Below are positions 1 through 64,000 of a DNA stretch of 64,000 bases, piece after piece. The notes under the pieces were generated by a model, which saw only the letters and a program-made list of their open reading frames with translations, was not told the DNA's origin and made no database searches. Both the position numbers and the translations under genes were made by a program. Origin of the DNA: a virus; the IMG/VR virus record IMGVR_UViG_3300040809_000996, positions 80,119 through 144,118 of that record. One strand, given 5' to 3'. Within the stretch, counting starts at the first letter, position 1. Each line of letters starts with the position of its first letter.

Positions 1-428
1 CCGTCATTTATTGTATTTAAATATAATCCCCACGCACACAATCTAGAGCACTTTTCGGCACTATCATTTTCAAAATGCCATATATGATAACCTTCGCCTG
101 GTAGAGTTTTTTGTAATTTCATTGATCTAATATAATGATTACCTGCTTCTTTTATAACACTATAATGATCTGTGTATTGTTTGTAACAATTCCAAAATTT
201 ATTCAAAAAAGTTTCTAAAAAATCCATTGTAGGCAAAAGACGCATAGATTTTTCTTCTAGTAAAAATACAGCGTTATCTTTAATTCTATGACTATCAAAA
301 GAACCTAAATCTATACGATTAAAAGATAAATTAAGTCCTGCTAATAAATTGTATTGATCAATTATTTTTTTGCATTCGTCTGTGTTTAAAACGTTATCAA
401 AAATACCAACCGAATTTTCTATTTTCAT
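1..428 (-). CDS. 2OG-Fe(II) oxygenase, C-terminus off the window
   Basis: I translated the minus strand from the ATG at 428; it stays open for 142 codons to the window edge, so the C-terminal part is missing. The protein has the first half of a prolyl-4-hydroxylase-like double-stranded beta-helix: YHIWHFEND at about residues 114-122 supplies the His-x-Glu/Asp iron ligands (H118, E120), followed by the strand WGLYLNT. The distal His and the 2-oxoglutarate-binding Arg should lie beyond base 1. Enzymes of this family hydroxylate proteins or small molecules; the substrate here is unknown. It is followed 2 bp downstream of its start by the end of the next minus-strand gene and probably belongs to the same operon. 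Confidence 0.7.
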   Translation of the reverse strand, partial: MKIENSVGIFDNVLNTDECKKIIDQYNLLAGLNLSFNRIDLGSFDSHRIKDNAVFLLEEKSMRLLPTMDFLETFLNKFWNCYKQYTDHYSVIKEAGNHYIRSMKLQKTLPGEGYHIWHFENDSAEKCSRLCAWGLYLNTIND

Positions 429-430
429 TT

Positions 431-1255
431 TTAAATCTTTTGTTTAGGATATTTTTTTCTAAAATAGTTGAACAAATTTTTTATAATTTTAATTTTATTG
501 TTTGCAGTATCCGTCCGAGGAAATCTGCTATGATTGGCAAAGGCATACGCATCTTCTAGTTCTTTTTCTACATCTGTAGCTTTATCCACAATAAAATCTA
601 TACTGTTTTTTTCTAAAAAGTTCCTATGAATTGGAACATATTGTGCTAGTGGAGTTCCTGCTCTTACAAGTGTTTCGCTGTTAGTTACATGCCAAAACAA
701 CTGTACAGTGACCGCATGCATATATTCTGGATCAACGATTCCTATAGCAGCAGTAAATCTTTCTTCATTATTGTATGTAACAGGAATTTGTAATAAAACT
801 ATATCACTGCTTGCCTTTATCCTCCATGGAGTTTCTACTTTTACTGCAGTGTGTAAATATGGTTTATTAACTTGGGTATTGCTCTTTGGAATAATTGGTT
901 CAACCTGAGCATGACTATGCCAATCGATGTAATAATCGGTACCCCCAAAAGTATACCGTTCACTTGACCTTTTAAATATAAAAGGTGTTTCCCAGGAAAA
1001 ATAAGCAGACTCATCTCCAGATTTTATAACAAAATCTGCAGGAGCAGTTAATACATATCCAAAATCTTTTACTAATTTAATAGCAGGACAATTTAAAACA
1101 GTCTGTGATCCTTGTTCAGGACGATTCCTTTCTGTGCTTGCTAAATTATTCCAGTTTCGAATTACTGCTTTTGATTTAATTAAAGGATATAATGTTGCAA
1201 CATTTTCGTCTAAACAATAAAATCTAACCCATTTTTTTTTTGATTTAAATATCAT
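431..1255 (-). CDS. Conserved phage protein, DUF6065-like
   Basis: 274 residues with no signal peptide or membrane segment. The order of short motifs (N-terminal FYCLDE, NCPAIKL, GYVLTAPADF, a long hydrophobic beta-rich middle, then AGTPLAQYVPI) resembles the DUF6065-type proteins of marine phages and cyanobacteria; this is a remembered resemblance, not an alignment. Function unknown. The start overlaps the stop of the upstream minus-strand gene by 4 bp (ATGA), so the two are translationally coupled. The Lys-rich C-terminus is unstructured-looking. Confidence 0.6.
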   Translation of the reverse strand: MIFKSKKKWVRFYCLDENVATLYPLIKSKAVIRNWNNLASTERNRPEQGSQTVLNCPAIKLVKDFGYVLTAPADFVIKSGDESAYFSWETPFIFKRSSERYTFGGTDYYIDWHSHAQVEPIIPKSNTQVNKPYLHTAVKVETPWRIKASSDIVLLQIPVTYNNEERFTAAIGIVDPEYMHAVTVQLFWHVTNSETLVRAGTPLAQYVPIHRNFLEKNSIDFIVDKATDVEKELEDAYAFANHSRFPRTDTANNKIKIIKNLFNYFRKKYPKQKI

Positions 1256-1527
1256 TTTTTCTTTTGAGTATTTTCTTTAATTAATTTTTCAATTTCTTTT
1301 CTAAATAAAAAAATTTTTTCTCTGTGGTAATCAAACAAATTTGGACGTAAATCGCCTGAAGTTCTAATTCGATGAGCTTGTTCAATATCTGCGATAGCAT
1401 TTTTTAAATTTTCTAAGGCTATAAGTGCTTTATTTTTTGCTTTAATATTTTTAATATATTGTATTTTATGACTGTACCTAGCTAAATTATTTCTAACATT
1501 AGACGAATTTTGTAAAGAAGGCAACAT
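1252..1527 (-). CDS. Hypothetical helical protein
   Basis: 91 residues, strongly basic and almost entirely helix-forming (KIQYIKNIKAKNKALIALENLKNAIADIEQAHR), which suggests a coiled coil. I do not recognise the family. It sits between a cupin gene and the DUF6065-like gene, with a 3-bp gap to the first and a 4-bp overlap to the second, so it is a middle gene of a minus-strand operon. Confidence 0.55.
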   Translation of the reverse strand: MLPSLQNSSNVRNNLARYSHKIQYIKNIKAKNKALIALENLKNAIADIEQAHRIRTSGDLRPNLFDYHREKIFLFRKEIEKLIKENTQKKK

Positions 1528-1530
1528 AAT

Positions 1531-1887
1531 TTATCCAATATTTTTTGATTGTAAAATTATACAAACATCGTCTTGATTGTTATCAGAAACTTCTGCAATC
1601 GATCCATTGTATGCTAGACTGCAAATTTGTATTGGCATCATTGCAGGAACATCAAAAGTATTACCTTCTAGAAATTCTACTTCTTTAATTTCGCCATTAC
1701 TGGTTTCAATCCATCTAATTTTAAATTTTCCACTATTTACAAACAAACTTTTATTTTTTGTTTTATGAAGATACATATCTGTACGAGCATTTAAACCTTC
1801 GAATACTAAAATTTTTCCCGTATAGGTAGGATGTGATGCCCATATTAATTCGTATCCCCAATCAGTTTTTTTAACTTTTTCTTCCAT
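1531..1887 (-). CDS. Cupin-domain protein
   Basis: 118 residues. The opening DWGYELIW and the following beta strands with HKTKNKSLFV resemble the C-terminal cupin of type II mannose-6-phosphate isomerase/mannose-1-phosphate guanylyltransferases, in which a small beta barrel binds a metal and a sugar phosphate. Only part of the usual metal-ligand set (H41) is obvious, so catalysis is uncertain. Head gene of the minus-strand operon at the left edge and divergent from the 2OG oxygenase gene at 1918; the 30-bp gap is very AT-rich. A sugar-related role would fit the transferases elsewhere in the window, but that is inference. Confidence 0.6.
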   Translation of the reverse strand: MEEKVKKTDWGYELIWASHPTYTGKILVFEGLNARTDMYLHKTKNKSLFVNSGKFKIRWIETSNGEIKEVEFLEGNTFDVPAMMPIQICSLAYNGSIAEVSDNNQDDVCIILQSKNIG

Positions 1888-1917
1888 ATAAAGTATATAT
1901 AATAAAAGGAAAACAAT

Positions 1918-2508
1918 ATGAATGAATTAGGTATTCATCCGCTTTTTAGCCAACCATTATACGAGGGACGTATAGATATAGATAGTGTCAATCTTGATAA
2001 TATTGTATGGGCAGAAAATTATAACAATTTTATAAGCACGAGCACCGACGTGTTAGAAATGCCAGAATTTTCAATACTCAAAGAGCAAGTAATGCTTTCT
2101 TTACAAGATTATTTTTATGATGTTTTAAGTGTCAAAAAACAGACTGAAATTTATATAACAGAAAGTTGGCTTAACAAATCTATTAGAGATCAAATGCACC
2201 ATAGACATTGGCATCCTAATTCTGTTTATTCAGGTATAGTTATATTACAGGCCGATAAAGATACTGGATTATTAAATTTTATCACTGGACAATATCAAAC
2301 TCTTGAATATGAAATTGAAACTCCAAATTTATTTAATGCTAAATCTATGACTTTTTGCCCTGATCCGGGAACAATATTAATTTTTCCTAGCAATTTAGAA
2401 CATCTAGTTACGCCAAATGTATCAGATTTACCTAGGATTAGTTTATCTTTTAATACTTTTATCAGAGGAATAGTAAACAACCAGTCAATGACACAGTTAA
2501 AGGTTTAG
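1918..2508 (+). CDS. Putative 2OG-Fe(II) oxygenase
   Basis: 196 residues with the layout of the TIGR02466 family of phage and marine-bacterial oxygenases: N-terminal HPLFSQPLY, the core HHRHWHPNSVYSGIVIL (first iron ligands near residue 97), the strand GTILIFPSNLEHLV with the distal His, and R-SLSFN, in which the Arg would hold 2-oxoglutarate. Substrate unknown. A weak ribosome-binding site (AAAAGGAAAA) precedes the ATG. The gene converges on the Nudix gene with a 4-bp overlap of the 3' ends. Confidence 0.75.
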   Translation: MNELGIHPLFSQPLYEGRIDIDSVNLDNIVWAENYNNFISTSTDVLEMPEFSILKEQVMLSLQDYFYDVLSVKKQTEIYITESWLNKSIRDQMHHRHWHPNSVYSGIVILQADKDTGLLNFITGQYQTLEYEIETPNLFNAKSMTFCPDPGTILIFPSNLEHLVTPNVSDLPRISLSFNTFIRGIVNNQSMTQLKV

Positions 2509-2942
2509 GTACTTGCTAATAAATCTAATAATTTAATTACTGTTTCTAATTTTACTTGATTAATTTTAACACTTAAGGTATTTCTAAGACCAGGATGTAG
2601 CGGTCTAGGCCATTTTGATAATGATGTCCATGCATACCCATCATGTTCATCGTTTAATTGCGGAATAAATTCTTCTTCTACTAAACAGAGATAGGTATAA
2701 AAATGAAAATGATTGTCATTACTTACAAAAGTTTCTAATGGTATACTTTTACAAATACTAATAGGACCAATTTCTTCAACAATTTCTCTTTGCAAGCCAG
2801 TCCAAGGAGTTTCTTCTTTTTCGGTAATACCACCCACTAACCCCCAAAAGTTTTTATTTTTGCCTTTTGTCCTATGCAAAAATAAAAACCTTTTTTCTTT
2901 TTTACTGTAAATTAGCGCCCCACTACAAACTATTTCTTTCAT
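2505..2942 (-). CDS. Nudix hydrolase
   Basis: 145 residues with an intact Nudix box, Gx5Ex7REUxEExG, spanning about residues 38-59 (GITEKEE...REIVEEIG). Such enzymes hydrolyse nucleoside diphosphates linked to another group: NUDIX substrates include dNTPs, ADP-ribose, NAD, sugar nucleotides and capped RNA ends. Nothing in the sequence fixes the substrate. T4 has a related gene (nudE). It ends in a 4-bp convergent overlap with the oxygenase gene and lies 13 bp downstream of the gp15 stop side, on the same strand as gp15 and gp14. Confidence 0.85.
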   Translation of the reverse strand: MKEIVCSGALIYSKKEKRFLFLHRTKGKNKNFWGLVGGITEKEETPWTGLQREIVEEIGPISICKSIPLETFVSNDNHFHFYTYLCLVEEEFIPQLNDEHDGYAWTSLSKWPRPLHPGLRNTLSVKINQVKLETVIKLLDLLAST

Positions 2943-2955
2943 AAAAATAGTTATC

Positions 2956-4422
2956 TTAAAAATTTATCCTCCATGAACCATGTGGATATTCGCCTTCAAA
3001 CGATAAGATCCATTCATTGTTAATAAATTTGTATTGTATATTTGTGTTTAAATTAGTAGTATACACTATTTCATTTCCGTGTTCACTTGAATCAAATACC
3101 ACATGCCATGTATTTCCGTCCCATTCTATAATGTCATTTGCTCCTGCTATAAAATCGGTTCCGTTGTCATTTTTCCATGCATCAGCACCGTCTGTGTTAT
3201 TAGTATTTCCAATATTTGTATCTAGTAGCAATAACCTTAGTCCAACAGTTTTTAAATTAGTTGGATTAGTTTTTATGGGATCAATAATGTAGTCGATCTT
3301 TGTTTTATCACCTGTAGGACCTGATATGATAGTATCACTTGGTAAAGTATCATAATCCCAATTAACACTCATAATAAAATCATCTAATGAACTAATTGTA
3401 ATACTTCCTACAATATCTGTATCTAAATCATTCCTATACAAATGTATCTCTGAGATGCCAGGATTAAAAATATCAGGATAAGCATCTAGATATTCTTTCC
3501 AGGTAACTGATTTTGCAGAAGCAGTATTTGGTATTAATTTTAATGTATCATTCATTACAAACAAATCATAATCCTTATACGTGGTGGCAATCACTGCATC
3601 AGTATCAGGTCTTGTTGCAACTAAATTTCCGAATTCGTCTACTGTTGTTCCGTCTTCGTTAATACCTGTTTTATGGATAGCATCTGATTTATATCTACTA
3701 TCTGCGTAAGCTAATAATTCTGGCATTGTTTGATGTAAATCTACGTTACCGTAAGATTCATTAAAAATACTTGTAATAATTGTATGGATAATGCCGAGTT
3801 TTTTAACTTTAGCAGGAGGTGAAATGTATATAGGAGTACTAAATCCTAAAGTTGCTATATCTATTTCACTTTCTGTACTTGTTCCTATACTCCTACTACT
3901 GAAAGTTATATTTTCTAAATTAACTACACTTAAACTCGTCCAATCTACAAAATTATCTGTTGTTTGTATTTCTAAACTTGGATTAAACAACATAAGAATT
4001 TGCTCTAAGATTTGTAATTTTTGGTCTGTGTTTGTTGACCAAATATCTGCATTAATTGATAAATTATATGGAGTTGGCATTAATCTTTCAACTGTATAAT
4101 TTTTTCCTTGCATGTTTAAATATTCTTCGTTATTAGAATCATATGCTCGTTCTCTAATATTAACTTTACTTACAAAGCTACTATCAGATAATCTAGATCT
4201 ATCTAATTCTAAACCAGTTATGTAAACTGAAATTTTAGGCGCTCCTATAATTTTTAATTCAGAATTATCTTTAAGGATAGATCCAACTTGCCTAGCCAGA
4301 TCTCCGTAAACTACAGGAATAGTTTTTAAATTTCCTTCAATATCTTTATGACTAAAATTACTCAACATCCTAACAATTTGAGTTATGTATCTTCTTATTT
4401 GACCATCATAAAAATGTTGCAT
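2956..4422 (-). CDS. gp15: Tail sheath stabiliser and completion protein (gp15-like)
   Basis: 488 residues. The N-terminal half follows T4 gp15: FYDGQIRRYITQIVRMLSNF at the start, IPVVYGD, PKISVYITG, MPTPYNLSINADIW and QILEQILMLFNPSLEIQ near residues 130-175. In T4 gp15 caps the tail and joins it to the neck. T4 gp15 is about 270 residues, so this protein has roughly 200 extra C-terminal residues ending in a repeat-poor, beta-rich stretch with DGNTWHVVF and FINNEWILSFEG, a fibre-like domain. Ribosome-binding site AAGGTG lies just upstream. It follows gp14 by 8 bp on the minus strand. Confidence 0.85.
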   Translation of the reverse strand: MQHFYDGQIRRYITQIVRMLSNFSHKDIEGNLKTIPVVYGDLARQVGSILKDNSELKIIGAPKISVYITGLELDRSRLSDSSFVSKVNIRERAYDSNNEEYLNMQGKNYTVERLMPTPYNLSINADIWSTNTDQKLQILEQILMLFNPSLEIQTTDNFVDWTSLSVVNLENITFSSRSIGTSTESEIDIATLGFSTPIYISPPAKVKKLGIIHTIITSIFNESYGNVDLHQTMPELLAYADSRYKSDAIHKTGINEDGTTVDEFGNLVATRPDTDAVIATTYKDYDLFVMNDTLKLIPNTASAKSVTWKEYLDAYPDIFNPGISEIHLYRNDLDTDIVGSITISSLDDFIMSVNWDYDTLPSDTIISGPTGDKTKIDYIIDPIKTNPTNLKTVGLRLLLLDTNIGNTNNTDGADAWKNDNGTDFIAGANDIIEWDGNTWHVVFDSSEHGNEIVYTTNLNTNIQYKFINNEWILSFEGEYPHGSWRINF

Positions 4423-4430
4423 TGTTCACC

Positions 4431-5597
4431 TTACACATTATCGGTTTTAGCCTTAAGAGCTTTACTTACACTCTGTCTTTCAGGCACAGACTCGCCGGCG
4501 ACAGTTGTAACATTTGTATTATTAATAAACGTGCCTTTTTGCGTACTTCTATCATTGGTTTGAGTCATTGTCATACGAACATTATCTTCCATTTTAATCC
4601 AGCGTCTTCCGTCGTATCTAAATAATCTATTAGGAACCATATCTGTCCTTAAAAAATAATCTCCTGTTACACTACCTTCAGGAAAAAGAGTACCATGACC
4701 AAAAATTTCACCATTAGGGGCTATTCCATCACCAAGTAAATAACCAGTATAGCCTGTCCTTTCTGGAGTTTGCATAACTCTATCAGCCAATTCATTTGCA
4801 ACACTTGCATCTAATTCTGTTAAATCAGCTGTAACTAACTCTACCCTACCTTCGTCATTTGTTTGCAATGTAAAATAATGTCCAGTTTCGTAACCACTTT
4901 TCTTTGCATCAGCTTCTGCCTGTGCAATTACTGCATTATTAACTTGCATGTCTTTTTCATATGTTGATAATAAGTCTCGTAGACTACCTGCTGCAGGAAC
5001 TTCTTCGTCCATTGGTAAATCAAGTATTTCTTTAAATTCTTGACTATCGACAATTTGTTTACATTTTAATCTATACAAATGCGGATACCATGTAGGACTA
5101 TATCCTTCTGCTGCTCTACTAACTTCTTCTACAACATAATAACTCTTAAGTGCAACATGAAAATCGTTTGCCGCATATTCATCTTTCATATGAGGCAATT
5201 CAATTACATCTCCACTCATTATTTTTCGACCTATTGTTTTTACTGAACTATTAATATGAATAGTCATAAACAAAGTGTCATTGTTTAAAAATAATCCAAA
5301 TTGACTTAAATTAAAATCAATATCTTGAACGCTATAAATTCCTCTAATTGTATAGATATCCGGATCATATTTCCTATCTCTATTTTCTAAAAATAATAAA
5401 TCTTGTATGTTAGTTTCAGTTATAGCATCATAACGAGGAATATCTGCAGTTGCATCTTCCTCAGTTGGATTTTTTGGTCCTAAATATTTGTGGATATTTA
5501 CATCTGTTCCGCCAACAGTAAACATTTCAAATATTCTTGCATCTATAAAATTGTAATCGTTCCCTTTACTGGGTTTGTATAAAGATATTCTAGGCAT
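4431..5597 (-). CDS. gp14: Neck protein (gp14-like)
   Basis: 388 residues, longer than T4 gp14 (about 256). It starts MPRISLYKPSKGNDY and contains VGGTDVNIHKYLGP, the T4-type stretch FNLSQFGLFLNN, and SGDVIELPHMKDE, which correspond in order to the T4 gp14 blocks around its own NFGMQ and GDLIYFP. gp14 forms the neck ring with gp13 after DNA packaging. The C-terminal part carries GRRWIKMEDNVRMT, a fibre-like tail. No ribosome-binding site precedes the ATG; instead a late-type -10 box ends 4 nt before it, so a leaderless transcript is predicted. Confidence 0.85.
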   Translation of the reverse strand: MPRISLYKPSKGNDYNFIDARIFEMFTVGGTDVNIHKYLGPKNPTEEDATADIPRYDAITETNIQDLLFLENRDRKYDPDIYTIRGIYSVQDIDFNLSQFGLFLNNDTLFMTIHINSSVKTIGRKIMSGDVIELPHMKDEYAANDFHVALKSYYVVEEVSRAAEGYSPTWYPHLYRLKCKQIVDSQEFKEILDLPMDEEVPAAGSLRDLLSTYEKDMQVNNAVIAQAEADAKKSGYETGHYFTLQTNDEGRVELVTADLTELDASVANELADRVMQTPERTGYTGYLLGDGIAPNGEIFGHGTLFPEGSVTGDYFLRTDMVPNRLFRYDGRRWIKMEDNVRMTMTQTNDRSTQKGTFINNTNVTTVAGESVPERQSVSKALKAKTDNV

Positions 5598-5627
5598 ATA
5601 GTATTTATCGAGTCGATAAATACTATA
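5597..5627. promoter_or_regulatory. Perfect palindrome with divergent late promoters for gp14 and gp13
   Basis: A perfect inverted repeat with 15-bp arms (TATAGTATTTATCGA) around one central base. Each arm contains a late-type -10 box, GATAAATA, reading outward: minus strand at 5609-5602 and plus strand at 5622-5615. The plus box lies 19 nt before the gp13 ATG with a GGAG in between; the minus box ends 4 nt before the gp14 ATG, and the palindrome end overlaps the first base of that codon. Confidence 0.75.
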
Positions 5628-5641
5628 GGAGACATAAAAAT

Positions 5642-6400
5642 ATGACTGAAATAGCTACATTGAGACAAGAAGTTTACGATTACATTCACAACATGCTAGG
5701 CGGAGGAATGGTAGATGTAGAACTTGATCCTGTACATTATGAAACTGCTTTGGATAAAGCATTATCAAGATATAGGCAACGAACTGAAAATAGCACAGAA
5801 GAAAGTTATTTTTTTATGCCAACAATTGTAGATCAGAATACCTACACCTTACCAAAAGAAATTTTAGAAGTGCGCCGAATATTTAGACGTAGTATAGGCT
5901 CTCGAACAGGTGGCGGCGACGGTGGCAGTATATTTGAACCATTTAACCTAGCATACACTAACACATATTTACTTGCAAGTTCTAATTTAGGTGGATTAGC
6001 AACTTACGATTTTTTTAGTCAATTCCAAGAACTTGTAGGCAGGATGTTTGGATCTTTTATAGAATTTAATTGGAACAGGACAAGACATGTCTTAACAATA
6101 CTCCAACGTCCTAGAGCAGAAGAAACTTTATTACTTGAATGCTATAACTATAGACCAGATGATCAATTATTAAGTGATTACATGGCAAAAGTATGGATTA
6201 GAGATTATGCATTAGCTATTAGTAAAATGATGTTAGGAGAAGCAAGATCTAAATTTGCTACAATCGCAGGTCCCCAAGGCGGAGGACAACTTAATGGTGA
6301 TGCATTAAAAAGCGAAGCGCAGGCAGAAATGGAAAAATTAGAACAAGAAATTTCTACAGCAGTTGCAGGTGGAACCGGCTATGGATTTATTATAGGTTAA
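5642..6400 (+). CDS. gp13: Neck protein (gp13-like)
   Basis: 252 residues. LRQEVYDYIHNMLGGGMVDVELDPVHYETALDKALSRYRQR at the start and the later NWNRTRHVLTILQRP, CYNYRPDDQLL and WIRDYALAISKMMLGEARSKF match the T4/cyanophage gp13 family. The C-terminus is Gly-rich (GGTGYGFIIG). gp13 and gp14 complete the filled head and form the tail-joining site. GGAG lies about 10 nt before the ATG. It is divergent from gp14, which in T4 is its co-directional neighbour. Confidence 0.88.
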   Translation: MTEIATLRQEVYDYIHNMLGGGMVDVELDPVHYETALDKALSRYRQRTENSTEESYFFMPTIVDQNTYTLPKEILEVRRIFRRSIGSRTGGGDGGSIFEPFNLAYTNTYLLASSNLGGLATYDFFSQFQELVGRMFGSFIEFNWNRTRHVLTILQRPRAEETLLLECYNYRPDDQLLSDYMAKVWIRDYALAISKMMLGEARSKFATIAGPQGGGQLNGDALKSEAQAEMEKLEQEISTAVAGGTGYGFIIG

Positions 6401-6735
6401 AAATCCGGTATTAAATCGCCTTGTTTCCACTTTAATCCCTCTTTAGACAAAATTCTTTGACAATTTGCACAGATAGTTTTTAAATTAGAAAATTTACAAT
6501 TTCGCAAATTACCATCAATATGATAAACGTTAAATTGTTCTTGGTAATGGCTAGAAAATTTACATTTTTCACAGTAATTTTTTTTTGTATATCCATTAAT
6601 TTGCCATAACGGAATACCGACAGCTACCTCATCCGTTTTTAAACAAATCTCACATTTTTTTCTATAATAAGTTTTGTTGTTTTTTCTATAATTAATTGCT
6701 GCTGGTCGTATACCACAGATACATAATGGTCTCAT
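6397..6735 (-). CDS. HNH-endonuclease-like zinc-finger protein
   Basis: 112 residues with three cysteine pairs (C5/C7, C28/C31, C55/C58) and a C-terminal YHIDGNLRNC...NLKTICANC, which is the ββα-metal core of HNH nucleases (His, Asp/Asn and a final CxxC). Related small proteins occur in many marine T4-like genomes between structural genes. It may nick DNA as a free-standing homing-type enzyme or act in packaging; neither is shown. Ribosome-binding site AAAGGTG. It overlaps the end of gp13 by 4 bp in convergent orientation. Confidence 0.7.
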   Translation of the reverse strand: MRPLCICGIRPAAINYRKNNKTYYRKKCEICLKTDEVAVGIPLWQINGYTKKNYCEKCKFSSHYQEQFNVYHIDGNLRNCKFSNLKTICANCQRILSKEGLKWKQGDLIPDF

Positions 6736-6796
6736 TAGCTCACCTTTTTGCCCCTTTCCTATTTATGTTTTGAAACCAATAAATTCCCAATATTCT

Positions 6797-6804
6797 GCTA
6801 AATA
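6797..6804 (+). promoter_or_regulatory. Predicted late promoter -10 box for the sheath gene
   Basis: GCTAAATA followed by C, a variant of the T4 late consensus TATAAATA, 38 nt upstream of the sheath gene start, whose leader ends in AGGAGAAAG. T4-like late promoters need the gp55-type sigma factor, which is not in this window. Confidence 0.5.
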
Positions 6805-6842
6805 CTTTTAGAATATTTATAGCCTTAATAGGAGAAAGTAAT

Positions 6843-9800
6843 ATGGCACTAGTATCACCAGGGGTAGAGGTTAAAGTAGTTGACGAAAGTTTTTATACTC
6901 CGGCAACACCTGGTACCTTACCTTGTATTTTTGTAGCAACAGCTTCAAATAAACCAAACGGAGCCGGTACAGGTACAGCTCCTGGAACTTTATCAGCAAA
7001 TGCTGGTACACCGTACCTGATTACATCTCAAAGAGATCTTGTAGATACTTTTGGAGACCCAATTTTTAAAACTGATACAAACAATAATCCTATTCACGGT
7101 GGTGAATTAAATGAATATGGATTACAAGCAGCTTATTCATATTTGGGAATAGCAAACAGAGCCTATATTGTAAGAGCCGATGTAGATTTAGGCGCATTAG
7201 AAGGGTCTGCTACAGCACCAGGAGCAGATCCAGCCGACGGTACGTATTGGCTAGATACAAGCATTTCGTTATGGGGTATACAAGAATGGAATGGGGCAAG
7301 TATATTAAATGGCGGACAAAATTTTACAAATCAAGTTCCGGTTGTAATTACCGATACAACAAATTTAACAAATACAGGTTCACTTAGCCTTAATGGATTT
7401 GCAGGAGAAATTCCTAAAAAATCCGTAGGATTATCTGGATCATATGCAGTTGTAGCAACAACTACCTTAAACAAAATTTTCTACCGAAACACCACAGAAT
7501 GGGTACTAGTTGGTAGTAATGCATGGATGAAAAGCTGGGCTACTGTTGCAGGAACAGCAGTAAACACGGTATTTTCAAATGATGTAGGTGCTGTTGCAGC
7601 AGATTTTGAAATTAATGGAGTTGTTATTGCAGTTAATCCTGGAGATACAGTTGACGATGTAGTAGCATCAATTATTACTGCTCATCCAAATGGAAATGTA
7701 TCTGCTGCAAATGTTGATGGTAAATTAGAAATTTACAGTGATGGAACAAATGGCGCAGGTGGAGCAATTGAAACACTATTGCTTCATAATAATGCAAATG
7801 CTGATATTAATCCACTAGACGAACTTGGAATTTCATTTGATGTAGGAACAGGCAATGCATTATTTTATGTTCCAATGTTACAAATTGGTCCGCATACAAA
7901 TGTACCTGAATATAAGTCAACTGCAGCAAATCCAAGACCTACAGGATCTTTATGGTTAAAAACAACTAGTCCAAACAAAGGAATGGCATTTTCTGTTTCC
8001 AAATGGAACGACGGAACAAAAATTTGGGAACAACAAGATATTCCAGTTTATGACTCAAATTTAGAGGCTTTGTACACATTAGATAGATCACAGGGAGGTC
8101 TTGGCTTATTAACTGGAGATTTGTATGCTCAAACAAACATAGGAAATGCATCACGTCCTGTTGGAACAGTAAAATTTTATAGAAGAGATGATGTAGCTCC
8201 TACACAAATTGTTGGTGTAAGGATTACAAATCAACTTTCAGGTAATGCGCAAGCATTTACAGTCCAAGTGTCTGATGCAGGTACATTAGATTACACAGAT
8301 GTAGTTACAATTTCTGCAGATTATGCAGGAGCTGCATCTGATGCAACAATTTTAGCCGATGCGATCAATGACGCTGGTATAAAAAATTTAAGTGCCGCTG
8401 TAAATGCTCAAAATAAAGTTGTAATTTCACATACACTTGGAGGAGATATAAAATTCATCGACACTAACGGTGTGCTTACTGCAGCTGGATTTAGTGGTTA
8501 CGTTGACGAAACAACAGGCACTCCAAATTTATATTATTCTCCAGGGACAGATTCGTCTACAAATCCTTTAGATTTTACTGCTACTTTATGGAAAGTTTTA
8601 AATTATACCGCTAGCGATACAGAAGTTGTAGCAGACACAGCAGACGGTACATTATGGTATAGTTCAATAATTGACGAAGTTGACATACTTGTCCACAACG
8701 GTAGCGAATTTGTAGGATATCAATACGACGGTACAAGTGGCATGAGCGGAACTGCAAGTCCGTTCTACACCGTAGTAGATAGCGAAAAAACCGATCCAAA
8801 TGGACCAATTGTCAGTGCTTCTATGCCAAAAGTTCAAAGCGATAATACAGCTTTGGTTACAGGAGATTTATGGATTGATACATCAGATATTGAAAAGTAT
8901 CCTCAAATTTATCGCTATAATAACGATAGAACAGATCTACCAAAAGCAAATAGATGGTTCATTCTAGATACAACCGATCAAACCACAGAGGATGGCGTTT
9001 TATTTGCTGATGCAAGATACAACACATCAGGTGTGAATAGTGATCAACCAGGCGATATTGCTGATTTATTAGCAAGCGATTATGTTGATCCAGACAGTCC
9101 GGATCCAGCATTATATCCAAAAGGAATGTTGTTATTCAATCTAAGACGAAGCGGGTTTAATGTTAAAAAATATCATAAAAATTATTTAGAATTATCTGGT
9201 AAGAATATTAGATATAACAACGAAGCAATGACAGGACTAACAGAAGATACAACATATTTTCCAGATAGATGGGTTACAGAATCCGGTAATCAGATTGACG
9301 GAAGTGGATCTTTTGGAAGAATTGCTCAACGTAAAGTTGTTGTCCAACAATTACAAGCCCTTGTAAACAGCAATGATGAAATTAGAGATGACGAATCACG
9401 ATTGTTTAATTTAATGGCATGTCCAGGATATCCAGAATTAATAGGTGAAATGAATTCACTAAATTATGATAGAAATTTATCAGCATTTATCATTGGTGAC
9501 ACGCCTTTTAGATTAGAACCAAATGCAACAGTGCTCAATGAATGGGCAACTAACGTTAATGGTGCTGCAGAAGATAATATAGTAGGGTTAGTAAGTTCAG
9601 ACCCATACATGGCAGTTTATTATCCAAGCGGTTTCACAAGTGATAATTTCGGTAATAATGTAGTAGTACCTGCAAGTCATATGATGTTAAGAACTATTGC
9701 ACTTAGTGATCAAGTTTCTTATCCATGGTTTGCTCCTGCTGGTACAAGGAGAGGTAATATTACTAACGCAACATCGAGCGGTACGATTACAGCTGAAGGC

Positions 9801-10256
9801 GAGTTTAAAACTCTTGCAATGAATGAAGGTATGCGAGATACATTGTATTCAAATAATGTTAATCCAATTACGTTTATTACAGGTGCAGGATTAGTATGTT
9901 TTGGACAGAAAACAAGACAACTTGTAGCCAGTTCGCTAGATAGGATAAATGTTGCTAGATTAATCATTTACTTAAGAGGCCAACTGAAAGTTTTAGCTAA
10001 ACCTTACTTGTTTGAGCCAAATGATAAAATTACTAGAGACGAAATAAAACAACAAGTAGAAACATTATTGCTTGAACTTGTTGGATTAAGAGCATTATAT
10101 GATTTCTTAGTTGTATGCGATGAATCAAATAATACTCCGAGTAGAATTGATAGAAACGAGTTGTATGTAGATATTGCCATAGAGCCAGTAAAAGCAATTG
10201 AATTTATCTATATACCACTAAGAATCAAGAATACCGGCGAAATATCCGGGCTTTAA
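6843..10256 (+). CDS. gp18: Tail sheath protein (gp18-like)
   Basis: 1137 residues, much longer than T4 gp18 (659). The N-terminus (ALVSPGVEVKVVDES, then PCIFVATASNK) and the C-terminal FEPNDKITRDEIKQQVETLLLELVG, YDFLVVCDESNNTPSRIDRNELYVDIAIEPVKAIEFIYIPL are classic contractile-sheath signatures. The middle, about residues 120-700, is an insertion of repeated low-complexity beta domains with several copies of TGDLWxxT-type strands (TGSLWLKT, TGDLWIDT, DGTLWYSS), likely surface decorations. Ribosome-binding site AGGAG 10 nt before the ATG. It heads the late run gp18-gp19. Confidence 0.92.
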   Translation: MALVSPGVEVKVVDESFYTPATPGTLPCIFVATASNKPNGAGTGTAPGTLSANAGTPYLITSQRDLVDTFGDPIFKTDTNNNPIHGGELNEYGLQAAYSYLGIANRAYIVRADVDLGALEGSATAPGADPADGTYWLDTSISLWGIQEWNGASILNGGQNFTNQVPVVITDTTNLTNTGSLSLNGFAGEIPKKSVGLSGSYAVVATTTLNKIFYRNTTEWVLVGSNAWMKSWATVAGTAVNTVFSNDVGAVAADFEINGVVIAVNPGDTVDDVVASIITAHPNGNVSAANVDGKLEIYSDGTNGAGGAIETLLLHNNANADINPLDELGISFDVGTGNALFYVPMLQIGPHTNVPEYKSTAANPRPTGSLWLKTTSPNKGMAFSVSKWNDGTKIWEQQDIPVYDSNLEALYTLDRSQGGLGLLTGDLYAQTNIGNASRPVGTVKFYRRDDVAPTQIVGVRITNQLSGNAQAFTVQVSDAGTLDYTDVVTISADYAGAASDATILADAINDAGIKNLSAAVNAQNKVVISHTLGGDIKFIDTNGVLTAAGFSGYVDETTGTPNLYYSPGTDSSTNPLDFTATLWKVLNYTASDTEVVADTADGTLWYSSIIDEVDILVHNGSEFVGYQYDGTSGMSGTASPFYTVVDSEKTDPNGPIVSASMPKVQSDNTALVTGDLWIDTSDIEKYPQIYRYNNDRTDLPKANRWFILDTTDQTTEDGVLFADARYNTSGVNSDQPGDIADLLASDYVDPDSPDPALYPKGMLLFNLRRSGFNVKKYHKNYLELSGKNIRYNNEAMTGLTEDTTYFPDRWVTESGNQIDGSGSFGRIAQRKVVVQQLQALVNSNDEIRDDESRLFNLMACPGYPELIGEMNSLNYDRNLSAFIIGDTPFRLEPNATVLNEWATNVNGAAEDNIVGLVSSDPYMAVYYPSGFTSDNFGNNVVVPASHMMLRTIALSDQVSYPWFAPAGTRRGNITNATSSGTITAEGEFKTLAMNEGMRDTLYSNNVNPITFITGAGLVCFGQKTRQLVASSLDRINVARLIIYLRGQLKVLAKPYLFEPNDKITRDEIKQQVETLLLELVGLRALYDFLVVCDESNNTPSRIDRNELYVDIAIEPVKAIEFIYIPLRIKNTGEISGL

Positions 10257-10261
10257 TTTAG

Positions 10262-10269
10262 GATAAATA
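10262..10269 (+). promoter_or_regulatory. Predicted late promoter -10 box for the tube gene
   Basis: GATAAATA lies 17 nt before the gp19 ATG, just after the gp18 stop codon, and is followed by an AGGAG ribosome-binding site. This allows the tube gene, needed in large amounts, to be transcribed independently of the sheath gene. Confidence 0.6.
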
Positions 10270-10286
10270 CATTAGGAGCAAATTAA

Positions 10287-10913
10287 ATGGCTATAGCAAC
10301 ATTATCTAAAATGACAGTGCCCTTAGCATCCGGTGATTCAGCATCATCGCAAGGGCTATTGATGCCAAAATTACAATATCGATTTAGAGTATCGTTTAAT
10401 AATTTTGGTGTTAAAACACCTACAACTGAATTAACAAAACAAGTGATAGATTGTACCAAACCAAATATATCCTTTGATCAAATTACCCTAGATGTTTATA
10501 ACTCTAGGGTATACTTGGCAGGAAAACATACTTGGGAACCTATTACAATTAACTTACGTGAAGATGTTAACAATGAAGTACAAACTTTAGTAGGTGAACA
10601 ATTACAGAAACAATTTGATTTTTATGAGCAATCAAGTGCAGCATCAGGTTTAGATTACAAATTTACAACTGTGATAGAAATCTTAGATGGCGGTAACGCA
10701 GCAAATGTACCTACCGTTTTAGAAACTTTTGAACTTTTTGGTTGCTACTTAGAAAGTGCGAATTATAATAGTTTAAACTATGCAGAGTCAGCACCGGTAA
10801 CAATTACCTTGAACATACGCTATGATAATGCAATTCAAACTCCACAAGGAGTTGGCATTGGAACAGCTATTGCAAGAAATGTAAGTACTCTTGCAACAGG
10901 CGGCGGTGCTTAA
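10287..10913 (+). CDS. gp19: Tail tube protein (gp19-like)
   Basis: 208 residues, similar in length to T4 gp19 (163) with a slightly longer C-terminus. LMPKLQYRFRVSFNNFG near the start, the strand ITLDVYNSRVYLAGKHTWEPITINLREDVNN and FELFGCYLESANYNSLNYAESAPVTITLNIRYDNA near the end are typical of the contractile tail tube family. The protein stacks as hexameric rings inside the sheath. It has its own late promoter and a strong terminator directly downstream. Confidence 0.92.
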   Translation: MAIATLSKMTVPLASGDSASSQGLLMPKLQYRFRVSFNNFGVKTPTTELTKQVIDCTKPNISFDQITLDVYNSRVYLAGKHTWEPITINLREDVNNEVQTLVGEQLQKQFDFYEQSSAASGLDYKFTTVIEILDGGNAANVPTVLETFELFGCYLESANYNSLNYAESAPVTITLNIRYDNAIQTPQGVGIGTAIARNVSTLATGGGA

Positions 10914-10920
10914 TTAATTT

Positions 10921-10947
10921 AAGGAGCGTTTCGCTCCTTATTTTTTT
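10921..10947 (+). terminator. Rho-independent terminator after gp19
   Basis: Perfect 8-bp stem AAGGAGCG/CGCTCCTT with a TTT loop (10921-10939), then A and seven T. It sits 7 bp after the gp19 stop codon. It is the clearest terminator on the plus strand in the virion gene region. Confidence 0.9.
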
Positions 10948-10959
10948 AAAGAACAAAAT

Positions 10960-11997
10960 ATGGGACTTTTTGACGGATTTTTAGATAATCTTGTAAGCGG
11001 AGTGCTCAACCCTAAGGGAAATTTAGGCGATTGGCGACACGCAAGCAGAACATTTGTAAAAAATAGTTTTAGATTAGCCCCAAAAGTTAAGTTCCTATAT
11101 CATGTAGCTTTCACTTTTAGTCCGGCCATCAAAAAAACTTTACCTACCTGGAGTGAGAAAAAACACACGTTAGAAGCTGGCCTATTGGTTAAAGCAAGTG
11201 ATTTACCTAGTTTTTCTGCACAGATAGAAACAAAGAAAAAATACAATCGAACAGCAAATATTCAAACAGGTTTAACCTATAATCCTATTAACATATCTTT
11301 CCATGATGACAATCTAGGAATTGCAACAGGATTATTTGAAGCATATTATAGATATTATTTTGCTGATGGTAATTACGGAGTTGATCAATTACGTAGAGCT
11401 TATGATAAGAGTTGGCCGGCAAGAGACAATACTTACCTAGGTGCTGAGAGAAATAAATACACGTTTGGTTTACATAATCAAATTACAGATCCGTTTTTTA
11501 TAGACATACAAATAAGTCAAATGACTAGACATACCTATACTACCTATACCCTAGTCAATCCTATTGTAACAGAATGGAAACATGGAGATGTAAATTCTGC
11601 TGACGGAAGTAGCACAAATGAAAATACTATGACTGTTGCATATGAAACAGTTTGGATTGACAGAGGAGGTACCGAAGCAGGTGCAGATGGAGAACCTAAT
11701 GGATTTGGAGATTTAGCACATTACGATGTCACACCTAGTCCTATAACTTTATTAGGTGGAGGATCAGTTTCACTAGGAGCAGTATTGTCAGGTGCAGCGG
11801 ATTTATTTGAATACGGAGCAACAGGCAAAGGATTCAGTAACCCAATTGCGGCAGTTATTGCAGGAGTTAATCTTGCACAAAATATAGGTGACTTAACGCA
11901 AGCTGGAATAAACGAAGATATTACAAATATTATTACTAGCGGATCTGACAGTGTCTATGATAATGTTGTAAGCGGTTTGCCTAATGCAAATTTTTAA
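10960..11997 (+). CDS. Tail-tube-fold protein, probable baseplate/tube junction (gp48/gp54-type)
   Basis: 345 residues. The region FLYHVAFTFSPAI, LLVKASDLPSFSAQIETKKKYNR, PINISFHDDN and NPIVTEWKHGDVN...MTVAYETVWI follows the strand order of the tail-tube fold but the protein is longer than gp19 and has a hydrophobic, Gly/Ala-rich C-terminus. In T4, gp48 and gp54 are tube-like proteins that start the tube on the baseplate; this gene is the best candidate for one of them. A tube terminator or an extra minor tube protein is the alternative. It begins 13 bp after the gp19 terminator. Confidence 0.55.
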   Translation: MGLFDGFLDNLVSGVLNPKGNLGDWRHASRTFVKNSFRLAPKVKFLYHVAFTFSPAIKKTLPTWSEKKHTLEAGLLVKASDLPSFSAQIETKKKYNRTANIQTGLTYNPINISFHDDNLGIATGLFEAYYRYYFADGNYGVDQLRRAYDKSWPARDNTYLGAERNKYTFGLHNQITDPFFIDIQISQMTRHTYTTYTLVNPIVTEWKHGDVNSADGSSTNENTMTVAYETVWIDRGGTEAGADGEPNGFGDLAHYDVTPSPITLLGGGSVSLGAVLSGAADLFEYGATGKGFSNPIAAVIAGVNLAQNIGDLTQAGINEDITNIITSGSDSVYDNVVSGLPNANF

Positions 11998-12010
11998 GTA
12001 AAGGATAAAA

Positions 12011-12475
12011 ATGTCAGCATTGCCAAAAAAACCTTTAACAAAATCTGAATCCAAAGTTATTCAATATTTTGATAATTATTTTAACAAACCTGTAGAAATA
12101 GCAGTGTCAGAATATGATGCGGTATTAGGTTTTTTTGAAAAAAGAGGGTTTGGTACTCTTGCAAGTCGTACAATTTCGCAAGTTTTGTTAACCCAAGCCA
12201 AAGTCGAAGGTGTAAAAATATTTACATTGTTAGACAGTTTAGGAGGATTAGATAAACGTGCTTTAAGTTCTATAGTTGTTAAGGTTATAAATTTAAGTAG
12301 AGATAAAACATCACAATTAGGATTTAAAACTACTAGAAAAAATCATCTTGTAGAGTTACGAAATCTACAAGATCCATTATCTACCTCACTAAATATTAAT
12401 GCAGAAGAAGATATTGTAATAGATACCAACACATACATAACACCAGATTATGTAGAATTAGGATATGTAGAATAA
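12011..12475 (+). CDS. Conserved virion-region protein, unknown
   Basis: 154 residues. KSESKVIQYFDNYFNKPVEIAVSEYDAVLGFFEKRGFG is a conserved-looking N-terminal helical block seen in structural clusters of marine T4-like phages; the C-terminal ITPDYVELGYVE is short and polar. No enzyme motif. It overlaps the next gene by one base (TAATG), so the two are coupled. A minor tail or neck protein is likely from context only. Confidence 0.55.
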   Translation: MSALPKKPLTKSESKVIQYFDNYFNKPVEIAVSEYDAVLGFFEKRGFGTLASRTISQVLLTQAKVEGVKIFTLLDSLGGLDKRALSSIVVKVINLSRDKTSQLGFKTTRKNHLVELRNLQDPLSTSLNINAEEDIVIDTNTYITPDYVELGYVE

Positions 12476-13485
12476 TGGCAATAGTATTAAGACTAACAAA
12501 AAATGGTGCTCTAACGCACGAAGAATTAGATGGGAATTTCACGGATTTAAATACTAGGACAACAGCATTAGAAAATAACAGCGCAAATTGGAGCACAGCG
12601 TATACTTGGGGCAATCATGCTGCAGCTGGATATTTAACTTTTTATGAAGAAACTGATCCTGTTTTTACTGATAGTCCTGCTGCTGGAATAACTGATTTGA
12701 ACATTGCAAATTGGAGCACCGCATACAACTGGGGCAATCATTCAAGTGCTGGCTATCTAACAACAATATCTGAGCAAAATTTAGGATCATTACAAGATGT
12801 TGATTTTACAGATAGTCCTGAAACTAACCAATTGTTAAGATGGAATGGAACAGCTTGGGTGGCATCTACATTTGCCTACACAGAAACTGATCCAGTTTTT
12901 ACCCAAAGTCCTGCAGCAAATATTGGAAATACTGAAATTTCTAATTGGAATACAGCTTACAGTTGGGGAGATCATTCAACTGCTGGATATTTGACAACAG
13001 CTACTGCGGTATCTATTTCTGATACAGCTCCCGTGACTGCTGCTAATGGGGATCTTTGGTGGAATTCAAGCAACGGCTTACTAAAAATTTATTACAATGA
13101 CGGTACAAGTTTGCAATGGGTTGATACCACACCACAAGGTGGTTCCAGTCCTTCACAAAGTTCACCAACTGCAATCGGTTGTATTAATATGAATGGTAAC
13201 AATCCAACATGGATGGGCACAACCGGTTATACTGTATCAAAGTCCGGCGGTGACGGATCAGCTCAAGGTTTAGACGTTGTATATACCCTTACATTTCCAT
13301 CTCCTTACTCTGCTAGAACAGATTACATTGTAAATGCGTCTTATGATGGTACTAACTGGACAGCAGGAAATGGAGTACAAATTGGCACAACAAGATTTGT
13401 TGACAGAGTTGAATTTATAATTAGACGTTGGAATGAAACTCCATTAGATTTAGGCGAAATCATGATAATTATTCATGATTTATGA
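12475..13485 (+). CDS. Tail-fibre-like virion protein with repeats
   Basis: 336 residues. It contains at least three copies of a motif of the form NWSTAYxWGNHxxAGYLT (about residues 37-54, 77-94 and 156-173) separated by ETDPVFTxSPAA segments. Such repeats are common in marine phage and bacterial fibre proteins and probably form a triple beta-helix. The middle has GDLWWNSSNGLLKIYYNDG, a short beta hairpin often found in fibres. It starts with VLRLTKNGALTHEELDGNF, a conserved N-terminal attachment-type segment. Likely a fibre or baseplate decoration. Confidence 0.7.
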   Translation: MAIVLRLTKNGALTHEELDGNFTDLNTRTTALENNSANWSTAYTWGNHAAAGYLTFYEETDPVFTDSPAAGITDLNIANWSTAYNWGNHSSAGYLTTISEQNLGSLQDVDFTDSPETNQLLRWNGTAWVASTFAYTETDPVFTQSPAANIGNTEISNWNTAYSWGDHSTAGYLTTATAVSISDTAPVTAANGDLWWNSSNGLLKIYYNDGTSLQWVDTTPQGGSSPSQSSPTAIGCINMNGNNPTWMGTTGYTVSKSGGDGSAQGLDVVYTLTFPSPYSARTDYIVNASYDGTNWTAGNGVQIGTTRFVDRVEFIIRRWNETPLDLGEIMIIIHDL

Positions 13486-13503
13486 GAAAAGGAATAGATA
13501 AAC

Positions 13504-14334
13504 ATGGCAATTAATTTTCCAAATTCACCAGTACTTAACGATACTCTTACAGTAGGTGATATAACTTGGACATGGGACGGAACTACTTGGACTTCCGCAG
13601 CAACTGCATATACTTTACCTATTGCAACTAATACTGTTTTAGGTGGTGTAAAGCAAGGAACAAATATAACAATAGATGTAAATGGTGTAATAAGTGCAAC
13701 CGCAACTGGAGATGTTACAAAAGCAGCAAGTTCAACTGATAATGCTATTGTACGGTTTGATGGCACAACTGGTGATACACTGCAAAATTCTGCTATAACA
13801 ATCGACGATACTGGTAATCTAATAACAACTGGCCAATTATGGTATTCAAACGTTTTTGCAGATTTTAACACCTTAGATACTACAGTAAATGCAAGCACCT
13901 ATCATGGAATGTTTGCCCACGCTCACACAGAAGGTCATGCATATTTTGCTCATGACGGCAACTGGAAACAAATACTAGATATTGATGCAGTATTAAACGA
14001 CTTGTCTGATACAAATATTACTACAGTTCAAAGTGGACAATTCCTAAAATGGAGTGGTACACAATGGATAAACGATGACTTTTCAACATCAGGAACACTA
14101 AGTTTTAGTGCCTTAGAAACGTCAGGAACTGGTACTATAACTTTAGATAGTGCAAGTACCTTAACATTGAATTCTGCCGACGGAACTAGAGTAACTGGCG
14201 GTGCTTTTAGACCACCTGTTTTAACTACTACAGAAAGAAATGATTTAACTGCAGGCAATGGTGATATTATATACAATGTAACCGACAACAAATTCCAAGG
14301 TTACGAAAATGGTGCTTGGGTAAACTTAATATAA
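13504..14334 (+). CDS. Tail-fibre-like virion protein
   Basis: 276 residues. The N-terminal INFPNSPVLNDTLTVGDITWTWDGTTWTSA and the C-terminal RPPVLTTTERNDLTAGNGDIIYNVTDNKFQGYENGAWVNL are typical of phage fibre and structural proteins. Thr/Ser/Gly-rich beta repeats fill the middle, with GMFAHAHTEGHAYFAHDGNWKQIL, a His-rich segment that could bind a metal. No catalytic motif. It has the same style as its upstream neighbour and may be part of the same fibre. Confidence 0.65.
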   Translation: MAINFPNSPVLNDTLTVGDITWTWDGTTWTSAATAYTLPIATNTVLGGVKQGTNITIDVNGVISATATGDVTKAASSTDNAIVRFDGTTGDTLQNSAITIDDTGNLITTGQLWYSNVFADFNTLDTTVNASTYHGMFAHAHTEGHAYFAHDGNWKQILDIDAVLNDLSDTNITTVQSGQFLKWSGTQWINDDFSTSGTLSFSALETSGTGTITLDSASTLTLNSADGTRVTGGAFRPPVLTTTERNDLTAGNGDIIYNVTDNKFQGYENGAWVNLI

Positions 14335-14341
14335 GAAAATT

Positions 14342-15934
14342 ATGGAAAAAGAATACACAGTAATAGCAAACACTAGAGAAGACTTGCCCGAACTAGAAGA
14401 AGAGATTACTGCTAGTAGCGGAGCAGGCCCTATTCCTAATCGCTCAGTAGACGTTGCTAACCCACGTCCTGGTTCACGTATACAAACACACTTTATGCTT
14501 ACAGATGAAGAAGCAGAAGCTCTACGTGCAGACCCTAGAGTACGTGCAGTAGAGATACCGCCAGAGCAACGTGATGATATTAGTATTGGATTAAATGCTT
14601 ATCAACAAGGAACATTCCAAAGAGGCAGCGGAGTGAATAGTGCTTATGTAAATTGGGGACTAAGACGCTGCATAGAAGAAACAAATACATACAATAATGG
14701 CACAACCATTTCAGGCGATTACGAGTATGCAATTGACGGCACAGGTGTTGACGTAGTAATACAAGACAGTGGCATTGAAGCAAATCATCCTGAATGGAAT
14801 GACTATAACGGTGTTAGTCGTTTACAACAAATTGATTGGTACACTGCTAGTGGCCTAGCAGGAACACAGAGTGCTAACCACTACAGAGACTTCGACGGAC
14901 ACGGAACACACGTAGCAAGTACAGCCGCAGGATTAAAATACGGATGGGCTAAGGGCGCTCATGTGTACTCACAGAAACTAGGCGGACTTGAAGGTGCAGG
15001 TGATAGTGGAACAGGCATTCCTTTAGCAGATGCATTTGATGCTATACGTCTTTGGCACAATGCTAAAACTAACGGGCGTCCAACTGTAGTTAATATGAGC
15101 TGGGGCTACAGTGCTACAGCATCAGGCAATCCTACAAGTGGCGTATATAGAGGCACTGCGTGGACTTGGGGTGTTGACTATACAGACAGAGCAGTACTAA
15201 TGGCTGCAACAGGTGTAAGTGACACAATTGAAGGTGTTTACGGTATTTTTAATCCTGCATATGATTATTTTAGCATTCCGGCAAGAGTTGCTTCAGTAGA
15301 TGCTGAAGTTGAAGATATGATCTTAGACGGTATACACGTTTGCATTGCAGCAGGCAATGATTGGCACAAAGCAGACATAAGTGGAGGACCGGATTATAAT
15401 AACACTGTGTTATTTTCTGGTATAGGTACTAGAAGCTACCATCAAGGATCAAGCCCACGTTCACAAAATGCATTTATGGTTGGTAACATTAATTCAACAC
15501 AAATACTTGATACAACATACAAAGATAAAACTGCATTTTCATCTAGTAGAGGACCAAGTGTTAATATATGGGCACCTGGTTCTAACATACTTGCTGGCAC
15601 ATCTAACATCAACGATAACTACACAACTGTTTCAGATCCTACTGATAACAATTATGTAATAACAAGTATTAGCGGAACATCAATGGCTAGTCCTCAAGTA
15701 TGTGGAGTAATTGCACAACACCTACAGGTATTCCCTAATCTAACTCCTGCAGAAATGCAAGATAGAATTTTTAATGACGCTAAGAGTGTGCTATACACAA
15801 CGGGTTCAGATACAGACTATGAACTTATAGATGAAAGTCTAATAGGAGCAAGTAATAGGATGTTGTATTCTAGATACGGACGTCAACCATTAAACGTAAC
15901 TACAAATAGTAAATTTACACTTAGCAATACTTAA
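14342..15934 (+). CDS. Subtilisin-like serine protease (S8)
   Basis: 530 residues. The catalytic triad is complete: Asp142 in VVIQDSGIE, His187 in DGHGTHVAS and Ser447 in SGTSMASPQ; the oxyanion Asn is N339 in AAGND. The N-terminal 75 residues (SRIQTHFMLTDEEAEALRADPRVRAVEIP) look like an I9-type propeptide, with no signal peptide. It lies between fibre-like genes and gp4, so a virion-borne or morphogenetic protease is more likely than a secreted one. Possible roles: processing of a structural protein or degrading host surface protein. GC is higher than in its neighbours. Confidence 0.88.
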   Translation: MEKEYTVIANTREDLPELEEEITASSGAGPIPNRSVDVANPRPGSRIQTHFMLTDEEAEALRADPRVRAVEIPPEQRDDISIGLNAYQQGTFQRGSGVNSAYVNWGLRRCIEETNTYNNGTTISGDYEYAIDGTGVDVVIQDSGIEANHPEWNDYNGVSRLQQIDWYTASGLAGTQSANHYRDFDGHGTHVASTAAGLKYGWAKGAHVYSQKLGGLEGAGDSGTGIPLADAFDAIRLWHNAKTNGRPTVVNMSWGYSATASGNPTSGVYRGTAWTWGVDYTDRAVLMAATGVSDTIEGVYGIFNPAYDYFSIPARVASVDAEVEDMILDGIHVCIAAGNDWHKADISGGPDYNNTVLFSGIGTRSYHQGSSPRSQNAFMVGNINSTQILDTTYKDKTAFSSSRGPSVNIWAPGSNILAGTSNINDNYTTVSDPTDNNYVITSISGTSMASPQVCGVIAQHLQVFPNLTPAEMQDRIFNDAKSVLYTTGSDTDYELIDESLIGASNRMLYSRYGRQPLNVTTNSKFTLSNT

Positions 15935-15935
15935 A

Positions 15936-16373
15936 ATGGCACGTTTTGCACAAGGTAGATTTCGCTGTAAAAATCCAGAAAAATATATAGGTGGTAATGC
16001 TCCATTATATAGGAGTAGCTGGGAGTTTACTATGATGCGTTTCTGTGACGAACATCCTAGCATAACGCAATGGGTATCAGAAGGTATTAAAATTCCTTAC
16101 ATTAATCCACTAACTGGTAAAAGAACAGTCTATGTACCAGACTTTTTAATCCAATTCAGTGATAAAACAGGAAAAGTTAGAACAGAACTTATAGAAGTAA
16201 AACCTGCAAATCAAACGCTACAAGAAAAAATTGGACGTAGTAAGAACAATCAAGCACACTATGCACTCAATCAAGCTAAATGGGCAGCAGCCAAAATGTG
16301 GTGTAAAAAACAAGGAATAATCTTCAGAGTTATTACTGAAAATGACATTTTTCATTATGGCGCAAGGAGGTAA
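15936..16373 (+). CDS. gp4: Head completion protein with nuclease fold (gp4-like)
   Basis: 145 residues, the size of T4 gp4. ARFAQGRFRCKNPEKYIGG, IYRSSWEF-like LYRSSWEFTMMRF, VYVPDFLIQF and ELIEVKPANQ follow T4 gp4 closely; PDF-x10-20-E-V-K is the PD-(D/E)xK nuclease core. In T4, gp4 (also gp50/65) acts on the packaged DNA end before tail joining. It starts one base after the protease stop codon and ends in a strong AGGAGG. Confidence 0.85.
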   Translation: MARFAQGRFRCKNPEKYIGGNAPLYRSSWEFTMMRFCDEHPSITQWVSEGIKIPYINPLTGKRTVYVPDFLIQFSDKTGKVRTELIEVKPANQTLQEKIGRSKNNQAHYALNQAKWAAAKMWCKKQGIIFRVITENDIFHYGARR

Positions 16374-16390
16374 AATAAATAGTATTTATT
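16374..16390. promoter_or_regulatory. Late-type -10 box in a palindrome upstream of the small terminase gene
   Basis: AATAAATA-G-TATTTATT, a perfect 8+1+8 palindrome starting right after the gp4 stop codon. The plus-strand AATAAATA is a late-type -10 box 21 nt before the gp16 ATG. The box on the other strand points back into gp4. Confidence 0.5.
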
Positions 16391-16402
16391 AGAGATTTTG
16401 CT

Positions 16403-16891
16403 ATGACCAAAAAATTAGAAGAATTATTAAACCTGCCTGAATCAAAAGAAATAATCCAACAAGAAAACGAAAAAAACAAAAGCCCAAAAAAATCTTCAAT
16501 TCCAGTTCATGCGCTAGAACAATTGCAGGAATTTGATAAAATTACTGCTGCATTGCCGCAAGTTACAGGCTTAGGAGATTTAGGTGATACAGAACTTGAC
16601 GAAGTCAGTGAAAAATCAATGGCTGCATACGAAGACTTAATGGATCTAGGTATGAATGTAGAAGCAAGGTACAGCGGCAGGATATTTGAAGTTGCTGGTA
16701 ATATGCTTAGGACTAACTTAGATAGTAAAGTTGCAAAATTAGATAAAAAATTAAAAATGGTTGAGTTACAATTGAAGAAAGAAAAGTTAGATAAAGAAGC
16801 TAATCCGGAGCAAAATGTTGTGCAAGGAGAGGGATACCTTGTTACTGATCGTAACAGTCTCCTAGAAAAACTAAAAAATATGGATAAATAG
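16403..16891 (+). CDS. gp16: Terminase small subunit (gp16-like)
   Basis: 162 residues, close to T4 gp16 (164). The central MAAYEDLMDLGMNVEARYSGRIFEVAGNMLRTNLDSKVAKLDKKLKMVELQL is the paired helical hairpin of the family, with the recognisable RIFEVAGNML. The subunit forms rings and regulates the large terminase at DNA cleavage. Its gene is separated from the large subunit by three long genes, whereas in T4 they overlap. Confidence 0.8.
   Translation: MTKKLEELLNLPESKEIIQQENEKNKSPKKSSIPVHALEQLQEFDKITAALPQVTGLGDLGDTELDEVSEKSMAAYEDLMDLGMNVEARYSGRIFEVAGNMLRTNLDSKVAKLDKKLKMVELQLKKEKLDKEANPEQNVVQGEGYLVTDRNSLLEKLKNMDK
16883..16890 (+). promoter_or_regulatory. Predicted late promoter -10 box
   Basis: GATAAATA overlaps the end of gp16 and precedes the next ATG by 21 nt; the leader has a short AGGAT. 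It could drive the putative internal-protein genes separately. Confidence 0.45.
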
Positions 16892-16911
16892 ATAAAACTA
16901 GGATTATTGCA

Positions 16912-17421
16912 ATGAAATCACTTAAAGAATTTTTAACCGAATCGAAAAAAACTTATAAATTTAAAATTAGAGCTGCTGGAGAATTACCAGAAGGCTTTGT
17001 TGATAAGCTTGAAACCGCTCTTAACAAGTATGAAGTTGTTAGTTTCTCAAAAGGCAAAACAACTCCTATTACTGAAAGACCATTAGACTTTCCTCAATTA
17101 ACTAACTGTGAAGTTACTACTTTTGATGCTGAAGTAAGTTATCCAACTACAAGTCATGTTTTAGAAAGTTATCTAACACTTAATACTGATTATCCTGCTA
17201 GTCATTTGCGAGTACGTGGAGAAAATGATGAAACAGAAAAATATCAAGAAGAAAAAGAACCTACACAATACGAAACACTGCTTACTAAAGAAGAACTTGG
17301 CGGAGAATCTGCACAGGATCAAGTTGGACAAAATAGGGTTATGGATCTACTAAAAGAATTAGAAACTGTAAAAAAAGAAAACGAATATGATCCAACTAAA
17401 GGCATTGCAAAGGAAAAATAA
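16912..17421 (+). CDS. Conserved protein with capsid-targeting-like N-terminus
   Basis: 169 residues. The first residues, MKSLKEFLTES, resemble the T4 capsid-targeting peptide (MKTYQEFIAEA) that directs internal proteins into the prohead and is removed by the gp21 protease. The rest has a compact alpha/beta N-terminal domain to about residue 105 (YKFKIRAAGELPEGFVDKLE, SHLRVRGE) and an acidic, Lys-rich tail. Similar genes occur near the terminase of marine T4-like phages; function unknown. A packaged or scaffold-associated role is inference. Confidence 0.6.
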   Translation: MKSLKEFLTESKKTYKFKIRAAGELPEGFVDKLETALNKYEVVSFSKGKTTPITERPLDFPQLTNCEVTTFDAEVSYPTTSHVLESYLTLNTDYPASHLRVRGENDETEKYQEEKEPTQYETLLTKEELGGESAQDQVGQNRVMDLLKELETVKKENEYDPTKGIAKEK

Positions 17422-17424
17422 TCT

Positions 17425-20400
17425 ATGAAAGATTTACGAAAAGTTGCAAAGCCTTCTAAGGATAATTGGAAATTGTGGGTAAACATTGGAAATGATTTAA
17501 TTGACGAATATGAAGAAATATTAGGCTTATCCGAACCAGAAATTGATGATACTGGATATAGAGATAAAATTAGAGATAAAATTAGAGATTCTATAACAAG
17601 TGTCAAAGATATGTTTGCCTTATTAGAGGCTGAATCTGCTTTTAAGAAACGACAAAAACGTAAAGATTTAGATGATAGATGGAATTACTGGAAAAAGGTA
17701 ATTAGACAGGCTTATAAAACTGTTCCCGGACCTGCAAAAGATGCATTCAAAAATATTATTCGTAGAAGAGATAAAATTTATTTTGCAGCAACAGATTCTT
17801 CTGATCCAGCATTAGGAGGATCAAGTGGATTTGATCCTGGCACAAAATCTTCAGGAACGTTTACAGGTAGCGGAGATGATGTTGAAGCAGATGCAATGCT
17901 AGCAAATTTACCTAAGCAAAGCGGCATGGGTATGCAGAGCCAGATAGATCCTAGCAATAGAGTAGCAAAAGATCAAAAAAATCGTGACGGATATACAGAA
18001 AGAATTCAACGTATAATGTATTCGTTAAATATGGGCGATTTGAAAAATAGTGTACGTAAGGCAAAAACAGATTTAAGAAATATCACAGCTCAGTTGCCAA
18101 ACGCCGAAGCAGCAAAATACAGCACAATATTTTATTCATTATTAGCAACAAAATTAGGACTCCAGGGATTCGTAAGATCAGACCGTATAGTTTTTGCAGA
18201 TGGATCAACTGAAAAAGTTGATGCAAATAATGACACGCACAAAGAAATTGTCCAAGCTCAATTTGATTTAGATTTAATAGATTCTACAAAAGCAAACAAA
18301 TTAGTAGATCTTTTTGGGTTGAACGATCTACCTTCTCAAAGCGGCATGTCACAGCAGATGCAAGCTGGAACAAAAGGTTTTAAAAATACAGGGGAATTGA
18401 AATTAAAAGGAACTTCAAAAACATTGCCTCCTCTAACATCTGATACTTATAAAGAATATGTAACAGCTTACCAAAAAATATTGAGAAAATATAAATCAGG
18501 CAGCGGAAAAGGCGGCGGGTATAAAGATCTCTCAAAAGAATCTATTGCAGAACAAATTAGACACACACTTAATTTATTTTTAGTAGAACAACCTATGAAA
18601 ATAAATCAGACTGATGCATATGACCTAGCTGCAATTGAGAAAGCCTTTCAGACTGCGGCAAAGCGAAAGACTATTAAACCTGCAGAACATGATATTTTCA
18701 AAAAAGTATTACAGCAAAGAGATGAAATAACTAAACAATCTGCAAGTACAAAAGGTAGTACACCTGATACGCTTAAAAAAGCAATGGATATCAAAGCACC
18801 TGGTAGCGATACAAATTATGGTGTATTTAACGATCAAGTAATGGCTGTTATAAATAATCCTTCACCTGAGAATTTAATAAAACAAGCTGAGGCAGCAGCA
18901 GCAATGGATTTAGATGGGTTTGACACAGACCGAATGAAATTTAGCGCATTTTACGGACATGTAGCGAAAGCTATGGGATTGACAGGGTTGATCACTCATA
19001 GAAACTCATTTATGAATAGTCCTATGGTTGTTTCTTCAAAAGCAAGGAAAACTGACTTCAGTAATAAAATGCCAGATATGTTACCATTTGGCGAGTACAG
19101 TGTTGAAGCAGTTGATTTTGATAATCCACAACACAAAGCAGTTGCACAAGCTCAGCTTAATAAAAACTTATTACCTGCTTCTATACAAATGAGCAGCACT
19201 AATACAGTTGATGATGTATACAAAAGATTTGGTATTACAAAGCAAGAACCACAAGAACCTGAAAAAACAGGTGATGTAAGTCCAACGGTTAAGAGTGGAG
19301 AACGAACTAAACCTGCTGATCTAGACACAGCAGATGAATTGCAAGCAGCCGGACAAGCAACTACTGATACCGGTCAAACTACATCAACTAGCGGTCGGTC
19401 AGATCGACCCTCAGCTGATGGCGGACTGGCAGCAAATAAAGTAGGTAGTGAGTTTGGTAAAAAGTTTGGACAAAAATATAATAAAGACAAAATGCCAACA
19501 GGCAAATATGCTTATGTTAGATATGTGCCAATACCAAAAAACTTGAATAGGCTGTTTAGAGGTGATAAAAAAACCCAGTATTATGTAGATAGATTACCTA
19601 TTCCTGGAAGAGGCTTGATGAGTAATCAACTGCAGATTACTTCAGATACAAAAGGCACTGGATTTGAAACTGTACACGATACTAAATTTAACAGGGCTCG
19701 TGATGCAATTATGCAATTCTTAAAGGACAATAATACTTCATTAATTGATCAAGCTCAAGCAGATAAGTTTGCAAAATTTCAAGCAACTAATGCAGAGCTA
19801 GACGCAAACAAGGGTGACCCAGGTGAAACAGGTGACTTATGGAGCCAAAGCCAATTTGGTAAAGATGCATTAGCCAAAAAGAAAGCTGAACGAGAACGTA
19901 AATTTAATTATGCCGCAGATCCTGACTCAACTGGATCAGGATTAGGATCTCCTGGGACTGGGTCTCGTCCAGCATCTGCGATGGGCACAGGCAAAACCCC
20001 AGGCAAAGCTGTATATTACGACTACATAAATTCAAGCGGACAGATGAGGAAAAAAGTATGGGCCATATACGATGCAAATGATACAGAAGTTGACAGAGGA
20101 AAAGAGGGTCAAAAATACACAGGTACACTACCCACAAAAAATGAATACCGGAATAGACAAGAAGCTGGAACTACAAATCATTTACAAGGCGGGCAAGGTG
20201 GAAACAATCTAGGAGGTAGAAGACCAGCATACTACACTGGACCTCTACAAGGGGGCAGGTTTAAAATACATAGCGCAGATGGGACGGTGATTAAAACTGT
20301 ACGAGAGCAGCCAACAAATTTACCTACGGAAAATCAATACAAGGCAACAGACAGGGTAGTTCCGGCAGATAGTGACACAGAGCGGGAGCGGGTAAACAGG

Positions 20401-20718
20401 CTAGACCAATTCCACAGCGAACTTGGACAACGAAAACAAACATCTACAGTAAATGACAAGGTTGATAAAAAAATTCCTGTACAAAATCAAGATGCAAATA
20501 AAGTTAATGACGCTCCGGATTCATCGGTGCAGTCTGCTGCAAACAAACGTCCGGAAGGACCACTTAAAGATGTGATTAATAAAGCAAAAGACGAGCTATC
20601 TAGTAGTGGGAAAGAAGATTATGAGCAGTACCAAAAAAATCTAAGAAAGAAAGACAATTCCAGCACAGATTTTACAAGATTATTAAAGAACGCAGGTTTA
20701 TTAAAAGAGTTTTATTAA
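17425..20718 (+). CDS. Very long low-complexity protein, probable internal virion protein
   Basis: 1097 residues. No enzyme domain is recognised. It has a charged helical N-terminus (to about 115), repeated patches such as LPKQSGMGMQSQ and LPSQSGMSQQMQ, and repeated helical blocks of the kind YKEYVTAYQKILRKYKSGSGKGG and IEKAFQTAAKRKTIKPAEHDIFKKVLQQRDE that alternate with Gly/Ser/Thr-rich linkers. After residue 690 come KYNKDKMPTGKYAYVRYVPIPKNLNRLFRG and Gly-rich segments with KVWAIYDAND-type strands. The C-terminus LLKNAGLLKEFY echoes the start of the next protein. Packaged structural protein is the likeliest reading, from context only. Confidence 0.55.
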   Translation: MKDLRKVAKPSKDNWKLWVNIGNDLIDEYEEILGLSEPEIDDTGYRDKIRDKIRDSITSVKDMFALLEAESAFKKRQKRKDLDDRWNYWKKVIRQAYKTVPGPAKDAFKNIIRRRDKIYFAATDSSDPALGGSSGFDPGTKSSGTFTGSGDDVEADAMLANLPKQSGMGMQSQIDPSNRVAKDQKNRDGYTERIQRIMYSLNMGDLKNSVRKAKTDLRNITAQLPNAEAAKYSTIFYSLLATKLGLQGFVRSDRIVFADGSTEKVDANNDTHKEIVQAQFDLDLIDSTKANKLVDLFGLNDLPSQSGMSQQMQAGTKGFKNTGELKLKGTSKTLPPLTSDTYKEYVTAYQKILRKYKSGSGKGGGYKDLSKESIAEQIRHTLNLFLVEQPMKINQTDAYDLAAIEKAFQTAAKRKTIKPAEHDIFKKVLQQRDEITKQSASTKGSTPDTLKKAMDIKAPGSDTNYGVFNDQVMAVINNPSPENLIKQAEAAAAMDLDGFDTDRMKFSAFYGHVAKAMGLTGLITHRNSFMNSPMVVSSKARKTDFSNKMPDMLPFGEYSVEAVDFDNPQHKAVAQAQLNKNLLPASIQMSSTNTVDDVYKRFGITKQEPQEPEKTGDVSPTVKSGERTKPADLDTADELQAAGQATTDTGQTTSTSGRSDRPSADGGLAANKVGSEFGKKFGQKYNKDKMPTGKYAYVRYVPIPKNLNRLFRGDKKTQYYVDRLPIPGRGLMSNQLQITSDTKGTGFETVHDTKFNRARDAIMQFLKDNNTSLIDQAQADKFAKFQATNAELDANKGDPGETGDLWSQSQFGKDALAKKKAERERKFNYAADPDSTGSGLGSPGTGSRPASAMGTGKTPGKAVYYDYINSSGQMRKKVWAIYDANDTEVDRGKEGQKYTGTLPTKNEYRNRQEAGTTNHLQGGQGGNNLGGRRPAYYTGPLQGGRFKIHSADGTVIKTVREQPTNLPTENQYKATDRVVPADSDTERERVNRLDQFHSELGQRKQTSTVNDKVDKKIPVQNQDANKVNDAPDSSVQSAANKRPEGPLKDVINKAKDELSSSGKEDYEQYQKNLRKKDNSSTDFTRLLKNAGLLKEFY

Positions 20719-20729
20719 GAGGAAAAACA

Positions 20730-22199
20730 ATGTTAAAAGAAGCAAGTATGAATATATCAATGACTGGAAACACCAGCAGCGAAGTCTTAGAATTAATGGC
20801 AATTCTAAAAAATGCAGGTTTAGACACTGCACATCTAGTTACAGACATGGACATTAATCAACCTATGCCTGATGAAGGTGATCATATGTGTCCTGCTTGT
20901 GCTGCAGCCCACAGCATGGATACACCGTGTGGAGAAGCAGTAGAAGAAGAATATGCTAATTCTCCAGACGAAGAATATCAAGATGATTCATACATGCTAC
21001 AGGATTTATCTGGTGGCTTAAATAGGAAAAAAGATAAAGGTGCGTTACGAGCTAAAGATCCTGCAATAACATATGAGCAAAAATTAAAAGCACAGTTAAA
21101 AAAAAACTTGTATGAAAAGTACGAACAACTAGATGAATTCAGTTGGAATGATGTAGTATCAGCCGGTAAGAACTTATTCAACAAGGCTACCGGTGGAGGA
21201 TCAGATAATAATCAGCAACCGCAAACTACGCAAACAAAAACAGCAGCTAAACCTACGGCAAAAAAAAAGAAAAAGAAAAAGGACCCTGCAGCACAGCTTG
21301 ATGCACAGATTGCAAATGTAAAAAACCAGCCTGATACTTATAAAGCAACAATGAATTATGGAACTGGTAAAACAGTCGAGTTAAATAAAGAACAAATGAT
21401 AAAATATTTAGAGCAAAAGAGAGATCATTATAAAGGTGGCGGCGATCAATTTAGCTTAATGGACAAAGAGGATGAATTTATAAAAAATGCTCAAAGTGTT
21501 GGATCTGCAGACAAAGGGGCCGAAGATGCAGAAAAACAAGATCAAACTCAAGCGCAGAAGGTTTCTGCTACAGACGATAATACTCAACAAAGTAGTGGTC
21601 AACAAACACCACCTGAACAACAACCAGCAGCAGCACCTGAAACACCACCTGAAGAACAAACACCACCTGAACAACAACCAGCAGCAGCAGAACCAGCAGC
21701 AGCAGAAGAACCAGCAGCTGGTCAGCAGGCATACGATCCTACAGCAGAATATACACCCGATATAGCACCAACTCCAGCTGAAGAACCACCAGCAGGACAA
21801 GCAAATCCCCAAGCAGGTCCGCCTCCTACTCCGACAAAAGGACAAGAGCCAACAGCAGAACCGGCAACTCAACCAGATGTTTCACAAACACAACCTACAG
21901 GAGCAGAGAAAAGTGGTGGAGCAGCCAAGCCAGCAACAAATGATCAAGCAAATTATTTCCAACAGCAACGTGCAGGTGGAGCAGCCAAGCCAGCACCTAA
22001 GCCAGCAGCTAAGCCAGCAGCTAAGCCAGCAGCACAACAGGCGAATTTTGCACAAGGTGGCGGTGGAGCAGCACCTCAGGCAAAAGGTGGAGCAGCACCA
22101 AAAATTGATCCAAAAATACAAGCGGTTAGTAAAAAGATAGTTAACTACTTACAAGGGCAAGGCGTAGATCCAAAAACCTTCTTTACAAATCTAGTTTAA
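20730..22199 (+). CDS. Pro/Ala/Gln-rich protein with a Cys cluster, probable internal virion protein
   Basis: 489 residues. The N-terminus MNISMTGNTSSEVLELMAIL plus KNAGL, followed by CPACAAAHSMDTPCG (about residues 54-68) and ANSPDEEYQDDSYMLQDLSGGLNR, is a conserved block of marine T4-like phages with a possible zinc site. From about residue 165 the protein is a tract of KKKKKK, then PPEQQPAA-type repeats and AKPAAKPAAK. Only the last 30 residues (KIQAVSKKIVNYLQGQGVDPKTFF) look folded. Function unknown; location between the two terminase genes suggests a packaged protein. Confidence 0.6.
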   Translation: MLKEASMNISMTGNTSSEVLELMAILKNAGLDTAHLVTDMDINQPMPDEGDHMCPACAAAHSMDTPCGEAVEEEYANSPDEEYQDDSYMLQDLSGGLNRKKDKGALRAKDPAITYEQKLKAQLKKNLYEKYEQLDEFSWNDVVSAGKNLFNKATGGGSDNNQQPQTTQTKTAAKPTAKKKKKKKDPAAQLDAQIANVKNQPDTYKATMNYGTGKTVELNKEQMIKYLEQKRDHYKGGGDQFSLMDKEDEFIKNAQSVGSADKGAEDAEKQDQTQAQKVSATDDNTQQSSGQQTPPEQQPAAAPETPPEEQTPPEQQPAAAEPAAAEEPAAGQQAYDPTAEYTPDIAPTPAEEPPAGQANPQAGPPPTPTKGQEPTAEPATQPDVSQTQPTGAEKSGGAAKPATNDQANYFQQQRAGGAAKPAPKPAAKPAAKPAAQQANFAQGGGGAAPQAKGGAAPKIDPKIQAVSKKIVNYLQGQGVDPKTFFTNLV

Positions 22200-22204
22200 A
22201 TAAA

Positions 22205-23785
22205 ATGAGTAAATCTTTAGATGGTGTAATAACTAAAAAAGCAAATCAAACAGAAACTTTTACAAACGAACAAATTGAGGATCTTATGAAATGCATGAAT
22301 CCTCAAGATGGATACTTATACTTCTCTAAAAATTTTGCATATATTCAACATCCTGTAAAAGGCAAATTAAAATTTGATCCGTTTGAATACCAAGTTAGAC
22401 TTTTTGATACATATCACAAATATCGATTTAATATAAACATGTTGCCAAGACAAACAGGTAAAACTACTTGTGCTGCAATTTATCTAACTTGGTTTGCAAT
22501 GTTTAACCCTGATCAAACAATTTTAATTGCTGCCCACAAATATACAGGCGCACAAGAAATTATGCAAAGGGTTAGATATGTGTATGAAATGTGTCCAGAT
22601 TATATTAGAGCAGGAGTAATTAGTTATAACAAAGGTAGCATTGAATTTGAAAACGGATCTCGTATTGTAAGTGCAACTACAACAGATAACACTGGTAGAG
22701 GTATGAGTATATCTTTATTATACTGTGACGAGTTTGCGTTTGTAGCTCCAAACATTGCAGAAGAATTTTGGACCAGTATATCACCTACCCTCGCAACTGG
22801 TGGTCGTGCAATTATCACCAGTACACCAAACTCAGACGAAGATACATTTGCAACAATTTGGAAACAAGCAGAACAAAAGTATGACGATCATGGAAATGAA
22901 CAAGAATTAGGACTTAATGGATTCCATAGTTTTACAGTGCATTGGGATGAACACCCTGATCGTGACGAAGAATGGCGCGAAGCTGAAATGGGTCGCATTG
23001 GAGAAGAACGTTTCCGCAGAGAATATGGGTGTGAATTTTTAGTTTATGATGAAACACTTATTAATAGCATGACACTTGCTACAATGGAAGCATCTAAAGT
23101 TGTTGTAAACATGGGGCAAACACGATGGTACGACAAAATAAAACCAGATGCAACATATGTAGTAGGTTTAGATCCTAGTATGGGAACTGGTGGTGATTAT
23201 GCTGCTATACAAATAATAGAATTACCTACATATAAACAAGTAGGTGAATGGAGGCATAATACAACTGCAATACCAGGACAGATCCGTGTGTTAAAAGATA
23301 TTTGCGATTATATTGCTAGCCATACAAAAAACGCAACAAATATATACTGGAGTGTTGAAAACAATGCTATTGGAGAAGCTGCTTTACTTGTAATTAATGA
23401 TTTCGGAGAAGAAAATATTCCTGGATTATTTATTAGTGAGCCTATACGCAAAGGTCATGTAAGGAAGTTTAGGAAAGGATTTAATACTACACATAGCAGT
23501 AAATTAACCGCATGTAGTAAATTAAAAGTAATGATTGAAAATAATAAATTACAGATTACAAGTGCTCCGTTAATTAGTGAATTGAAAAATTTTGTTGCTG
23601 TAGGAACCACATATAGGGCAAAAGCAGAAGAGAGTGACGATCTAGTAAGCGCAATGTTGTTATGTTTACGCATTATTAGTATATTGCGAGATTGGGACCC
23701 ACGGATATATAATTCATTTAAAAGCATGGACGAAGAGGAAGATTATCAGGCACCTATGCCTATCTTTGTAAGTACCAACTATTGA
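22205..23785 (+). CDS. gp17: Terminase large subunit (gp17-like)
   Basis: 526 residues, slightly shorter than T4 gp17 (610). ATPase motifs: Walker A PRQTGKTT (about 81-88), ILIAAHKYTGA, Walker B LLYCDEFAF (172-180) and the coupling TSTPNSD. Nuclease domain: GLDPSMGTGGDYAAIQI (first catalytic Asp about 324), ENNAIG and ESDDLVSAM near the C-terminus. It packages DNA into the prohead and cuts concatemers. A TTTAAATA overlaps the previous stop codon just before the ATG and may be a weak late box. Confidence 0.93.
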   Translation: MSKSLDGVITKKANQTETFTNEQIEDLMKCMNPQDGYLYFSKNFAYIQHPVKGKLKFDPFEYQVRLFDTYHKYRFNINMLPRQTGKTTCAAIYLTWFAMFNPDQTILIAAHKYTGAQEIMQRVRYVYEMCPDYIRAGVISYNKGSIEFENGSRIVSATTTDNTGRGMSISLLYCDEFAFVAPNIAEEFWTSISPTLATGGRAIITSTPNSDEDTFATIWKQAEQKYDDHGNEQELGLNGFHSFTVHWDEHPDRDEEWREAEMGRIGEERFRREYGCEFLVYDETLINSMTLATMEASKVVVNMGQTRWYDKIKPDATYVVGLDPSMGTGGDYAAIQIIELPTYKQVGEWRHNTTAIPGQIRVLKDICDYIASHTKNATNIYWSVENNAIGEAALLVINDFGEENIPGLFISEPIRKGHVRKFRKGFNTTHSSKLTACSKLKVMIENNKLQITSAPLISELKNFVAVGTTYRAKAEESDDLVSAMLLCLRIISILRDWDPRIYNSFKSMDEEEDYQAPMPIFVSTNY

Positions 23786-23791
23786 TAAATA
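23784..23791 (+). promoter_or_regulatory. Late promoter -10 box ending 5 nt before an ATG
   Basis: GATAAATA overlaps the gp17 stop codon; CAATT separates it from the ATG at 23797. No ribosome-binding site fits in between, so the transcript would be leaderless or nearly so. Confidence 0.6.
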
Positions 23792-23796
23792 CAATT

Positions 23797-25539
23797 ATGG
23801 AAAAGAACATTAATTTTATAGGCGAAGAGCTATTTAACAAAGTTAGAGGAAAATTTCCCAGTGTTACACTAGGTGACGAAGAAGGAAATGTAACTAACGA
23901 ACCAAAAGAAGCAAGATTTTTTGATTTTGATTTTACAGAAAATGGCGATAGTTTGGGCAAAGTAAGCATAGCTCTTGATGAAAAAAGTTTGAACATTATG
24001 TATGCACAAAATTTTGTAGAAGGACAAGATGCAACTACAAAGAAAAATTGGTATGCATTTTTAAGAGAATTAAGAAACTTTTCAAAAAAGAGATTATTAA
24101 CTTTTGATGTAAGAGACATAACAAAAAGTAATTTAAATAGAAGAGATTATCAATTTTTAGCTAAAAACGCCGGAGAAGGAGCAATGACAGAATCACGACT
24201 TTATGGAACTAGTAAAACTAGTTATCAAGATATAGGTGCTGCTAGATTAAGTATTAAGCATTCGCAACCAGTAAATAATAATCTAGCAAGTGGCCGAACA
24301 CAACATATAGAAAATATATATGTAGAAAATGCCGAAGGAGAGAGATTTAAATATCCAATCAAGCATTTAAATGGCGCACGGGCAATGGCTAGACACGTCT
24401 CAGAAGGAGGCACAATGCATGATGATTTTGGCAAGCACATTGTAGGTCTTAGCGAAGAATTAGGTAAACTTAAGAAGTTTAAAAATTATGTAAGTCGATC
24501 AAGTGTTATGGCAGAAGGCTTATCTGAATATGCAGACATTGTAAATGATCGTATTACAACTGTAAAGAAAACTATCGAAAGCATCCAAAAAGAAAACAGA
24601 TATCGAGAAATGGTCGAAAATTTTAGTAATGAAGATCTACAAGAAGTTCCACAAGATGTTGCAGAAAATTGGATTGATCAATTAACTATCAAGCAATTCA
24701 ACGAAGAATTACAAGAAGTATTTCCTTACATTTATAAATTGATTAGTGAGAAACAAGCTGAAAAAATTACGCCTGATAATATTATTGATGAAGTAAATGA
24801 CGAAGAGGTAGAGGAAACAGAAAAAGAAGAAGATACTTTTCATGAATTTGAAGAATGGGCAGATGATATAGTAGATAATGCCCTTTCAGAAGATGATCTT
24901 AAGCCTAAGCAAAGTGTACCAGTAACTGAATTTATATTAAGCATGTATGATAGAGAAACAGGACAATTTCCAAAAGGAGAAACTGCTGTATTAACTGCTG
25001 TAGAAAAGGATTATGGCGAAAATCTAATCAACCCAGCTAAACAATTTATAGAAGCTATAAATCAAAAGTTCCAAGAGTACAACGGTTATAACACTGATGC
25101 CGATGGTGTATTAATGGACGACGATGTAGAAGAAAGATTAATTGATCCTAAACCAAAAAGTGATAGACGATATTTTGTAGTTCCTAACATGGAAGATTAT
25201 TATGACATACAGAATGACAGAAGATTTGCCGGTTACATAGAAGTTGCTGATGAAAATTCAGAAGTCATGGTATTGCCTAATTCTGCGTTCCATAAATTAA
25301 AAATGATGTATGGCAATAAAATACACGAAGTTGATCCGCAATTCACAAAGACCTACGAAAACGATGTAGACGAATCCGGTTTACAATATCATATTGGTAA
25401 AAAGAAATATGGCAAAGATGGCATGAAAGCCCTTGCTCAAGCAGGAAGAGATGGCGCCAATCAAGAAGAGCTTGGTAGAATTAAAGATAAGTACAGTACA
25501 GAAGCACAAGATATTTTGAAGCTTGCTGGAATAGCATAA
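23797..25539 (+). CDS. Conserved virion-region protein, unknown
   Basis: 580 residues from the ATG at 23797 (an in-frame TTG at 23782 is less likely because the -10 box overlaps it). No enzyme motif. The N-terminal third is alpha/beta (RFFDFDFTENGDSLGKVSIALDEKSLNIMYAQNF). The centre holds an acidic tract EVNDEEVEETEKEEDTFHEFEE. The C-terminus contains RRYFVVPNMEDYYDIQ and the marine-phage motif GMKALAQAGRDGANQEELGRIKDKY. A head or portal-associated role would fit the T4 order gp17-gp20, but the protein does not resemble gp20. Structural is inference. Confidence 0.6.
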   Translation: MEKNINFIGEELFNKVRGKFPSVTLGDEEGNVTNEPKEARFFDFDFTENGDSLGKVSIALDEKSLNIMYAQNFVEGQDATTKKNWYAFLRELRNFSKKRLLTFDVRDITKSNLNRRDYQFLAKNAGEGAMTESRLYGTSKTSYQDIGAARLSIKHSQPVNNNLASGRTQHIENIYVENAEGERFKYPIKHLNGARAMARHVSEGGTMHDDFGKHIVGLSEELGKLKKFKNYVSRSSVMAEGLSEYADIVNDRITTVKKTIESIQKENRYREMVENFSNEDLQEVPQDVAENWIDQLTIKQFNEELQEVFPYIYKLISEKQAEKITPDNIIDEVNDEEVEETEKEEDTFHEFEEWADDIVDNALSEDDLKPKQSVPVTEFILSMYDRETGQFPKGETAVLTAVEKDYGENLINPAKQFIEAINQKFQEYNGYNTDADGVLMDDDVEERLIDPKPKSDRRYFVVPNMEDYYDIQNDRRFAGYIEVADENSEVMVLPNSAFHKLKMMYGNKIHEVDPQFTKTYENDVDESGLQYHIGKKKYGKDGMKALAQAGRDGANQEELGRIKDKYSTEAQDILKLAGIA

Positions 25540-25548
25540 AAGGAAATT

Positions 25549-25734
25549 ATGAAATTATTTTTTACTGTAGCGGCTGCAACTATTTTACTCGCAGCTTGTA
25601 CTACACCACACAGAGAACACCATATGTCACGAATGCATGATCATGATCATTGCAATTCATGGCAACATCATGATCATGACGATCAACACGGAAGTTCATA
25701 CTGGCACACACACTGCACAGATGAACACAAATAA
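25549..25734 (+). CDS. His-rich lipoprotein
   Basis: 61 residues. MKLFFTVAAATILLAAC is a clear lipoprotein signal with lipobox LLAAC (cleavage before Cys17). The mature 45 residues include 15 His, many as DHDH and HDHDD clusters, plus Asp and two more Cys (C36, C57). Such a peptide could bind Zn, Cu or Ni at the membrane; it might equally be a lysis spanin-like outer-membrane subunit (Rz1-type lipoproteins are small, but Pro-rich rather than His-rich). AAAGGA precedes the ATG. It lies alone between the virion cluster and gp32. Confidence 0.75.
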   Translation: MKLFFTVAAATILLAACTTPHREHHMSRMHDHDHCNSWQHHDHDDQHGSSYWHTHCTDEHK

Positions 25735-25758
25735 TCTATCAAATCAGTAATTTAATTA

Positions 25759-25775
25759 TTGACATTTGATAAATA
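25759..25775 (+). promoter_or_regulatory. Promoter region upstream of gp32
   Basis: A perfect -35 hexamer TTGACA (25759-25764) and, overlapping its downstream side, a late-type box GATAAATA (25768-25775). A sigma-70 -10 at the 17-bp position would be the weak TAGCAT (25782-25787). Dual early and late expression of the SSB gene is plausible, as in T4. Confidence 0.45.
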
Positions 25776-25778
25776 CTC

Positions 25779-25804
25779 GTGTAGCATATATGTTTGTGCT
25801 ACAC
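25779..25804 (+). promoter_or_regulatory. Hairpin in the gp32 leader, candidate autoregulatory site
   Basis: GTGTAGCA and TGCTACAC form a perfect 8-bp stem with a 10-nt AU-rich loop, 51-76 nt before the ATG. The rest of the leader is AT-rich with three AAGGCA repeats, the last serving as ribosome-binding site. T4 gp32 represses its own mRNA through a pseudoknot at nearly the same distance from the start, followed by unstructured RNA. I found no clean second stem for a pseudoknot. Confidence 0.6.
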
Positions 25805-25854
25805 ATTTAAGGCAACAGCTAAGGCACATTTAACAATTTATAGAAAGGCATATT

Positions 25855-26817
25855 ATGGCAACTTTAGCAGAAATTCGAGCAAAACTCAAAGAACAAGAAT
25901 CAAGACAAGGTGGAAACACATCCGGTGGTGATAACGGTATCTATCCCTTTTGGAATATGGCAGAGGGTACTACTGCATCTCTTAGGTTCCTTCCAGATGG
26001 CGATAACAACAATACTTTTTTCTGGCGAGAGCGACTAATGATCAAACTTCCTTTTGCAGGTGTAAAAGGAGAAACCGACAGTAAACCAGTACAGGTGCAA
26101 ATTCCTTGTATGGAAATGTATGGCGAGAGTTGTGCTATCCTTAATGAGGTACGTGGCTGGTTTAAAGATCCTAGCCTAGAAGAAATGGGTCGTAAGTATT
26201 GGAAAAAGCGTTCATATCTTTTCCAAGGTTTTGTGAACGACGATCCATTAAAAGAAGAAACTGTACCAGAAAATCCAATCCGCAGATTTATTATTGGACC
26301 TCAAATCTTCCAGATTATTAAACAAGCGTTAATGGATCCGGATATGGAAGAATTGCCAACTGATTATACAAGTGGTATTGACTTCCGTCTTAATAAGACA
26401 TCTAAAGGTGGATTTGCCGATTATTCAACTAGTAATTGGGCACGTAGAGAGCGGCCACTAAACGACAAAGAAATGCATGCAATTAATTCATTTGGCTTAT
26501 TTAATCTAAATGATTTCCTTCCTAAGAAACCAACTGATGTTGAGCTTAAAATCATTCAACAGATGTTTGAGGCTAGCGTAGACGGAGAAGCATACGATAG
26601 CGAACGATGGAGTCAATACTTCCGTCCAGCAGGAATGTCAGCAATGACTGGAGATCCTAATACAAATGCAAATTCTACTCCTACTACAACAACTACTGTA
26701 GTTGAAACAAAAGAAGAAACTGTTACAGTAAGCGAACCTGTAGTAGCAGAAACTTCAGCAGGCGGGGATAATGCAAAAGACATCCTTGCAATGATCCGAG
26801 CAAGACAAGCAGACTAA
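25855..26817 (+). CDS. gp32: Single-stranded DNA-binding protein (gp32-like)
   Basis: 320 residues (T4: 301). The N-terminal basic LAEIRAKLKEQESRQ corresponds to the cooperativity segment; GIYPFWNMAEGTTASLRFLPDGD, FFWRERLMIKLPFAG, and RFIIGPQIFQIIKQALMD belong to the OB-fold core. T4 uses one His and three Cys for zinc; here only C85 and C93 are in the equivalent region, so zinc binding is reduced or altered. The Thr-rich, then acidic C-terminus matches the protein-interaction tail. It works with UvsX and UvsY encoded immediately downstream. Confidence 0.92.
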   Translation: MATLAEIRAKLKEQESRQGGNTSGGDNGIYPFWNMAEGTTASLRFLPDGDNNNTFFWRERLMIKLPFAGVKGETDSKPVQVQIPCMEMYGESCAILNEVRGWFKDPSLEEMGRKYWKKRSYLFQGFVNDDPLKEETVPENPIRRFIIGPQIFQIIKQALMDPDMEELPTDYTSGIDFRLNKTSKGGFADYSTSNWARRERPLNDKEMHAINSFGLFNLNDFLPKKPTDVELKIIQQMFEASVDGEAYDSERWSQYFRPAGMSAMTGDPNTNANSTPTTTTTVVETKEETVTVSEPVVAETSAGGDNAKDILAMIRARQAD

Positions 26818-26827
26818 CACATTACCA

Positions 26828-26850
26828 GCAAGGAACATATTGTTCCTTGC
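26828..26850 (+). terminator. Hairpin between gp32 and uvsX
   Basis: Perfect 10-bp stem GCAAGGAACA/TGTTCCTTGC with a TAT loop, 11 bp after the gp32 stop codon. The T-run (TTTTT) comes 9 nt after the stem, so it may be a weak terminator, an mRNA-stabilising 3' hairpin or an attenuator rather than a strong terminator. AAGGCAC before the uvsX ATG follows. Confidence 0.6.
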
Positions 26851-26874
26851 ATTCTGACTTTTTAAGGCACAATT

Positions 26875-27972
26875 ATGGCAAAAGCATTTGATCCAAGTAA
26901 ATTTAGAACACAATTAACAAAATCTATCACAGGCATGAGTGCTGGTTTTAATGATCCAACTGATTGGATATCAACTGGCAACTATGCATTAAATTATCTT
27001 ATCTCAGGAGATTTTCACAAAGGCATTCCATTAGGCAAAGTGAGTGTGTTTGCAGGAGAGTCCGGTGCAGGTAAGAGCTATATCTGTGCAGGTAACATTG
27101 TAAAAGCAGCACAAGACCAAGACATTTTTGTTGTGCTCATTGACAGTGAAAATGCACTTGACGAAGACTGGCTTAGGAAATTAAATGTTGATACAAGCGA
27201 AAAAAAGCTACTAAAGCTTAATATGAGTATGATTGATGATGTAGCTAAAACTATCTCAGTCTTTATTGATGATTACAAAAATCTTGAAGGAGAAGACAAA
27301 CCTAAGGTATTGTTTGTTATCGACAGTTTAGGCATGTTACTAACACCAACTGATGTTGATCAATTTGGCAAGGGCGATCTTAAAGGTGATATGGGTAGGA
27401 AACCTAAAGCACTTACTGCACTTGTAAGGAATTGTGTAAACATGTTCGGCAGTCATAATGTAGGACTTGTAGCAACTAATCACACATACGCAAGTCAAGA
27501 TATGTTTGATCCTGATGATAAAATTTCAGGCGGACAAGGTTTTATCTATGCAAGTAGTATTGTAGTTGCAATGAAGAAACTTAAACTAAAAGAAGATGAA
27601 GATGGTAACAAAACCTCTGAAGTACAAGGTATCCGTGCAGCTTGTAAGGTAATGAAAACACGTTATGCAAAACCGTTTGAAGGAGTGCAAGTTAAGATTC
27701 CTTATGAAACTGGAATGAATCCGTATAGTGGTCTTGTTGACCTATTTGAAAAACAAGGTCATCTTGTTAAGGACGGAAATAGATTGCGTTACATCGATAG
27801 TGAAGGAAATGAGCACAAAGAATATCGTAAAAATTGGACTGGCGAACTGTTAGATATGGTTATGCAAGACTATCCAAAAAAACAAAAAGACATAAATACT
27901 CCATCTATGGAAGAGGAGATTATAGAAAATGACGGAACAACAGATAGTCGAGATTTGGAGCCTGTTTCGTGA
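26875..27972 (+). CDS. uvsX: RecA-like recombinase UvsX
   Basis: 365 residues (T4: 391). Walker A GESGAGKS (about 61-68), Walker B VLFVIDSLGML, and the L2/ATNHTYAS segment with GGQGFIYASS are those of UvsX/RecA. It forms filaments on ssDNA coated by gp32 and drives strand invasion for recombination-dependent replication. Ribosome-binding site AAGGCAC is shared in form with gp32 and the DnaE-like gene. The next gene starts within its last 44 bp. Confidence 0.93.
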   Translation: MAKAFDPSKFRTQLTKSITGMSAGFNDPTDWISTGNYALNYLISGDFHKGIPLGKVSVFAGESGAGKSYICAGNIVKAAQDQDIFVVLIDSENALDEDWLRKLNVDTSEKKLLKLNMSMIDDVAKTISVFIDDYKNLEGEDKPKVLFVIDSLGMLLTPTDVDQFGKGDLKGDMGRKPKALTALVRNCVNMFGSHNVGLVATNHTYASQDMFDPDDKISGGQGFIYASSIVVAMKKLKLKEDEDGNKTSEVQGIRAACKVMKTRYAKPFEGVQVKIPYETGMNPYSGLVDLFEKQGHLVKDGNRLRYIDSEGNEHKEYRKNWTGELLDMVMQDYPKKQKDINTPSMEEEIIENDGTTDSRDLEPVS

Positions 27973-28141
27973 GCACTGTGACAAGAAACAGTTAACAGTT
28001 GCAGCAGAACACTTTGTAGAACTACTTGCAGATTTTGGAACGACAGACGATGCAATGAAAAATTCATTAGGAAATTGTAATACACTTGATATTGCAATTT
28101 CCTATTACTTAGACATAGACGAAGATGATGAAGATTATTAA
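27929..28141 (+). CDS. Small conserved protein in the uvsX-uvsY operon
   Basis: 70 residues, acidic (ends DIDEDDEDY), predicted helical, with EIWSLFREHCDKKQLTVAAEHFVELL. Small acidic proteins in this position recur in marine T4-like phages; function unknown. It begins inside uvsX in another frame with an AGGAG ribosome-binding site (GAAGAGGAGATTAT) and ends 8 bp before uvsY. Confidence 0.7.
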   Translation: MTEQQIVEIWSLFREHCDKKQLTVAAEHFVELLADFGTTDDAMKNSLGNCNTLDIAISYYLDIDEDDEDY

Positions 28142-28149
28142 AAGGATAA

Positions 28150-28605
28150 ATGGGTTGGTATAGCGAAGTTGCAAGAGACATTGGAAAAATTCCGGATGCT
28201 ATATTGCATTTTGAAACTGAATTAAGAGATGCAAAACTTGAATGCAAAGTTAAAGGTAATGTTGAAAAACTTGCTGCAGAACTTCCAGGAATTGTAGAAC
28301 ATCGTTTTAATCAATTGCAAGAAATAGAAGCTATATTAAACTATCTGAATATTGAACTGAGGAAATTACGTAGCAGTTATTTTAAAAAATATTTAGAAAA
28401 TTATCAACGAGCATTGTCTAGTCGTGATGTTGAAAAGTATGTAGACGGAGAACTAGATGTGGTTGATTTTGAAAAGATAGTTAACGAGTTTGCTTTATTA
28501 AGGAATAAATGGTTAGGAATACTAAAAGGTCTCGATCAGAAACAATGGCAAATTACTAACATTGTTAAGCTAAGGGTAGCAGGAATGGAAGATGCAAGTT
28601 TATAA
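28150..28605 (+). CDS. uvsY: Recombination mediator UvsY
   Basis: 151 residues (T4: 137). The family signature is present: N-terminal DIGKIPDAILHFETELRDAKLECKVKGNVEKLAAELPGIVEHRFNQLQEIEAILNYLN, then RSSYFKKYLE, and the C-terminal NKWLGILKGLDQKQWQITNIVKLR. UvsY helps UvsX replace gp32 on ssDNA. AAAGGAT precedes the ATG. The 3' end overlaps the convergent glycosyltransferase gene by 6 bp. Confidence 0.88.
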   Translation: MGWYSEVARDIGKIPDAILHFETELRDAKLECKVKGNVEKLAAELPGIVEHRFNQLQEIEAILNYLNIELRKLRSSYFKKYLENYQRALSSRDVEKYVDGELDVVDFEKIVNEFALLRNKWLGILKGLDQKQWQITNIVKLRVAGMEDASL

Positions 28606-29355
28606 ATTTTTCCTATCTCCTATATTATGTACAAATTTTTCTTGCAAAAGAGGGTGTTGAAATGTCTCATCTGCATGACTTGTTTTACCTACAATTTTTA
28701 ATCCTTTGTTAAAATCATAAAAAGAAAACTTATATTTTTTTAGGATAAAACCAATTACATATCCGTCATATGGTTTTTTTAATTTAAACAAATAATCCGA
28801 CGTATAAAATAATTTCAACAAAGAATAAAATTGTTTTACATGTTGATTTGCTAAATCAAAAATTAATATGCCACTTTCTATATGCGGATATCTATGTGTT
28901 TGTTTTTCTGTTTGACAACCTAAAAACTTACCGTCATTTATTTTTAAAATAAAGTTTTTATCTACAAAATCTATCGTTTCAACATCTCCGTCTAACCAAA
29001 CAAAATTTTTCAAAGATACGTTTTTAATTTCATTTAATACAACAAACATTTTATGACTGAATTTAATTGTTTTATCTTTAATAACTAAACCTTTTCCTTT
29101 AGAATCCTTATAATGATCGTTAACCCTTTCAATTAAATTTTTTTGAATCGTAGAAAAATTTCTTTTAAAAGATAAGATTTTAAAATTTGATGGTAAGTTT
29201 GGAACTGTAAAATCTAAATATAAATGTACATTGATGTTCGGAGACCAATATTTTTTAACACTTTCAATCCAAGATTTACCGTACTTATTATAACCATTTT
29301 CACTAAATGTAGTAGCAAGGACTACTTCTTTTGTAACATTATCATAGTGTGACAT
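28600..29355 (-). CDS. Glycosyltransferase-like protein (GT-A fold)
   Basis: 251 residues. VVLATTFSENGYNKYGKSWIESVKKYW at the start and FVWLDGDVETIDF, with a DxD-type metal motif (DGD), followed by ESGILIFDLANQ and PYDGYVIGFIL, match small GT-A enzymes. It is a paralogue of the products of 33331-34056 and 34053-34889, with the same N-terminal TTFN..G...YG..W/F pattern. Donor and acceptor unknown. It overlaps the upstream minus-strand gene by 34 bp. Confidence 0.7.
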   Translation of the reverse strand: MSHYDNVTKEVVLATTFSENGYNKYGKSWIESVKKYWSPNINVHLYLDFTVPNLPSNFKILSFKRNFSTIQKNLIERVNDHYKDSKGKGLVIKDKTIKFSHKMFVVLNEIKNVSLKNFVWLDGDVETIDFVDKNFILKINDGKFLGCQTEKQTHRYPHIESGILIFDLANQHVKQFYSLLKLFYTSDYLFKLKKPYDGYVIGFILKKYKFSFYDFNKGLKIVGKTSHADETFQHPLLQEKFVHNIGDRKNL

Positions 29356-29813
29356 TTATCTATTATCTCATAAAAATTTAAAACTCTTTGGTAATAAGGA
29401 CGTTCAATTAAATTATAATCATGAAGAAATACTAAATGATTTTCTGCTAAATTATCTAAAATTGACTCTGCACACCATTGCCTAGCACGACCATCAATTA
29501 AAACTTTTGTAAATATTTCTTTCCTAGTTGTAACCCAATTTATGTAGGATAGAAACTGTTCTTTTTGTGTAGGTATAGTCCTTGGACTATCTGGAGGTAC
29601 AAAACACAATTCAACATTAGCAAGATTATTTTCATTTAAAACCTTTTCATACCATTTTTTATCATGTTCAAGACTTACTAATTTTTTTACCAAGGGTCCT
29701 AGCAGAGTTGTTGATGAACCGCTTCCGTACTCTAACATTATATCTTCTGAATTTAGATGTGAAATTAAAAAATTCCATTCTTTACTTTTCATATAAGGTT
29801 TAGATTTTTTCAT
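29322..29813 (-). CDS. Class I SAM-dependent methyltransferase-like protein
   Basis: 163 residues from the ATG at 29813 (a TTG at 29834 is possible). Motif I is LEYGSGSSTTLLG, followed by SLEHDKKWYEKV and VLIDGRARQWCAESIL and VFLHDY, the order of the Rossmann methyltransferase fold in sugar-biosynthesis clusters. Substrate unknown. Sandwiched between a glycosyltransferase and an FkbM-type gene with overlaps on both sides, so likely part of the same pathway. Confidence 0.65.
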   Translation of the reverse strand: MKKSKPYMKSKEWNFLISHLNSEDIMLEYGSGSSTTLLGPLVKKLVSLEHDKKWYEKVLNENNLANVELCFVPPDSPRTIPTQKEQFLSYINWVTTRKEIFTKVLIDGRARQWCAESILDNLAENHLVFLHDYNLIERPYYQRVLNFYEIIDKCHTMIMLQKK

Positions 29814-30378
29814 ATAAAAAATCTTTCTTTTCAAAATAAATCTCTTTATATCCTAAATCTTTCATCAAATTACTGTAGTAACTATCCTTTGTTTCAACTC
29901 GCAGGTTATCTTCTATACAAATATAATCTATATTATAAAAATTCCAATCTATAGATTTTAATATTTTTGATTCTGCTCCTTCTACATCTATCTGTAAATA
30001 ATTTATATTTTGTAATTTTACTGCATCATTAAACGCTATGCATGGTACAGAATATTTTTTTGTGGAATTTATATATCTTTCTTTATGTTTTGGTTGATGA
30101 GATTCACTAATACCTCCCCAACCTGAAATATCTACTTCGACAAATTCTATTTCCCCAGTGTAATCATACACAGCGGCATTTATACATTCGCATTTCCTTC
30201 TTTTTTTTAGTTTCCTAAAATTACCATATACTGGCTCAAAACACAATCCATGCCATCCTTTTTTTTCTAATACAAATGTAGAATTTTGAGTTTTACCAGT
30301 ATAGGCGCCAATTTCTACGAAGTAACCATTTTCTTTAGCTCTGTGTTTAGCAAACCAGTCACACACATACATGAACAT
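29800..30378 (-). CDS. FkbM-family methyltransferase
   Basis: 192 residues. EIGAYTGKTQNSTFVLEKKGWHGLCFEPV supplies motif I and the acidic ribose-binding end of beta 2; INAAVYDYTGEIEFVEVD and NINYLQIDVEGAESKILKSIDW carry the FkbM signature (QIDVEGAE). FkbM enzymes O-methylate sugars or polyketides. It overlaps both flanking genes, so it is translated in a tightly packed minus-strand operon. Confidence 0.82.
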   Translation of the reverse strand: MFMYVCDWFAKHRAKENGYFVEIGAYTGKTQNSTFVLEKKGWHGLCFEPVYGNFRKLKKRRKCECINAAVYDYTGEIEFVEVDISGWGGISESHQPKHKERYINSTKKYSVPCIAFNDAVKLQNINYLQIDVEGAESKILKSIDWNFYNIDYICIEDNLRVETKDSYYSNLMKDLGYKEIYFEKKDFLYEKI

Positions 30379-31132
30379 TTTTATTCCATAATCCTTTCCA
30401 ATCTATACACGGAGGAGGTTTAACATGCGTATCTAAATGGAAACTTAAACTTGGTAAAGGACTAACAATCAAACTGTCTTTCCAAATTTCTTCGCTTAAA
30501 TAACTGTCGAAATTCTTATACCTTCTTTCAACAAACATCTGCTGGAATTGGTCTTTTAATAGATTTAAATTTGCAGTTTTAATGCACCAAGAAAAAGTTG
30601 TATTGTGAATCTCTCTCCAATATCCGTAATCACCTAAAAATAATTGATATCTACTCCTGCCGTCCTGTGTTCTAATATATCTATCGCTATAGTCAGCTGG
30701 ATAGATGATTAAATTAATTTTATCATTTTTTTGTTTTAGTATTCTATTTTTATTATCAATGAGATTAAAAAAACTCTCAGCAGCATTTTCTACAAATAAA
30801 TAATCATCTTCTTGTATCCATACCCAATCTGTTGTTACATTATAGGCTTCTTGTAAACTTGTTTGGATATTTTGTCGTAATCCTCCTTTAGAATCTCCTA
30901 TATAATTTACAATTTTTGCATCTATTGTTTTATAAAAATTTAATAATTTTTGACTAGGACGGTCTAGGATAATTACAAACTTAGTTCTATCTAAATAATT
31001 TTTAAATGAATTATAAAAACTTTGGAAACAAGTTATAGAAACTTCTGTTTTACTATTTGAAAAAAATCTATCTTTTGCATGAACTCCAAACCTAGCATCG
31101 CATGCTCTCCAGACAACTGTAACATTTTGCAT
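30359..31132 (-). CDS. Glycosyltransferase-like protein
   Basis: 257 residues from the ATG at 31132; a GTG 13 codons upstream exists but would overlap the promoter box. VTVVWRACDARFG at the start, TTDWVWIQEDDYLFVENA with the acidic EDD metal motif near residue 115, and SWCIKTANL agree with GT-A glycosyltransferases. It lacks a membrane segment. It is the head gene of the minus-strand sugar operon. A late-type box ends 4 nt before its ATG, predicting a leaderless transcript. Confidence 0.65.
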   Translation of the reverse strand: MQNVTVVWRACDARFGVHAKDRFFSNSKTEVSITCFQSFYNSFKNYLDRTKFVIILDRPSQKLLNFYKTIDAKIVNYIGDSKGGLRQNIQTSLQEAYNVTTDWVWIQEDDYLFVENAAESFFNLIDNKNRILKQKNDKINLIIYPADYSDRYIRTQDGRSRYQLFLGDYGYWREIHNTTFSWCIKTANLNLLKDQFQQMFVERRYKNFDSYLSEEIWKDSLIVSPLPSLSFHLDTHVKPPPCIDWKGLWNKNVHVCV

Positions 31133-31136
31133 ACTA

Positions 31137-31144
31137 TATTTATT
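31137..31144 (-). promoter_or_regulatory. Late promoter -10 box ending 4 nt before an ATG
   Basis: On the minus strand AATAAATA, then TAGT, then the ATG at 31132. On the plus side the same 40-bp gap holds TTAAATAC and AAAGG for the divergent methyltransferase gene. Confidence 0.55.
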
Positions 31145-31171
31145 AAATACACATATAACGAAAGGTAGCAC

Positions 31172-31717
31172 ATGTTAGAAGAAGTACTCGATCATTTTAA
31201 TAATTTTAAATTTAACAAACTATGCGATATCGGCGGAGGCAATGGACACAAAGCTAAAATTTTAGCTGATAAATTTAGTTCTAAAGTTTGGATAATAGAA
31301 GGAGATGCAAGAAATAATAATTTAAAAATTAATCCCGTAAAAGCAAAATGGAATGCAGATGCTGCAAATTTTGCCCATTACTGGATAAAAGAAAAACTTG
31401 TTGAAAAACAAAAAATAATTTTTAAAGATACCGAGTACCATCTAGTAGATGCTGATAATTTAGATTTAGAGGATTCAATAAAATTTGATTTGATTACTTC
31501 CTTTATGTCTTGCGGATTCCATTATCCTTTAAATACTTACTACGAATTTATAAAAAAACATAGCCATGACGATACAAAATATATTTTTGACATAAGAATA
31601 AGAAAATATAAGAATAGCGATTTTGTAAAAATATTGCTTCCTCCTGAGGTAGAAATATTTAAAACTCTATACAAGTGCGATAAGTATCATACATGCGAAT
31701 TAAAATTTAATTTATGA
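31172..31717 (+). CDS. Class I SAM-dependent methyltransferase-like protein
   Basis: 181 residues. LCDIGGGNGHKAKILADKF (motif I), VWIIEGD (motif II), YHLVDADNLDLE (motif III) and FDLITSFMSCGFHYPLNTYYEFI (motif IV/V) are in order, and the C-terminus KYIFDIRIRKYK closes the sheet. Substrate unknown; context suggests a sugar. AAAGG lies upstream. It heads a plus-strand group whose reading frames overlap by 4-14 bp. Confidence 0.7.
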   Translation: MLEEVLDHFNNFKFNKLCDIGGGNGHKAKILADKFSSKVWIIEGDARNNNLKINPVKAKWNADAANFAHYWIKEKLVEKQKIIFKDTEYHLVDADNLDLEDSIKFDLITSFMSCGFHYPLNTYYEFIKKHSHDDTKYIFDIRIRKYKNSDFVKILLPPEVEIFKTLYKCDKYHTCELKFNL

Positions 31718-32433
31718 AAAAAATATTTATTGGTTACGATCCAAGAGAAGACATTGCTTATCAAGTTTGCAAGCATAGCATTTTAAAAAGAACTCCAGAT
31801 GTAATCATACAACCTTTAATAAAAAAAGATCTTGAAGCAGAAAATTGGTACACTCGTCCTATAGATAAATTAGCTTCTACTGAATTTACATTTACACGGT
31901 TCCTTGTACCTGCGTTAATGGAACACAAAGGTTGGGCATTATTTATAGATTGCGACATGCTTTTACAATCAGACATTACAGAATTATTTGAATTAGCAGA
32001 TGATCAATATGCTGTAATGGTTGTTAAACACAAATTTCATCCAACACATACAATGAAAATGGATGGTAGAACCCAGTCTAGATATCCTAGAAAAAATTGG
32101 TCTAGTGTAATGTTATTTAACTGTGGTCATCCTAGTAATAAAATTTTGACTAAAGAGTTAGTAAATGACGAAACAAAAGATGGTGCATACTTCCATAGGT
32201 TTAGTTGGCTAAAAGACATTGAAATAGGCACACTACATCATGAATGGAATTACTTAGTTGGTCATTATTATAATCATGACGGACCTCCTAAACTTATACA
32301 TTATACAGAAGGCGGACCTTGGTTTAACAAATATTATATGCAGCATCTTTCAGTCGAATGGTGTAATGAATATAAGGACATGACTGGCAAAGATTTTTTA
32401 AGAACAGACACAATAGACTATGAAACAAGTTAG
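31714..32433 (+). CDS. Glycosyltransferase, GT8-like
   Basis: 239 residues. MKKIFIGYDPREDIAYQVCKHSI at the start, FTRFLVPALM, FIDCDMLLQSDI with the DxD motif (DCD, about residue 80) and SSVMLFNCGH are typical of GT8-type glycosyltransferases found in cyanophages. It uses a nucleotide-sugar donor with a divalent metal; the acceptor is unknown. Overlaps its neighbours on both sides. Confidence 0.78.
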   Translation: MKKIFIGYDPREDIAYQVCKHSILKRTPDVIIQPLIKKDLEAENWYTRPIDKLASTEFTFTRFLVPALMEHKGWALFIDCDMLLQSDITELFELADDQYAVMVVKHKFHPTHTMKMDGRTQSRYPRKNWSSVMLFNCGHPSNKILTKELVNDETKDGAYFHRFSWLKDIEIGTLHHEWNYLVGHYYNHDGPPKLIHYTEGGPWFNKYYMQHLSVEWCNEYKDMTGKDFLRTDTIDYETS

Positions 32434-33334
32434 GGTTTATTATGGGGGTATTCCTTCTTCTAACACAAAAAAAGAAAAATCTTTGGTTCTAACAAATTTT
32501 CATATTGGAGTTGGTGTAGATGCTCAAAGTAAAGAAATTCGTACAAGATCGTGGGAACCAGCTGACTTAGCGGTCATACAAGGATGGGTACATAAAGATT
32601 CAGGAAGAACTCCACATTTGATGTTTAGAAAAGAAATTATTGCTTCTCAAAAAAAAATAGGTAAACAAACCCTTACAGTAGATAGTAATTTATTTTTATA
32701 TTTAGATAAATCAAATTCCTCAAATTATTTAAGATTTAGTTTAAATGACGTATTTCCTACAACAGGAAATTATTTTACTAAAACAATTTTACCAGAAAGA
32801 TGGCAACAAATTAAAAAAGATTATAATATAGATTTACAACCTTGGAGATTACAAGGAGAACATATATTAATTTGTTTACAAAGAAATGGCGGTTGGTCAA
32901 TGAAAGGAAAACCTATTATAGAATGGTTTGATTGGGTTATTAAAAATTTACGTTCGTACACCACCCGGCCAATAATTGTAAGAGGGCATCCAGGCGATCG
33001 TAAGTTTAATTTAGATCAATTAATTTGGAAATATAGAGTAAAAAAAAGTAAAAATGAATTACTACAAGATGATTTAAAAAATGCGTGGGCATGCATAACT
33101 TATAATAGCAGTCCTGGAGTAGCTAGTGCAATTGAGGGAATTCCTGTATTTGTAACAGATCCGGTACCACAAGATAGTCAAGCATTTGATATATGTAATA
33201 CAGATTTAAAATTTATTGAAAGTCCGCTTTTGCCCGACCGACAGGAATGGATTGAAAAAATTGCAATGTGTCATTTTAATTTTGCTGATTTAAAAAACGG
33301 AATAGCATGGAATATAATTAAGGAATATATATGA
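32420..33334 (+). CDS. Capsule-type glycosyltransferase-like protein (GT-B)
   Basis: 304 residues. The C-terminal half, RPIIVRGHPGDR, then WACITYNSSPGVASAIEGIPVFVTDP and SQAFDI, resembles the nucleotide-binding half of capsule or lipid-linked sugar transferases (Capsule_synth/KpsC-like). It is a distant paralogue of the product of 34928-35773, with the same HPRN/HPGD and NHSS/NSSP, GIPxF order. Starts 14 bp inside the previous gene. Confidence 0.6.
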   Translation: MKQVRVYYGGIPSSNTKKEKSLVLTNFHIGVGVDAQSKEIRTRSWEPADLAVIQGWVHKDSGRTPHLMFRKEIIASQKKIGKQTLTVDSNLFLYLDKSNSSNYLRFSLNDVFPTTGNYFTKTILPERWQQIKKDYNIDLQPWRLQGEHILICLQRNGGWSMKGKPIIEWFDWVIKNLRSYTTRPIIVRGHPGDRKFNLDQLIWKYRVKKSKNELLQDDLKNAWACITYNSSPGVASAIEGIPVFVTDPVPQDSQAFDICNTDLKFIESPLLPDRQEWIEKIAMCHFNFADLKNGIAWNIIKEYI

Positions 33335-34056
33335 ATTTTGCAGCAGTAACAAGCATGAATAGAGCCTACTATGATCATGTAGGTAGAGCTATGTTAAGAA
33401 GTTATAAACATGGTTGGTCAGCTCATACTCCTATGCATGTATACAATGAAGGAGATTTTGAAGTTAAGGTAAAAACTATTGTATCTATGGGATGGCATAT
33501 GCCAAAAGAATATTGGGATTTCCAAGCTAGGCATCAAAATAAGAAAGTTAAACAATTTTCTAAAAAAGCATGGTCGATCATAAAAGGCTGTGCAGAAATA
33601 GATTGCGATAGATTAATTTGGATTGATGCTGATACAATTATAAAAACAGACATACCAGACCAACTTTTAAATCTAATTGCACCAGAGGATGTGTTGAGTA
33701 CACATTTTTCAGTGTGGCATGACGTTGATGGAAAAATTTTCCATAGTTGCGAAACAGGATTTTTTATACTTAACAAAAAACATCCAGCTTTCCAAGAATT
33801 TGTTGATACATATAGAGACATTTATGTAAATGACAAGTATCACGGACTACGCAGATTTTACGACGGTGAAGTCTATGGTAAGACCGTAGAACTTTTGGAA
33901 GCAAAAGGTAATAAAATGTTGAACTTAAATCTACATAAACTTAAAACTCCAATTCCAAAAAGTGTTTTAGCTCCATACATTGATCACATGAAAGCTGGAG
34001 CGAAAGACGGAGTTGATAATGAAATATTAGAAAAACGCTTTAAATTAACAGATTAG
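33331..34056 (+). CDS. Glycosyltransferase-like protein (GT-A fold)
   Basis: 241 residues. FAAVTSMNRAYYDHVGRAMLRSYKHGW at the start, LIWIDADTIIKTDIP with the DAD metal motif near residue 91 and ETGFFILNKKHPAF define a GT-A fold paralogous to the two TTFN-type proteins of the island. Begins in a 4-bp ATGA overlap with the upstream gene and ends in a 4-bp convergent overlap with the next gene. Confidence 0.72.
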   Translation: MNFAAVTSMNRAYYDHVGRAMLRSYKHGWSAHTPMHVYNEGDFEVKVKTIVSMGWHMPKEYWDFQARHQNKKVKQFSKKAWSIIKGCAEIDCDRLIWIDADTIIKTDIPDQLLNLIAPEDVLSTHFSVWHDVDGKIFHSCETGFFILNKKHPAFQEFVDTYRDIYVNDKYHGLRRFYDGEVYGKTVELLEAKGNKMLNLNLHKLKTPIPKSVLAPYIDHMKAGAKDGVDNEILEKRFKLTD

Positions 34057-34889
34057 TTCCAATACTTTTCTGCTCGATGTACAGTCAAGTCATTCTTTTT
34101 ACTTTTTTGTAATCTTTTTCTGTCACCTTTTAAATGATCAATCCATTTTCCAAGAACAGTATTAATTAGAGGATGACCTCCTCCGCCTGTACTTGCCTGC
34201 TTTAACATCATGTCTTTAGTGTAATCGTGCATGTCTGGATACATTTGTTTAAATTTATCTAATACATGACCAAATACATAACTGTCGTGCCATTCTTCTA
34301 ATTTAAAAATTCCTATGTTGGCATTTTCATACATGTATTTAAAATTCGCAACAAATTGTCTACATTTTGCATCAGATACTTTTAAACCATAAAATCCACA
34401 TTCAGGCCATGTCGCAGATGCTTTTCCTCTACCTACATATGTTAACCAAACATTATCTGGTAGTATAGAACTAAATTCTTCATATGACCACGGACTATGA
34501 ACATAAGAGTCTGCATCTATCCATACGCACCAATCTTCTGCTCTTTCACAAGCATCAAACACTGCATAAACTTTATTGGAAAATCTTATTGCATCCCATT
34601 TAAAAGTTTTGTGATGATCTCTCGGACGCCGTTGAGGCCACGGACAGGTGCCAGTTGCCATTGGAACATCCTGCCATGTCTTTTTAAATCTAACTAAATC
34701 TGGCAGGGCTTCCTCCTGATCTAAAATTAAAATGTTGTTTGGGCTAGGATTTTCTGGTTGGCATTTTTCTGCATAACAAATCAATCGTATTTCCTTGTCT
34801 ACATTTTCTGCAAAAGAGTTTAGGAATCTTTGTCCATACAAATCTAAACCTTCTTTATTAAAAGTTGTAACAGCTAAAATATTTTTCAT
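34053..34889 (-). CDS. Glycosyltransferase-like protein (GT-A fold)
   Basis: 278 residues from the ATG at 34889 (MKNILAVTTFNKEGLDLYG); the longer frame from 34961 would run into the divergent gene. DWCVWIDADSYVHSPWS carries the DAD metal motif near residue 111; ECGFYGLKVSD and WHDSYVFGHVLDKF follow. Third member of the paralogous set with 28600-29355 and 33331-34056. It is divergent from 34928 across a 38-bp AT-rich gap with TTAAATA boxes on both strands. Confidence 0.72.
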   Translation of the reverse strand: MKNILAVTTFNKEGLDLYGQRFLNSFAENVDKEIRLICYAEKCQPENPSPNNILILDQEEALPDLVRFKKTWQDVPMATGTCPWPQRRPRDHHKTFKWDAIRFSNKVYAVFDACERAEDWCVWIDADSYVHSPWSYEEFSSILPDNVWLTYVGRGKASATWPECGFYGLKVSDAKCRQFVANFKYMYENANIGIFKLEEWHDSYVFGHVLDKFKQMYPDMHDYTKDMMLKQASTGGGGHPLINTVLGKWIDHLKGDRKRLQKSKKNDLTVHRAEKYWN

Positions 34890-34927
34890 AGGCAAATCTT
34901 TCTTAAATAGTATAAAGGTATTTAACA

Positions 34928-35773
34928 ATGAAATTTGGACTTTGGACAGCAAACGGAGCATTAAATTCTAAACCTGTATTTGAAGCATTTGCCCAAGGAG
35001 TAAAAAAACTTGGATACTCTGTATGTTTAAATATGGAATCTGATATTGAAGTTATATGGAGTGTACTTTGGTCCGGAAGGATGACGAAGAATAAACTTAT
35101 TTGGGACAGATGTAGACAAAAAAATAAGCCAATTATTGTCTTAGAGATAGGATGCTTTAGGCGTGGTACTACATGGAAAGTTGCAGTAAATGGTGTTAAT
35201 AGAGATGCATATTTTGGAGAAAAACTTAATAATGATCAACGTGTAAAAAAATTAAATTTGAAACTACATGATTGGAAAACTAATACCGGACCTATACTAA
35301 TTGCATGCCAACATCTAAAAAGTGGACAATGGAAAGATATTAATCATGGAAGGAATTATATTAATGACACAATTAAATCTTTAAGGATGCATACTGATAA
35401 AGAGATAGTAGTACGTCCCCATCCTCGTAACCCTATAAGAATTGATTTAGCAGGTTTTAAAAATGTTAAAATTCAGTATCCAAAAAAATTATTCAACACT
35501 TATGATGATTATGATTTGATATTTGAAAATTACACAGCACTTGTAAATCACAGTAGTAATCCTGCAATCCTGGCAGCAATGAACGGAATCCCAATTTTTA
35601 CAAGTTCTTCTAGCCTTGCATATGAAGTAAGTAATCAAAATTTTTCAACAATTAACAATCCTTCAAAACCTGATAGATATCAGTGGTTAAATGATCTTAG
35701 CTATACTGAATGGACCTTAGACGAAATTAGTACCGGCGAACCATTAAACAGATTGACGAAAGCTTTCAAATAA
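34928..35773 (+). CDS. Capsule-type glycosyltransferase-like protein (GT-B)
   Basis: 281 residues. EIVVRPHPRNPIRID, then LIFENYTALVNHSSNPAILAAMNGIPIFTSSSSLAYEVSN matches the capsule-synthesis nucleotide-binding pattern. It shares this order with the product of 32420-33334, so an old duplication is likely. AAAGG precedes the ATG by about 10 nt. Last gene of the sugar island. Confidence 0.6.
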   Translation: MKFGLWTANGALNSKPVFEAFAQGVKKLGYSVCLNMESDIEVIWSVLWSGRMTKNKLIWDRCRQKNKPIIVLEIGCFRRGTTWKVAVNGVNRDAYFGEKLNNDQRVKKLNLKLHDWKTNTGPILIACQHLKSGQWKDINHGRNYINDTIKSLRMHTDKEIVVRPHPRNPIRIDLAGFKNVKIQYPKKLFNTYDDYDLIFENYTALVNHSSNPAILAAMNGIPIFTSSSSLAYEVSNQNFSTINNPSKPDRYQWLNDLSYTEWTLDEISTGEPLNRLTKAFK

Positions 35774-35801
35774 TATATAATAATATTTTGTTAGGATTTT
35801 T

Positions 35802-37010
35802 ATGACTATTGAAGATTATATTGAAATATTATCAACATTAGATGTTGACACACGAGATAGAAAATTAATTACTAGTTTATCAAGTCAAATTAAAAAAAAC
35901 ATAGGTTTAACTGATAGACAGCATTCCTTGGCAAAAAAGAAGGTAAAAGAATATGAAAAAGAGTTCTCAAAAAATGGTTATGATATTAATGACGGATTAG
36001 ATAATTTAAGACATCCCTATAGAGAAATAGACAGATCTAAAAAAGTTTTTTTGGTTGAAAAAGAGTCGTTTACTTTATTTGATAATGAAAAGAAAGTAAT
36101 GATAGGAATTACATTTCCTTACTCTAATAAAATGATAAAGCATATAAATTTTATAAAATCTTTGCAAGATAGGAATGATTATGATAGTAAATCGAAAACT
36201 CATTTTTTAAAATTAAATGAGAAGAATGTATTTGAAATTGTAGATAGATTAAAAGAATGTAATTTTGAAATTGATGAAGAATTGCTAAATTTTTATAATA
36301 TTATACAAAAATTTATTGAGTCTAAAAATGATTTTATACCGGGTATTGTAAATTATAAATTTGTCAATACATCAAAAATTGCTGAAGAATATGCAATAAA
36401 AATCTTAGGAGTTCCTACTGTAAAAAATCTTGCATTATATTATGACAGGAAAGATATTCTTGGATTAAATTTATTTGATAGTAACGAATTAAATAGATCA
36501 TTTTCGATGCTTACGCCATTGGCAGAAAAAATTGCAAAACTTGAAAATAAAAATATATTCATGTCAAAAATTATACATACTTTTTTTGATGTGTGTAATG
36601 TAATAAATGAACTTAAAAGATTTCCTTTGTTAGTAATTTTATCTAAAGGACAAGAAAATCAAGATCTAGTTGATTTGATAGACAGTTTACAAAAATTCAT
36701 AGATATAAAAGACATAAGCGTACTGTTTAGACTAGACAACATATCTGGAAATAATATCGACTTTAACGAAAATGTAAAAAAGTTTAAATTAAATAACAAA
36801 ATTACAGAAGCAACACAGGTAATTATTATTAATAATGAAAAACTTCCTAAGCCTTTACTTATTAGTAAATGGCAGCCAACCACAACATTACTTTTAGCTA
36901 GTATAAGACATAGCAGACTTGTGTCAACATATTATAATAAATGTGAACTAGTCATTCACTTTGATACTCAACCTACTACTTGGATTCATCAAAAAACAAC
37001 AGAAATATGA
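35802..37010 (+). CDS. HARP-like accessory protein, unknown
   Basis: 402 residues. The segment FLVEKESFTLFDNEKKVMIGITFPYSNKMIKHINFIKSLQ, then THFLKLNEKNVFEIVDRLKECNFEIDEELLNFY (about residues 78-168), resembles the HARP domain that precedes the helicase in SMARCAL1-type proteins. The second half (LGVPTVKNLALYYDRKDILGLN, FPLLVILSKGQENQDLVDLIDSL) looks like a degenerate helicase-type alpha/beta domain without Walker motifs. The stop codon overlaps the uvsW ATG (ATGA), a fusion-like layout. Resemblance is remembered, not aligned. Confidence 0.4.
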   Translation: MTIEDYIEILSTLDVDTRDRKLITSLSSQIKKNIGLTDRQHSLAKKKVKEYEKEFSKNGYDINDGLDNLRHPYREIDRSKKVFLVEKESFTLFDNEKKVMIGITFPYSNKMIKHINFIKSLQDRNDYDSKSKTHFLKLNEKNVFEIVDRLKECNFEIDEELLNFYNIIQKFIESKNDFIPGIVNYKFVNTSKIAEEYAIKILGVPTVKNLALYYDRKDILGLNLFDSNELNRSFSMLTPLAEKIAKLENKNIFMSKIIHTFFDVCNVINELKRFPLLVILSKGQENQDLVDLIDSLQKFIDIKDISVLFRLDNISGNNIDFNENVKKFKLNNKITEATQVIIINNEKLPKPLLISKWQPTTTLLLASIRHSRLVSTYYNKCELVIHFDTQPTTWIHQKTTEI

Positions 37011-38470
37011 CATCATGTAAATTAATTATCGAAGATGAAGTCAATATTAAGTTAGAAGGACTTCCAGTTGAGATACGTAGGAAACTTGCAAATGCACTTA
37101 AATTTGAAGTACCATATGCACGTTACATGCCGCAGTATAAACTCGGTAGATGGGATGGAAAGGTAGCATTTTTTGGTATAGGCGGTACAGGATACGTCAA
37201 TCATCTCAATACAATCGTAGAGATATTGCAAAACAATAATGTAGAGATCTCTGACATAGAAGATCGCAGGCATCCTGTTACACTAGACTTCCAACCTATA
37301 ACAGAAGACTATTGGAAACAACAAGGAGTAAAATGGCCTGAAGGACATCCTGCAGCAGGTGAAGATATTGTATTAAGAGATTATCAAGTAGAAGCTATAA
37401 ATAATTTTGTTAAGAATCCGCAGTCTCTACAGGAGATTGCAACAGGCGCTGGTAAAACTATTACCACCGCAACACTCTCACACATAGCGGAAAAATATGG
37501 ACGAACACTTGTCGTTGTTCCAAACAAATCTCTTGTGCAACAAACTGAAGAAGATTACCGAAATTGCGGGCTGGACTGCGGCGTATACTTTGGCGATAGG
37601 AAAGACCTATCCAAAACACATACCATATGCACTTGGCAAAGTCTCAACATACTAGATAAGAAAAGTAAAGACGGTACAGCAGTATTGACACTTGCAGAGT
37701 TCTTAGACGGTGTAAGCACAATAATAATTGACGAAGTGCATCAAGCAAAGGCCGAGGTCTTGAAGAATTTGCTTACACGCAACCTACGTAATGCTCCGAT
37801 ACGTTGGGGACTAACAGGTACAGTGCCTAAAGAACGTTTTGAATTCGAAGCACTACACGCAAGTATAGGACCTGTTATTGGACAGATTACAGCTAAAGAA
37901 TTGCAGGACAAAGGTGTACTGTCTAACTGTCATGTAAACATTGTACAGCTAATAGACACAGTTGCACACAGAGACTATCAAAGCGAATTAAAATATCTTG
38001 TAACCGAAGAAAATCGTGTAAACTACATTGCTAAAATGTTAAATAAGATTAAGGAATCTGGTAACACACTTATATTAATTGATCGTATTAGTGCGGGCGA
38101 ACTTTTGCATGAACGTATAGAAAATTCAATTTTTATAAAAGGTGATGTAAAATTAAAGGACAGAAAATCAGCTTATGATGAAATTCAAGATGCAGACAAT
38201 ATGGTTATCGTTGCAACTTACGGGGTTGCTGCTGTGGGGATCAATATTCCTCGTATTTTTAATCTTGTTTTAATTGAACCTGGCAAAAGTTTTGTTCGGG
38301 TAATACAATCAATTGGACGAGGAGTTCGTAAAGCTAAGGACAAAGACTTTGTACAGATTTGGGATTTTACTAGTACTTGCAAATTTGCAAAAAGACATTT
38401 AACAGAGCGGAAAAAATTTTATAGAGACGCTCAATATCCATTTACAATAGAAAAGGTTGACTGGCAATGA
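37007..38470 (+). CDS. uvsW: UvsW-like SF2 helicase
   Basis: 487 residues from the ATG at 37007, which overlaps the stop of the previous gene; T4 UvsW is 503. Motif I ATGAGKT (about 145-151), LVVVPNKSLVQQ (Ia), DEVH (242-245), WGLTGTVP (III) and QSIGRGVRKAKDKD (VI) are all intact. UvsW reverses stalled forks, unwinds R-loops and branches, and shifts replication away from origin R-loops in T4. The N-terminal 100 residues (PQYKLGRWDGKVAFF) hold the DNA-binding domain. Confidence 0.9.
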   Translation: MTSCKLIIEDEVNIKLEGLPVEIRRKLANALKFEVPYARYMPQYKLGRWDGKVAFFGIGGTGYVNHLNTIVEILQNNNVEISDIEDRRHPVTLDFQPITEDYWKQQGVKWPEGHPAAGEDIVLRDYQVEAINNFVKNPQSLQEIATGAGKTITTATLSHIAEKYGRTLVVVPNKSLVQQTEEDYRNCGLDCGVYFGDRKDLSKTHTICTWQSLNILDKKSKDGTAVLTLAEFLDGVSTIIIDEVHQAKAEVLKNLLTRNLRNAPIRWGLTGTVPKERFEFEALHASIGPVIGQITAKELQDKGVLSNCHVNIVQLIDTVAHRDYQSELKYLVTEENRVNYIAKMLNKIKESGNTLILIDRISAGELLHERIENSIFIKGDVKLKDRKSAYDEIQDADNMVIVATYGVAAVGINIPRIFNLVLIEPGKSFVRVIQSIGRGVRKAKDKDFVQIWDFTSTCKFAKRHLTERKKFYRDAQYPFTIEKVDWQ

Positions 38471-38973
38471 GAATACTTACATTAGAAAACAAAACTTATG
38501 ATCTTAATAATTTACCAGATGAAATCGAAGAAGATTTTAGATTTAGTGTACTAGATAACAGTGACCCGTCGGATCCTGATTTCTTTTTTATTCCATTAAT
38601 CTTTTTAGAATCTTTTAGTAGTCCTGCTATAGCTATGGATATCAACGGAAATGAAATTATCATGCCAGTTGATTGGCATATTGCTGTGGGTGATCGTAAT
38701 ACAGGTAAAGATTTAGAAATACTACCTTTAACGAGTTTAAACGACAGAGGCTTTGATGCATTCTTGTTCAATCCATTAAAAAGTTTTAAAGCAGATTATG
38801 GAGAAATAAAAATTACAAATTTTTACAATGATGTAAAATGGTACTTTCCAAAAATGAAAAATGGTCAACTTTTATCTGTTCCATTAAATAACGATGATAA
38901 TCCATTGTGTGCTTTTTTTGTAAAGGATGTATCGAGACAAACTGAAGTCATTGATTTTTGTAATCTTATATAG
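38467..38973 (+). CDS. Conserved protein next to uvsW, unknown
   Basis: 168 residues. No motif recognised; IPLIFLESFSSPAIAMDINGNEIIMPVDWHIAVGD, EILPLTSLNDRGFDAFLFNPL and PLCAFFVKDVSRQTEVIDF look like conserved blocks of marine T4-like genomes. Acidic and predicted soluble. It starts in a 4-bp overlap with uvsW and lies upstream of the probable clamp-loader gene, so a replication or late-transcription role is possible by context. Confidence 0.6.
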   Translation: MRILTLENKTYDLNNLPDEIEEDFRFSVLDNSDPSDPDFFFIPLIFLESFSSPAIAMDINGNEIIMPVDWHIAVGDRNTGKDLEILPLTSLNDRGFDAFLFNPLKSFKADYGEIKITNFYNDVKWYFPKMKNGQLLSVPLNNDDNPLCAFFVKDVSRQTEVIDFCNLI

Positions 38974-38984
38974 TAATATATATT

Positions 38985-39437
38985 ATGGCTAATAAACTAC
39001 CAGTAAAAGATATTCTTGCTGCAGTTGATATGGGCGCAAAATCTGTTTGGAAAGAATTAGATGACGAATCTAAAAAAGGTATATCCTTTTGGTTAATGAA
39101 TAGATATGCTTCAAGTGTTGCAGGAAAAAGAGAAAAACAGGAACTTGCTGTCTTAAAAACAAACGAATACTATAACAAAAACTATATGGTTGTTAGTTCA
39201 CATCAGGAACTACAATGGCAGTTATTATGCTTATGCGGAAACACAGGCAAAATAGAATTCCATAAATGGCAAGGATTAAAATCAAATGTCACAAACGTGA
39301 CCGGAAAGTTTGAAAAAATACTTACAAAAATTTATCCTGAAAGAAAGGCAGACGAAATTGAATTGCTAGCTCAATTGTCTACAGAGGATGAAATTAAACA
39401 GCTAATTGAGGATCATGCGCTTGACATCAAACTCTAA
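38985..39437 (+). CDS. gp62: Probable clamp-loader small subunit (gp62-like)
   Basis: 150 residues. The order FWLMNRYASSV, KTNEYYNKNY, QWQLLCLCGNTGKIEFHKW parallels the T4-like gp62 pattern of NR-x-LS, N-x-x-N, Q-F-x-x-L and R-F-x-K-W, and the length fits marine gp62 proteins (about 130-150). With gp44 (not in this window) it would load the gp45 clamp. The identification rests on motif order and size; a small unrelated replication protein cannot be excluded. The last 23 bp overlap the next gene. Confidence 0.5.
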   Translation: MANKLPVKDILAAVDMGAKSVWKELDDESKKGISFWLMNRYASSVAGKREKQELAVLKTNEYYNKNYMVVSSHQELQWQLLCLCGNTGKIEFHKWQGLKSNVTNVTGKFEKILTKIYPERKADEIELLAQLSTEDEIKQLIEDHALDIKL

Positions 39438-40110
39438 GTATACCTGCGAATACTGTAACACATCATACACACGAGAAAAAACACTTTTTGCACATTTATG
39501 CGAAAAGAAACGCAGAGCGTTACAGCGAGATGAGAAAAGGGTACAGTTAGGCTTCTATGCATTTAATCAATTTTACAAACGTAGTATGGGCTCTAAGAAA
39601 GATAAGACGTATGAAGAATTTTGCAAGAGTCCATACTACAACAGTTTTGTAAAATTTGGTAGCTTCCTTAACAATGTCAAACCACTATATCCAGAAAAGT
39701 ATGTAGACTATGTTGTAACAAGTGGCGTGAAGTTAGAACAATGGTGTAAAGAAGAATTATATGAACGTTACGCAATTGAGCTTATTAAAAAAGAAGATGT
39801 AACTACTGCGCTAGAACGTAGTGTACTTACAATGACTGAATGGGCCGAAGAAAATCCGCCAGCAGTATGGAATCATTATTTTAATTTAGTTAGTACAAAC
39901 AGAGCTGTATATCATATTAAAGATGGAAAAATTTCTCCTTGGATTGTTTTAAATAGCACCAGCGGTAAACAAATGCTTGATAAATTTAATGAAGAGCAAT
40001 TAAAAATGATATATCATATTGTTGATCCTGAACACTGGGCACTAAAATTTAAAAGACAAACAAAAGATTTAGAATTAGCAAAACAAATTATTAAAGAAAG
40101 TAGACTATGA
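39415..40110 (+). CDS. Zinc-finger conserved protein
   Basis: 231 residues from the ATG at 39415; an in-frame TTG three codons upstream is less likely. A C2H2-like finger YTCEYCNTSYTREKTLFAHLCEKKRRALQ (about 9-37) opens the protein, followed by a conserved helical body (VQLGFYAFNQFYKRS, FCKSPYYNSFVKFGSFLNNVKPL, WIVLNSTSGKQMLDKF). No catalytic motif. DNA or RNA binding is inferred from the finger. It overlaps both neighbours. Confidence 0.65.
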   Translation: MRLTSNSKYTCEYCNTSYTREKTLFAHLCEKKRRALQRDEKRVQLGFYAFNQFYKRSMGSKKDKTYEEFCKSPYYNSFVKFGSFLNNVKPLYPEKYVDYVVTSGVKLEQWCKEELYERYAIELIKKEDVTTALERSVLTMTEWAEENPPAVWNHYFNLVSTNRAVYHIKDGKISPWIVLNSTSGKQMLDKFNEEQLKMIYHIVDPEHWALKFKRQTKDLELAKQIIKESRL

Positions 40111-40604
40111 AACTTGTATATTATCCAGACGAATTTCTATCTAAAAAAGTCAATTCGGTTAATATCGATAACGTAGATTTTAATCCAGTAGACTTAAAAA
40201 ATGAAATGGTAGAATTTATGTTAAGTAACAATGGAATTGGATTATCAGCGAATCAGATTGGTTTAGATGCACAATTGTTTGTTATGGGAGACGGTAAAGA
40301 GAATAACTCGATTTTAATTAACCCTGTTGTACTTCAGCACACAAAAGAAATTGTTATTGACATAGAAGGCTGTTTAAGTTTTCCAAATGTATTTGCACAA
40401 GTAAAACGACCAAAAGAAATCCTAGTAGAGTATTATGATGAAAACTTAGAAAAGAAAAGAACACATTTAAAAGATTATAGTGTTAAAGTATTTTTGCACG
40501 AATATGATCACTTACAGGGTATTACTTTTAAAGATCGTGTATCCCCACTAGTTTGGAAAATGGCTAATAAAAAAGCAAAAAAAATACAAAAACATTATGC
40601 CTAA
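40107..40604 (+). CDS. def: Peptide deformylase
   Basis: 165 residues. All three family motifs are intact: GIGLSANQ (43-50), EGCLS (97-101) and HEYDH (131-135), giving the Cys and two His metal ligands and the catalytic Glu. The enzyme removes the formyl group from nascent proteins. Phage deformylases in marine cyanophages are small and C-terminally shortened like this one. It may be needed when host protein synthesis is redirected. Coupled by an ATGA-type overlap to its upstream neighbour. Confidence 0.92.
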   Translation: MKLVYYPDEFLSKKVNSVNIDNVDFNPVDLKNEMVEFMLSNNGIGLSANQIGLDAQLFVMGDGKENNSILINPVVLQHTKEIVIDIEGCLSFPNVFAQVKRPKEILVEYYDENLEKKRTHLKDYSVKVFLHEYDHLQGITFKDRVSPLVWKMANKKAKKIQKHYA

Positions 40605-40953
40605 TGTTATTATCATTATTATTATTTGGTTATTATTTACAATTTTACTCTACACCTTTACTGGGTGGAAGGAAATAATAAATTGTTATAAATTATGGTT
40701 TACAAAAAAGTATTGGACTAATTATAATATAATCGAAGCTGCAAGTTGGTTTACAAAAGCTATTATTATTATACCTGGACTATTATGGAAAATACAAATT
40801 TGGCAATTATATTTTTTAAGTCTATTTACAAGTGCAACATTAATATGGGCAAGCAATAAAAAACTGTTGCCTACGCTTGTTAGTTTTAATACATTATGGC
40901 TTTGGATAAGTTTAATGGTTTTATATCCTAATATAATTTTATACATAGAATAG
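40597..40953 (+). CDS. Small integral membrane protein
   Basis: 118 residues with about four hydrophobic helices (VIIIIIIWLLFTILLYTF; AIIIIPGLLWKI; YFLSLFTSATLIWA; TLWLWISLMVLYPNIIL) and almost no soluble part. Trp-rich and basic loops. No family recognised. It overlaps the deformylase gene by 8 bp. Superinfection exclusion or lysis inhibition would be typical phage roles for such a protein; neither is shown. Confidence 0.6.
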   Translation: MPNVIIIIIIWLLFTILLYTFTGWKEIINCYKLWFTKKYWTNYNIIEAASWFTKAIIIIPGLLWKIQIWQLYFLSLFTSATLIWASNKKLLPTLVSFNTLWLWISLMVLYPNIILYIE

Positions 40954-40954
40954 C

Positions 40955-41518
40955 ATGCCTGATATTGATATAGATTTTGCAGATAGGAATAATATTCTTT
41001 CAAAAATAGAACATCGGATTGCAACTATTGATGACACAAAAAAACATAATACTGGGATATACGTAACAGAAATTCCGCATAATCCTATTAATAATTATGC
41101 TTCAATTGATTATAAACAAGCAGAAGATAGAGGATATTTTAAATTAGATTTCCTAAATGTTTCAATTTACAAAGATGTAAATGATGAAGAACATTTAATT
41201 CGTTTAATGGAAAAAGAACCATTGTGGGAATTATTAGAACACAAAGAATTTGTTGATTTACTTTTCCATTTATCAGGACATTCAGAAATTTGTAAAAAAC
41301 TTAAACCTAAAAACATAGAACAACTTGCTGCTGTACTTGCTATAATTAGACCTGCAAAGAGATATCTATTGAATGAAAATTGGAGTACCATACTATCAGA
41401 AGTATGGTCGAAACCTGATGACAATAAATACTATTTTAAAAAAGCTCATGCAATATCTTATGCAGTTGCAATTACTGTACACATGAATTTAATTTGCGAA
41501 AATGTAATCAGTAAATGA
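40955..41518 (+). CDS. Miniature DnaE-like protein
   Basis: 187 residues that match scattered blocks of DNA polymerase III alpha in order: PDIDIDFADR at residues 2-11 (the DnaE PDFDVDF palm motif with two catalytic Asp), HNTGIYVTEIP (DnaE HAGGVVI), YFKLDFLNVSIY (DnaE VKFDFLGL, third Asp), LFHLSGHSEICKKLKPKNIEQLAAVLAIIRPA (DnaE FQLESRGM...RLQP...ALFRPG) and KKAHAISYAVAITVHMNLI (DnaE NKSHSAAYALVSYQ). All PHP, fingers, clamp-binding and OB parts are missing. Whether it polymerises is unknown. Confidence 0.72.
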   Translation: MPDIDIDFADRNNILSKIEHRIATIDDTKKHNTGIYVTEIPHNPINNYASIDYKQAEDRGYFKLDFLNVSIYKDVNDEEHLIRLMEKEPLWELLEHKEFVDLLFHLSGHSEICKKLKPKNIEQLAAVLAIIRPAKRYLLNENWSTILSEVWSKPDDNKYYFKKAHAISYAVAITVHMNLICENVISK

Positions 41519-42138
41519 AAGATACTTATCTAGTTACTTTTAATAATAAAAATAAAATTTTGGTTACAGTTGCTAATAAATGTGGATCAAGTTCTGTAAT
41601 AACTATATTAGGTTATCCATTTTTAGGATCTTTTAAATTTAGAAAAGATACTAGAAAAATTCCAACTAAAAATTGGGCAAATGGCCAAATTGTCAAATTA
41701 TCAAAAGACCAAATTTTTTCTTTTACAACCAGAGTTGCAATAATCAGAGACCCTGTTGAGAGATTTGTAAGTGCATACAAGGATAGAGTCCTACAAAGGA
41801 ATAAAGATCATATAAAACAAACAGTAAAATCGTTTACACAATTTGTCAACGAGTATGAAACAATTATTCTAAATTATCGTGACATCAGAAATCACACCCG
41901 TTCTTTAATAACGTCTTATGGTAGCGATCCGTCTATATATACTGAAATAATTTTAACAAAAAATATAGGTGATAAATTTATTCCATTAGTAGAAAATGTT
42001 TCACTTACAGAAAATATTCCTAATGTGTTTTACAAAAATTCTTTTGCAGTTGAGTTTTTTGATATTAGAAAAGATGAAGTGGATAAAATAAAAAATTTAT
42101 ATAAAGAAGACTATAGAGTTTACGGAAATTATTTTTAA
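41515..42138 (+). CDS. Sulfotransferase-like protein
   Basis: 207 residues. TVANKCGSSSVITIL near residue 18 fits the 5'-PSB loop that binds the PAPS phosphate, and VAIIRDPVERFVSAYKDRV (about 75-93) is the 3'-phosphate-binding RDPxxRxxSxY motif of sulfotransferase families. The catalytic His/Lys cannot be fixed by eye. The acceptor could be a virion or host-surface sugar, given the sugar island; this is inference. Overlaps the mini-DnaE gene by 4 bp. Confidence 0.72.
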   Translation: MKDTYLVTFNNKNKILVTVANKCGSSSVITILGYPFLGSFKFRKDTRKIPTKNWANGQIVKLSKDQIFSFTTRVAIIRDPVERFVSAYKDRVLQRNKDHIKQTVKSFTQFVNEYETIILNYRDIRNHTRSLITSYGSDPSIYTEIILTKNIGDKFIPLVENVSLTENIPNVFYKNSFAVEFFDIRKDEVDKIKNLYKEDYRVYGNYF

Positions 42139-42509
42139 TTTTTTTTTGGTTTCCTTACCATTTGAATACTTTTCCGCTTAACACGTTTTAAATGAAGACT
42201 TCCTAAATTGACTGTAGGACCAATAATTATATCAACATCTTTTGTATTCAAATTTTTTAAACAATATTTTAATGGAACTATATCATGTCGTAAAAAGATT
42301 GTAATAGGAATCATTCGATTACTTTCCATCCACCACATTTCTCCTAATTGTAGAAAAAATTTTTTATCTTTTAGATTTTTTAAGATAGAATAATCTAAAA
42401 TAGTGGTAATAAATGAATCTTGGTTTACTATAATTCCAACATATTCTTTACCACCATATTGTATTAAACTTATAAACGGATACTTTTCTTCTATATCTTT
42501 TCGTAGCAT
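42135..42509 (-). CDS. Conserved marine-phage protein, unknown
   Basis: 124 residues from the ATG at 42509 (MLRKDIEEKYPFISLI); an upstream extension would overlap the divergent gene. YGGKEYVGIIVNQD, LQLGEMWWMESNRMIPITIFL and DVDIIIGPTVNLGSLHLKRVKRKSIQ form a compact alpha/beta protein with a basic C-terminus, a type I have seen repeatedly in T4-like cyanophages. The function is not known to me; the conserved fold and basic tail suggest nucleic-acid contact. Overlaps the end of the sulfotransferase-like gene by 4 bp. Confidence 0.65.
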   Translation of the reverse strand: MLRKDIEEKYPFISLIQYGGKEYVGIIVNQDSFITTILDYSILKNLKDKKFFLQLGEMWWMESNRMIPITIFLRHDIVPLKYCLKNLNTKDVDIIIGPTVNLGSLHLKRVKRKSIQMVRKPKKN

Positions 42510-42528
42510 TAATAATAGTATTCTTTCT

Positions 42529-42536
42529 AATAAATA
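42529..42536 (+). promoter_or_regulatory. Late promoter -10 box ending 4 nt before an ATG
   Basis: AATAAATA, then TAAT, then the ATG at 42541. There is no ribosome-binding site before that ATG. Confidence 0.6.
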
Positions 42537-42540
42537 TAAT

Positions 42541-43305
42541 ATGCAGCTTATACCAAGATATTTAGTAAAAAATACAATTATAATTGTAACAAATGAAACA
42601 GGATTTGACACGGAGTACATGCCAGTGTATAGTAGACAGATAAAAGCCTACCGGGGTATTGACAATAAAATACAATTTAAAATAGTTAATGCAGATCAAA
42701 AACCAATGGATATAACCGATTATATGCCTACATTTGTAGCGTTTGACGAAACAAAAAGACAAGTTATAAGAAGAGTAGGCACTGTACAAGATGGAGCTAA
42801 AGGTAAATTTGAGATTAACATTACAGAAAATGATTTATTAAACATTCAAAGACAGTACTTACGTTACAATATCTATCTTACAGATTTAGAAGGTGATAAT
42901 CATTTAACCTTCGCAGATAGTAATTTTGATAACAATGCCACTCTGTTTGTTGACGATTATGCATTTCCAGGACCAGCAGAACCGCACACTGTATCTACTT
43001 TTGTACAAGACAATACAGAATGGATTAGTGAGGCCATATCAGCAGAACCTGCTCTCAACGGTAACGAAGCTTTACATACAGCAGCAATATATACAAACAA
43101 TTATGTAGGTAATGCAACACTAGAAGCTACACTTGATGTAAACATTAATGAAGATACTAGTTGGGCACCGATAAACACGATAACATTTGATGGTACAGAA
43201 ACAATGCCTGCTTATTTTAATTTTAGAGGCGTATACAACTACTTACGATTTAAGACAACTGCATCACCAAATGATACCGTAACAAAAATTTTAGTAAGGA
43301 ATTAG
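42541..43305 (+). CDS. BppU-type baseplate or virion structural protein
   Basis: 254 residues from the ATG at 42541 (MQLIPRYLVKNTIII); a longer frame from 42403 would overlap the opposite gene and the promoter. RQIKAYRGIDNKIQFKIVNADQKPMDITDYMPTFVAFD resembles the N-terminal BppU fold of baseplate proteins. Two further beta domains follow (YLTDLEGDNHLTFADSNFDNNATLFVDDYAF and NATLEATLDVNINEDTSW). Coupled to the next structural gene (8-bp gap). Late, probably leaderless expression. Confidence 0.65.
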   Translation: MQLIPRYLVKNTIIIVTNETGFDTEYMPVYSRQIKAYRGIDNKIQFKIVNADQKPMDITDYMPTFVAFDETKRQVIRRVGTVQDGAKGKFEINITENDLLNIQRQYLRYNIYLTDLEGDNHLTFADSNFDNNATLFVDDYAFPGPAEPHTVSTFVQDNTEWISEAISAEPALNGNEALHTAAIYTNNYVGNATLEATLDVNINEDTSWAPINTITFDGTETMPAYFNFRGVYNYLRFKTTASPNDTVTKILVRN

Positions 43306-43313
43306 GAATAGGT

Positions 43314-43691
43314 ATGGCAACAAGTGAAACTATTATAGCAACCCAGACGCACCCGGGAGACAGTTCAGAACAAACTATTACAAGTGAAAAATTTAAAGGC
43401 GATGGTTATTATGGTCGTGCAGATGGCTTCCATACCGTACAAGTTGTGCTCACAGGATTCTTAGGTAAAGTAGAAATACAAGCATCACTAGCTACCGATC
43501 CTGCAGACGAAGATTGGTTTACAGTTAACATAACAGATGTGACTACAAATACAATATCGAATTATGTTGAATATCTTGTAAATGAAACCAGTAGTAAAAT
43601 GTATAACTTTACTGGTAATTTTGTATGGGTTAGATGTTTAATAACATCGTGGACTGATGGTTCTGTTAATAGTGTAAAACTAAATCATTAA
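43314..43691 (+). CDS. Virion structural protein, unknown
   Basis: 125 residues, beta-rich (VQVVLTGFLGKVEIQASLATDP, WFTVNITDVTTNTISNYVEYLV, FTGNFVWVRCLITSW), similar in style to a discoidin-like jelly roll and to the C-terminal domain of its upstream neighbour (NATLEATL, WAPINTITFDGTE, YNYLRFKTT). The two may form one decoration. AGGAATAGGT serves as ribosome-binding site. Role assigned by context. Confidence 0.55.
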   Translation: MATSETIIATQTHPGDSSEQTITSEKFKGDGYYGRADGFHTVQVVLTGFLGKVEIQASLATDPADEDWFTVNITDVTTNTISNYVEYLVNETSSKMYNFTGNFVWVRCLITSWTDGSVNSVKLNH

Positions 43692-43692
43692 C

Positions 43693-43721
43693 TTGACAAA
43701 CGATAGTTACTTTGCTATAAT
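43693..43721 (+). promoter_or_regulatory. Consensus sigma-70 promoter for the primase gene
   Basis: TTGACA (43693-43698), a 17-bp spacer, TATAAT (43716-43721): both hexamers match the consensus exactly. The ATG is 6 nt after the -10 box, so the expected start of transcription falls on or next to the start codon. Confidence 0.88.
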
Positions 43722-43727
43722 TAAAAT

Positions 43728-44708
43728 ATGAGCATTGTATCTAATATTGTATCTGTACACATACCAGCAAAGAAAAAAATTACACCTAGTGGTTGGATAA
43801 GTTTTAATGCCCCGTGTTGTCATTATAATGGACACGCACAGGATACAAGAGGTCGCGGCGGTTTAATTATAAATGGCGACGAAGGTGTAACTTATCACTG
43901 CTTTAATTGTGGTTTTAAATGTAGCTGGCAAGCTGGACGTAATCTTTCTTTAAAATTTAAAAATTTTTTAAGTTGGATTGGCGTTCCTGATACTACAATT
44001 AATCAACTCGCCTTAGATTTATTAAAACAAATTGATAATAAAAAATCAAAACTGCATGATATCAAAGTACCAGCATTTAAAAAAATAAAACTACCAGATA
44101 ATGTTGTTTGTATTAACGATTCTATTAGTGTTGATAAAAATTTAATTCCAATTATAGAATATATTGTAAATAGAGGATTAGATTTTAATGATACAAATTT
44201 TTATTGGTCTAGTAAAATAGGATATAGAGATAGATTAATTATTCCTTTTTATTATGAAAATGAAATTGTTGGTTATACAGCACGTACAACACAAAATAAA
44301 AAACCAAAATATATAACCAATTCACAGCCTGGATATGTTTTTGGGCTAGACCAGCAAAAAGAAAATTATAAACTTACACTAGTTTGCGAAGGCCCTATTG
44401 ATGCACTACTTATTGGCGCTACTAGTATTTTAGGATCTGAAATATCAACTGGTCAGGCATTATTATTAAATTCATTAGAAACTGAAAAAATTATAATACC
44501 GGACAGAGATCCTGCTGGAAAAAAATTAATCAACCAAGCAATAGATCTAGGCTGGAGTGTAAGTTTTCCTATGTGGAGTAAAGATATAAATGACATAGGT
44601 GACGCTGTACATAAATACGGTAGGATGTTAACTTTATACAGTATTATCACCGCAATAGAAACATCTAATTTAAAAATAAATTTAAGGGCAAAAAAATGGT
44701 TTGGTTAA
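43728..44708 (+). CDS. gp61: DNA primase (gp61-like)
   Basis: 326 residues (T4: 342). The zinc domain is CCHYNGH...CFNCGFKC (C30/C31, then C58, C61, C65) in GWISFNAPCCHYNGHAQDTRGRGG. The toprim core has LVCEGPIDALL (Glu motif) and IIPDRDPAG (DxD). It makes RNA primers with gp41 encoded at 46750. The sole consensus sigma-70 promoter precedes it and predicts a leaderless mRNA. Confidence 0.9.
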   Translation: MSIVSNIVSVHIPAKKKITPSGWISFNAPCCHYNGHAQDTRGRGGLIINGDEGVTYHCFNCGFKCSWQAGRNLSLKFKNFLSWIGVPDTTINQLALDLLKQIDNKKSKLHDIKVPAFKKIKLPDNVVCINDSISVDKNLIPIIEYIVNRGLDFNDTNFYWSSKIGYRDRLIIPFYYENEIVGYTARTTQNKKPKYITNSQPGYVFGLDQQKENYKLTLVCEGPIDALLIGATSILGSEISTGQALLLNSLETEKIIIPDRDPAGKKLINQAIDLGWSVSFPMWSKDINDIGDAVHKYGRMLTLYSIITAIETSNLKINLRAKKWFG

Positions 44709-44830
44709 AAGAAAAATTAAGCATTATTTGGTATTGGATATCTTATCCTTATTACTGGATTAAAGATGAAATAAAATACCGGAAAAAATTAAAAAAATTA
44801 AGAGAAGACGATCCTTTTATATATGATTAA
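44696..44830 (+). CDS. Small membrane-associated protein between primase and carbamoyltransferase
   Basis: 44 residues. The first half is aromatic and hydrophobic (LSIIWYWISYPYYWI), the second is basic then acidic (YRKKLKKLREDDPFIYD). It starts 13 bp inside gp61 in another frame, ends one base before the carbamoyltransferase ATG and has no own ribosome-binding site, so it would be translated by coupling. Amphipathic membrane peptide; function unknown. Small size limits confidence. Confidence 0.5.
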   Translation: MVWLKEKLSIIWYWISYPYYWIKDEIKYRKKLKKLREDDPFIYD

Positions 44831-46354
44831 ATGATTACATGGGGAATTAGTGCTAATAGTCATGACGCTGCAATTAGTGTGCATAACAACGACAAAATAA
44901 AATTTGCAAGTCATGCAGAAAGATTTAGCCATAAAAAAAATGATGCACACTTAAATCCTAGTATTATTAATTATGCACTACAATGGGGGCAGCCTGATAG
45001 GATTGTTTGGTATGAAAAACCTTTTCTAAAAACTACAAGACAATGGTATGCAGGACAAAAAGATTTATTCAATAAGAATCGCATAAAAAAATATTTGACA
45101 CAATATGGTATAACATCGCCTATATCAACAGTAGGTCATCATCGTTCACATACAGCAGCGGGATATTATACTAGTGGATTTGATCATGCAACAATTCTAG
45201 TCATAGATGCAATAGGAGAATGGAATACACTAAGTGTGTGGGAAGGTGAGTATGATAAACTAACCTGTAAACGGACATGGAACTATCCTAACAGCATAGG
45301 TATTTGGTATAGTGCAATGACACAGCGCATAGGTCTTAAACCAAATGAGGAAGAATACATACTTATGGGTATGGCAGCATATGGAGATGCAGGTAAGTAT
45401 GGAGAAACAATATTAAACGATTTTTGGGAACAATTTCCTAACCATTTAAACTTTTTTAATCGCCTTCCTAACTTCCAGCTAAAGCACAATCTACATAGGG
45501 GATGCATGTGGTGGGAACCTACTAAGATTGCATTTAATATCTTAGACGATAAACAAGAATTTACACAATGGGCGTATGACGTAGCAGCAGGAACGCAATG
45601 GGCATATGAGCATATATTAACTAAGATAAGTAAGGCTGTAGCTAGGACATATGCTAGCAGTAACCTAGTGTTTATGGGTGGTTGTGCATTGAATTGCAGT
45701 GCTAACAGCAAGATAGTTGAACACTGGAATGGTGAAGGTAACATTTGGATAATGCCTAATCCGGGCGATGCAGGCAGTTGCATAGGAGCAGTGCTTGCAC
45801 ATAGAGGCACACATATAGAATGGCCTGGACCGTATCTGGGTTATGATATAGAAGGAGAATATCCAGTAGATGAAATCATTACAGAACTTATGCAAACAGG
45901 TATTGCAGGGGTTGCGTCAGGAAGAGCCGAGTTCGGTCCTCGTAGCCTTGGCGCTCGCAGCCTTCTTGCTGACCCTCAGCGTATGGATATTAAAGATAAA
46001 GTCAATGCCATTAAACGTAGACAGAAGTTCCGTCCCTTCGCACCTGCAGTCCTTGCAGAACACGCATCCAGTTTATTTGAGCCGCCCTTCGGACGTTATA
46101 TGCAGTACACCGCACGTTGTCGCTATCCTGAAAGATACCCTGCAATTGTCCACGCAGACGGAACCAGCAGAGTTCAAACAGTTACAAAGCAAGATCACCC
46201 AGGTTTTAGAGCGTTGTTGGAAAGATGGTACGAACTAACAGGCTGTCCTATGTTGTTAAACACTAGTCTCAATATAAAAGGCAAACCGATAGTAAACACA
46301 TTGACAGATGCACAAGAATTTAGTAAACTATACAATGTAAAGGTATTTTCATGA
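44831..46354 (+). CDS. Carbamoyltransferase (NodU/CmcH family)
   Basis: 507 residues. N-terminal Kae1/TsaD-like domain: WGISANSHDAAIS, GHHRSHTAAGYYTSGFDHATILVIDAIGEWNT, GGCALNC. C-terminal YrdC-like region: GRAEFGPRSLGARSLLADP and TGCPMLLNTSLNIKGKPIV, the family's active-site blocks. It transfers a carbamoyl group to a hydroxyl of a sugar or antibiotic-like acceptor. Genes of this type are known in marine cyanophages. Base composition is higher in GC than the genes before it. Confidence 0.9.
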   Translation: MITWGISANSHDAAISVHNNDKIKFASHAERFSHKKNDAHLNPSIINYALQWGQPDRIVWYEKPFLKTTRQWYAGQKDLFNKNRIKKYLTQYGITSPISTVGHHRSHTAAGYYTSGFDHATILVIDAIGEWNTLSVWEGEYDKLTCKRTWNYPNSIGIWYSAMTQRIGLKPNEEEYILMGMAAYGDAGKYGETILNDFWEQFPNHLNFFNRLPNFQLKHNLHRGCMWWEPTKIAFNILDDKQEFTQWAYDVAAGTQWAYEHILTKISKAVARTYASSNLVFMGGCALNCSANSKIVEHWNGEGNIWIMPNPGDAGSCIGAVLAHRGTHIEWPGPYLGYDIEGEYPVDEIITELMQTGIAGVASGRAEFGPRSLGARSLLADPQRMDIKDKVNAIKRRQKFRPFAPAVLAEHASSLFEPPFGRYMQYTARCRYPERYPAIVHADGTSRVQTVTKQDHPGFRALLERWYELTGCPMLLNTSLNIKGKPIVNTLTDAQEFSKLYNVKVFS

Positions 46355-46749
46355 ATAAAAACATTAACATAGACTTATTCCAAAAAATAAATTTTATTAG
46401 CCATGCAGGCTTGCCACTTACCTGGAAGATCGAATGTGATGCTATATCACCAGACGAATGGGTAGCCCTTGCACATATTATTAGAGAGTATGAGCCTCGT
46501 AACTGGCGAGCCGCTATAGGTATACCCAGAGGTGGCGTAGCACTAGGCAAAGCACTAGATAAGTACAGTACTCAAAACTTAAATGATCCTGTGCTTGTAG
46601 TAGATGATGTGTATACAACAGGCAAGAGCTTCCAAGATTATGTAGCAGAAAACTATCCAGATGAAGAAGTATTACAATGGTGTGTGTTTGCACGTAAGCC
46701 AACTGAAAATGCAGTAAATGCACTTTTTACAATGCCAACCAAAAAATAA
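46351..46749 (+). CDS. Phosphoribosyltransferase-like protein
   Basis: 132 residues. VLVVDDVYTTGKSFQDY near residue 80 is the PRPP-binding motif, and AAIGIPRGGVALGKAL resembles the pyrophosphate loop of type I phosphoribosyltransferases. It probably salvages a nucleobase for phage DNA synthesis, but the base specificity cannot be read. It overlaps the carbamoyltransferase by 4 bp and abuts gp41 directly. Confidence 0.82.
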   Translation: MNKNINIDLFQKINFISHAGLPLTWKIECDAISPDEWVALAHIIREYEPRNWRAAIGIPRGGVALGKALDKYSTQNLNDPVLVVDDVYTTGKSFQDYVAENYPDEEVLQWCVFARKPTENAVNALFTMPTKK

Positions 46750-48177
46750 ATGTCAAGACAAAATGTAGACTACGGTTATGATATACAAAAAGTATATCTT
46801 GAGATGTTCCTTACAGATGCCGAAAGTTATGTAAGATGTCAAGGTGTATTTGAACCAAAGACGTTTGATAGGCGTTTGCAACCTGCTGCAGAATTCCTAA
46901 AGGATTATGTAGCAGAGCATAACGCATTGCCTACGTTTGACATGATTAATGCTGCCGCTAAATGCGATTTAAAAAATCCAGGTACACTACAAGAACAACA
47001 TTATGATTGGTTGTTGCAGGAGTTTGAAACATTTAGTAGACATAAAGCACTAGAAGATGCAATCCTCAAATCAGCAGACTTACTAGAGAAAGGAGAATAT
47101 GGACCTGTTGAAGATCTAGTTAAGAGAGCAGTACAAATAGGATTACAGAAAGATCTAGGAACAGACTATTGGAGAGACCCCCGTGCAAGATTAGAAGAAA
47201 TAAAAAGTCGTAATGGACAGGTTAGCACAGGCTGGGCTACGCTAGATAAGCGACTGTTTGGTGGATTTAACAGGGGAGAGCTTAATATATTCGCAGGAGG
47301 TAGTGGTGCTGGTAAGAGTTTGTTCTTAGCTAATCTAGGAGTGAATTGGGCGCTGGCAGGACTTAATGTACTGTACTTGACATTTGAGCTTAGTGAGAAT
47401 ATTGTAAGCATGAGGCTTGACAGTATGGTTACAGACATACCCAGCAGAGAGATATTTAAAAGCATAGACGATGTAGAAATGAAAGTAAAGATGATAGGTA
47501 AAAAGTCCGGTGCTTTCCAAGTTAAGTATATGCCAAGTGGTAAGACTGCAAATGATCTACGTAGTTACATTAAAGAGTTTGAGGTTAAGACAGGACGTAA
47601 GATTGAAGTGATACTTGTTGATTATTTAGATCTAATGATGCCTATTGCTAAACGTATATCAGCAGAAAACTTGTTTGTTAAGGACAAATATGTAAGTGAG
47701 GAACTACGTAACCTAGCAATGGAAACTAACACACTGTTTGTTACAGCTAGCCAGCTGAATAGAGCAAGCGTGGAAGAGATAGAGTTTGATCATTCACACA
47801 TATCAGGCGGACTTAGTAAGATACAAACTGCAGATAATGTGATAGGTATCTTTACAAGTAGGGCAATGCGAGAGCGTGGTAGATATCAAATACAGCTAAT
47901 GAAAACACGTAACTCGAGTGGTGTTGGTAGTAAAGTAGATCTAGAATTTGATATTGATAATTTGCGTATACGTGATATGAACGAGGACGAAGACTATCAA
48001 GAATTTAACAAACGTAAGAGCACAGTGTTTGACCAGATCAAAAGGACTGCACAAACACAACAGGAAACCGTGAGAGAGGATCCTGCAGAAGGAGATACAG
48101 TAGGTAAGATCAAAGCCAAAACTGACAGTACTAAACTTAAAGAATTCTTAAATAACCTAAACACTGAAACAGACTAA
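46750..48177 (+). CDS. gp41: Replicative DNA helicase (gp41-like)
   Basis: 475 residues, exactly the size of T4 gp41. Walker A GGSGAGKS (about 183-190), VLYLTFELSENIVSMRLD (H1a), VILVDYLDLM (Walker B), FVTASQLNRASVE and the arginine finger region MKTRNSSGVG are all DnaB-type. It unwinds DNA at the fork and recruits gp61. Acidic C-terminus. No ribosome-binding site is evident; it starts directly after the previous stop codon. Confidence 0.92.
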   Translation: MSRQNVDYGYDIQKVYLEMFLTDAESYVRCQGVFEPKTFDRRLQPAAEFLKDYVAEHNALPTFDMINAAAKCDLKNPGTLQEQHYDWLLQEFETFSRHKALEDAILKSADLLEKGEYGPVEDLVKRAVQIGLQKDLGTDYWRDPRARLEEIKSRNGQVSTGWATLDKRLFGGFNRGELNIFAGGSGAGKSLFLANLGVNWALAGLNVLYLTFELSENIVSMRLDSMVTDIPSREIFKSIDDVEMKVKMIGKKSGAFQVKYMPSGKTANDLRSYIKEFEVKTGRKIEVILVDYLDLMMPIAKRISAENLFVKDKYVSEELRNLAMETNTLFVTASQLNRASVEEIEFDHSHISGGLSKIQTADNVIGIFTSRAMRERGRYQIQLMKTRNSSGVGSKVDLEFDIDNLRIRDMNEDEDYQEFNKRKSTVFDQIKRTAQTQQETVREDPAEGDTVGKIKAKTDSTKLKEFLNNLNTETD

Positions 48178-48186
48178 AGGAGAACT

Positions 48187-49020
48187 ATGGCGTGTGGATG
48201 CGGACGAAGTCCAGATTTTTGTAGAGGATGGCATGCTTTATCAGAAGCAGAATGGCAAGCAGAACTATTAATACTGCAAGCAGAACAAGTTGCGGAAAAA
48301 CCAAAAAACGATAAACATGTTGTAATGGTTAGAGAAGTACAGCACTATACTGATACACTGTTTAGATTTGTTACAGACAAACCAGTAGACTACACATTTA
48401 AAGCAGGTGAGTTTGTAATGATCGGGCTTGGTGATAAGGTACGCAGAGCGTATTCAATTACCAGTTCTCCTGAAGATAATCATTTAGAATTTTATTCGAT
48501 CAAGGTGCCTGACGGAGCACTTACTTCAAGGCTAAAAAATATTCAGCCTGGTGATACAGTTGAAGTAGGCGCTAAGGCAACAGGCACCCTGTTATTAGAA
48601 AACCTAAAGCCAGGTCGCAGGCTTTGGTTACTTGCAACAGGAACAGGTATTGCACCTTTTATGAGCTTAGTAAGACAGAAGGATATTTTCAATGTTTTCG
48701 CAGAAGTTAATGTAGCATGGAGTGTAAGAGAGCAAGACGAGCTTAAAGCATATAGGGCAGACCTAACAGGATACGATCTAAATTTATTTCCTATTGTAAC
48801 TAGAGATGAATTGTATATTGGATATCAGAAACGTATTACAGAACTTATCAATGATAAGGTATTACTAGGAGAAATGGATCCTCAACAAGATCGTGTAATG
48901 CTTTGCGGTAGTATGGAGTTTAATGAAGACTTAAAACGTATACTTGACGCAAATAGATTTGCAGAAGGTAATACAGGAACTCCTGGAGATTATGTAGTAG
49001 AGAAAGCCTTTGTAGGCTAA
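48187..49020 (+). CDS. Ferredoxin-NADP reductase-like protein with CDGSH-like N-terminus
   Basis: 277 residues. The first 16 carry C3-x-C5-x2-S8-P9-x2-C12-x-G14-x-H16, close to the CDGSH [2Fe-2S] pattern but two residues shorter between the second and third Cys. Residues 40-277 form an FNR: RAYSITSS (FAD-binding, 87-94), TGTGIAPF (NADP-binding, 151-158), CGSMEF near 240 and terminal VEKAFVG. It would move electrons between NADPH, FAD and a cluster or ferredoxin; in a marine phage it could feed the ribonucleotide reductase or oxygenases. AAGGAG precedes the ATG. Confidence 0.8.
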   Translation: MACGCGRSPDFCRGWHALSEAEWQAELLILQAEQVAEKPKNDKHVVMVREVQHYTDTLFRFVTDKPVDYTFKAGEFVMIGLGDKVRRAYSITSSPEDNHLEFYSIKVPDGALTSRLKNIQPGDTVEVGAKATGTLLLENLKPGRRLWLLATGTGIAPFMSLVRQKDIFNVFAEVNVAWSVREQDELKAYRADLTGYDLNLFPIVTRDELYIGYQKRITELINDKVLLGEMDPQQDRVMLCGSMEFNEDLKRILDANRFAEGNTGTPGDYVVEKAFVG

Positions 49021-49030
49021 TCAGATCATT

Positions 49031-49084
49031 GTGCCTTACACCTACTAGGAAGTAAATATTTGCCATAGAGGCAAAGAAAGGCAC
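49031..49084 (+). promoter_or_regulatory. Ribosome-site-sequestering leader of the DnaE-like gene
   Basis: GTGCCTT (49031-49037) is complementary to AAGGCAC (49078-49084), which contains the ribosome-binding site and ends one base before the ATG. Inside lies a second hairpin TTTGCC-ATAGA-GGCAAA (49059-49075). The nested fold would hide the site and could be opened by a protein or by translation. Confidence 0.5.
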
Positions 49085-49085
49085 A

Positions 49086-50729
49086 ATGGCAAACACAGAT
49101 TTAGATAATATAGAAAGGCTCATGGGTCGCTTTAAAAGACCCGTACCCGAAGGCGAAGAATACAAGCTAAGGCTAGTAGAAGAATTCGAACTAATCCTCA
49201 ATCAACGCTTCACAGATTACTTCCTCCAAATATGTGATATAATAGATCTCACAGACGATCTTACCCACATGACACGTGGCAGCGCAGGCTCTAGCCTCAT
49301 CTGTTACCTACTTGGTATTACAGATGTTGATCCTGTACTGTGGCGTATACCAGTTGCACGTTTTATGAATCCAATGCGTGATGACTTGCCTGATGTTGAC
49401 ATAGACTTTGAGCATCACAGGCAGAATGAAGTTATGCAGCGGATATTTAAAAAATGGCCTGGTAAGACTGCACGTTTAAGCAACTACGTTACATATAAAG
49501 AAAAGAGCGCACGTAGAGAAGCAGCAAAGCGTTTGGGTGCTACAGGAGCTTTAAAGCGTGGATTTACGTATGAATCTGCGGGTGTGGATCCTAAGGAAGC
49601 CAAACGTATAGAACGCAAGCTCTTGGGCAAGAAGCGTTGTATAAGCAAGCACTGTGGCGGTGTAGTAATGTTTACACGCCAGCTACCCAAAAGTCTTATA
49701 TCAGCAGATAATCAAATACTGCTGGACAAATATGAAGTAGAAGACCTAGAGCACCTTAAGGTAGATATCCTAGCTAATCGTGGACTGTCGCAACTGCTAG
49801 AAATAGATCCAGATACAGCACTTGCAGACTATCCACGCACGGATCCTGCTACTAGTGAACTGTTGTGCAGGGGAGATGTGCTGGGTGTTACACAAGGCGA
49901 GTCTCCTGCGATGCGTAGGTTATTCCGTGCGCTACAACCGCAGAGCGTGGAGGATTGTGTGTTTGCTACTGCACTGATACGTCCAGTAGCACTATCAGGT
50001 AGGCAGAAGGCTGCTATGTTCCACGACTGGAGCAGAGAAGCAGTACAGGACACAATAGTGTTTGAGGATGATGCTATTGAGATTATCAGTGATATAATAG
50101 ATGTAGACAACTACGAAGCAGACATGTATCGCCGTGCGTTTGCAAAGAAGAACGATTCAAGGATACTTGAATTTATGCAACGGATAGGAGATCATCCACG
50201 CAAGCAAGAAGCTATTACAGCACTGCAAGAGCTAAGTGGCTTTGGATTGTGCAGGGCGCATGCTGTTAACCTAGGCCGGCTTATCTGGGCACTGGCATAT
50301 CAGAAAGCACATAACAAACGCAAGTTCTGGGCAGCATGTCTAAAGCACTGTCAAGGTAGTTATAGGCGCTGGGTATACAACTGTGAAGCACACAGGGTGA
50401 AAGTGCCTGCAGAACCGGGCTGGTGGCACAAGGGATTTCCGGACGGGCTTGGTGTACGACAGCAGTGGCTTGACCGTGTAGAGTTTGCAGGTATTGTAGC
50501 TAACGGTCGTGCATTCCGTGGTACTAACGGACGCTGGGTAACATTCTTAACACTAGGCACAGGCTATGGCGAATACATAGACGTTACAGTGCAAAGACCA
50601 GTAGCATATAGAGATTATGACATCGTATATGGTCAAGGTCGCATCCGCACACAGGACAGATCAGATTATATACATACAGTAGATACCAAGTGTTACACTT
50701 TTAAACAATGGGGTGAGATAAATAAATGA
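49086..50729 (+). CDS. DnaE-like family C polymerase core without PHP domain
   Basis: 547 residues. RGSAGSSLICYLLGI, LPDVDIDFE (first two catalytic Asp), ISKHCGGVVMF, LEHLKVDILANRGLSQL (third Asp), GVTQGESPAMRRLFRALQPQSVEDCVFATALIRP, MYRRAFAKK and GFGLCRAHAVNLGRLIWALAYQKAH follow the palm, fingers and tail blocks of DNA polymerase III alpha in order. The N-terminal PHP domain is absent; the C-terminal 130 residues resemble an OB-fold (GRWVTFLTL). A T4-type family B polymerase would normally replicate this genome. Ends in a 4-bp overlap with the channel-like gene. Confidence 0.85.
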   Translation: MANTDLDNIERLMGRFKRPVPEGEEYKLRLVEEFELILNQRFTDYFLQICDIIDLTDDLTHMTRGSAGSSLICYLLGITDVDPVLWRIPVARFMNPMRDDLPDVDIDFEHHRQNEVMQRIFKKWPGKTARLSNYVTYKEKSARREAAKRLGATGALKRGFTYESAGVDPKEAKRIERKLLGKKRCISKHCGGVVMFTRQLPKSLISADNQILLDKYEVEDLEHLKVDILANRGLSQLLEIDPDTALADYPRTDPATSELLCRGDVLGVTQGESPAMRRLFRALQPQSVEDCVFATALIRPVALSGRQKAAMFHDWSREAVQDTIVFEDDAIEIISDIIDVDNYEADMYRRAFAKKNDSRILEFMQRIGDHPRKQEAITALQELSGFGLCRAHAVNLGRLIWALAYQKAHNKRKFWAACLKHCQGSYRRWVYNCEAHRVKVPAEPGWWHKGFPDGLGVRQQWLDRVEFAGIVANGRAFRGTNGRWVTFLTLGTGYGEYIDVTVQRPVAYRDYDIVYGQGRIRTQDRSDYIHTVDTKCYTFKQWGEINK

Positions 50730-51202
50730 TGAATGAACATGTACAAACTAGACTTAAATGGTATACGGTATTCTGTGTAAGTGTATTAGTGATGTATCTC
50801 AGCTGGACGTTTGGATTCCTGGACAGCCTATACAAGAGTGACATTACTAAGATTAGCTGGGTTATTATAGGATTATATTTCTTATTCTCTCTGAGACTAG
50901 GCTACAGATTACACCGATTTGACCGTGATAAAGACAGATACACTTTTAGCACCAATCCAGAATGGTTCGCCGGTGAGACCATGCTGAGCTTAGGAATGAT
51001 AGGAACTGTGGTAGGATTTATCTACATGCTAACCACAGTGTTTATAGATTTAAATGTAGAAGATACCGCAAGTGTACAGGAAGCACTGGGTATGATGGCT
51101 ACAGGAATGGGAACTGCTCTATGGACTACACTGGTTGGCTTAATTGCGAGTGTGCTGTTAAAGTTACAACTGGTGTTAGTGGATGAGCACGTAGATGGAT
51201 AG
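50726..51202 (+). CDS. MotA/TolQ/ExbB-like membrane protein
   Basis: 158 residues with four predicted helices (about 12-31, 42-57, 85-104, 120-142). The third has GMIGTVVGFIY and the fourth GMGTALWTTLVGLIAS, the conserved GTV-x-G and T-rich segments that line the proton path in ExbB, TolQ and MotA. The loop has a basic stretch (HRFDRDKDR). Such proteins form a pentamer around two ExbD/MotB-like chains. It overlaps the DnaE-like gene by 4 bp and its partner by 8 bp. Confidence 0.72.
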   Translation: MMNEHVQTRLKWYTVFCVSVLVMYLSWTFGFLDSLYKSDITKISWVIIGLYFLFSLRLGYRLHRFDRDKDRYTFSTNPEWFAGETMLSLGMIGTVVGFIYMLTTVFIDLNVEDTASVQEALGMMATGMGTALWTTLVGLIASVLLKLQLVLVDEHVDG

Positions 51203-51851
51203 ACGTTACGTATCAAATCTTGCATTTATAGATTTATTATTCAATTTAATACTTGGTTTTGTGATGCTGTTCCTAATCAGCTTCTTGCTGATTAATAATC
51301 CTGCCAAAACATCTGAAATAGAATACAAAGCAGAGATTATGATTGTAATGAGCTGGCAGGACGATCACGAAGGAGATATTGACCTTTGGGTAGAGACTCC
51401 TAACGGCAAAGTCAGCTACATAAACCCTGTTGCAGGCCATGCACACCTAGACAAGGACGATTTAGGTGTAAGAAATGATTATTATACTTTACCAAATGGC
51501 GAGGTAGAAAAGATCTATCTTAACAGAGAAATAGTTACCCTTAGAGCACTGCAACCAGGCGACTATGTAGTCAATGCCCATTATTATACTACTCCAGGCA
51601 TAGGTTCTGAACAATATGGAACTCGTATTCCTGCAGAAGTAAAAATAGAAGTTTTAAGATTAAACCCGTTCCAAATTATATTTTCAGATGGTAAAACTCT
51701 AGATGCAAAAGGACAAGAAGAAACATTTGTTAGATTTACACTTGATGCAGAAGGCACTGCTACTAAAATAAACAGACTACCTAAACGATTAGTGCAAGCA
51801 CAGGTAGGCACAACAACAACATCAAGCGGTAGTCGTTCAGGAGGCTTTTAA
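51195..51851 (+). CDS. ExbD/TolR/MotB-like single-span protein with periplasmic domain
   Basis: 218 residues. One N-terminal helix FIDLLFNLILGFVMLFLISFLL (about 11-32) carries Asp13 at the position of the essential proton-binding Asp of ExbD/TolR/MotB. The outer part, MSWQDDHEGDIDLWVETPNGKVSYINP, LRALQPGDYVVNAHYY and ITTTSSGSRSGGF at the end, is beta-rich and resembles DUF2135/YfaP-type domains rather than the ExbD or OmpA fold. With 50726-51202 it makes a two-component stator-like pair. Confidence 0.7.
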   Translation: MDRRYVSNLAFIDLLFNLILGFVMLFLISFLLINNPAKTSEIEYKAEIMIVMSWQDDHEGDIDLWVETPNGKVSYINPVAGHAHLDKDDLGVRNDYYTLPNGEVEKIYLNREIVTLRALQPGDYVVNAHYYTTPGIGSEQYGTRIPAEVKIEVLRLNPFQIIFSDGKTLDAKGQEETFVRFTLDAEGTATKINRLPKRLVQAQVGTTTTSSGSRSGGF

Positions 51852-52357
51852 TGACCTATTTATTATTGATTGCAATAGTTGTTGTGCTGCTGATCCTATA
51901 CGCTATTATCAGCACTAGAAGCAGCATACATCTTTATTATATAATTCCTGTTTCACTTGCTTGTGCGATTGGATTATATACTTTTTATGGCAGCATACTG
52001 GGATATCCTACCACACGTTATCTACAATCAAAGTTTGTACTCTTGAGTTATGCTAATTCCGACGATAGATTATTCATGTGGGTAATACACGACAACGATA
52101 CTGAACCTAGAGCTTACTCATTACCGTACACAGAAGAACAGCATGCACAGCTAGAAGCAGCAATGCAGAAGGCACGCAATGGAGTTTGGGTAGAAGGAAA
52201 CTTTAATCAAACATCCGAGGATGACGAAGGCATAGGAGATCTAGGCGATCAGTCAGGTGGTTTAGGTACGAATAAATCCCAAGGCGGAGATATGTTTGAA
52301 CTGTATGACATTGACTCTACAAGATTGCTTCCTCCAAAACAAGAACGACCTAACTAA
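51851..52357 (+). CDS. Third membrane protein of the channel-like module
   Basis: 168 residues with two helices (about 2-19 and 31-48) and a soluble part with LFMWVIHDNDTEPRAYSLPYTEEQHAQLEAAMQKARNG. The tail is acidic and Gly-rich (SEDDEGIGDLGDQSGGLG). No family recognised. It shares one base with the ExbD-like gene (TAATG), so the three are made together. Its 3' end overlaps the convergent oxygenase gene by 8 bp. Confidence 0.65.
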   Translation: MTYLLLIAIVVVLLILYAIISTRSSIHLYYIIPVSLACAIGLYTFYGSILGYPTTRYLQSKFVLLSYANSDDRLFMWVIHDNDTEPRAYSLPYTEEQHAQLEAAMQKARNGVWVEGNFNQTSEDDEGIGDLGDQSGGLGTNKSQGGDMFELYDIDSTRLLPPKQERPN

Positions 52358-52859
52358 ACAGCTTAGATCGCATTCCCCATGTGGTTAGAACACGGTGTTC
52401 TAACCTTTCATTTCGACCTATGTTAATTGCATAGTAGTCTTCAACTGGCATCTGTATACCCGTTCCAGGTTTTAAATCATAATCACCCTTAACGGTTTCT
52501 AATTTAAAATCATATTCTGTATCTAAATTAATAACTATTGTCCTTGTTCGGACACTGTGTGTTTCCTTATTGGCTATTACATTATCCGTGTGCCAAGAAT
52601 AAAAACCTCCTGCTGAAAATTTGTGTATCCTCCAAGGACGGAAAATCCAATCCACAGGTAATAGATGAGTACTTGATATTTTTTTCCTTAACAGTCTCCA
52701 TACCCAATCTGAATAATACAAACAACAACGATCGGTGCGCACAGTGTAATTATAACGTTCCGACCAACCCGAGTAATCTCTACTGGAATAACAGTTTATA
52801 TCTGCGGTAATTTTTTGTATAGTATCGTAGGAGAAAAAATCTATAACGGAATAAAACAT
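52350..52859 (-). CDS. 2OG-Fe(II) oxygenase
   Basis: 169 residues. WRIHKFSAGGFYSWHTDNV supplies the HxD iron ligands (HTD, near residue 90), RTIVINLD the following strand, and LEHRVL the distal His with the neighbouring Arg for 2-oxoglutarate. Small prolyl-hydroxylase-like enzymes of this sort are abundant in marine T4-like phages; the target is unknown. Its ATG overlaps the stop codon of the SGNH gene (TAATG). Confidence 0.82.
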   Translation of the reverse strand: MFYSVIDFFSYDTIQKITADINCYSSRDYSGWSERYNYTVRTDRCCLYYSDWVWRLLRKKISSTHLLPVDWIFRPWRIHKFSAGGFYSWHTDNVIANKETHSVRTRTIVINLDTEYDFKLETVKGDYDLKPGTGIQMPVEDYYAINIGRNERLEHRVLTTWGMRSKLFS

Positions 52860-53452
52860 TATAACCGTTCTTTTAACTGTGCAGCTATATACCTGTGTGC
52901 TTCTGTTCCTACATGTACGTTATCTAGCCCAACAGGAAATCGCTCTCGTAGTTGATCTAAATCTATCGGTAACATGGGAAATCCAAACTGTATGCCCGAA
53001 GGACCAGGCTCTAAGAATGTACACGTGGTTACTGTTTTAGAAATTAATCTCCTAGCTTCTTCTACAATTATTCGATACATGAATTGTGCATGGTAATCAT
53101 CGTGGAAGTACTTGTACCATGTTTCGATCATGTTTTTCCGCTTTGGAAATTCTTGAAACCAAGGACCTATCTGGACGACGTCTGATTCACGAATGATTGA
53201 CCATCTATCAAGATAAGACCAAAACACATATACAAGATCGCCAGGTTTAAATTCTGTTCGAGTTATTTGATGTAGTATTTCTAAATTGCTAGCACCAGGC
53301 ACTGCAAGATTAACCACAGGTCTATTTAACAGTCTTCCGAGCACTGCCGGCCAAGCGTAGCGACTAGGTTGATCCCCACGCCTAGCAGTAACGCAATCAG
53401 GAGAACCTTGACCAAATGTGTTTGAACATCCAAATGCGATTATACGTGACAT
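52859..53452 (-). CDS. SGNH/GDSL-type hydrolase-like protein
   Basis: 197 residues. GCSNTFG near residue 8 fits block I (nucleophile Ser9), NLAVPGASN block II, SYLD block III and DNVHVGTEAHRYIA block V (DxxH catalytic pair). Family members are esterases or lipases acting on acyl or acetyl groups, often on polysaccharides. No signal peptide, so a cytoplasmic or virion role is more likely. A late-type box ends 4 nt before the ATG and there is no ribosome-binding site. Confidence 0.75.
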   Translation of the reverse strand: MSRIIAFGCSNTFGQGSPDCVTARRGDQPSRYAWPAVLGRLLNRPVVNLAVPGASNLEILHQITRTEFKPGDLVYVFWSYLDRWSIIRESDVVQIGPWFQEFPKRKNMIETWYKYFHDDYHAQFMYRIIVEEARRLISKTVTTCTFLEPGPSGIQFGFPMLPIDLDQLRERFPVGLDNVHVGTEAHRYIAAQLKERL

Positions 53453-53456
53453 AAGG

Positions 53457-53464
53457 TATTTAGT
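53457..53464 (-). promoter_or_regulatory. Late promoter -10 box ending 4 nt before an ATG
   Basis: On the minus strand ACTAAATA, then CCTT, then the ATG at 53452. The region up to 53618 shows no gene; it holds GC-rich short inverted repeats (GCGG...CCGC around 53490-53515) of no assigned role. Confidence 0.55.
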
Positions 53465-53618
53465 GGTAAGATCTAGAGCGCGAAGCGTAAAGCGGTAAGC
53501 CCGCAGGCGATTTCCGCATTTTTGTCATTACCTCCTCTTAACAGTTAAAACGACACATCATTATACATCATACGCCCCGATCGCTAATTTTAGGCAATTT
53601 TATATTCGTTCCTCCGAC

Positions 53619-53626
53619 TATAAATA
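53619..53626 (+). promoter_or_regulatory. Perfect T4-type late promoter box ending 4 nt before an ATG
   Basis: TATAAATA, the exact T4 late consensus, then TAGT, then the ATG at 53631. No Shine-Dalgarno sequence lies in the gap. Confidence 0.75.
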
Positions 53627-53630
53627 TAGT

Positions 53631-54038
53631 ATGCAAGCAGTTTACTTAACCATATTTGAACAATTAGTTAAAGAAGTCGTAGACCAGCAAGGATTATGCT
53701 TACCATGGGAACTGCAGCAGTATACAACAGCCGTAATGGCAGAATACTGTGATAAACCTGCTGTCACGCAGGAGAAGACTTTCGCAGAACAATATCTAAC
53801 CGCTGAAACAGACCTAGACTGTAAAACGGTTGCGGATTGTGCACTGCTAGTCTCAGGAGCGTGGCCCACATACAGGCAGCACCGTGGAATAACAACGGAG
53901 TACTATAGACAGATTGGCGAGTCAGCTTATGCGAGGATTGACAGAGAACCGTTCCAGATGATGAGTCGACACTTTGTGTTAGCAGCGACACTGGTGCATT
54001 CCACCGTGAATCAAATTCCCATACAGTTATTACCGTGA
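53631..54038 (+). CDS. Conserved phage/bacterial protein, unknown
   Basis: 135 residues. FAEQYLTAETDLDCKTVADCALLVSGAWPTYRQHRGITTEYYRQIGESAYARI resembles a helical family shared by phages and proteobacteria with the pattern LADxxLLxxGxFP...YYxxxGxxAY. Function unknown. It is driven by the perfect late box, probably as a leaderless mRNA, and is followed by a bidirectional terminator. Likely a virion or morphogenesis protein from its late control. Confidence 0.65.
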   Translation: MQAVYLTIFEQLVKEVVDQQGLCLPWELQQYTTAVMAEYCDKPAVTQEKTFAEQYLTAETDLDCKTVADCALLVSGAWPTYRQHRGITTEYYRQIGESAYARIDREPFQMMSRHFVLAATLVHSTVNQIPIQLLP

Positions 54039-54090
54039 AACACCCGGATGAGGGGTACGGAGGCTTGCAGCCCAAAGGGGTTCCTGCGTG

Positions 54091-54117
54091 AAAAAAATCT
54101 GCGGGCGCAAATTTTTC
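54091..54117. terminator. Bidirectional terminator between convergent genes
   Basis: AAAAAAAT, TGCG-GG-CGCA, AATTTTT: a GC-rich core stem inside long A and T arms. Either strand yields a hairpin followed by U's. It separates the late plus-strand gene from the early minus-strand cluster. The 54118-54190 stretch has no gene. Confidence 0.6.
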
Positions 54118-54190
54118 ATGGTGGAGTACTTACAGTTTCAGGGTGGTGGTTTTGCACATATGGGGTCATTAAGCTAAGTAGCTGTTATCA

Positions 54191-54376
54191 TTAATTATAA
54201 TTTATAAGCCCCGACCCCTCGAGGAAATTTTTTTTCTCCTCCCGACCGAAAAAATTTTCTTTCTCGGATTCCGAGAGACGATCGATTATGATATTCATTT
54301 CTACTATCTCTCTTTCAATCCTTGTCTTCTCCCACATCAATCTTTCCAATCGTTCTACTGCAGAGTATATGTTCAT
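54191..54376 (-). CDS. Small coiled-coil protein
   Basis: 61 residues; AVERLERLMWEKTRIEREIVEMNIIIDRLSESEKENFF is a heptad-like helix. No family recognised. It starts in a 4-bp ATGA overlap with the next upstream gene, so it is the last gene of a three-gene group. The 3' region is rich in short inverted A/T runs. Confidence 0.5.
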   Translation of the reverse strand: MNIYSAVERLERLMWEKTRIEREIVEMNIIIDRLSESEKENFFGREEKKNFLEGSGLINYN

Positions 54377-54567
54377 GAGTATGCTCGCTTTAGTAGTTGT
54401 ACACCCAGCACCCGTCCTGTAGTCCAGTTGTTGGTGTGCATGTAGTGTATGATGATCTGGGCTGCATGCCGCTCTGTGGGTGCTATGATCTCGTCCACAT
54501 ATTCGTTGGTACCGTGTGCATAGCGTACACGATATAGGTTATTAGTTTTCGTTGTATCCAAGCTCAT
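54373..54567 (-). CDS. Small conserved protein, unknown
   Basis: 64 residues with TNNLYRVRYAHGTNEYVDEIIAPTERHAAQIIIHYMHTNNW, an alpha/beta mini-protein. Function unknown. It overlaps the upstream gene by 26 bp and the downstream one by 4 bp, so the three are translated as a unit. Confidence 0.55.
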   Translation of the reverse strand: MSLDTTKTNNLYRVRYAHGTNEYVDEIIAPTERHAAQIIIHYMHTNNWTTGRVLGVQLLKRAYS

Positions 54568-54739
54568 ACTCTTCTATCTCCATCTGCATCATACGGTCAG
54601 TGCCCCAGCGTTTCATACTGCCTGCCAGCATGCTGGGATAGTAATGTGGACGTGACTTTAATCCGTCTTGCTTATCCTTCTTGCCGCACCAATAAGGTGA
54701 GCCAGGAACGTCCAGAGGTTTGTGTTTTGTTTGTTGCAC
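54542..54739 (-). CDS. Small basic protein, unknown
   Basis: 65 residues from a GTG at 54739 with a good ribosome-binding site (GGAGAG, 6 nt away). The alternative ATG at 54790 lies inside the terminator hairpin of the upstream gene and has none, so I reject it. Contains a lone WCGKKDKQDG and KRWGTDRMM segments. Function unknown. Confidence 0.55.
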   Translation of the reverse strand: MQQTKHKPLDVPGSPYWCGKKDKQDGLKSRPHYYPSMLAGSMKRWGTDRMMQMEIEEYELGYNEN

Positions 54740-54764
54740 GTTAATCTCTCCGTTTGTTGTATGC

Positions 54765-54794
54765 AAAAAACATGCAGCATAATGCTGCATGTTT
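54765..54794 (-). terminator. Rho-independent terminator
   Basis: A 13-bp stem AAACATGCAGCAT/ATGCTGCATGTTT around one base, followed on the minus strand by TTTTTT. It ends the transcript of the gene at 54803-55054. Confidence 0.82.
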
Positions 54795-54802
54795 GTGTTA
54801 CA

Positions 54803-55054
54803 TTAAATTTCGCCTAGTTCTCCTCCGTATAGTTCTTCATCAACAATTGCTGCAATTTGTTGCAGTTGCGTGTCTACTTCATCAATGTCTTCTCTTGTTC
54901 CCTCTAACACATATACTGCAAACTCTGTCCATTCGTCATCCTCACTCATACTTTCTTCATGCAAGTAACTTTTAACTGTATAGCCAGTTGTCAGTGCAAT
55001 TGCATGTTGCATAAAGCTTTTTGTGCCGCTTACAAGTACTTTAATAGTTTGCAT
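54803..55054 (-). CDS. Small acidic protein, unknown
   Basis: 83 residues. TIKVLVSGTKSFMQHAIALTTGYTVKSYLHEE is alpha/beta; the C-terminal half is acidic (EGTREDIDEVDTQLQQIAAIVDEELYGG). No family recognised. It has its own early promoter and an AGGAG ribosome-binding site, and a strong terminator downstream, so it is an independent unit. Confidence 0.65.
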   Translation of the reverse strand: MQTIKVLVSGTKSFMQHAIALTTGYTVKSYLHEESMSEDDEWTEFAVYVLEGTREDIDEVDTQLQQIAAIVDEELYGGELGEI

Positions 55055-55110
55055 AGTAAACTCCTAATGCAATTTAAAAAACGCAGCAAGCTTTGCTGCA
55101 CTGTTTTAAT

Positions 55111-55139
55111 AGTATAGTTTACTAGCATAAAAAAAGCAA
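55111..55139 (-). promoter_or_regulatory. Early promoter P1
   Basis: TTGCTT, 17 bp, TATACT on the minus strand. The transcript would begin with a 7-bp hairpin GCAGCAA-AGC-TTGCTGC, then T's. The only member of the set whose leader hairpin differs fully in sequence. Confidence 0.65.
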
Positions 55140-55164
55140 CAAAAAAGATCCTATGCAATTTCAG

Positions 55165-55383
55165 TTATTTACGTGCAACCTGTTGATTTTGTAGGGAAAT
55201 TTTCTTTTGCGCCGTGGGTCTGTTGAAGAAGCCCAGTTCTTTTGCTTCTTCATATTCTACGACTGCGAACAAGAACGCTATGGCTGCGGCACAGAGTGTG
55301 GCGGGCCAATTGTCACTGCCTACTGCGATGAAGAAGAATAGGACTGAGATTAGGCCTGAAGCTGATCGGATTGCTTGCAACAT
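55165..55383 (-). CDS. Small two-helix membrane protein
   Basis: 72 residues from the ATG at 55383; the longer frame from 55449 runs into the promoter. Two hydrophobic helices, LISVLFFFIAVG and ATLCAAAIAFLFAVVEYEE, then a basic tail. No family recognised. Driven by P2. Small early membrane proteins of T4-like phages often block superinfection or adjust the host envelope; this is context only. Confidence 0.6.
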   Translation of the reverse strand: MLQAIRSASGLISVLFFFIAVGSDNWPATLCAAAIAFLFAVVEYEEAKELGFFNRPTAQKKISLQNQQVARK

Positions 55384-55439
55384 CTGGAACTCTCTGTTGG
55401 AGTTATTGGAAATGGAGCTCGTTCGCTCACTGTCTATAT

Positions 55440-55468
55440 AGTATAGCAAACGAGCTTGGATAAGTCAA
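55440..55468 (-). promoter_or_regulatory. Early promoter P2
   Basis: TTGACT, 17 bp, TATACT. The transcript starts near ACAGTGAGC and can form GAGC-GAACGA-GCTC. Confidence 0.7.
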
Positions 55469-55476
55469 CTATTTTT

Positions 55477-55695
55477 TTAAAAAAGTCGTGATCTGATGTC
55501 ACCCGAATTGTCTGGAGTGACTGTGATGAAGGTGTGGTTGTTGGATTGATTGTTGACGGCCATGATCTCCATATCCACTCCTGCCTTGGTGCGGATGGAG
55601 AAGATCCGCATCGGACCCTGATCTGTTTGGATCATTGTGCGGCTCTTGTTGGCAATGGCGCCCCAGATGAAGTTCATGTTGGCTGCTACACTCAT
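55477..55695 (-). CDS. Small protein, unknown
   Basis: 72 residues from the ATG at 55695 (MSVAANMNFIWGAIANK) with AAGGAG 5 nt upstream. TMIQTDQGPMRIFSIRTKAGVDMEIMAVNNQSNNHTFITVTPDN is beta-rich. Function unknown. Shares promoter P3 with the gene before it (55715-55942). Confidence 0.55.
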   Translation of the reverse strand: MSVAANMNFIWGAIANKSRTMIQTDQGPMRIFSIRTKAGVDMEIMAVNNQSNNHTFITVTPDNSGDIRSRLF

Positions 55696-55714
55696 GGTGT
55701 CTCCTTGGTAGTGA

Positions 55715-55942
55715 TTAAACGAATTCGATGAAGTCTTCAAACAAGGCGTAGTCGTCGTCCATCTGATCCAGCTCTGCATGTCGCTGCTCAATTAAGATCT
55801 GCTCCTGCTCCAGATCAAAGATGCGATCTCTCCAACGCATGATCTGGAACTCGTCTTCTTCAGGCCTAGTGCAGGCTTCGTTCAGCATATCAATCTCTTC
55901 TTGGATCTCTTGTAATTGGATGTGGTAGACTGACTGTGGCAT
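55715..55942 (-). CDS. Small helical protein, unknown
   Basis: 75 residues, strongly helical and acidic (LQEIQEEIDMLNEACTRPEEDEFQIMRWRDRIFDLEQEQILIEQRHAELDQMDDD), likely a coiled coil. Its AGGAG is partly hidden by a CTCC segment. Function unknown. First gene after promoter P3. Confidence 0.6.
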   Translation of the reverse strand: MPQSVYHIQLQEIQEEIDMLNEACTRPEEDEFQIMRWRDRIFDLEQEQILIEQRHAELDQMDDDYALFEDFIEFV

Positions 55943-55947
55943 GTGAT

Positions 55948-55961
55948 CTCCTAGTGTGGAG
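55948..55961 (-). promoter_or_regulatory. CTCC-GGAG hairpin over a ribosome-binding site
   Basis: On the minus strand CTCC, a 6-nt loop, GGAG; the GGAG is the ribosome-binding site of the gene at 55942. One of six such leaders. Confidence 0.5.
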
Positions 55962-55996
55962 TGAGTGGAGTGGAGCTGTTCGCTCAGTGTCTATAC

Positions 55997-56025
55997 AGTA
56001 TAGTTGACTCCTGCGGAGAAGTCAA
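55997..56025 (-). promoter_or_regulatory. Early promoter P3 with dyad
   Basis: TTGACT, 17 bp, TATACT. The spacer and -35 form GTTGACT/AGTCAAC, which on the plus strand is a hairpin followed by T7. The transcript can form GAGC-GAACA-GCTC. Confidence 0.75.
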
Positions 56026-56044
56026 CCATTTTTTTAAATTATTT

Positions 56045-56239
56045 TTAAATTCCTACGGCAGCTTCGTCATATCCTCCGGCTTCAACTTCATCATCAATGC
56101 CGTCTACCTGATCTAGTATCCGCTCCAGCATCGTGCTGATGTCAGCCCAGGTGTAGGATTTGCGCTCTGGCATCTTCTGGATCTCTCCGCCGTTTGCAAG
56201 GAATGCCTGTGTTGCTTGTTGGATCTGCTCTCGTGTCAT
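56045..56239 (-). CDS. Small conserved protein with GGEI motif
   Basis: 64 residues from the ATG at 56239 (MTREQIQQATQAFLANGGEIQKMP) with AGGAGC upstream. The FLANGGEIxKMPE block recurs in small marine-phage proteins. Acidic C-terminus. Function unknown. Driven by P4. Confidence 0.6.
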   Translation of the reverse strand: MTREQIQQATQAFLANGGEIQKMPERKSYTWADISTMLERILDQVDGIDDEVEAGGYDEAAVGI

Positions 56240-56282
56240 GTTCGCTCCTAGTTGGCGTTGTGGTATCATTCACTATGCATAT

Positions 56283-56311
56283 AGTATATCTGATCCGGTC
56301 CAAAAAATCAA
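56283..56311 (-). promoter_or_regulatory. Early promoter P4
   Basis: TTGATT, 17 bp, TATACT. The leader stem is degenerate. Upstream lies the family-A terminator-like sequence, here fused to the end of the next gene. Confidence 0.6.
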
Positions 56312-56332
56312 CAGAAAAGATCTCTTGCGATA

Positions 56333-56563
56333 TCAGCAGGTTAACGCTAAGTCATTGATCTTGTTGGCTTTCTTTTTTTCGTCCAGCACCTCTTCTACAA
56401 TTGACACATCTAGGCTTAGGCTGTCGTGGTGATAGCTACCCCATCCTCCGTAGGGATCTGCTTCTTCTTCTGCCATCGCGTCATACAGGCTGGATCGTTC
56501 TGTTTCTAATTCCTGGATTGACATCTGTCTTAGTTTATTGTATCGTTTCTGGATCGTTGTCAT
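56333..56563 (-). CDS. Small helical protein, unknown
   Basis: 76 residues from the ATG at 56563 (MTTIQKRYNKLRQMSIQELETERSSLYDAMAEEE). Charged helices flank a Gly-rich DPYGGWGSYHHD. The last codons are built from a copy of the repeated stem-loop sequence used elsewhere as an intergenic terminator. Function unknown. Confidence 0.55.
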   Translation of the reverse strand: MTTIQKRYNKLRQMSIQELETERSSLYDAMAEEEADPYGGWGSYHHDSLSLDVSIVEEVLDEKKKANKINDLALTC

Positions 56564-56652
56564 TGTGATTCTCGTCGTGAAGTGTAGTGGTGGAGGCGGC
56601 AAGGGTCACTCCAGGCTCTACCAAACCAAACCCTTGCCTTATAAGGAACCGT

Positions 56653-56835
56653 TTACGCCAGCTCTGTTTGTCGTTCAATCAGGCTAGCTCGTGTCCGCTG
56701 CAGGTCCTGCAGTTCTTTCTGTACCTTCTGCGGTACGATGCCGTTCACTGCATGTCGCTGCAGCCAGCAGATGTCTTCTTCTACTTCTTGTACTGTCTGT
56801 GAAAGTGATTGTACTCGCTTGGTTACCTGTGCCAT
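56653..56835 (-). CDS. Small coiled-coil protein
   Basis: 60 residues, almost one helix (VTKRVQSLSQTVQEVEEDICWLQRHAVN then VQKELQDLQRTRASLIERQTEL). Strong AAGGAGC ribosome-binding site. Likely the third gene of the P5 transcript or independent. Function unknown. Confidence 0.55.
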   Translation of the reverse strand: MAQVTKRVQSLSQTVQEVEEDICWLQRHAVNGIVPQKVQKELQDLQRTRASLIERQTELA

Positions 56836-56859
56836 GTCGTGCTCCTTAGATTAAATTAA

Positions 56860-57018
56860 TTAGTTACCGGCGTCGTCAAAAGTCTTCTGTAGTTTGATCT
56901 GGCTTAGCTCTTCCTGCATCAGCACGATGCCTAACAGTTCCTGCTTTACCTTCACAAGCTTTTTCAATTGCTTGATCTCCTTGCGGATATCTTTGCTGGT
57001 ACGGTTGTCTTCGATCAT
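56860..57018 (-). CDS. Small coiled-coil protein
   Basis: 52 residues from the ATG at 57018 (MIEDNRTSKDIRKEIKQLKKLVKVKQELLGIVL) with AAGGAGA upstream; a longer frame from 57087 lacks a ribosome-binding site and overlaps the upstream gene. Basic then acidic helix. Function unknown. Confidence 0.55.
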   Translation of the reverse strand: MIEDNRTSKDIRKEIKQLKKLVKVKQELLGIVLMQEELSQIKLQKTFDDAGN

Positions 57019-57037
57019 AATTCTCCTTAGTTTTAGA

Positions 57038-57313
57038 TTAGATGAAATACACACGACGAGTGTCATCGTTCCACTCACCAGTCGCATCGTCGTATCCCCA
57101 GCCGTCCTTCACTTCTGCTTCGTGTGGACGGATGGCGCGATAGCCTTGGTAGCGATTGGCACTGAACAGCGCCTCCTCAACGGCTGTCATAATGCCCTTG
57201 CGATAGCCAACACCTTCTGTGCTGTCTTGTTCTTGGAAATTGCTCTTGGCGAGCCTGTCGTTGCACCAGTTGACGAAAGTGTCTAAGTCGATTGTCTTGC
57301 GTCTTGCTGCCAT
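57038..57313 (-). CDS. Small conserved protein, unknown
   Basis: 91 residues. DLDTFVNWCNDRLAKSN, then KGIMTAVEEALFSANRYQGYRAIRPHEAEVKDGWGYDDATGEWNDDTRRVYF resembles a short phage protein with a conserved W-YD-D-TR C-terminus that recurs in marine T4-like genomes. Function unknown. First gene after P5; its ribosome-binding site is inside a CTCC-GGAG hairpin. Confidence 0.65.
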   Translation of the reverse strand: MAARRKTIDLDTFVNWCNDRLAKSNFQEQDSTEGVGYRKGIMTAVEEALFSANRYQGYRAIRPHEAEVKDGWGYDDATGEWNDDTRRVYFI

Positions 57314-57319
57314 TGTGAT

Positions 57320-57332
57320 CTCCTATGTGGAG
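57320..57332 (-). promoter_or_regulatory. CTCC-GGAG hairpin over a ribosome-binding site
   Basis: CTCC-ACATA-GGAG on the minus strand, 8 nt before the ATG at 57313. Confidence 0.5.
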
Positions 57333-57369
57333 TTATTGGAAGGATGAGCTTGTCGCTCACTGTATTAAT

Positions 57370-57398
57370 AGTATAGCAAAGCCTTGTGCTCGCGTCAA
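57370..57398 (-). promoter_or_regulatory. Early promoter P5
   Basis: TTGACG, 17 bp, TATACT, preceded by an A-tract. The transcript can form TGAGC-GACAA-GCTCA. The spacer holds a 4-bp dyad, AGCA/TGCT. Confidence 0.72.
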
Positions 57399-57473
57399 CC
57401 TTTTTTTTATTTTTTTTGTTCTGGGGCGACAGCTGAGGGGCACTGCCGCCCGTGCAATGCGGAGCCCGAGGGC

Positions 57474-58478
57474 TTAGGCTCGACGCATCACCGTATTCTC
57501 TGCCATAGCTTCCCATTTGGTTGGAAAAGCTTTTGCAAGATCTGCAATCTTAAGCACAGTCCGAAGACTGAGTTCTCTCAAGCGATCTTTATTAATTGAC
57601 ACGAAGTCTAGTATCTCCTCTGCAGTGTCGTCTTCAAATGCATATTCGTCGAGCATGCCGTCTGATACGATCTGCTTGATACGTAACATCTTCTCTCTAT
57701 CTGTATCGATAGTTAGGTCGATGTAGTGACAGCGTGACTCTAATGCTTCTAAATGCTCACGCAATTTGCCTTTGACTTTCTCAAACTTTAGATTAGTAAT
57801 GAATACTGCAGAGCCTTTAAACTCGAACTGATCTGGAATACCTTCCGAACGAAGCGCACGACTGTCGGTATTCCAAAAGATCTTACGTGTCTTCTTGCTA
57901 TCTAATGCAGCTTTTAAGATGTTAAGACTAAGTTCATCCTGGAAGATGCTGTCACAGTCATCAAAAACTACAACATTATCTTTAGCAGAATAGTTGTACA
58001 GTTTCATGTATAGACCTAAAGGCGACATTGCACCTTTTACGATTACGTATTTAGGAGCAGTATTCGCAAGCGTTGTGATCATATCATGCTTTGCAAGTAC
58101 TTTCTCAACACCGTGTGACTTGCCTACTCCCGGAGGACCTGACACGATCATTGCACGTACATCGCCCTTCTTGCATGCTCGCGTCATATCCTCCAACATG
58201 TCAAATCGCTCTCGCAGTCTTTCGATAGTCTCCTCATCAGTTTCTTTGCGACTGTTAACAGAAACAGTTTCGTCAAGCAGTTCTCTACAGTGAGGTCCTA
58301 CCATTTTGATCTTAAGGTTACGATCAGGAAAGCCTACTGTCTTGCTGCCGTCAATTGTAATATATCCGCCATTAACACCAAGCTTGAAGTCCTCTACAAG
58401 CGTAAAGATCATACCTGCAACAGATGTATCAGTTCCACGAACGTTGTAAGTTCCTTCGACAATTTTGACCTGTGTCAT
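57474..58478 (-). CDS. AAA-family ATPase
   Basis: 334 residues. Walker A GPPGVGKS (about 116-123), Walker B VVVFDDCDS, sensor 1-like FITNLKFE and an Arg-rich RSEGIPDQFEFKGS segment. The N-terminal 60 residues are a beta domain with YNVRGTDTSVAGMIFTLVEDF. Similar lone ATPases are common in marine T4-like phages; the role is not known to me (protein remodelling or DNA transactions). Its leader has ACTAAGGACACACA and no CTCC-GGAG. It is the largest gene of the cluster. Driven by P6. Confidence 0.82.
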   Translation of the reverse strand: MTQVKIVEGTYNVRGTDTSVAGMIFTLVEDFKLGVNGGYITIDGSKTVGFPDRNLKIKMVGPHCRELLDETVSVNSRKETDEETIERLRERFDMLEDMTRACKKGDVRAMIVSGPPGVGKSHGVEKVLAKHDMITTLANTAPKYVIVKGAMSPLGLYMKLYNYSAKDNVVVFDDCDSIFQDELSLNILKAALDSKKTRKIFWNTDSRALRSEGIPDQFEFKGSAVFITNLKFEKVKGKLREHLEALESRCHYIDLTIDTDREKMLRIKQIVSDGMLDEYAFEDDTAEEILDFVSINKDRLRELSLRTVLKIADLAKAFPTKWEAMAENTVMRRA

Positions 58479-58533
58479 TGTGTGTCCTTAGTGCAAGTTT
58501 GGAAAAGTGAGCTGACTCGCTCAATGTTTTAAT

Positions 58534-58562
58534 AGTATAGCAGGGCGAGGCCCTGCCGTCAA
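58534..58562 (-). promoter_or_regulatory. Early promoter P6 with dyad filling the spacer
   Basis: TTGACG, 17 bp, TATACT; the whole spacer is GCAGGGC-CTC-GCCCTGC. On the plus strand this is a GC-rich hairpin. The leader can form TGAGC-GAGTCA-GCTCA. Confidence 0.8.
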
Positions 58563-58565
58563 CCT

Positions 58566-58943
58566 TTATTTTTCTCTTGCTGACAAAATACTTTCAGCTG
58601 AGATCCGTGTCGTATCTCCGTTGCGGAATCGTACACTCCAACCTTGCAGTTTTTCTGAGTATACGTAAAGATATTCCTCATCCATGTTCCAAGCGTCTTC
58701 CATTAGTGCCTTTGTGTCGGCATGTGTCATACAACGCTCGTTGTGATAGTAATTATTGTTCTCAGGCTCTGGAGTCCATGTAGAAGCGTTGCCTTTCTGT
58801 ATGCATTTCTCAATTAGTTTAGGATCTGTATAGTGTTCTGTTAACAGAAGACCTAAGCCGTCTAAATAGCCGTCCCAATGATGATAAGCAGAAACATATG
58901 ATCCGTCTGTGTAGCGGTATGCAATTCTTGCTCTTGTTGCCAT
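58566..58943 (-). CDS. Conserved phage protein with HWDGY motif
   Basis: 125 residues. ARIAYRYTDGSYVSAYHHWDGYLDGLGLLLTEHYTDPKLIEKCIQKG follows a pattern (SxIAxExxDGxVxxIYxHWDGYPxxVGxxL) seen in proteins of many phages, including T4-like and siphoviral ones. Function unknown. The gene stops 4 bp from P6, which drives the ATPase, so P7 and P6 regions are packed end to end. Confidence 0.72.
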   Translation of the reverse strand: MATRARIAYRYTDGSYVSAYHHWDGYLDGLGLLLTEHYTDPKLIEKCIQKGNASTWTPEPENNNYYHNERCMTHADTKALMEDAWNMDEEYLYVYSEKLQGWSVRFRNGDTTRISAESILSAREK

Positions 58944-58998
58944 TGTGCCCTCTTAGCGTAGATTGGAAAAATGCAAGCTTGTCGCTCACTGTCTTAAT

Positions 58999-59027
58999 AG
59001 TATAGCAGGCCGAACGCCTCGTGTCAA
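58999..59027 (-). promoter_or_regulatory. Early promoter P7 with dyad
   Basis: TTGACA (perfect), 17 bp, TATACT, preceded by an A9 tract. Spacer dyad AGGC-GTTCG-GCCT. The leader can form GAGC-GACAA-GCTT. Confidence 0.8.
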
Positions 59028-59036
59028 CCTTTTTTT

Positions 59037-59243
59037 TTAATAATGATGACGACTGCCCGCATAGTTGAAGTCGTCCAGCAGGTCCTCGTCCTCCTGCTCA
59101 AAAAACTCGTTTAGGTGACACATGTCTGCAACATCGTCCTCGCTCATATACTTTACGCAGGCTAGGATTACCTGATACTGATCTAGCAGTCCGTCGCCTA
59201 CTAGTTCTAGCAGTCGGTTAGTGGCTTTTCGTGTATCTGACAT
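59037..59243 (-). CDS. Small conserved protein with YMSEDDV motif
   Basis: 68 residues from the ATG at 59243 (MSDTRKATNRLLELVGDGLLDQYQVILACVKYMSEDDVADM); the longer frame overlaps the leader hairpins. LVxxGLLDxxxVLxACxxYMSEDDV-x-DM is a recurring block of T4-like cyanophages. Function unknown. Driven by P8; the ribosome-binding site is in a CTCC-GGAG hairpin. Confidence 0.68.
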   Translation of the reverse strand: MSDTRKATNRLLELVGDGLLDQYQVILACVKYMSEDDVADMCHLNEFFEQEDEDLLDDFNYAGSRHHY

Positions 59244-59248
59244 TGGAT

Positions 59249-59261
59249 CTCCCGGTTGGAG
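59249..59261 (-). promoter_or_regulatory. CTCC-GGAG hairpin over a ribosome-binding site
   Basis: CTCC-AACCG-GGAG on the minus strand, 5 nt before the ATG at 59243. Confidence 0.5.
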
Positions 59262-59297
59262 TTTTGGAAGGAAGAGCTGTTCGCTCACTGTCTTAAT

Positions 59298-59326
59298 AGT
59301 ATAGCAGGGCGAGGCCCTGCCGTCAA
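59298..59326 (-). promoter_or_regulatory. Early promoter P8 with dyad filling the spacer
   Basis: TTGACG, 17 bp, TATACT with the same spacer as P6, GCAGGGC-CTC-GCCCTGC; a recent duplication is likely. The leader can form GAGC-GAACA-GCTC. Confidence 0.8.
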
Positions 59327-59334
59327 CCTTTTTT

Positions 59335-59520
59335 TTAGCTGACTACCAAAAATTTCTTGCCTCCGATCATTTCGTAGCGACGATTGTTTAGACGAGCTGA
59401 CTTCATAGTCTCCTCAACAGTCCTGCCCTCTAGTAGGTAGACCTGACCTGTACGCAGATCGGCATCCAAGTTTCGTGAGCGCTTCTCTGCTTTTGGGCGG
59501 AACTTAATGACTGCTTTCAT
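59335..59520 (-). CDS. Small basic protein, unknown
   Basis: 61 residues, basic and beta-rich (KAVIKFRPKAEKRSRNLDADLRTGQVYLLEGRTVEETMKSARLNNRRYEMIGGKKFLVV). A small RNA- or DNA-binding fold is conceivable from composition only. Driven by P9; the ribosome-binding site is in a CTCC-GGAG hairpin. Confidence 0.62.
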   Translation of the reverse strand: MKAVIKFRPKAEKRSRNLDADLRTGQVYLLEGRTVEETMKSARLNNRRYEMIGGKKFLVVS

Positions 59521-59525
59521 ACTGT

Positions 59526-59539
59526 CTCCGTGCGTGGAG
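59526..59539 (-). promoter_or_regulatory. CTCC-GGAG hairpin over a ribosome-binding site
   Basis: CTCC-ACGCAC-GGAG on the minus strand, 5 nt before the ATG at 59520. Confidence 0.5.
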
Positions 59540-59573
59540 TTTGCAATTGGAGCTTGTCGCTCAGTGTCTAAAT

Positions 59574-59602
59574 AGTATAGTTGATTGGGGCAAAAAAATC
59601 AA
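59574..59602 (-). promoter_or_regulatory. Early promoter P9 with dyad
   Basis: TTGATT, 17 bp, TATACT. GTTGATT/AATCAAC inverted repeat spans the spacer. Leader hairpin GAGC-GACAA-GCTC. Confidence 0.75.
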
Positions 59603-59621
59603 CAAAAATGATTCCCTGTAG

Positions 59622-59651
59622 GATCAGTGACTTAGCTGTAAGTCACTGATC
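59622..59651 (-). terminator. Repeated stem-loop upstream of P9
   Basis: A perfect 13-bp stem GATCAGTGACTTA/TAAGTCACTGATC with a 4-nt loop, then (minus strand) a T5 run 12 nt later. A copy of the stem recurs at 61618-61641. Likely terminates the gene at 59668-59847. Confidence 0.65.
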
Positions 59652-59667
59652 TTGTTAAGGATCTTTT

Positions 59668-59847
59668 TTAGAGCACTCCTTGTTCAAACTTCCGTAATTG
59701 ACTGTCGGTTAGTACACAAGACATCATACTCATTAACACACCTAGCTTATACGAATGACTGTTCTGTAAGTCTTCGTTTTCTGTACACTCTTTAACCCGC
59801 CGGTCTAGGATTGCGGTTAGTCGCTGATCTGCTTCCCGATATGTCAT
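59668..59847 (-). CDS. Small protein, unknown
   Basis: 59 residues (MTYREADQRLTAILDRRVKE...), read directly from the minus strand. GGGAGA precedes the ATG. The start overlaps the stop of the upstream gene (TGATG). Helical and charged. Function unknown. It ends shortly before the P9 stem-loop. Confidence 0.6.
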   Translation of the reverse strand: MTYREADQRLTAILDRRVKECTENEDLQNSHSYKLGVLMSMMSCVLTDSQLRKFEQGVL

Positions 59848-60005
59848 CAGTCAATCTCCCAATTGATGTCTACGATTTCAGTGTCTTCGATCGCCTCGTG
59901 TGTAAACTCATAATCCATTTCATTAAGCACTTCTATGACGCGATCTGGGGTTGAAAGGTCATATCCTTCCTTCAACGTGATCCTTACGATTGCTTCTACT
60001 TCCAT
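59847..60005 (-). CDS. Small conserved protein, unknown
   Basis: 52 residues. EAIVRITLKEGYDLSTPDRVIEVLNEMDYEFTHEAIEDTEIVDINWEID is a beta-alpha-beta mini-protein with a repeated-looking EGYDLxTPxRVIEVLNEMDY block that I associate with marine T4-like phages. It starts one base after the upstream stop codon and overlaps the downstream start, so it is a middle gene of a coupled trio. Function unknown. Confidence 0.6.
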   Translation of the reverse strand: MEVEAIVRITLKEGYDLSTPDRVIEVLNEMDYEFTHEAIEDTEIVDINWEID

Positions 60006-60006
60006 T

Positions 60007-60327
60007 TTATACCATTAGAGAGATGAGTTTTGAACTGTCTGTACAACCAATAATGTTGCGGTTCTTGCGGCGGATTGGGTGATTGCCTCTTGTTGAGGGA
60101 ATAAATCTCACGTTTGGAGCGTGTCCTACGGTGCGCTCAAAGGCACGACAGAAGATCGCATAGTCCATGTCCTCTTCTAAGTAGAAGTATTCTGAGTCCC
60201 AAAAGCTGAATGTTGACAGGTCTGCAGCGGAAAGACCTACACGGGCGAGATCAGCCTGCGGAACTGCTAGCCAACCGTGACTGGGATCTGAGCAGAATGA
60301 GTAAACTGTATTGGATAGTTCTGACAT
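60007..60327 (-). CDS. Conserved phage protein with HGWLxV motif
   Basis: 106 residues. SFCSDPSHGWLAVPQADLARVGLSAADLSTFSFWDSEYFYLEEDMDYAIFCRAFERTVG follows a phage/plasmid pattern (HGWLxVxxxDLxxxGI...YLEEDxD). The C-terminus is basic (IRRKNRNIIG). Function unknown. Driven by P10; the ribosome-binding site is in a CTCC-GGAG hairpin. Confidence 0.7.
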   Translation of the reverse strand: MSELSNTVYSFCSDPSHGWLAVPQADLARVGLSAADLSTFSFWDSEYFYLEEDMDYAIFCRAFERTVGHAPNVRFIPSTRGNHPIRRKNRNIIGCTDSSKLISLMV

Positions 60328-60332
60328 TGGAT

Positions 60333-60346
60333 CTCCGTAGCAGGAG
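60333..60346 (-). promoter_or_regulatory. CTCC-GGAG hairpin over a ribosome-binding site
   Basis: CTCC-TGCTAC-GGAG on the minus strand, 5 nt before the ATG at 60327; the loop differs from other copies while both stem halves are kept. Confidence 0.5.
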
Positions 60347-60383
60347 TTATTGGAAGCGTGAGCCGTTCACTCACTGTATTAAT

Positions 60384-60412
60384 AGTATAGCTGACTCCCT
60401 TTCGGAAGTCAA
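60384..60412 (-). promoter_or_regulatory. Early promoter P10 with dyad
   Basis: TTGACT, 17 bp, TATACT, with A-tract upstream. Dyad TGACT/AGTCA. The leader stem is GTGAG/CTCAC, a different sequence from most copies. Confidence 0.75.
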
Positions 60413-60430
60413 CCATTTTTTTTATTTTTT

Positions 60431-60661
60431 TTAGAGGACGTAGTTGATCAACTCAGTTGGACGGAACAGATGTGTCTCTTCGTCCGGAGTGCCTAGCACA
60501 TGGGCTGAGATGACAGGAACATTGTTAGGATCACGCCATACCGCACGGAGTCCTACATAGGTCTCGTGTACCGTACTCCAGGCTGTCCGGTATAGTGTGA
60601 GCTTGTCGCAGAAGTCTCGGTCTGTGTAGTATGGATGGGCTGAGCGGGTGAAACTGTTCAT
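60431..60661 (-). CDS. Small protein, unknown
   Basis: 76 residues: SFTRSAHPYYTDRDFCDKLTLYRTAWSTVHETYVGLRAVWRDPNNVPVISAHVLG. No family recognised. Soluble, weakly basic. Its AGGAG is in a CTCC-GGAG hairpin. Driven by P11. Confidence 0.6.
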   Translation of the reverse strand: MNSFTRSAHPYYTDRDFCDKLTLYRTAWSTVHETYVGLRAVWRDPNNVPVISAHVLGTPDEETHLFRPTELINYVL

Positions 60662-60666
60662 GGAGT

Positions 60667-60680
60667 CTCCTAGTGTGGAG
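60667..60680 (-). promoter_or_regulatory. CTCC-GGAG hairpin over a ribosome-binding site
   Basis: CTCC-ACACTA-GGAG on the minus strand, 5 nt before the ATG at 60661. Confidence 0.5.
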
Positions 60681-60714
60681 TTTGCAATTGGAGCTGTTCG
60701 CTCACTGTCTTAAT

Positions 60715-60743
60715 AGTATAGTTGATCGAACTGGGAAAGTCAA
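60715..60743 (-). promoter_or_regulatory. Early promoter P11 with dyad
   Basis: TTGACT, 17 bp, TATACT. Dyad GTTGA/TCAAC. Leader hairpin GAGC-GAACA-GCTC. An imperfect copy of the repeated stem-loop lies upstream (60760-60790). Confidence 0.72.
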
Positions 60744-60836
60744 CAAAAAAGATCCCTTGTGATCACAGTGACTTAGCACTAACCTACTGATATTGTTAGG
60801 TAAATCGCCCCTCGGTGGATGCTGTTCGTCGTCTCC

Positions 60837-61022
60837 TCAAACCGAGCCTTTTAGGTCTTGCAATTGTCGTTCAAGTCTCCTCAGTCCCGCAAATCCCAAA
60901 CCGGGAACGTCCCAATCTCGTATCTTTTGTTCTACGATCTTAATCCGTGCGATCTGAGCATTCCGTTCTAGCTCCTGTTCCTGCTTATTCAGTATGTCAT
61001 TCTTTACTGTATTCGGAATCAT
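60837..61022 (-). CDS. Small helical protein, unknown
   Basis: 61 residues, a charged helix (VKNDILNKQEQELERNAQIARIKIVEQKIRDWDV) and a shorter one (AGLRRLERQLQDLKG). Coiled coil likely. Overlaps the end of the upstream gene by 4 bp and so is coupled to it. Function unknown. Confidence 0.55.
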   Translation of the reverse strand: MIPNTVKNDILNKQEQELERNAQIARIKIVEQKIRDWDVPGLGFAGLRRLERQLQDLKGSV

Positions 61023-61510
61023 TTCAGTGTCCCTTTCTTTGCAAGAGTTTCAAATGAGTCTACACGGAACTTTTCAAAAGAATTATAATTGTCTCGACCT
61101 GCGTTCCATCTAGCAAGTATACGAGTCTTATGACTGTTCTTCCCCCAACAAGCAACCTCAGTCGCCCTCAATTGACTCTGTGTCATGTAGAAAAAGTCAA
61201 TGCGATCTGCGATTGGATTGTAGGCACAAATACGGAGACTACCGATCTTATTTTCTACTGAGCATATCGTAAGCACAAGAGTTTTCTCATTTATACTGGT
61301 AGTCTTTGAGTCTGAATAGTCTGTAAAGTCATATCCTTCTTCATCTACAAACTCGTAGCCGCCAACCTTGGCTAGGCATATTTCTACGAGATGTTCTACA
61401 TTATATATATGCGGATTTTTCATTGCATATTCACGGGACTCTTCTGTAGGAAACAGTTCTGGAAGAGTAGGAATGATCACGTCTCTTAAGAATGTTCTTT
61501 GCTTGGACAT
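61019..61510 (-). CDS. Hypothetical early protein
   Basis: 163 residues from the ATG at 61510 (MSKQRTFLRDVIIPTLPELF) with GGAGAT upstream; a longer frame from 61579 runs into the promoter. It contains TLVLTICSVENKIGSLRICAYNPIADRIDFFYMTQSQL and WGKNSHKTRILARWNAGRDNYNSFEKFRV, an alpha/beta fold I do not recognise. First gene of the early cluster, driven by P12. Confidence 0.65.
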   Translation of the reverse strand: MSKQRTFLRDVIIPTLPELFPTEESREYAMKNPHIYNVEHLVEICLAKVGGYEFVDEEGYDFTDYSDSKTTSINEKTLVLTICSVENKIGSLRICAYNPIADRIDFFYMTQSQLRATEVACWGKNSHKTRILARWNAGRDNYNSFEKFRVDSFETLAKKGTLK

Positions 61511-61566
61511 CAAGTATCTCCGTTTGTGTTGCGTATAAAAGCAAGCCCTTCGCTCACTGTCCATAT

Positions 61567-61595
61567 AGTATACTAGCACGGGGTGAGAATTGCAA
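61567..61595 (-). promoter_or_regulatory. Early promoter P12
   Basis: TTGCAA, 17 bp, TATACT on the minus strand. Leader hairpin GAGC-GAAGG-GCTT. It is the entry promoter of the early cluster. Confidence 0.68.
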
Positions 61596-61617
61596 CGGAA
61601 ATGATCCCGTGCAATAT

Positions 61618-61641
61618 CAGTGACTTACTGCTAAGTCACTG
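61618..61641 (-). terminator. Repeated stem-loop upstream of P12
   Basis: CAGTGACTTA-CTGC-TAAGTCACTG, the same 10-bp stem as at 59622-59651. Adjacent GGATCTTTTTT on the plus strand. Marks the border between the repeat region and the early cluster. Confidence 0.6.
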
Positions 61642-61696
61642 TGATCATTACGGATCTTTTTTCAAGGTCCATCTCACCACCCCTCCGCCTGGATTA

Positions 61697-61873
61697 GGAA
61701 AACATAATATTCAGTTTCAATCTGACGGAGATTTGGAAAACATAATATTCAGTTCCAACCCAATTAGGAAAACATAATATTCAGTTCCAACGGTATGCAA
61801 GAACCGTGCTAGGGCAAATTAGGAAAACATAATATTCAGTTCCAACCAGATTTGGAAAACATAATATTCAGTT
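61697..61873 (+). repeat. Five-copy 20-bp direct repeat
   Basis: GGAAAACATAATATTCAGTT starts at 61697, 61735, 61767, 61822 and 61854; all five copies are identical over 20 bp. The preceding bases alternate between ATTA and ATTT and most copies are followed by YCAA. Spacings are 38, 32, 55 and 32 bp. No coding. Iteron, operator or structured-RNA function is possible. Confidence 0.9.
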
Positions 61874-61915
61874 TATGGTGGAATTTGGGGTAGGGGTGAA
61901 AACAGGTGAGGATTT

Positions 61916-62075
61916 GCATATATAAATATCTAAATATGCAAATATTTAAATATATAAATGTAAAAATATACAAATATCTAAATAAACAAATATTTAAATA
62001 TACAAATGTAAAAATATACAAATATTTGTATATGCACATATGCATATATGCACATATAGTTATATGCAAATTTAG
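61916..62075. repeat. Twenty-unit octamer array (AAATATNN)
   Basis: Reading in steps of 8 bp from 61916 gives about 20 units, most of form AAATATNN (AAATATCT, AAATATGC, AAATATTT, AAATATAC, AAATGTAA), changing near 62028 to ATATGC-type octamers. A higher-order repeat of 48 bp is also seen (61939 and 61987). Almost no G or C. An easily melted element or curved DNA is likely. Confidence 0.85.
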
Positions 62076-62109
62076 TATCTACTAACCAAAAAAGTTAGTA
62101 TCTGCTAAC
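62072..62109. repeat. Pair of TTAGTATCT-CTAAC repeats
   Basis: TTAGTATCTACTAAC (62072-62086) and TTAGTATCTGCTAAC (62095-62109), 23 bp apart; each is also a small inverted repeat TTAG/CTAA. The following 62110-62222 is purine-rich with AGAATGGTG repeated and has no gene. Confidence 0.65.
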
Positions 62110-62222
62110 TTTTGTTGTAATTTAAATGTGAATTTTCTTACGAAAAAAGAGGCACGGTTGAGAATGGTGAAAAAAGGTGGAGAATGGTGGTGACAGGCAT
62201 AGTTTAAATACTCTGTCTCCAT

Positions 62223-62272
62223 AATGCATCACAATGCATCACTTTGCAAACCGACTCGATCACTTTGCAAAC
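62223..62272. repeat. Short direct repeats
   Basis: Tandem AATGCATCAC (62223-62232, 62233-62242), then ATCACTTTGCAAAC at 62238-62251 and 62259-62272, spaced 21 bp, which is two helical turns. Likely protein-binding sites. Confidence 0.6.
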
Positions 62273-62396
62273 TCGAGTCTATTACAGTAGTCGACAGTCT
62301 CTCGACTGGTTTCACTGACTCTACGGTTGTGTCTCAACGACTGCACGTGGTACTATTCACAGTACCAATCACATATAGCATATGAAGTTAATGCTA
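62253..62396. other. Cluster of five consecutive stem-loops
   Basis: GACTCG/CGAGTC (62253-62279), AGTCGA/TCGACT (62289-62307), GTTG/CAAC (62326-62338), GGTACT/AGTACC (62349-62366) and TAGCAT/ATGCTA (62376-62396), in a row without coding capacity. Could be a structured non-coding RNA or a DNA control site. Strand and transcription cannot be told. Confidence 0.5.
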
Positions 62397-62426
62397 CAAA
62401 TGCTGCATGCATATGTATATGTTTCT

Positions 62427-62600
62427 CTATTCATCTTTCGTATCCTGGTTTGTAAATCTTACAGTTGCGATTTGATCTATTACTGCACTGGGTTTACCTA
62501 CTAACTGGTCTAAGCTCTGTTTCTCTTTACATGCAGCACTATAGGTAGATCTAAGCTTTGGTTCTATCTGTTGGTTGTCTGGTATGTGTATTATGTACAT
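62427..62600 (-). CDS. Small protein beside the repeat region, unknown
   Basis: 57 residues (MYIIHIPDNQQIEPKLRSTY...), read directly from the minus strand. A strong AAAGGAGA lies 6 nt before the ATG. Predicted beta start and helical middle, polar. The 43-bp repeat array lies immediately upstream. A regulator of that array is conceivable but unsupported by any motif. Confidence 0.6.
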   Translation of the reverse strand: MYIIHIPDNQQIEPKLRSTYSAACKEKQSLDQLVGKPSAVIDQIATVRFTNQDTKDE

Positions 62601-62623
62601 AGTGTCTCCTTTCGGTATTTAGC

Positions 62624-62803
62624 AGACCTTAACAGCGGTGACCATTATCCGTATCTGTGTAGTACTAGACCTTAACAGCGGTGACCATTGGTCTATCCTG
62701 TTGTGTACTAGACCTTAACAGCGGTGACCATTAGTGTTCGCTGTGTAACACTAGACCGTAGCAGCGGTGACCACTGGCTAGCACTTGACTAGCAGCGGTG
62801 ACC
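62624..62803. repeat. 43-bp-periodic repeat array
   Basis: AGACCTTAACAGCGGTGACC plus ATT starts at 62624, 62667 and 62710, with a variant (AGACCGTAGCAGCGGTGACC) at 62753; steps are exactly 43 bp. A fifth partial copy, GCAGCGGTGACC, is at 62792 after 31 bp and overlaps the stop of the next gene. The 20-nt gaps differ but share TGTGTA and a final ACT. Four helical turns apart, so on one face of DNA. Confidence 0.9.
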
Positions 62804-63072
62804 TATTCTGATATATTGTCTATGAATGTAACTTGGATGTCGAAAGGTAAGTCTTGTAGGTTTATTCCGGCTTGGTCTGTGTTTGGTTCCTGTGTGATCG
62901 TGGCGAACTCTATACCAAACCTATGTGCGGTGGTGAACACTATGTCCATTACTGACTGTGTGTTCTTAGGATCAAGCTGTAGGTTAGCGCTCATCAGTGC
63001 CAGTTCTAGTACTGTCTGCAAGAGTGCCTGTGTGTCTGGATCTAATTCATACTCAGGGATTTGATCTTCCAT
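62803..63072 (-). CDS. Small acidic protein, unknown
   Basis: 89 residues. QIPEYELDPDTQALLQTVLELALMSANLQLDPKNTQSVMDIVFTTAHRFGIEF is helical and acidic; no motif recognised. AGGAGA precedes the ATG and a late-type box GATAAATA lies 18 nt upstream of it. Its stop codon lies in the last copy of the 43-bp array. Confidence 0.62.
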   Translation of the reverse strand: MEDQIPEYELDPDTQALLQTVLELALMSANLQLDPKNTQSVMDIVFTTAHRFGIEFATITQEPNTDQAGINLQDLPFDIQVTFIDNISE

Positions 63073-63089
63073 GTTGCTCTCCTTTAATA

Positions 63090-63109
63090 TATTTATCTGA
63101 CACTAAATA
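63090..63109. promoter_or_regulatory. Divergent late-type promoter pair
   Basis: Minus strand GATAAATA (63097-63090) toward the gene at 63072, which has a 17-nt leader with AGGAG; plus strand ACTAAATA (63102-63109), ending 5 nt before the ATG at 63115. Same back-to-back arrangement as at 5597-5627. Confidence 0.6.
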
Positions 63110-63114
63110 TGTAT

Positions 63115-64000
63115 ATGGCACTACAGAGTTCAGGACAGATATCCGCTGCGAACATACAATCAGAACTAGGAGGTTCGAATCCTATTGGTTTATCAGAATA
63201 CTACGCAGGTGGTGCATACACTCCTGCAGGTGCTGGTCCTCCCAGTTCGGGAACGATTCGATTCAGCGATTTCTATGGAGTTAGCAGCCAAGCAACTGGC
63301 CTAGCCAACACCGCAGGGAAGATAGGCTATATTGCCTCGCTTGGTCTAAAGTTCCGACCAACTGTGAATACCTACACGGAGAGTAACGATGTTAACCTTG
63401 CCAACAATCGTATCAGCGCAGACATAGGCTCAGACTGGACAGTGGCGGATTGGAATGATTTCTCAAGTTTATCAAACGCACAACTCCAGTATCTCTCGGT
63501 GACTACCTGGCAGTATGGTGCAGGTGCTGACATGGGCATGGTAACAAGAGGTGGAACTTTTTACTACAGCAGCATTCGCAGATACTTTGCCAGCTTCCAT
63601 AACTACAACAGACCTGGTTTCTATGCTGCCCATGCAAACTACTATTCGTATTACTGGAGTTTAGGCAGTTGGTTTAATTATACAATGCCTTATCTGTGTA
63701 AATCAACCGCTTACATGGTATTGGCAGGTGGCGGCACTTCAGGGGGATATACAGCTTCGTTTACACGCCGTGCATGGAACTCAGGTACCAATGAAGCCAG
63801 CTTTGGCACCTTACCTTCCACGACTGGCGGGAACGGAGCAGGCTGTACCAACTGGCAGGTGATGATGTCAGGTGGTTACAACGGCTATGGCGGATATACT
63901 GATGTAGCCTACAAGGATCTCTCTCGCAATTCAAATGCTATCAGCTGGGGTAACTCGGCGGCTGTTCACTATCTTGGTTCAGCATCAGGTAACTCAGAAG
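63115..64000 (+). CDS. Tail-fibre-like virion protein, 3' end off the window
   Basis: 295 codons, open to the window edge with no stop. The start MALQSSGQISAANIQSELGG, then NPIGLSEYYAGGAY and SGTIRFSDFYGV, is the common N-terminal module (IS-x-x-x-IxxELG ... ISLSDFYG) of tail-associated proteins in marine phages. The rest is Gly/Ser/Tyr-rich beta sequence (WQYGAGADMGMVTRGG, YMVLAGGGTSGGYTASF). Late-type box 5 nt before the ATG; no ribosome-binding site. Base composition is nearer that of the early cluster than of the main virion block. Confidence 0.75.
   Translation, partial: MALQSSGQISAANIQSELGGSNPIGLSEYYAGGAYTPAGAGPPSSGTIRFSDFYGVSSQATGLANTAGKIGYIASLGLKFRPTVNTYTESNDVNLANNRISADIGSDWTVADWNDFSSLSNAQLQYLSVTTWQYGAGADMGMVTRGGTFYYSSIRRYFASFHNYNRPGFYAAHANYYSYYWSLGSWFNYTMPYLCKSTAYMVLAGGGTSGGYTASFTRRAWNSGTNEASFGTLPSTTGGNGAGCTNWQVMMSGGYNGYGGYTDVAYKDLSRNSNAISWGNSAAVHYLGSASGNSE

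Follow-up and report, generated by a model that had tools for sequence, protein, structure and literature searches.

What would a virus do with three genes that look like the parts of an ion-driven motor? Motors of the 5:2 type power flagella, gliding, nutrient uptake, the upkeep of the outer membrane, and defence against phages. The window, by which we mean the stretch of 64,000 nucleotides that we analyzed, is the final 64 kb of a 144,118-base virus contig from IMG/VR, and the virus is a marine phage. On balance, we believe that three adjacent genes within it, which we will call A, B, and C, encode a single inner-membrane machine of the 5:2 superfamily, which would be made with the replication proteins and would act on the host's envelope. 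We have no data on complex formation, proton flow, or rotation.

A preliminary description of the window reported three overlapping genes at 50726–52357, and the list of open reading frames has them there on the + strand: A (50726–51202), B (51195–51851), and C (51851–52357). They follow a gene for a DNA polymerase III alpha-like protein (49086–50729, + strand; Pfam DNA_pol3_alpha, E = 8.2e-41), which shares 4 bp (ATGA) with the start of A. A and B overlap by 8 bp, and B and C overlap by 1 bp. Because of these successive overlaps, A-B-C are probably on the transcript of the polymerase gene. Furthermore, dN/dS relative to a close marine relative (L012) is 0.08 for A, 0.10 for B, and 0.14 for C, which indicates purifying selection, so these are real coding genes. 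The observation of three overlapping genes is confirmed.

A DnaB gene is also nearby. The product of the polymerase gene is compact, with 547 amino acids and only the NTPase/finger parts, and is far shorter than bacterial alpha subunits. Between the DnaB-like and polymerase genes is an FAD/NAD-binding reductase (48187–49020, + strand) that is retained in the marine relatives L010–L012. At 44831–46354 (+ strand), we noticed a 507-amino-acid relative of carbamoyltransferases of the novobiocin, TobZ type (E = 3e-50 versus solved structures), which possibly has a role in nucleotide or DNA modification. On the 3' side of the trio are two minus-strand genes (52350–53452), with a weak match to 2OG-Fe(II) oxygenases and a GDSL/SGNH hydrolase. 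The window also contains a gene for a contractile tail sheath.

Gene A encodes a protein of 158 amino acids with four hydrophobic segments and short loops, and it ends a few residues past helix 4. (By a simple count, four such segments are also present in 21 of 27 non-redundant relatives of A.) A matches Pfam's MotA_ExbB family (PF01618) with E = 2.1e-6 and 27.9 bits, which is above the curated cut-off of 22.9 bits, and 24 of 28 relatives match this family at E ≤ 0.01. Among solved chains, a profile of the A family matches ZorA (E = 3e-7), MotA (E = 7e-6), and TolQ (E = 2e-4); with hhalign, A matches TolQ (E = 2e-5) and ExbB (E = 2e-4). These sequence comparisons establish that A is homologous to the proton-channel wheel subunits MotA, TolQ, and ExbB, as the preliminary description had proposed from its helices and motifs. 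A is the only gene of the MotA_ExbB type in the entire virus record.

The conserved positions of A include Asp39, in the loop that joins helices 1 and 2 (50840–50842, + strand), which is nearly invariant (Asp in 67 of 71 rows of the alignment). Helix 3 has the motif G-x-x-G-T-V-x-G (G90 to G97; 50993–51016, + strand), in which G93 is invariant, and helix 4 has T-T-x-x-G (T134 to G138; 51125–51139, + strand). In alignments with ExbB, MotA, and TolQ, T135 corresponds to their helix Thr, three residues ahead of the Gly, and every one of the 71 rows has Thr or Ser there. The conservation that was asked of the helix-4 Thr is therefore seen, but the Thr of the GTV motif is not strictly conserved: Asn stands in place of T94 in 11 of 26 phage rows, all from one clade. 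At the position that aligns with T94, the residue in E. coli MotA is Ala.

Gene B encodes a protein of 218 amino acids with a single membrane helix (residues 3–33), as previously suggested. Within the helix, Asp13 (51231–51233, + strand) is the candidate proton-binding residue. The helix aligns with that of MotB, with Asp13 on Asp32 (E = 0.029; the match is short, hence the weak E-value), and with that of TolR, with Asp13 on its Asp. These short matches are weak by themselves, but the position of the residue and the identity of the partner agree with them. Asp13 is present in 25 of 26 phage rows, and in the exception (L045) the Asp is shifted within the same helix. Among host rows, 35 of 45 have Asp13, and in the other ten, which form one clade, an Asp precedes this position by four residues. 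(The shifted residues were placed by eye.) Overall, Asp13 is nearly invariant.

Beyond the helix, B has an external domain (residues 46–193; 51330–51773, + strand), for which AlphaFold2 predicts a beta-sandwich (pLDDT 79.5). W54, D61, D63, D88, and G91 in this head are invariant across 71 rows. With hhalign, the head matches residues 142–215 of E. coli YfaP, which belong to DUF2135 (E = 8.8e-5), and it also matches DUF2135-like stretches in proteins of about 1,000 amino acids. Yet none of 28 members of the B family is above the cut-off for DUF2135 in Pfam (PF09906), and just one member matches it, at E = 0.08. We therefore consider the head to be related to DUF2135 without being a formal member. 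No Pfam family matches the head above its cut-off, including OmpA-like families; none of the 28 members match ExbD/TolR (PF02472) at E ≤ 0.1; and there is no meaningful alignment of the head to ExbD. This is consistent with the earlier remark that the domain does not resemble those of ExbD, TolR, or MotB. A Foldseek search with the model found only weak matches in PDB (DUF4425, E = 4e-3), and nothing informative among viruses. Calcium binding by B, drawn from relatives of this kind, is only a guess.

Gene C encodes a protein of 168 amino acids with two helices, a small alpha/beta domain (predicted by AlphaFold2 with low confidence), and an acidic tail: after helix 2, there are 10 Lys/Arg versus 20 Asp/Glu. 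The loop between the helices is short and contains Lys/Arg and no acidic residues, from which we infer that both ends of C are probably periplasmic. We found no match for C in Pfam, PHROG, NCBIfam, PADLOC, or PDB, no match to a nuclease, and no similarity to TolA. Thus, C is still a two-helix protein with an acidic tail and no known family, as first described.

How might these proteins work together? From homology, we propose that five A subunits surround the helices of two B subunits, and that protons flowing past Asp13 of B and Thr135 of A would turn or pull B. The periplasmic head of B, a DUF2135-like beta-sandwich, would transmit force to a target in the envelope that is not bound via a known peptidoglycan domain. 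C would be held by its two helices, with its small domain and acidic tail in the periplasm; as an obligate third subunit, it may couple, gate, or anchor the head of B. The phage would make the trio alongside its replication proteins, and the trio would act on the host's envelope during infection. That the trio is a motor seems likely, with its activity and assembly inferred from homology to known motors and not from experiments. As caveats, a host clade of ten rows has the shifted Asp, a phage clade lacks the Thr of helix 3, and A from phages has almost no cytoplasmic part.

The same genes are found in other phages. A tblastn search for B yielded 27 records, from Rhizobium and Sinorhizobium phages that are of several unrelated kinds (another query yielded the same number). 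Isolated phages with the trio are 16-3, AP-16-3, RL2RES, and N34; in 16-3, its genes are p038, p040, and p042. The window's A or C alone gave no phage match with tblastn because they are too divergent. Our searches for related loci used sub-alignments of B; the whole-B alignment is short on conserved stretches. In all 47 loci, whether from phages, prophage-like regions, or Azospirillum, the order is A-B-C, and 27 of these loci are non-redundant at 85%. So the three-gene order does recur, including in marine phages. In some temperate phages, the trio is interrupted by small additional ORFs or by genes for homing endonucleases.

In lytic lineages (the window, N34, RL2RES, N3_13, and I1_18), the trio lies amid genes for replication, nucleotide metabolism, or transcription. 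Neighbors include gyrase, a sigma factor, and repair nucleases (L002 and L007), Pol I and an exonuclease (L003), and a nearby DnaB (L004). In marine loci L031–L033, the trio is between a gene that clusters with phage ribonucleotide reductase and an SbmA/BacA transporter. These locations suggest early or middle expression, and work on the envelope during infection rather than lysis; the trio is probably expressed with the replication genes. Both statements rest on gene position alone, without expression data. The preliminary description had listed lysis among the possible uses of a stator-like pair, and we reject a lysis module because, in lytic phages, the trio sits with replication genes.

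Some of the neighbors are of interest in themselves. The SbmA/BacA peptide transporter directly 3' of C (E = 3.5e-123; L031 5007–5972, also in L032 and L033) is unusual cargo for a phage. In L031, a product with an apparent signal peptide (2891–3541) overlaps the start of A; it appears ClpP-like by eye only, and it has no match in Pfam or PDB. In phages like 16-3, a secreted-looking Trypsin_2 peptidase is just upstream of A (L001 6247–7146, L005 4138–4848, and L006 4598–5245), and a calcineurin-like phosphoesterase recurs after C. The Trypsin_2 family is a neighbor in 27 loci, mostly from one lineage. We considered that a periplasmic protease might be a core partner of the trio, but besides being mostly limited to that lineage, the gene is missing from the window's phage record and is not a shared neighbor in hosts, so we rejected this idea.

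The trio is also found in bacteria. We searched a sample of 385 genomes from the class of an Ensifer genome, that is, from the Alphaproteobacteria, and found relatives of B in 67 of them (about one in six), with about 60 at E below 1e-30. In a sample from the phylum, 32 of 398 genomes had relatives of B, about 16 of them strong. (The weaker host matches are to DUF2135-like domains of other proteins.) All three genes are present in each of 33 short host loci that we checked, although C is out of order in one (L074). In 20 longer chromosome regions, A and C are present in all 20, and B was called in 18 by a crude gene picker. No further neighbor is conserved across lineages in these chromosome regions. 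In three small genomes, the trio adjoins the suf operon. Azospirillum chromids carry the trio as well; each of the Azospirillum megaplasmid records has two places that match B, of which one was characterized (L037, L038). All eight of the trio-bearing host genomes that we checked have a canonical ExbD/TolR elsewhere, so the trio is an extra system, and for these eight genomes we can exclude that it is the host's own Tol or Ton system. Although the trio had been presented as belonging to a phage, it is a bacterial system that phages also carry.

In a tree of A and B, the labels of phage and host need to change just four times, and the phage clades are deep, so phages have kept their copies for a long time. 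The nearest host rows to the window's proteins are from alphaproteobacteria with small genomes (41% identity). Recent pick-up from a host is not supported by the tree, although long branches limit its detail. Phages have a shorter A, with 132–180 amino acids, while the A proteins of hosts are mostly longer (173–370). As part of our best explanation, we take A-B-C to be an alphaproteobacterial operon that stands alone and that several phage lineages have long kept.

The main rival to envelope work is exclusion of superinfecting phages, as in Zorya: the motor would sense damage to the envelope by a rival and block entry of its DNA, and the effector would be C or a protein encoded elsewhere. ZorA is among the best solved relatives of the wheel, there are weak matches to ZorA in PADLOC, and the trio is in both temperate and lytic phages and is scattered among hosts (67 of 385). 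However, the ZorA tail and the peptidoglycan-binding head are missing, no nuclease partner adjoins the trio in the window or in hosts, and C does not match any nuclease. We consider exclusion to be unlikely, though it deserves to be kept in mind. We also doubt that the trio is a host system for envelope maintenance, copied without any phage-specific change so as to prolong the host's life. Many chromosomes do carry the bacterial operon, but the phages' copies form old separate clades with a shortened A, which implies phage-specific selection and not recent borrowing. Finally, it is very improbable that the trio is a mere proton leak, which would depolarize the membrane to time lysis or shut off the host: A is cut down to its membrane core, and lysozyme genes occur about 3–5 kb upstream in a few temperate phages, but lytic phages group the trio with replication genes instead of lysis genes, both the head of B and the C protein show conservation and purifying selection, and host chromosomes keep the trio.

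If the trio is a motor that stands alone, with a head of a new kind and a third subunit that is always present, it would add an unstudied branch to the 5:2 motors, one that is present in about one in six of the sampled alphaproteobacterial genomes and is also kept by phages. Because 16-3, AP-16-3, RL2RES, and N34 have been isolated, laboratory experiments on how a virus uses a proton motor are already possible.

How does the trio compare to known motors? We did not find a description of it in the literature that we searched (open-access PMC papers only). As in Zorya, A has the wheel core of ZorA. In contrast to Zorya, A lacks the long tail, which is required in Zorya (PMC11890865); B has no peptidoglycan-binding ZorB head and no match in PADLOC; and C, rather than a gene for a ZorC/D/E nuclease, adjoins A and B. 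(In the window, the trio is flanked by the polymerase gene and the weak 2OG-oxygenase match, with no nuclease effector.) So we rejected membership in Zorya. Like TolQR-TolA and ExbBD-TonB, the trio is a three-gene inner-membrane set, and the wheel helices align, with the GTV and the helix Thr. But A differs in its four helices and in its near lack of a cytoplasmic domain, the head of B is not that of ExbD or TolR, and C, with its two helices, is unlike the long single-span couplers TonB and TolA. MotAB shares the four-helix A and a B helix that aligns with that of MotB, but the trio lacks the torque-generating cytoplasmic domain and the OmpA-like head and has the extra gene C. The head of B resembles YfaP and other DUF2135-like stretches, but B has this domain behind a membrane helix of the motor type and beside a wheel gene, and its score is below Pfam's cut-off. 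A partner with one N-terminal, Asp-bearing helix is a criterion for 5:2 motors, and B meets it. Across the superfamily, relatives of MotAB have varied DUF attachments (PMC12505986, a 2025 study). On the features that we tested, membership in Zorya, Ton, Tol, or Mot fails, although the trio working like any of them is not excluded. The third subunit and the head match no named motor family: the trio looks like a version of the 5:2 ion motors with three subunits, with the A5B2 stoichiometry and ion flow being inferences from sequence. We regard a larger claim as slightly less likely than not: that this is an undescribed class of proton-driven 5:2 motors from Alphaproteobacteria, with an obligate third subunit and a DUF2135-like head, which several phage lineages use as an energized envelope machine during infection, and that it would be the first virus-encoded rotary motor of the superfamily.

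Follow-up and report, generated by a model that had tools for sequence, protein, structure and literature searches.

A PHP-less, single-chain DnaE-type polymerase core adjoining gp41 in a marine T4-superfamily jumbo phage: a candidate accessory polymerase

Bacteriophage T4 is the textbook example of a one-polymerase replisome. What, then, might a family C polymerase of bacterial type be doing beside the gp41 helicase and gp61 primase of a T4-like phage? The question is raised by an open reading frame at positions 49086–50729 (plus strand, ATG start, 547 aa) of the window, by which we mean the whole 64,000-base stretch analysed here, equivalent to positions 80119–144118 of a 144,118-base source record (G000). 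That this is a T4-like phage, as the initial annotation proposed, is borne out by its gene content: the window encodes a gp17-type terminase, sheath, gp32-type SSB, UvsX, gp41 and gp61, and a portal, gp21-type protease, gp46/47 and late sigma are found elsewhere in the record. Judged by gp41, the nearest isolates are jumbo phages, namely the PA5oct group (51–53%; PA5oct itself 51%) and Atu_ph07 (48%), and the 144-kb record represents part of the genome of a marine T4-superfamily jumbo phage. The two replication genes said to adjoin the polymerase core were both identified in the window, a gp61-like DnaG-type primase at 43728–44708 (phrog_47, 1.9e-39) and a gp41-like replicative helicase at 46750–48177 (phrog_19, 1.7e-69). 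Between gp41 and the polymerase gene, Pfam places an FAD/NAD oxidoreductase (ferredoxin reductase-like; 48187–49020), and the gene that follows, for a MotA/TolQ/ExbB-like protein (Pfam; 50726–51202), overlaps the polymerase stop by 4 bases. The same neighbourhood includes a UvsW-type SF2 helicase (36980–38470; phrog_16, 1.2e-77), and all of these genes lie on the plus strand.

The 547-aa protein is a DnaE-type family C polymerase by its palm, its fingers and its three aspartates. Pfam DNA_pol3_alpha (PF07733) covers residues 15–230 (E 8.2e-41) and DNA_pol3_finger residues 244–367 (E 2.8e-16); no other Pfam domain, PHP included, matched up to E 1, and the protein therefore has no PHP domain, in keeping with the initial reading of polymerase III alpha blocks packed into 547 residues. 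PF00136 (DNA_pol_B, as in T4 gp43) is likewise absent from the protein. Comparison with PolC and DnaE profiles, named at the outset as the check on this reading, gave matches not only in Pfam but also in NCBIfam, with error-prone DnaE at 1.5e-50 and polc at 8e-48, every score falling well short of its curated cut-off. A PDB sequence search recovered Mycobacterium tuberculosis DnaE1 (5lew, 3.2e-31), and profile-profile alignment with cellular and phage DnaE gave E 6.8e-67, so that the likeness to DnaE by sequence, profile and model is far beyond chance.

The catalytic centre is intact. Alignment to DnaE of E. coli K-12 places D103, D105 and D227 of the window protein on D401, D403 and D555, the catalytic residues of the E. 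coli enzyme. All three are aspartate in 82 of 82 sequences of our conservation set (the window protein plus L001–L081, near-copies included) and in 39 of 39 proteins of a wider family C set. The nucleotide-binding RGS motif R64-G65-S66 (49275–49283; E. coli R362-G363-S364), the aspartates D103 and D105 of the PDVDIDF motif (49392–49400) and D227 within KVDIL (49764–49766), all on the plus strand, are each invariant in the 82, and every catalytic and nucleotide-contact position is preserved. The equivalence of the three aspartates with the catalytic ones, which the initial annotation had assumed, thus holds both in the alignment and in the lack of any replacement among these homologues. Values of dN/dS were 0.02–0.03 between the window gene and its three nearest copies and 0.016–0.103 in seven further pairs (these ten being the pairs in which the ratio was computable, as four window comparisons saturated at silent sites gave none). 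Such values point to strong purifying selection, the pattern of a working protein.

Which parts of a DnaE has this protein kept? Its AlphaFold2 model (mean pLDDT 75.4, pTM 0.73; weak around residues 64–67, 95–100, 203–224 and 300–307) resembles the DnaE structures 7pu7 (Z 15.6) and 5fku (Z 14.7), and residues 2–443 superpose on positions 284–812 of E. coli DnaE chain 2hnh (Z 15.5). Model and profile alignments begin only at E. coli position 283, run to 812 and resume in the OB region. Only about 17 residues separate model residue 443 (E. coli 812) from a C-terminal OB fold at residues 461–540 (50466–50705, plus strand; AlphaFold2 blocks with mean pLDDT 82–94), which matches SSBs with Z about 8 and an rmsd of 2.0 over 78 residues. 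The clamp-binding motif of E. coli DnaE lies near position 920, in a region mostly absent here, and a pattern scan found no consistent clamp motif except the fold-conserved QDxIVF at position 321 of the window protein; an unrecognised motif could still bind a clamp. The protein is therefore modelled as palm, thumb, fingers and OB fold, lacking the PHP domain and the C-terminal domain and retaining little of the clamp-binding region. The first of these losses had been seen in the initial annotation, but the other two had been missed. In DnaE, PHP is the proofreading and epsilon-binding part and the C-terminal domain binds tau; with neither of these, nor a recognisable clamp-binding region, distributive primer extension without proofreading of its own is to be expected. 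An RNase_T exonuclease was not found in the 144-kb record.

With PHP, clamp-binding region and C-terminal domain gone and a patchy presence among relatives, the protein might seem to have given up synthesis to become a regulator or a decoy for parts of the host replisome, and a regulatory, non-catalytic role had indeed been raised for it. Such a role is disfavoured because the catalytic residues are invariant and the gene is under purifying selection, and the decoy version fits particularly badly because PHP and the C-terminal domain, the host-binding parts of DnaE, are exactly those missing. We consider a non-catalytic or host-directed function very improbable.

The distribution of the gene combines tight linkage with dispensability. 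Single-chain DnaE was present in 88 of the 156 loci examined besides the window. gp41 is always upstream of it where both are visible, that is in 85 of the 88, the other three being LR756508 and two loci whose sequence begins at the gene or a little ahead of it. All 59 rows with a near-full gp41 (a number that includes the window, plus three repeat fetches of contigs already counted) have DnaE starting 0–2.5 kb past gp41. Distances for DnaE and gp41 agree closely (Mantel r 0.90 over 52 rows, reached in 0 of 2000 permutations), with medians of 0.22 and 0.24, meaning that DnaE evolves as slowly as gp41, and for the most part the two genes have travelled together. The initial placement of the polymerase beside gp41 was thus correct, but its patchy distribution had gone unnoticed: 23 relatives with at least 5 kb of sequence past gp41 lack DnaE, and a gp41 tree of these and 56 DnaE-bearing rows needs at least 10 presence/absence changes (gp41 matches of 380 residues or fewer, the three repeat fetches and all undecided rows being left out of the count). 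In locus L451 the site is cleanly empty, with gp41, the oxidoreductase, the MotA-like gene and the next gene in order and about 22 bases in place of DnaE. Absent from many relatives and with one such empty site, the single-chain DnaE is optional in this lineage. In the window, the MotA/TolQ/ExbB-like gene and the two genes after it occupy 50726–52357, and the first two of these stay with the oxidoreductase gene in L451.

Has this DnaE replaced gp43 as the replicase of the lineage, working with gp41, gp61 and gp32? The 144-kb record has no match to PolB, PolA or the gp45-type clamp (PF02916), and PF00136 was found in none of the 26 DnaE-bearing records, with T4 as the positive control; the strict adjacency to gp41 and the similar rate of change would also suit a replicase. 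Relatives with the same gene order (G056, G070 and G071), however, do carry PolB. In G070, gp41 (0.4 kb) and PolB (196 kb) are 195 kb apart, and in G072 (357,559 bases) the coordinates of loci L446 and L365 put the two genes about 185 kb apart, spacings that exceed the reach of every DnaE-bearing record. Because of these distances, the absence of PolB from G000, itself a fragment, proves nothing, and we rejected it as proof of replacement. We likewise rejected G036 (169 kb) as a PolB-free relative, since its sequence stops a single gene short of where G056 has its PolB/clamp block. On the gp41 tree, PolB-bearing records also group within the portion that carries DnaE: G070 is in a 44-row set and G072 (L446) in a 33-row set, both containing the window, and both records, of which G072 has PolB and no full DnaE, sit among DnaE-bearing rows, in a tree made by a quick method and with a long-branch warning for L446 and L451. 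Many close relatives manage without a window-type DnaE, and the protein lacks a clamp-binding region, a C-terminal domain and any proofreader. For these reasons we think it unlikely that the window DnaE is the replicase.

An enzyme additional to a family B polymerase, a question raised by the initial annotation, is by contrast very plausible from these comparisons. Its footing is that close relatives have PolB and a gp45-like clamp, and that LR756508, the nearest relative with annotation, has PolB as well as a PHP-less DnaE; PolB was found in 67 of 80 loci around its neighbour gene, almost always accompanied by a nearby clamp-like gene (the name clamp following our reading of G056). The two polymerase genes were seen together only in the distant LR756508: no record with both a window-type DnaE and PolB was found among the relatives searched, and 160 loci surrounding PolB or the gene next to it gave no DnaE match. 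On the DnaE side, G001 and G013 extend as far as a lysozyme-like gene that also occurs near PolB, and they are too short to show whether PolB follows. A PolB search in plasmids returned distant matches only. By analogy with its relatives, this very phage would probably encode PolB as well.

A second family C gene lies in the window and had been overlooked, the initial annotation having recognised only the single-chain core. According to Iyer et al. (2021, PMC7824862), group 2.2 jumbo phages carry PolB and a minimal PolIII-alpha made of two proteins, an N-terminal one that binds the nucleotide and a C-terminal one that binds metal and template, with a suggested job of aiding PolB in one strand or in repair; the CBB paper describes a 172-aa truncated PolIII-alpha (PMC5259590) and a marine jumbo phage survey gives PF07733 in 51.9% of its largest cluster (PMC9123017). 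The C-half of this enzyme is encoded at 40955–41518 (plus strand, 187 aa; phrog_11778, E 2.6e-63), separate from the DnaE gene and about 8 kb upstream of it, with MPDIDIDF and KLDFLN motifs and all three aspartates. It was not found with the window-DnaE profile, only with the Atu_ph07 protein as query. We found the C-half in 108 loci or stretches, window included (several overlap or share one record), with both Asp motifs present by pattern in 106; the exceptions are the short fragment L475 and PA5oct, in which the first motif is altered. The N-half (167–183 aa, matching PF07733) was found in 11 of 36 PolB-side records in one set and 1 of 2 in another; these matches were rejected as DnaE, being the N-half only. 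N-half, C-half and PolB are found together in the single record G072, where a full DnaE is absent. Measured against the split enzyme, which comprises two separate proteins in a phage that also has PolB, the window DnaE differs in being one chain and the product of 40955–41518 agrees as a C-half, with PolB present in relatives and absent from this 144-kb fragment. As a separate observation, the N-half family, of about 172 aa, has an RGSSVAS motif and ends at EFLR, before the Asp motif; it occurs in L404, L406, L408 and L410 and on the minus strands of L400–L403, L405, L407, L409 and L506, and in the four plus-strand loci, from PolB-side relatives, it lies directly upstream of what reads as a GroES-like gene.

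It might be supposed that the window DnaE and the split enzyme share one job, the former being a single-chain stand-in or a partner of the 187-aa C-half. The two genes, 8 kb apart, flank gp61 and gp41 and have three aspartates each, and tblastn did not find the N-half in the 144-kb record. Yet the C-half is present in 60 of 60 loci with at least 8 kb upstream of gp41 whether or not they have DnaE (11/11 DnaE-bearing, 25/25 without DnaE and 24/24 undecided), and the two families show no special likeness to each other, hhalign giving 27% (E 7e-4) for window DnaE against the C-half versus 93% (E 4e-7) for the C-half against cellular and other phage DnaE. A functional tie of this kind seems to us unlikely.

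We consider it slightly better than an even chance that the protein is a catalytically active accessory polymerase, its most likely task being gap filling or damage bypass. Cut down to palm, thumb, fingers and an OB fold, this DnaE would be active on primers. Its gene occupies a variable site directly 3' of gp41 in a T4-superfamily jumbo phage whose relatives replicate with a family B enzyme and clamp and have retained a split minimal PolIII-alpha besides. The substrates would most probably be single strands unwound by gp41 or made by recombination. We infer both the polymerase activity and the task, be it gap filling, lesion bypass or synthesis linked to recombination in the vicinity of gp41. 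It is the absent domains and the patchiness, and these two only, that incline us towards repair over replication; slow evolution equal to that of gp41 would also fit a central role. The enzyme would then be accessory and possibly the third polymerase in this phage, a replicase role being less likely. It is tempting to speculate, though with somewhat less than even confidence, that the lineage has three polymerases: a PolB replicase, a two-piece PolIII-alpha and a gp41-coupled DnaE that requires neither clamp nor proofreader. A common marine jumbo branch that maintains as many as two additional family C polymerases alongside gp41 and gp61 would provide a natural system for studying division of labour, here between unrelated polymerases. 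The single-chain protein shows how far a DnaE can be stripped (of PHP, clamp region and C-terminal domain) with its active site under strong selection, and this bears on whether the minimal PolIII-alpha forms of phages are working enzymes.

Among known polymerases, bacterial DnaE1 (PolIII alpha) shares the palm, fingers, three aspartates and OB fold, whereas the window DnaE has no PHP, no C-terminal domain and almost no clamp-binding region. The split minimal PolIII-alpha (phrog_11127, phrog_11778; PMC7824862) is also a family C enzyme without PHP from PolB-bearing, T4-related jumbo phages, but it consists of two short proteins from distant genes, in contrast to the window DnaE, a single polypeptide with its thumb, fingers and OB fold complete. 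DnaE-like polymerases of Streptomyces phages, Cronobacter phage Ss1 and Pbunavirus have the family C palm and fingers but also about 241–396 residues before the palm start (in complete sequences), and they fall on a different branch of our family C tree, which excludes the Pbunavirus protein. A DnaE2 (ImuC) origin, hinted at by NCBIfam, was rejected on a score of 172 bits against a cut-off of 939 and a position apart in the tree, where the DnaE2 clade is eleven alphaproteobacterial proteins assumed to be DnaE2 and a long-branch warning applies. We saw no bacterial copy of the PHP-less type, as the bacterial genomes searched yielded only proteins about 26–33% identical and, where checked, of cellular DnaE length. 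The PHROG profiles phrog_11165 and phrog_21652 appear to begin near the palm, and PHP-less phage forms as such are therefore not new. A single-chain PHP-less DnaE adjoining gp41 is undescribed in the literature we searched, as far as the available text of those papers extends; Kazlauskas and Venclovas (2011), outside that search, may treat it.

The closest parallel to the arrangement proposed here is the uncultured huge phage LR756508 (484 kb), in which a PHP-less DnaE of 574 aa, beginning at the palm, coexists with PolB. This DnaE is 35% identical to the window protein over about 97% of its length and has the three aspartates; it differs in not being beside gp41 (within the 41 kb examined), and it is distant, on a long branch. 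The PolB of LR756508 is in two ORFs (L600:3364–6417 and 9423–11288) with intein-like segments at the break, which suggests a split-intein polymerase. In the window itself, two large ORFs at 17425–20718 (1097 aa) and 20730–22199 (489 aa) have no PHROG match at E 0.001. Modifying enzymes are dense at 29800–46354, among them an FkbM methyltransferase, a glycosyltransferase 8 and a sulfotransferase, and the same region encodes a peptide deformylase and a Nol-like carbamoyltransferase. The phage record also has tryptophan-halogenase-like genes (phrog_2928) at L085:8815–10431 and L085:17874–19391, the second of which is adjoined by further similar ORFs.
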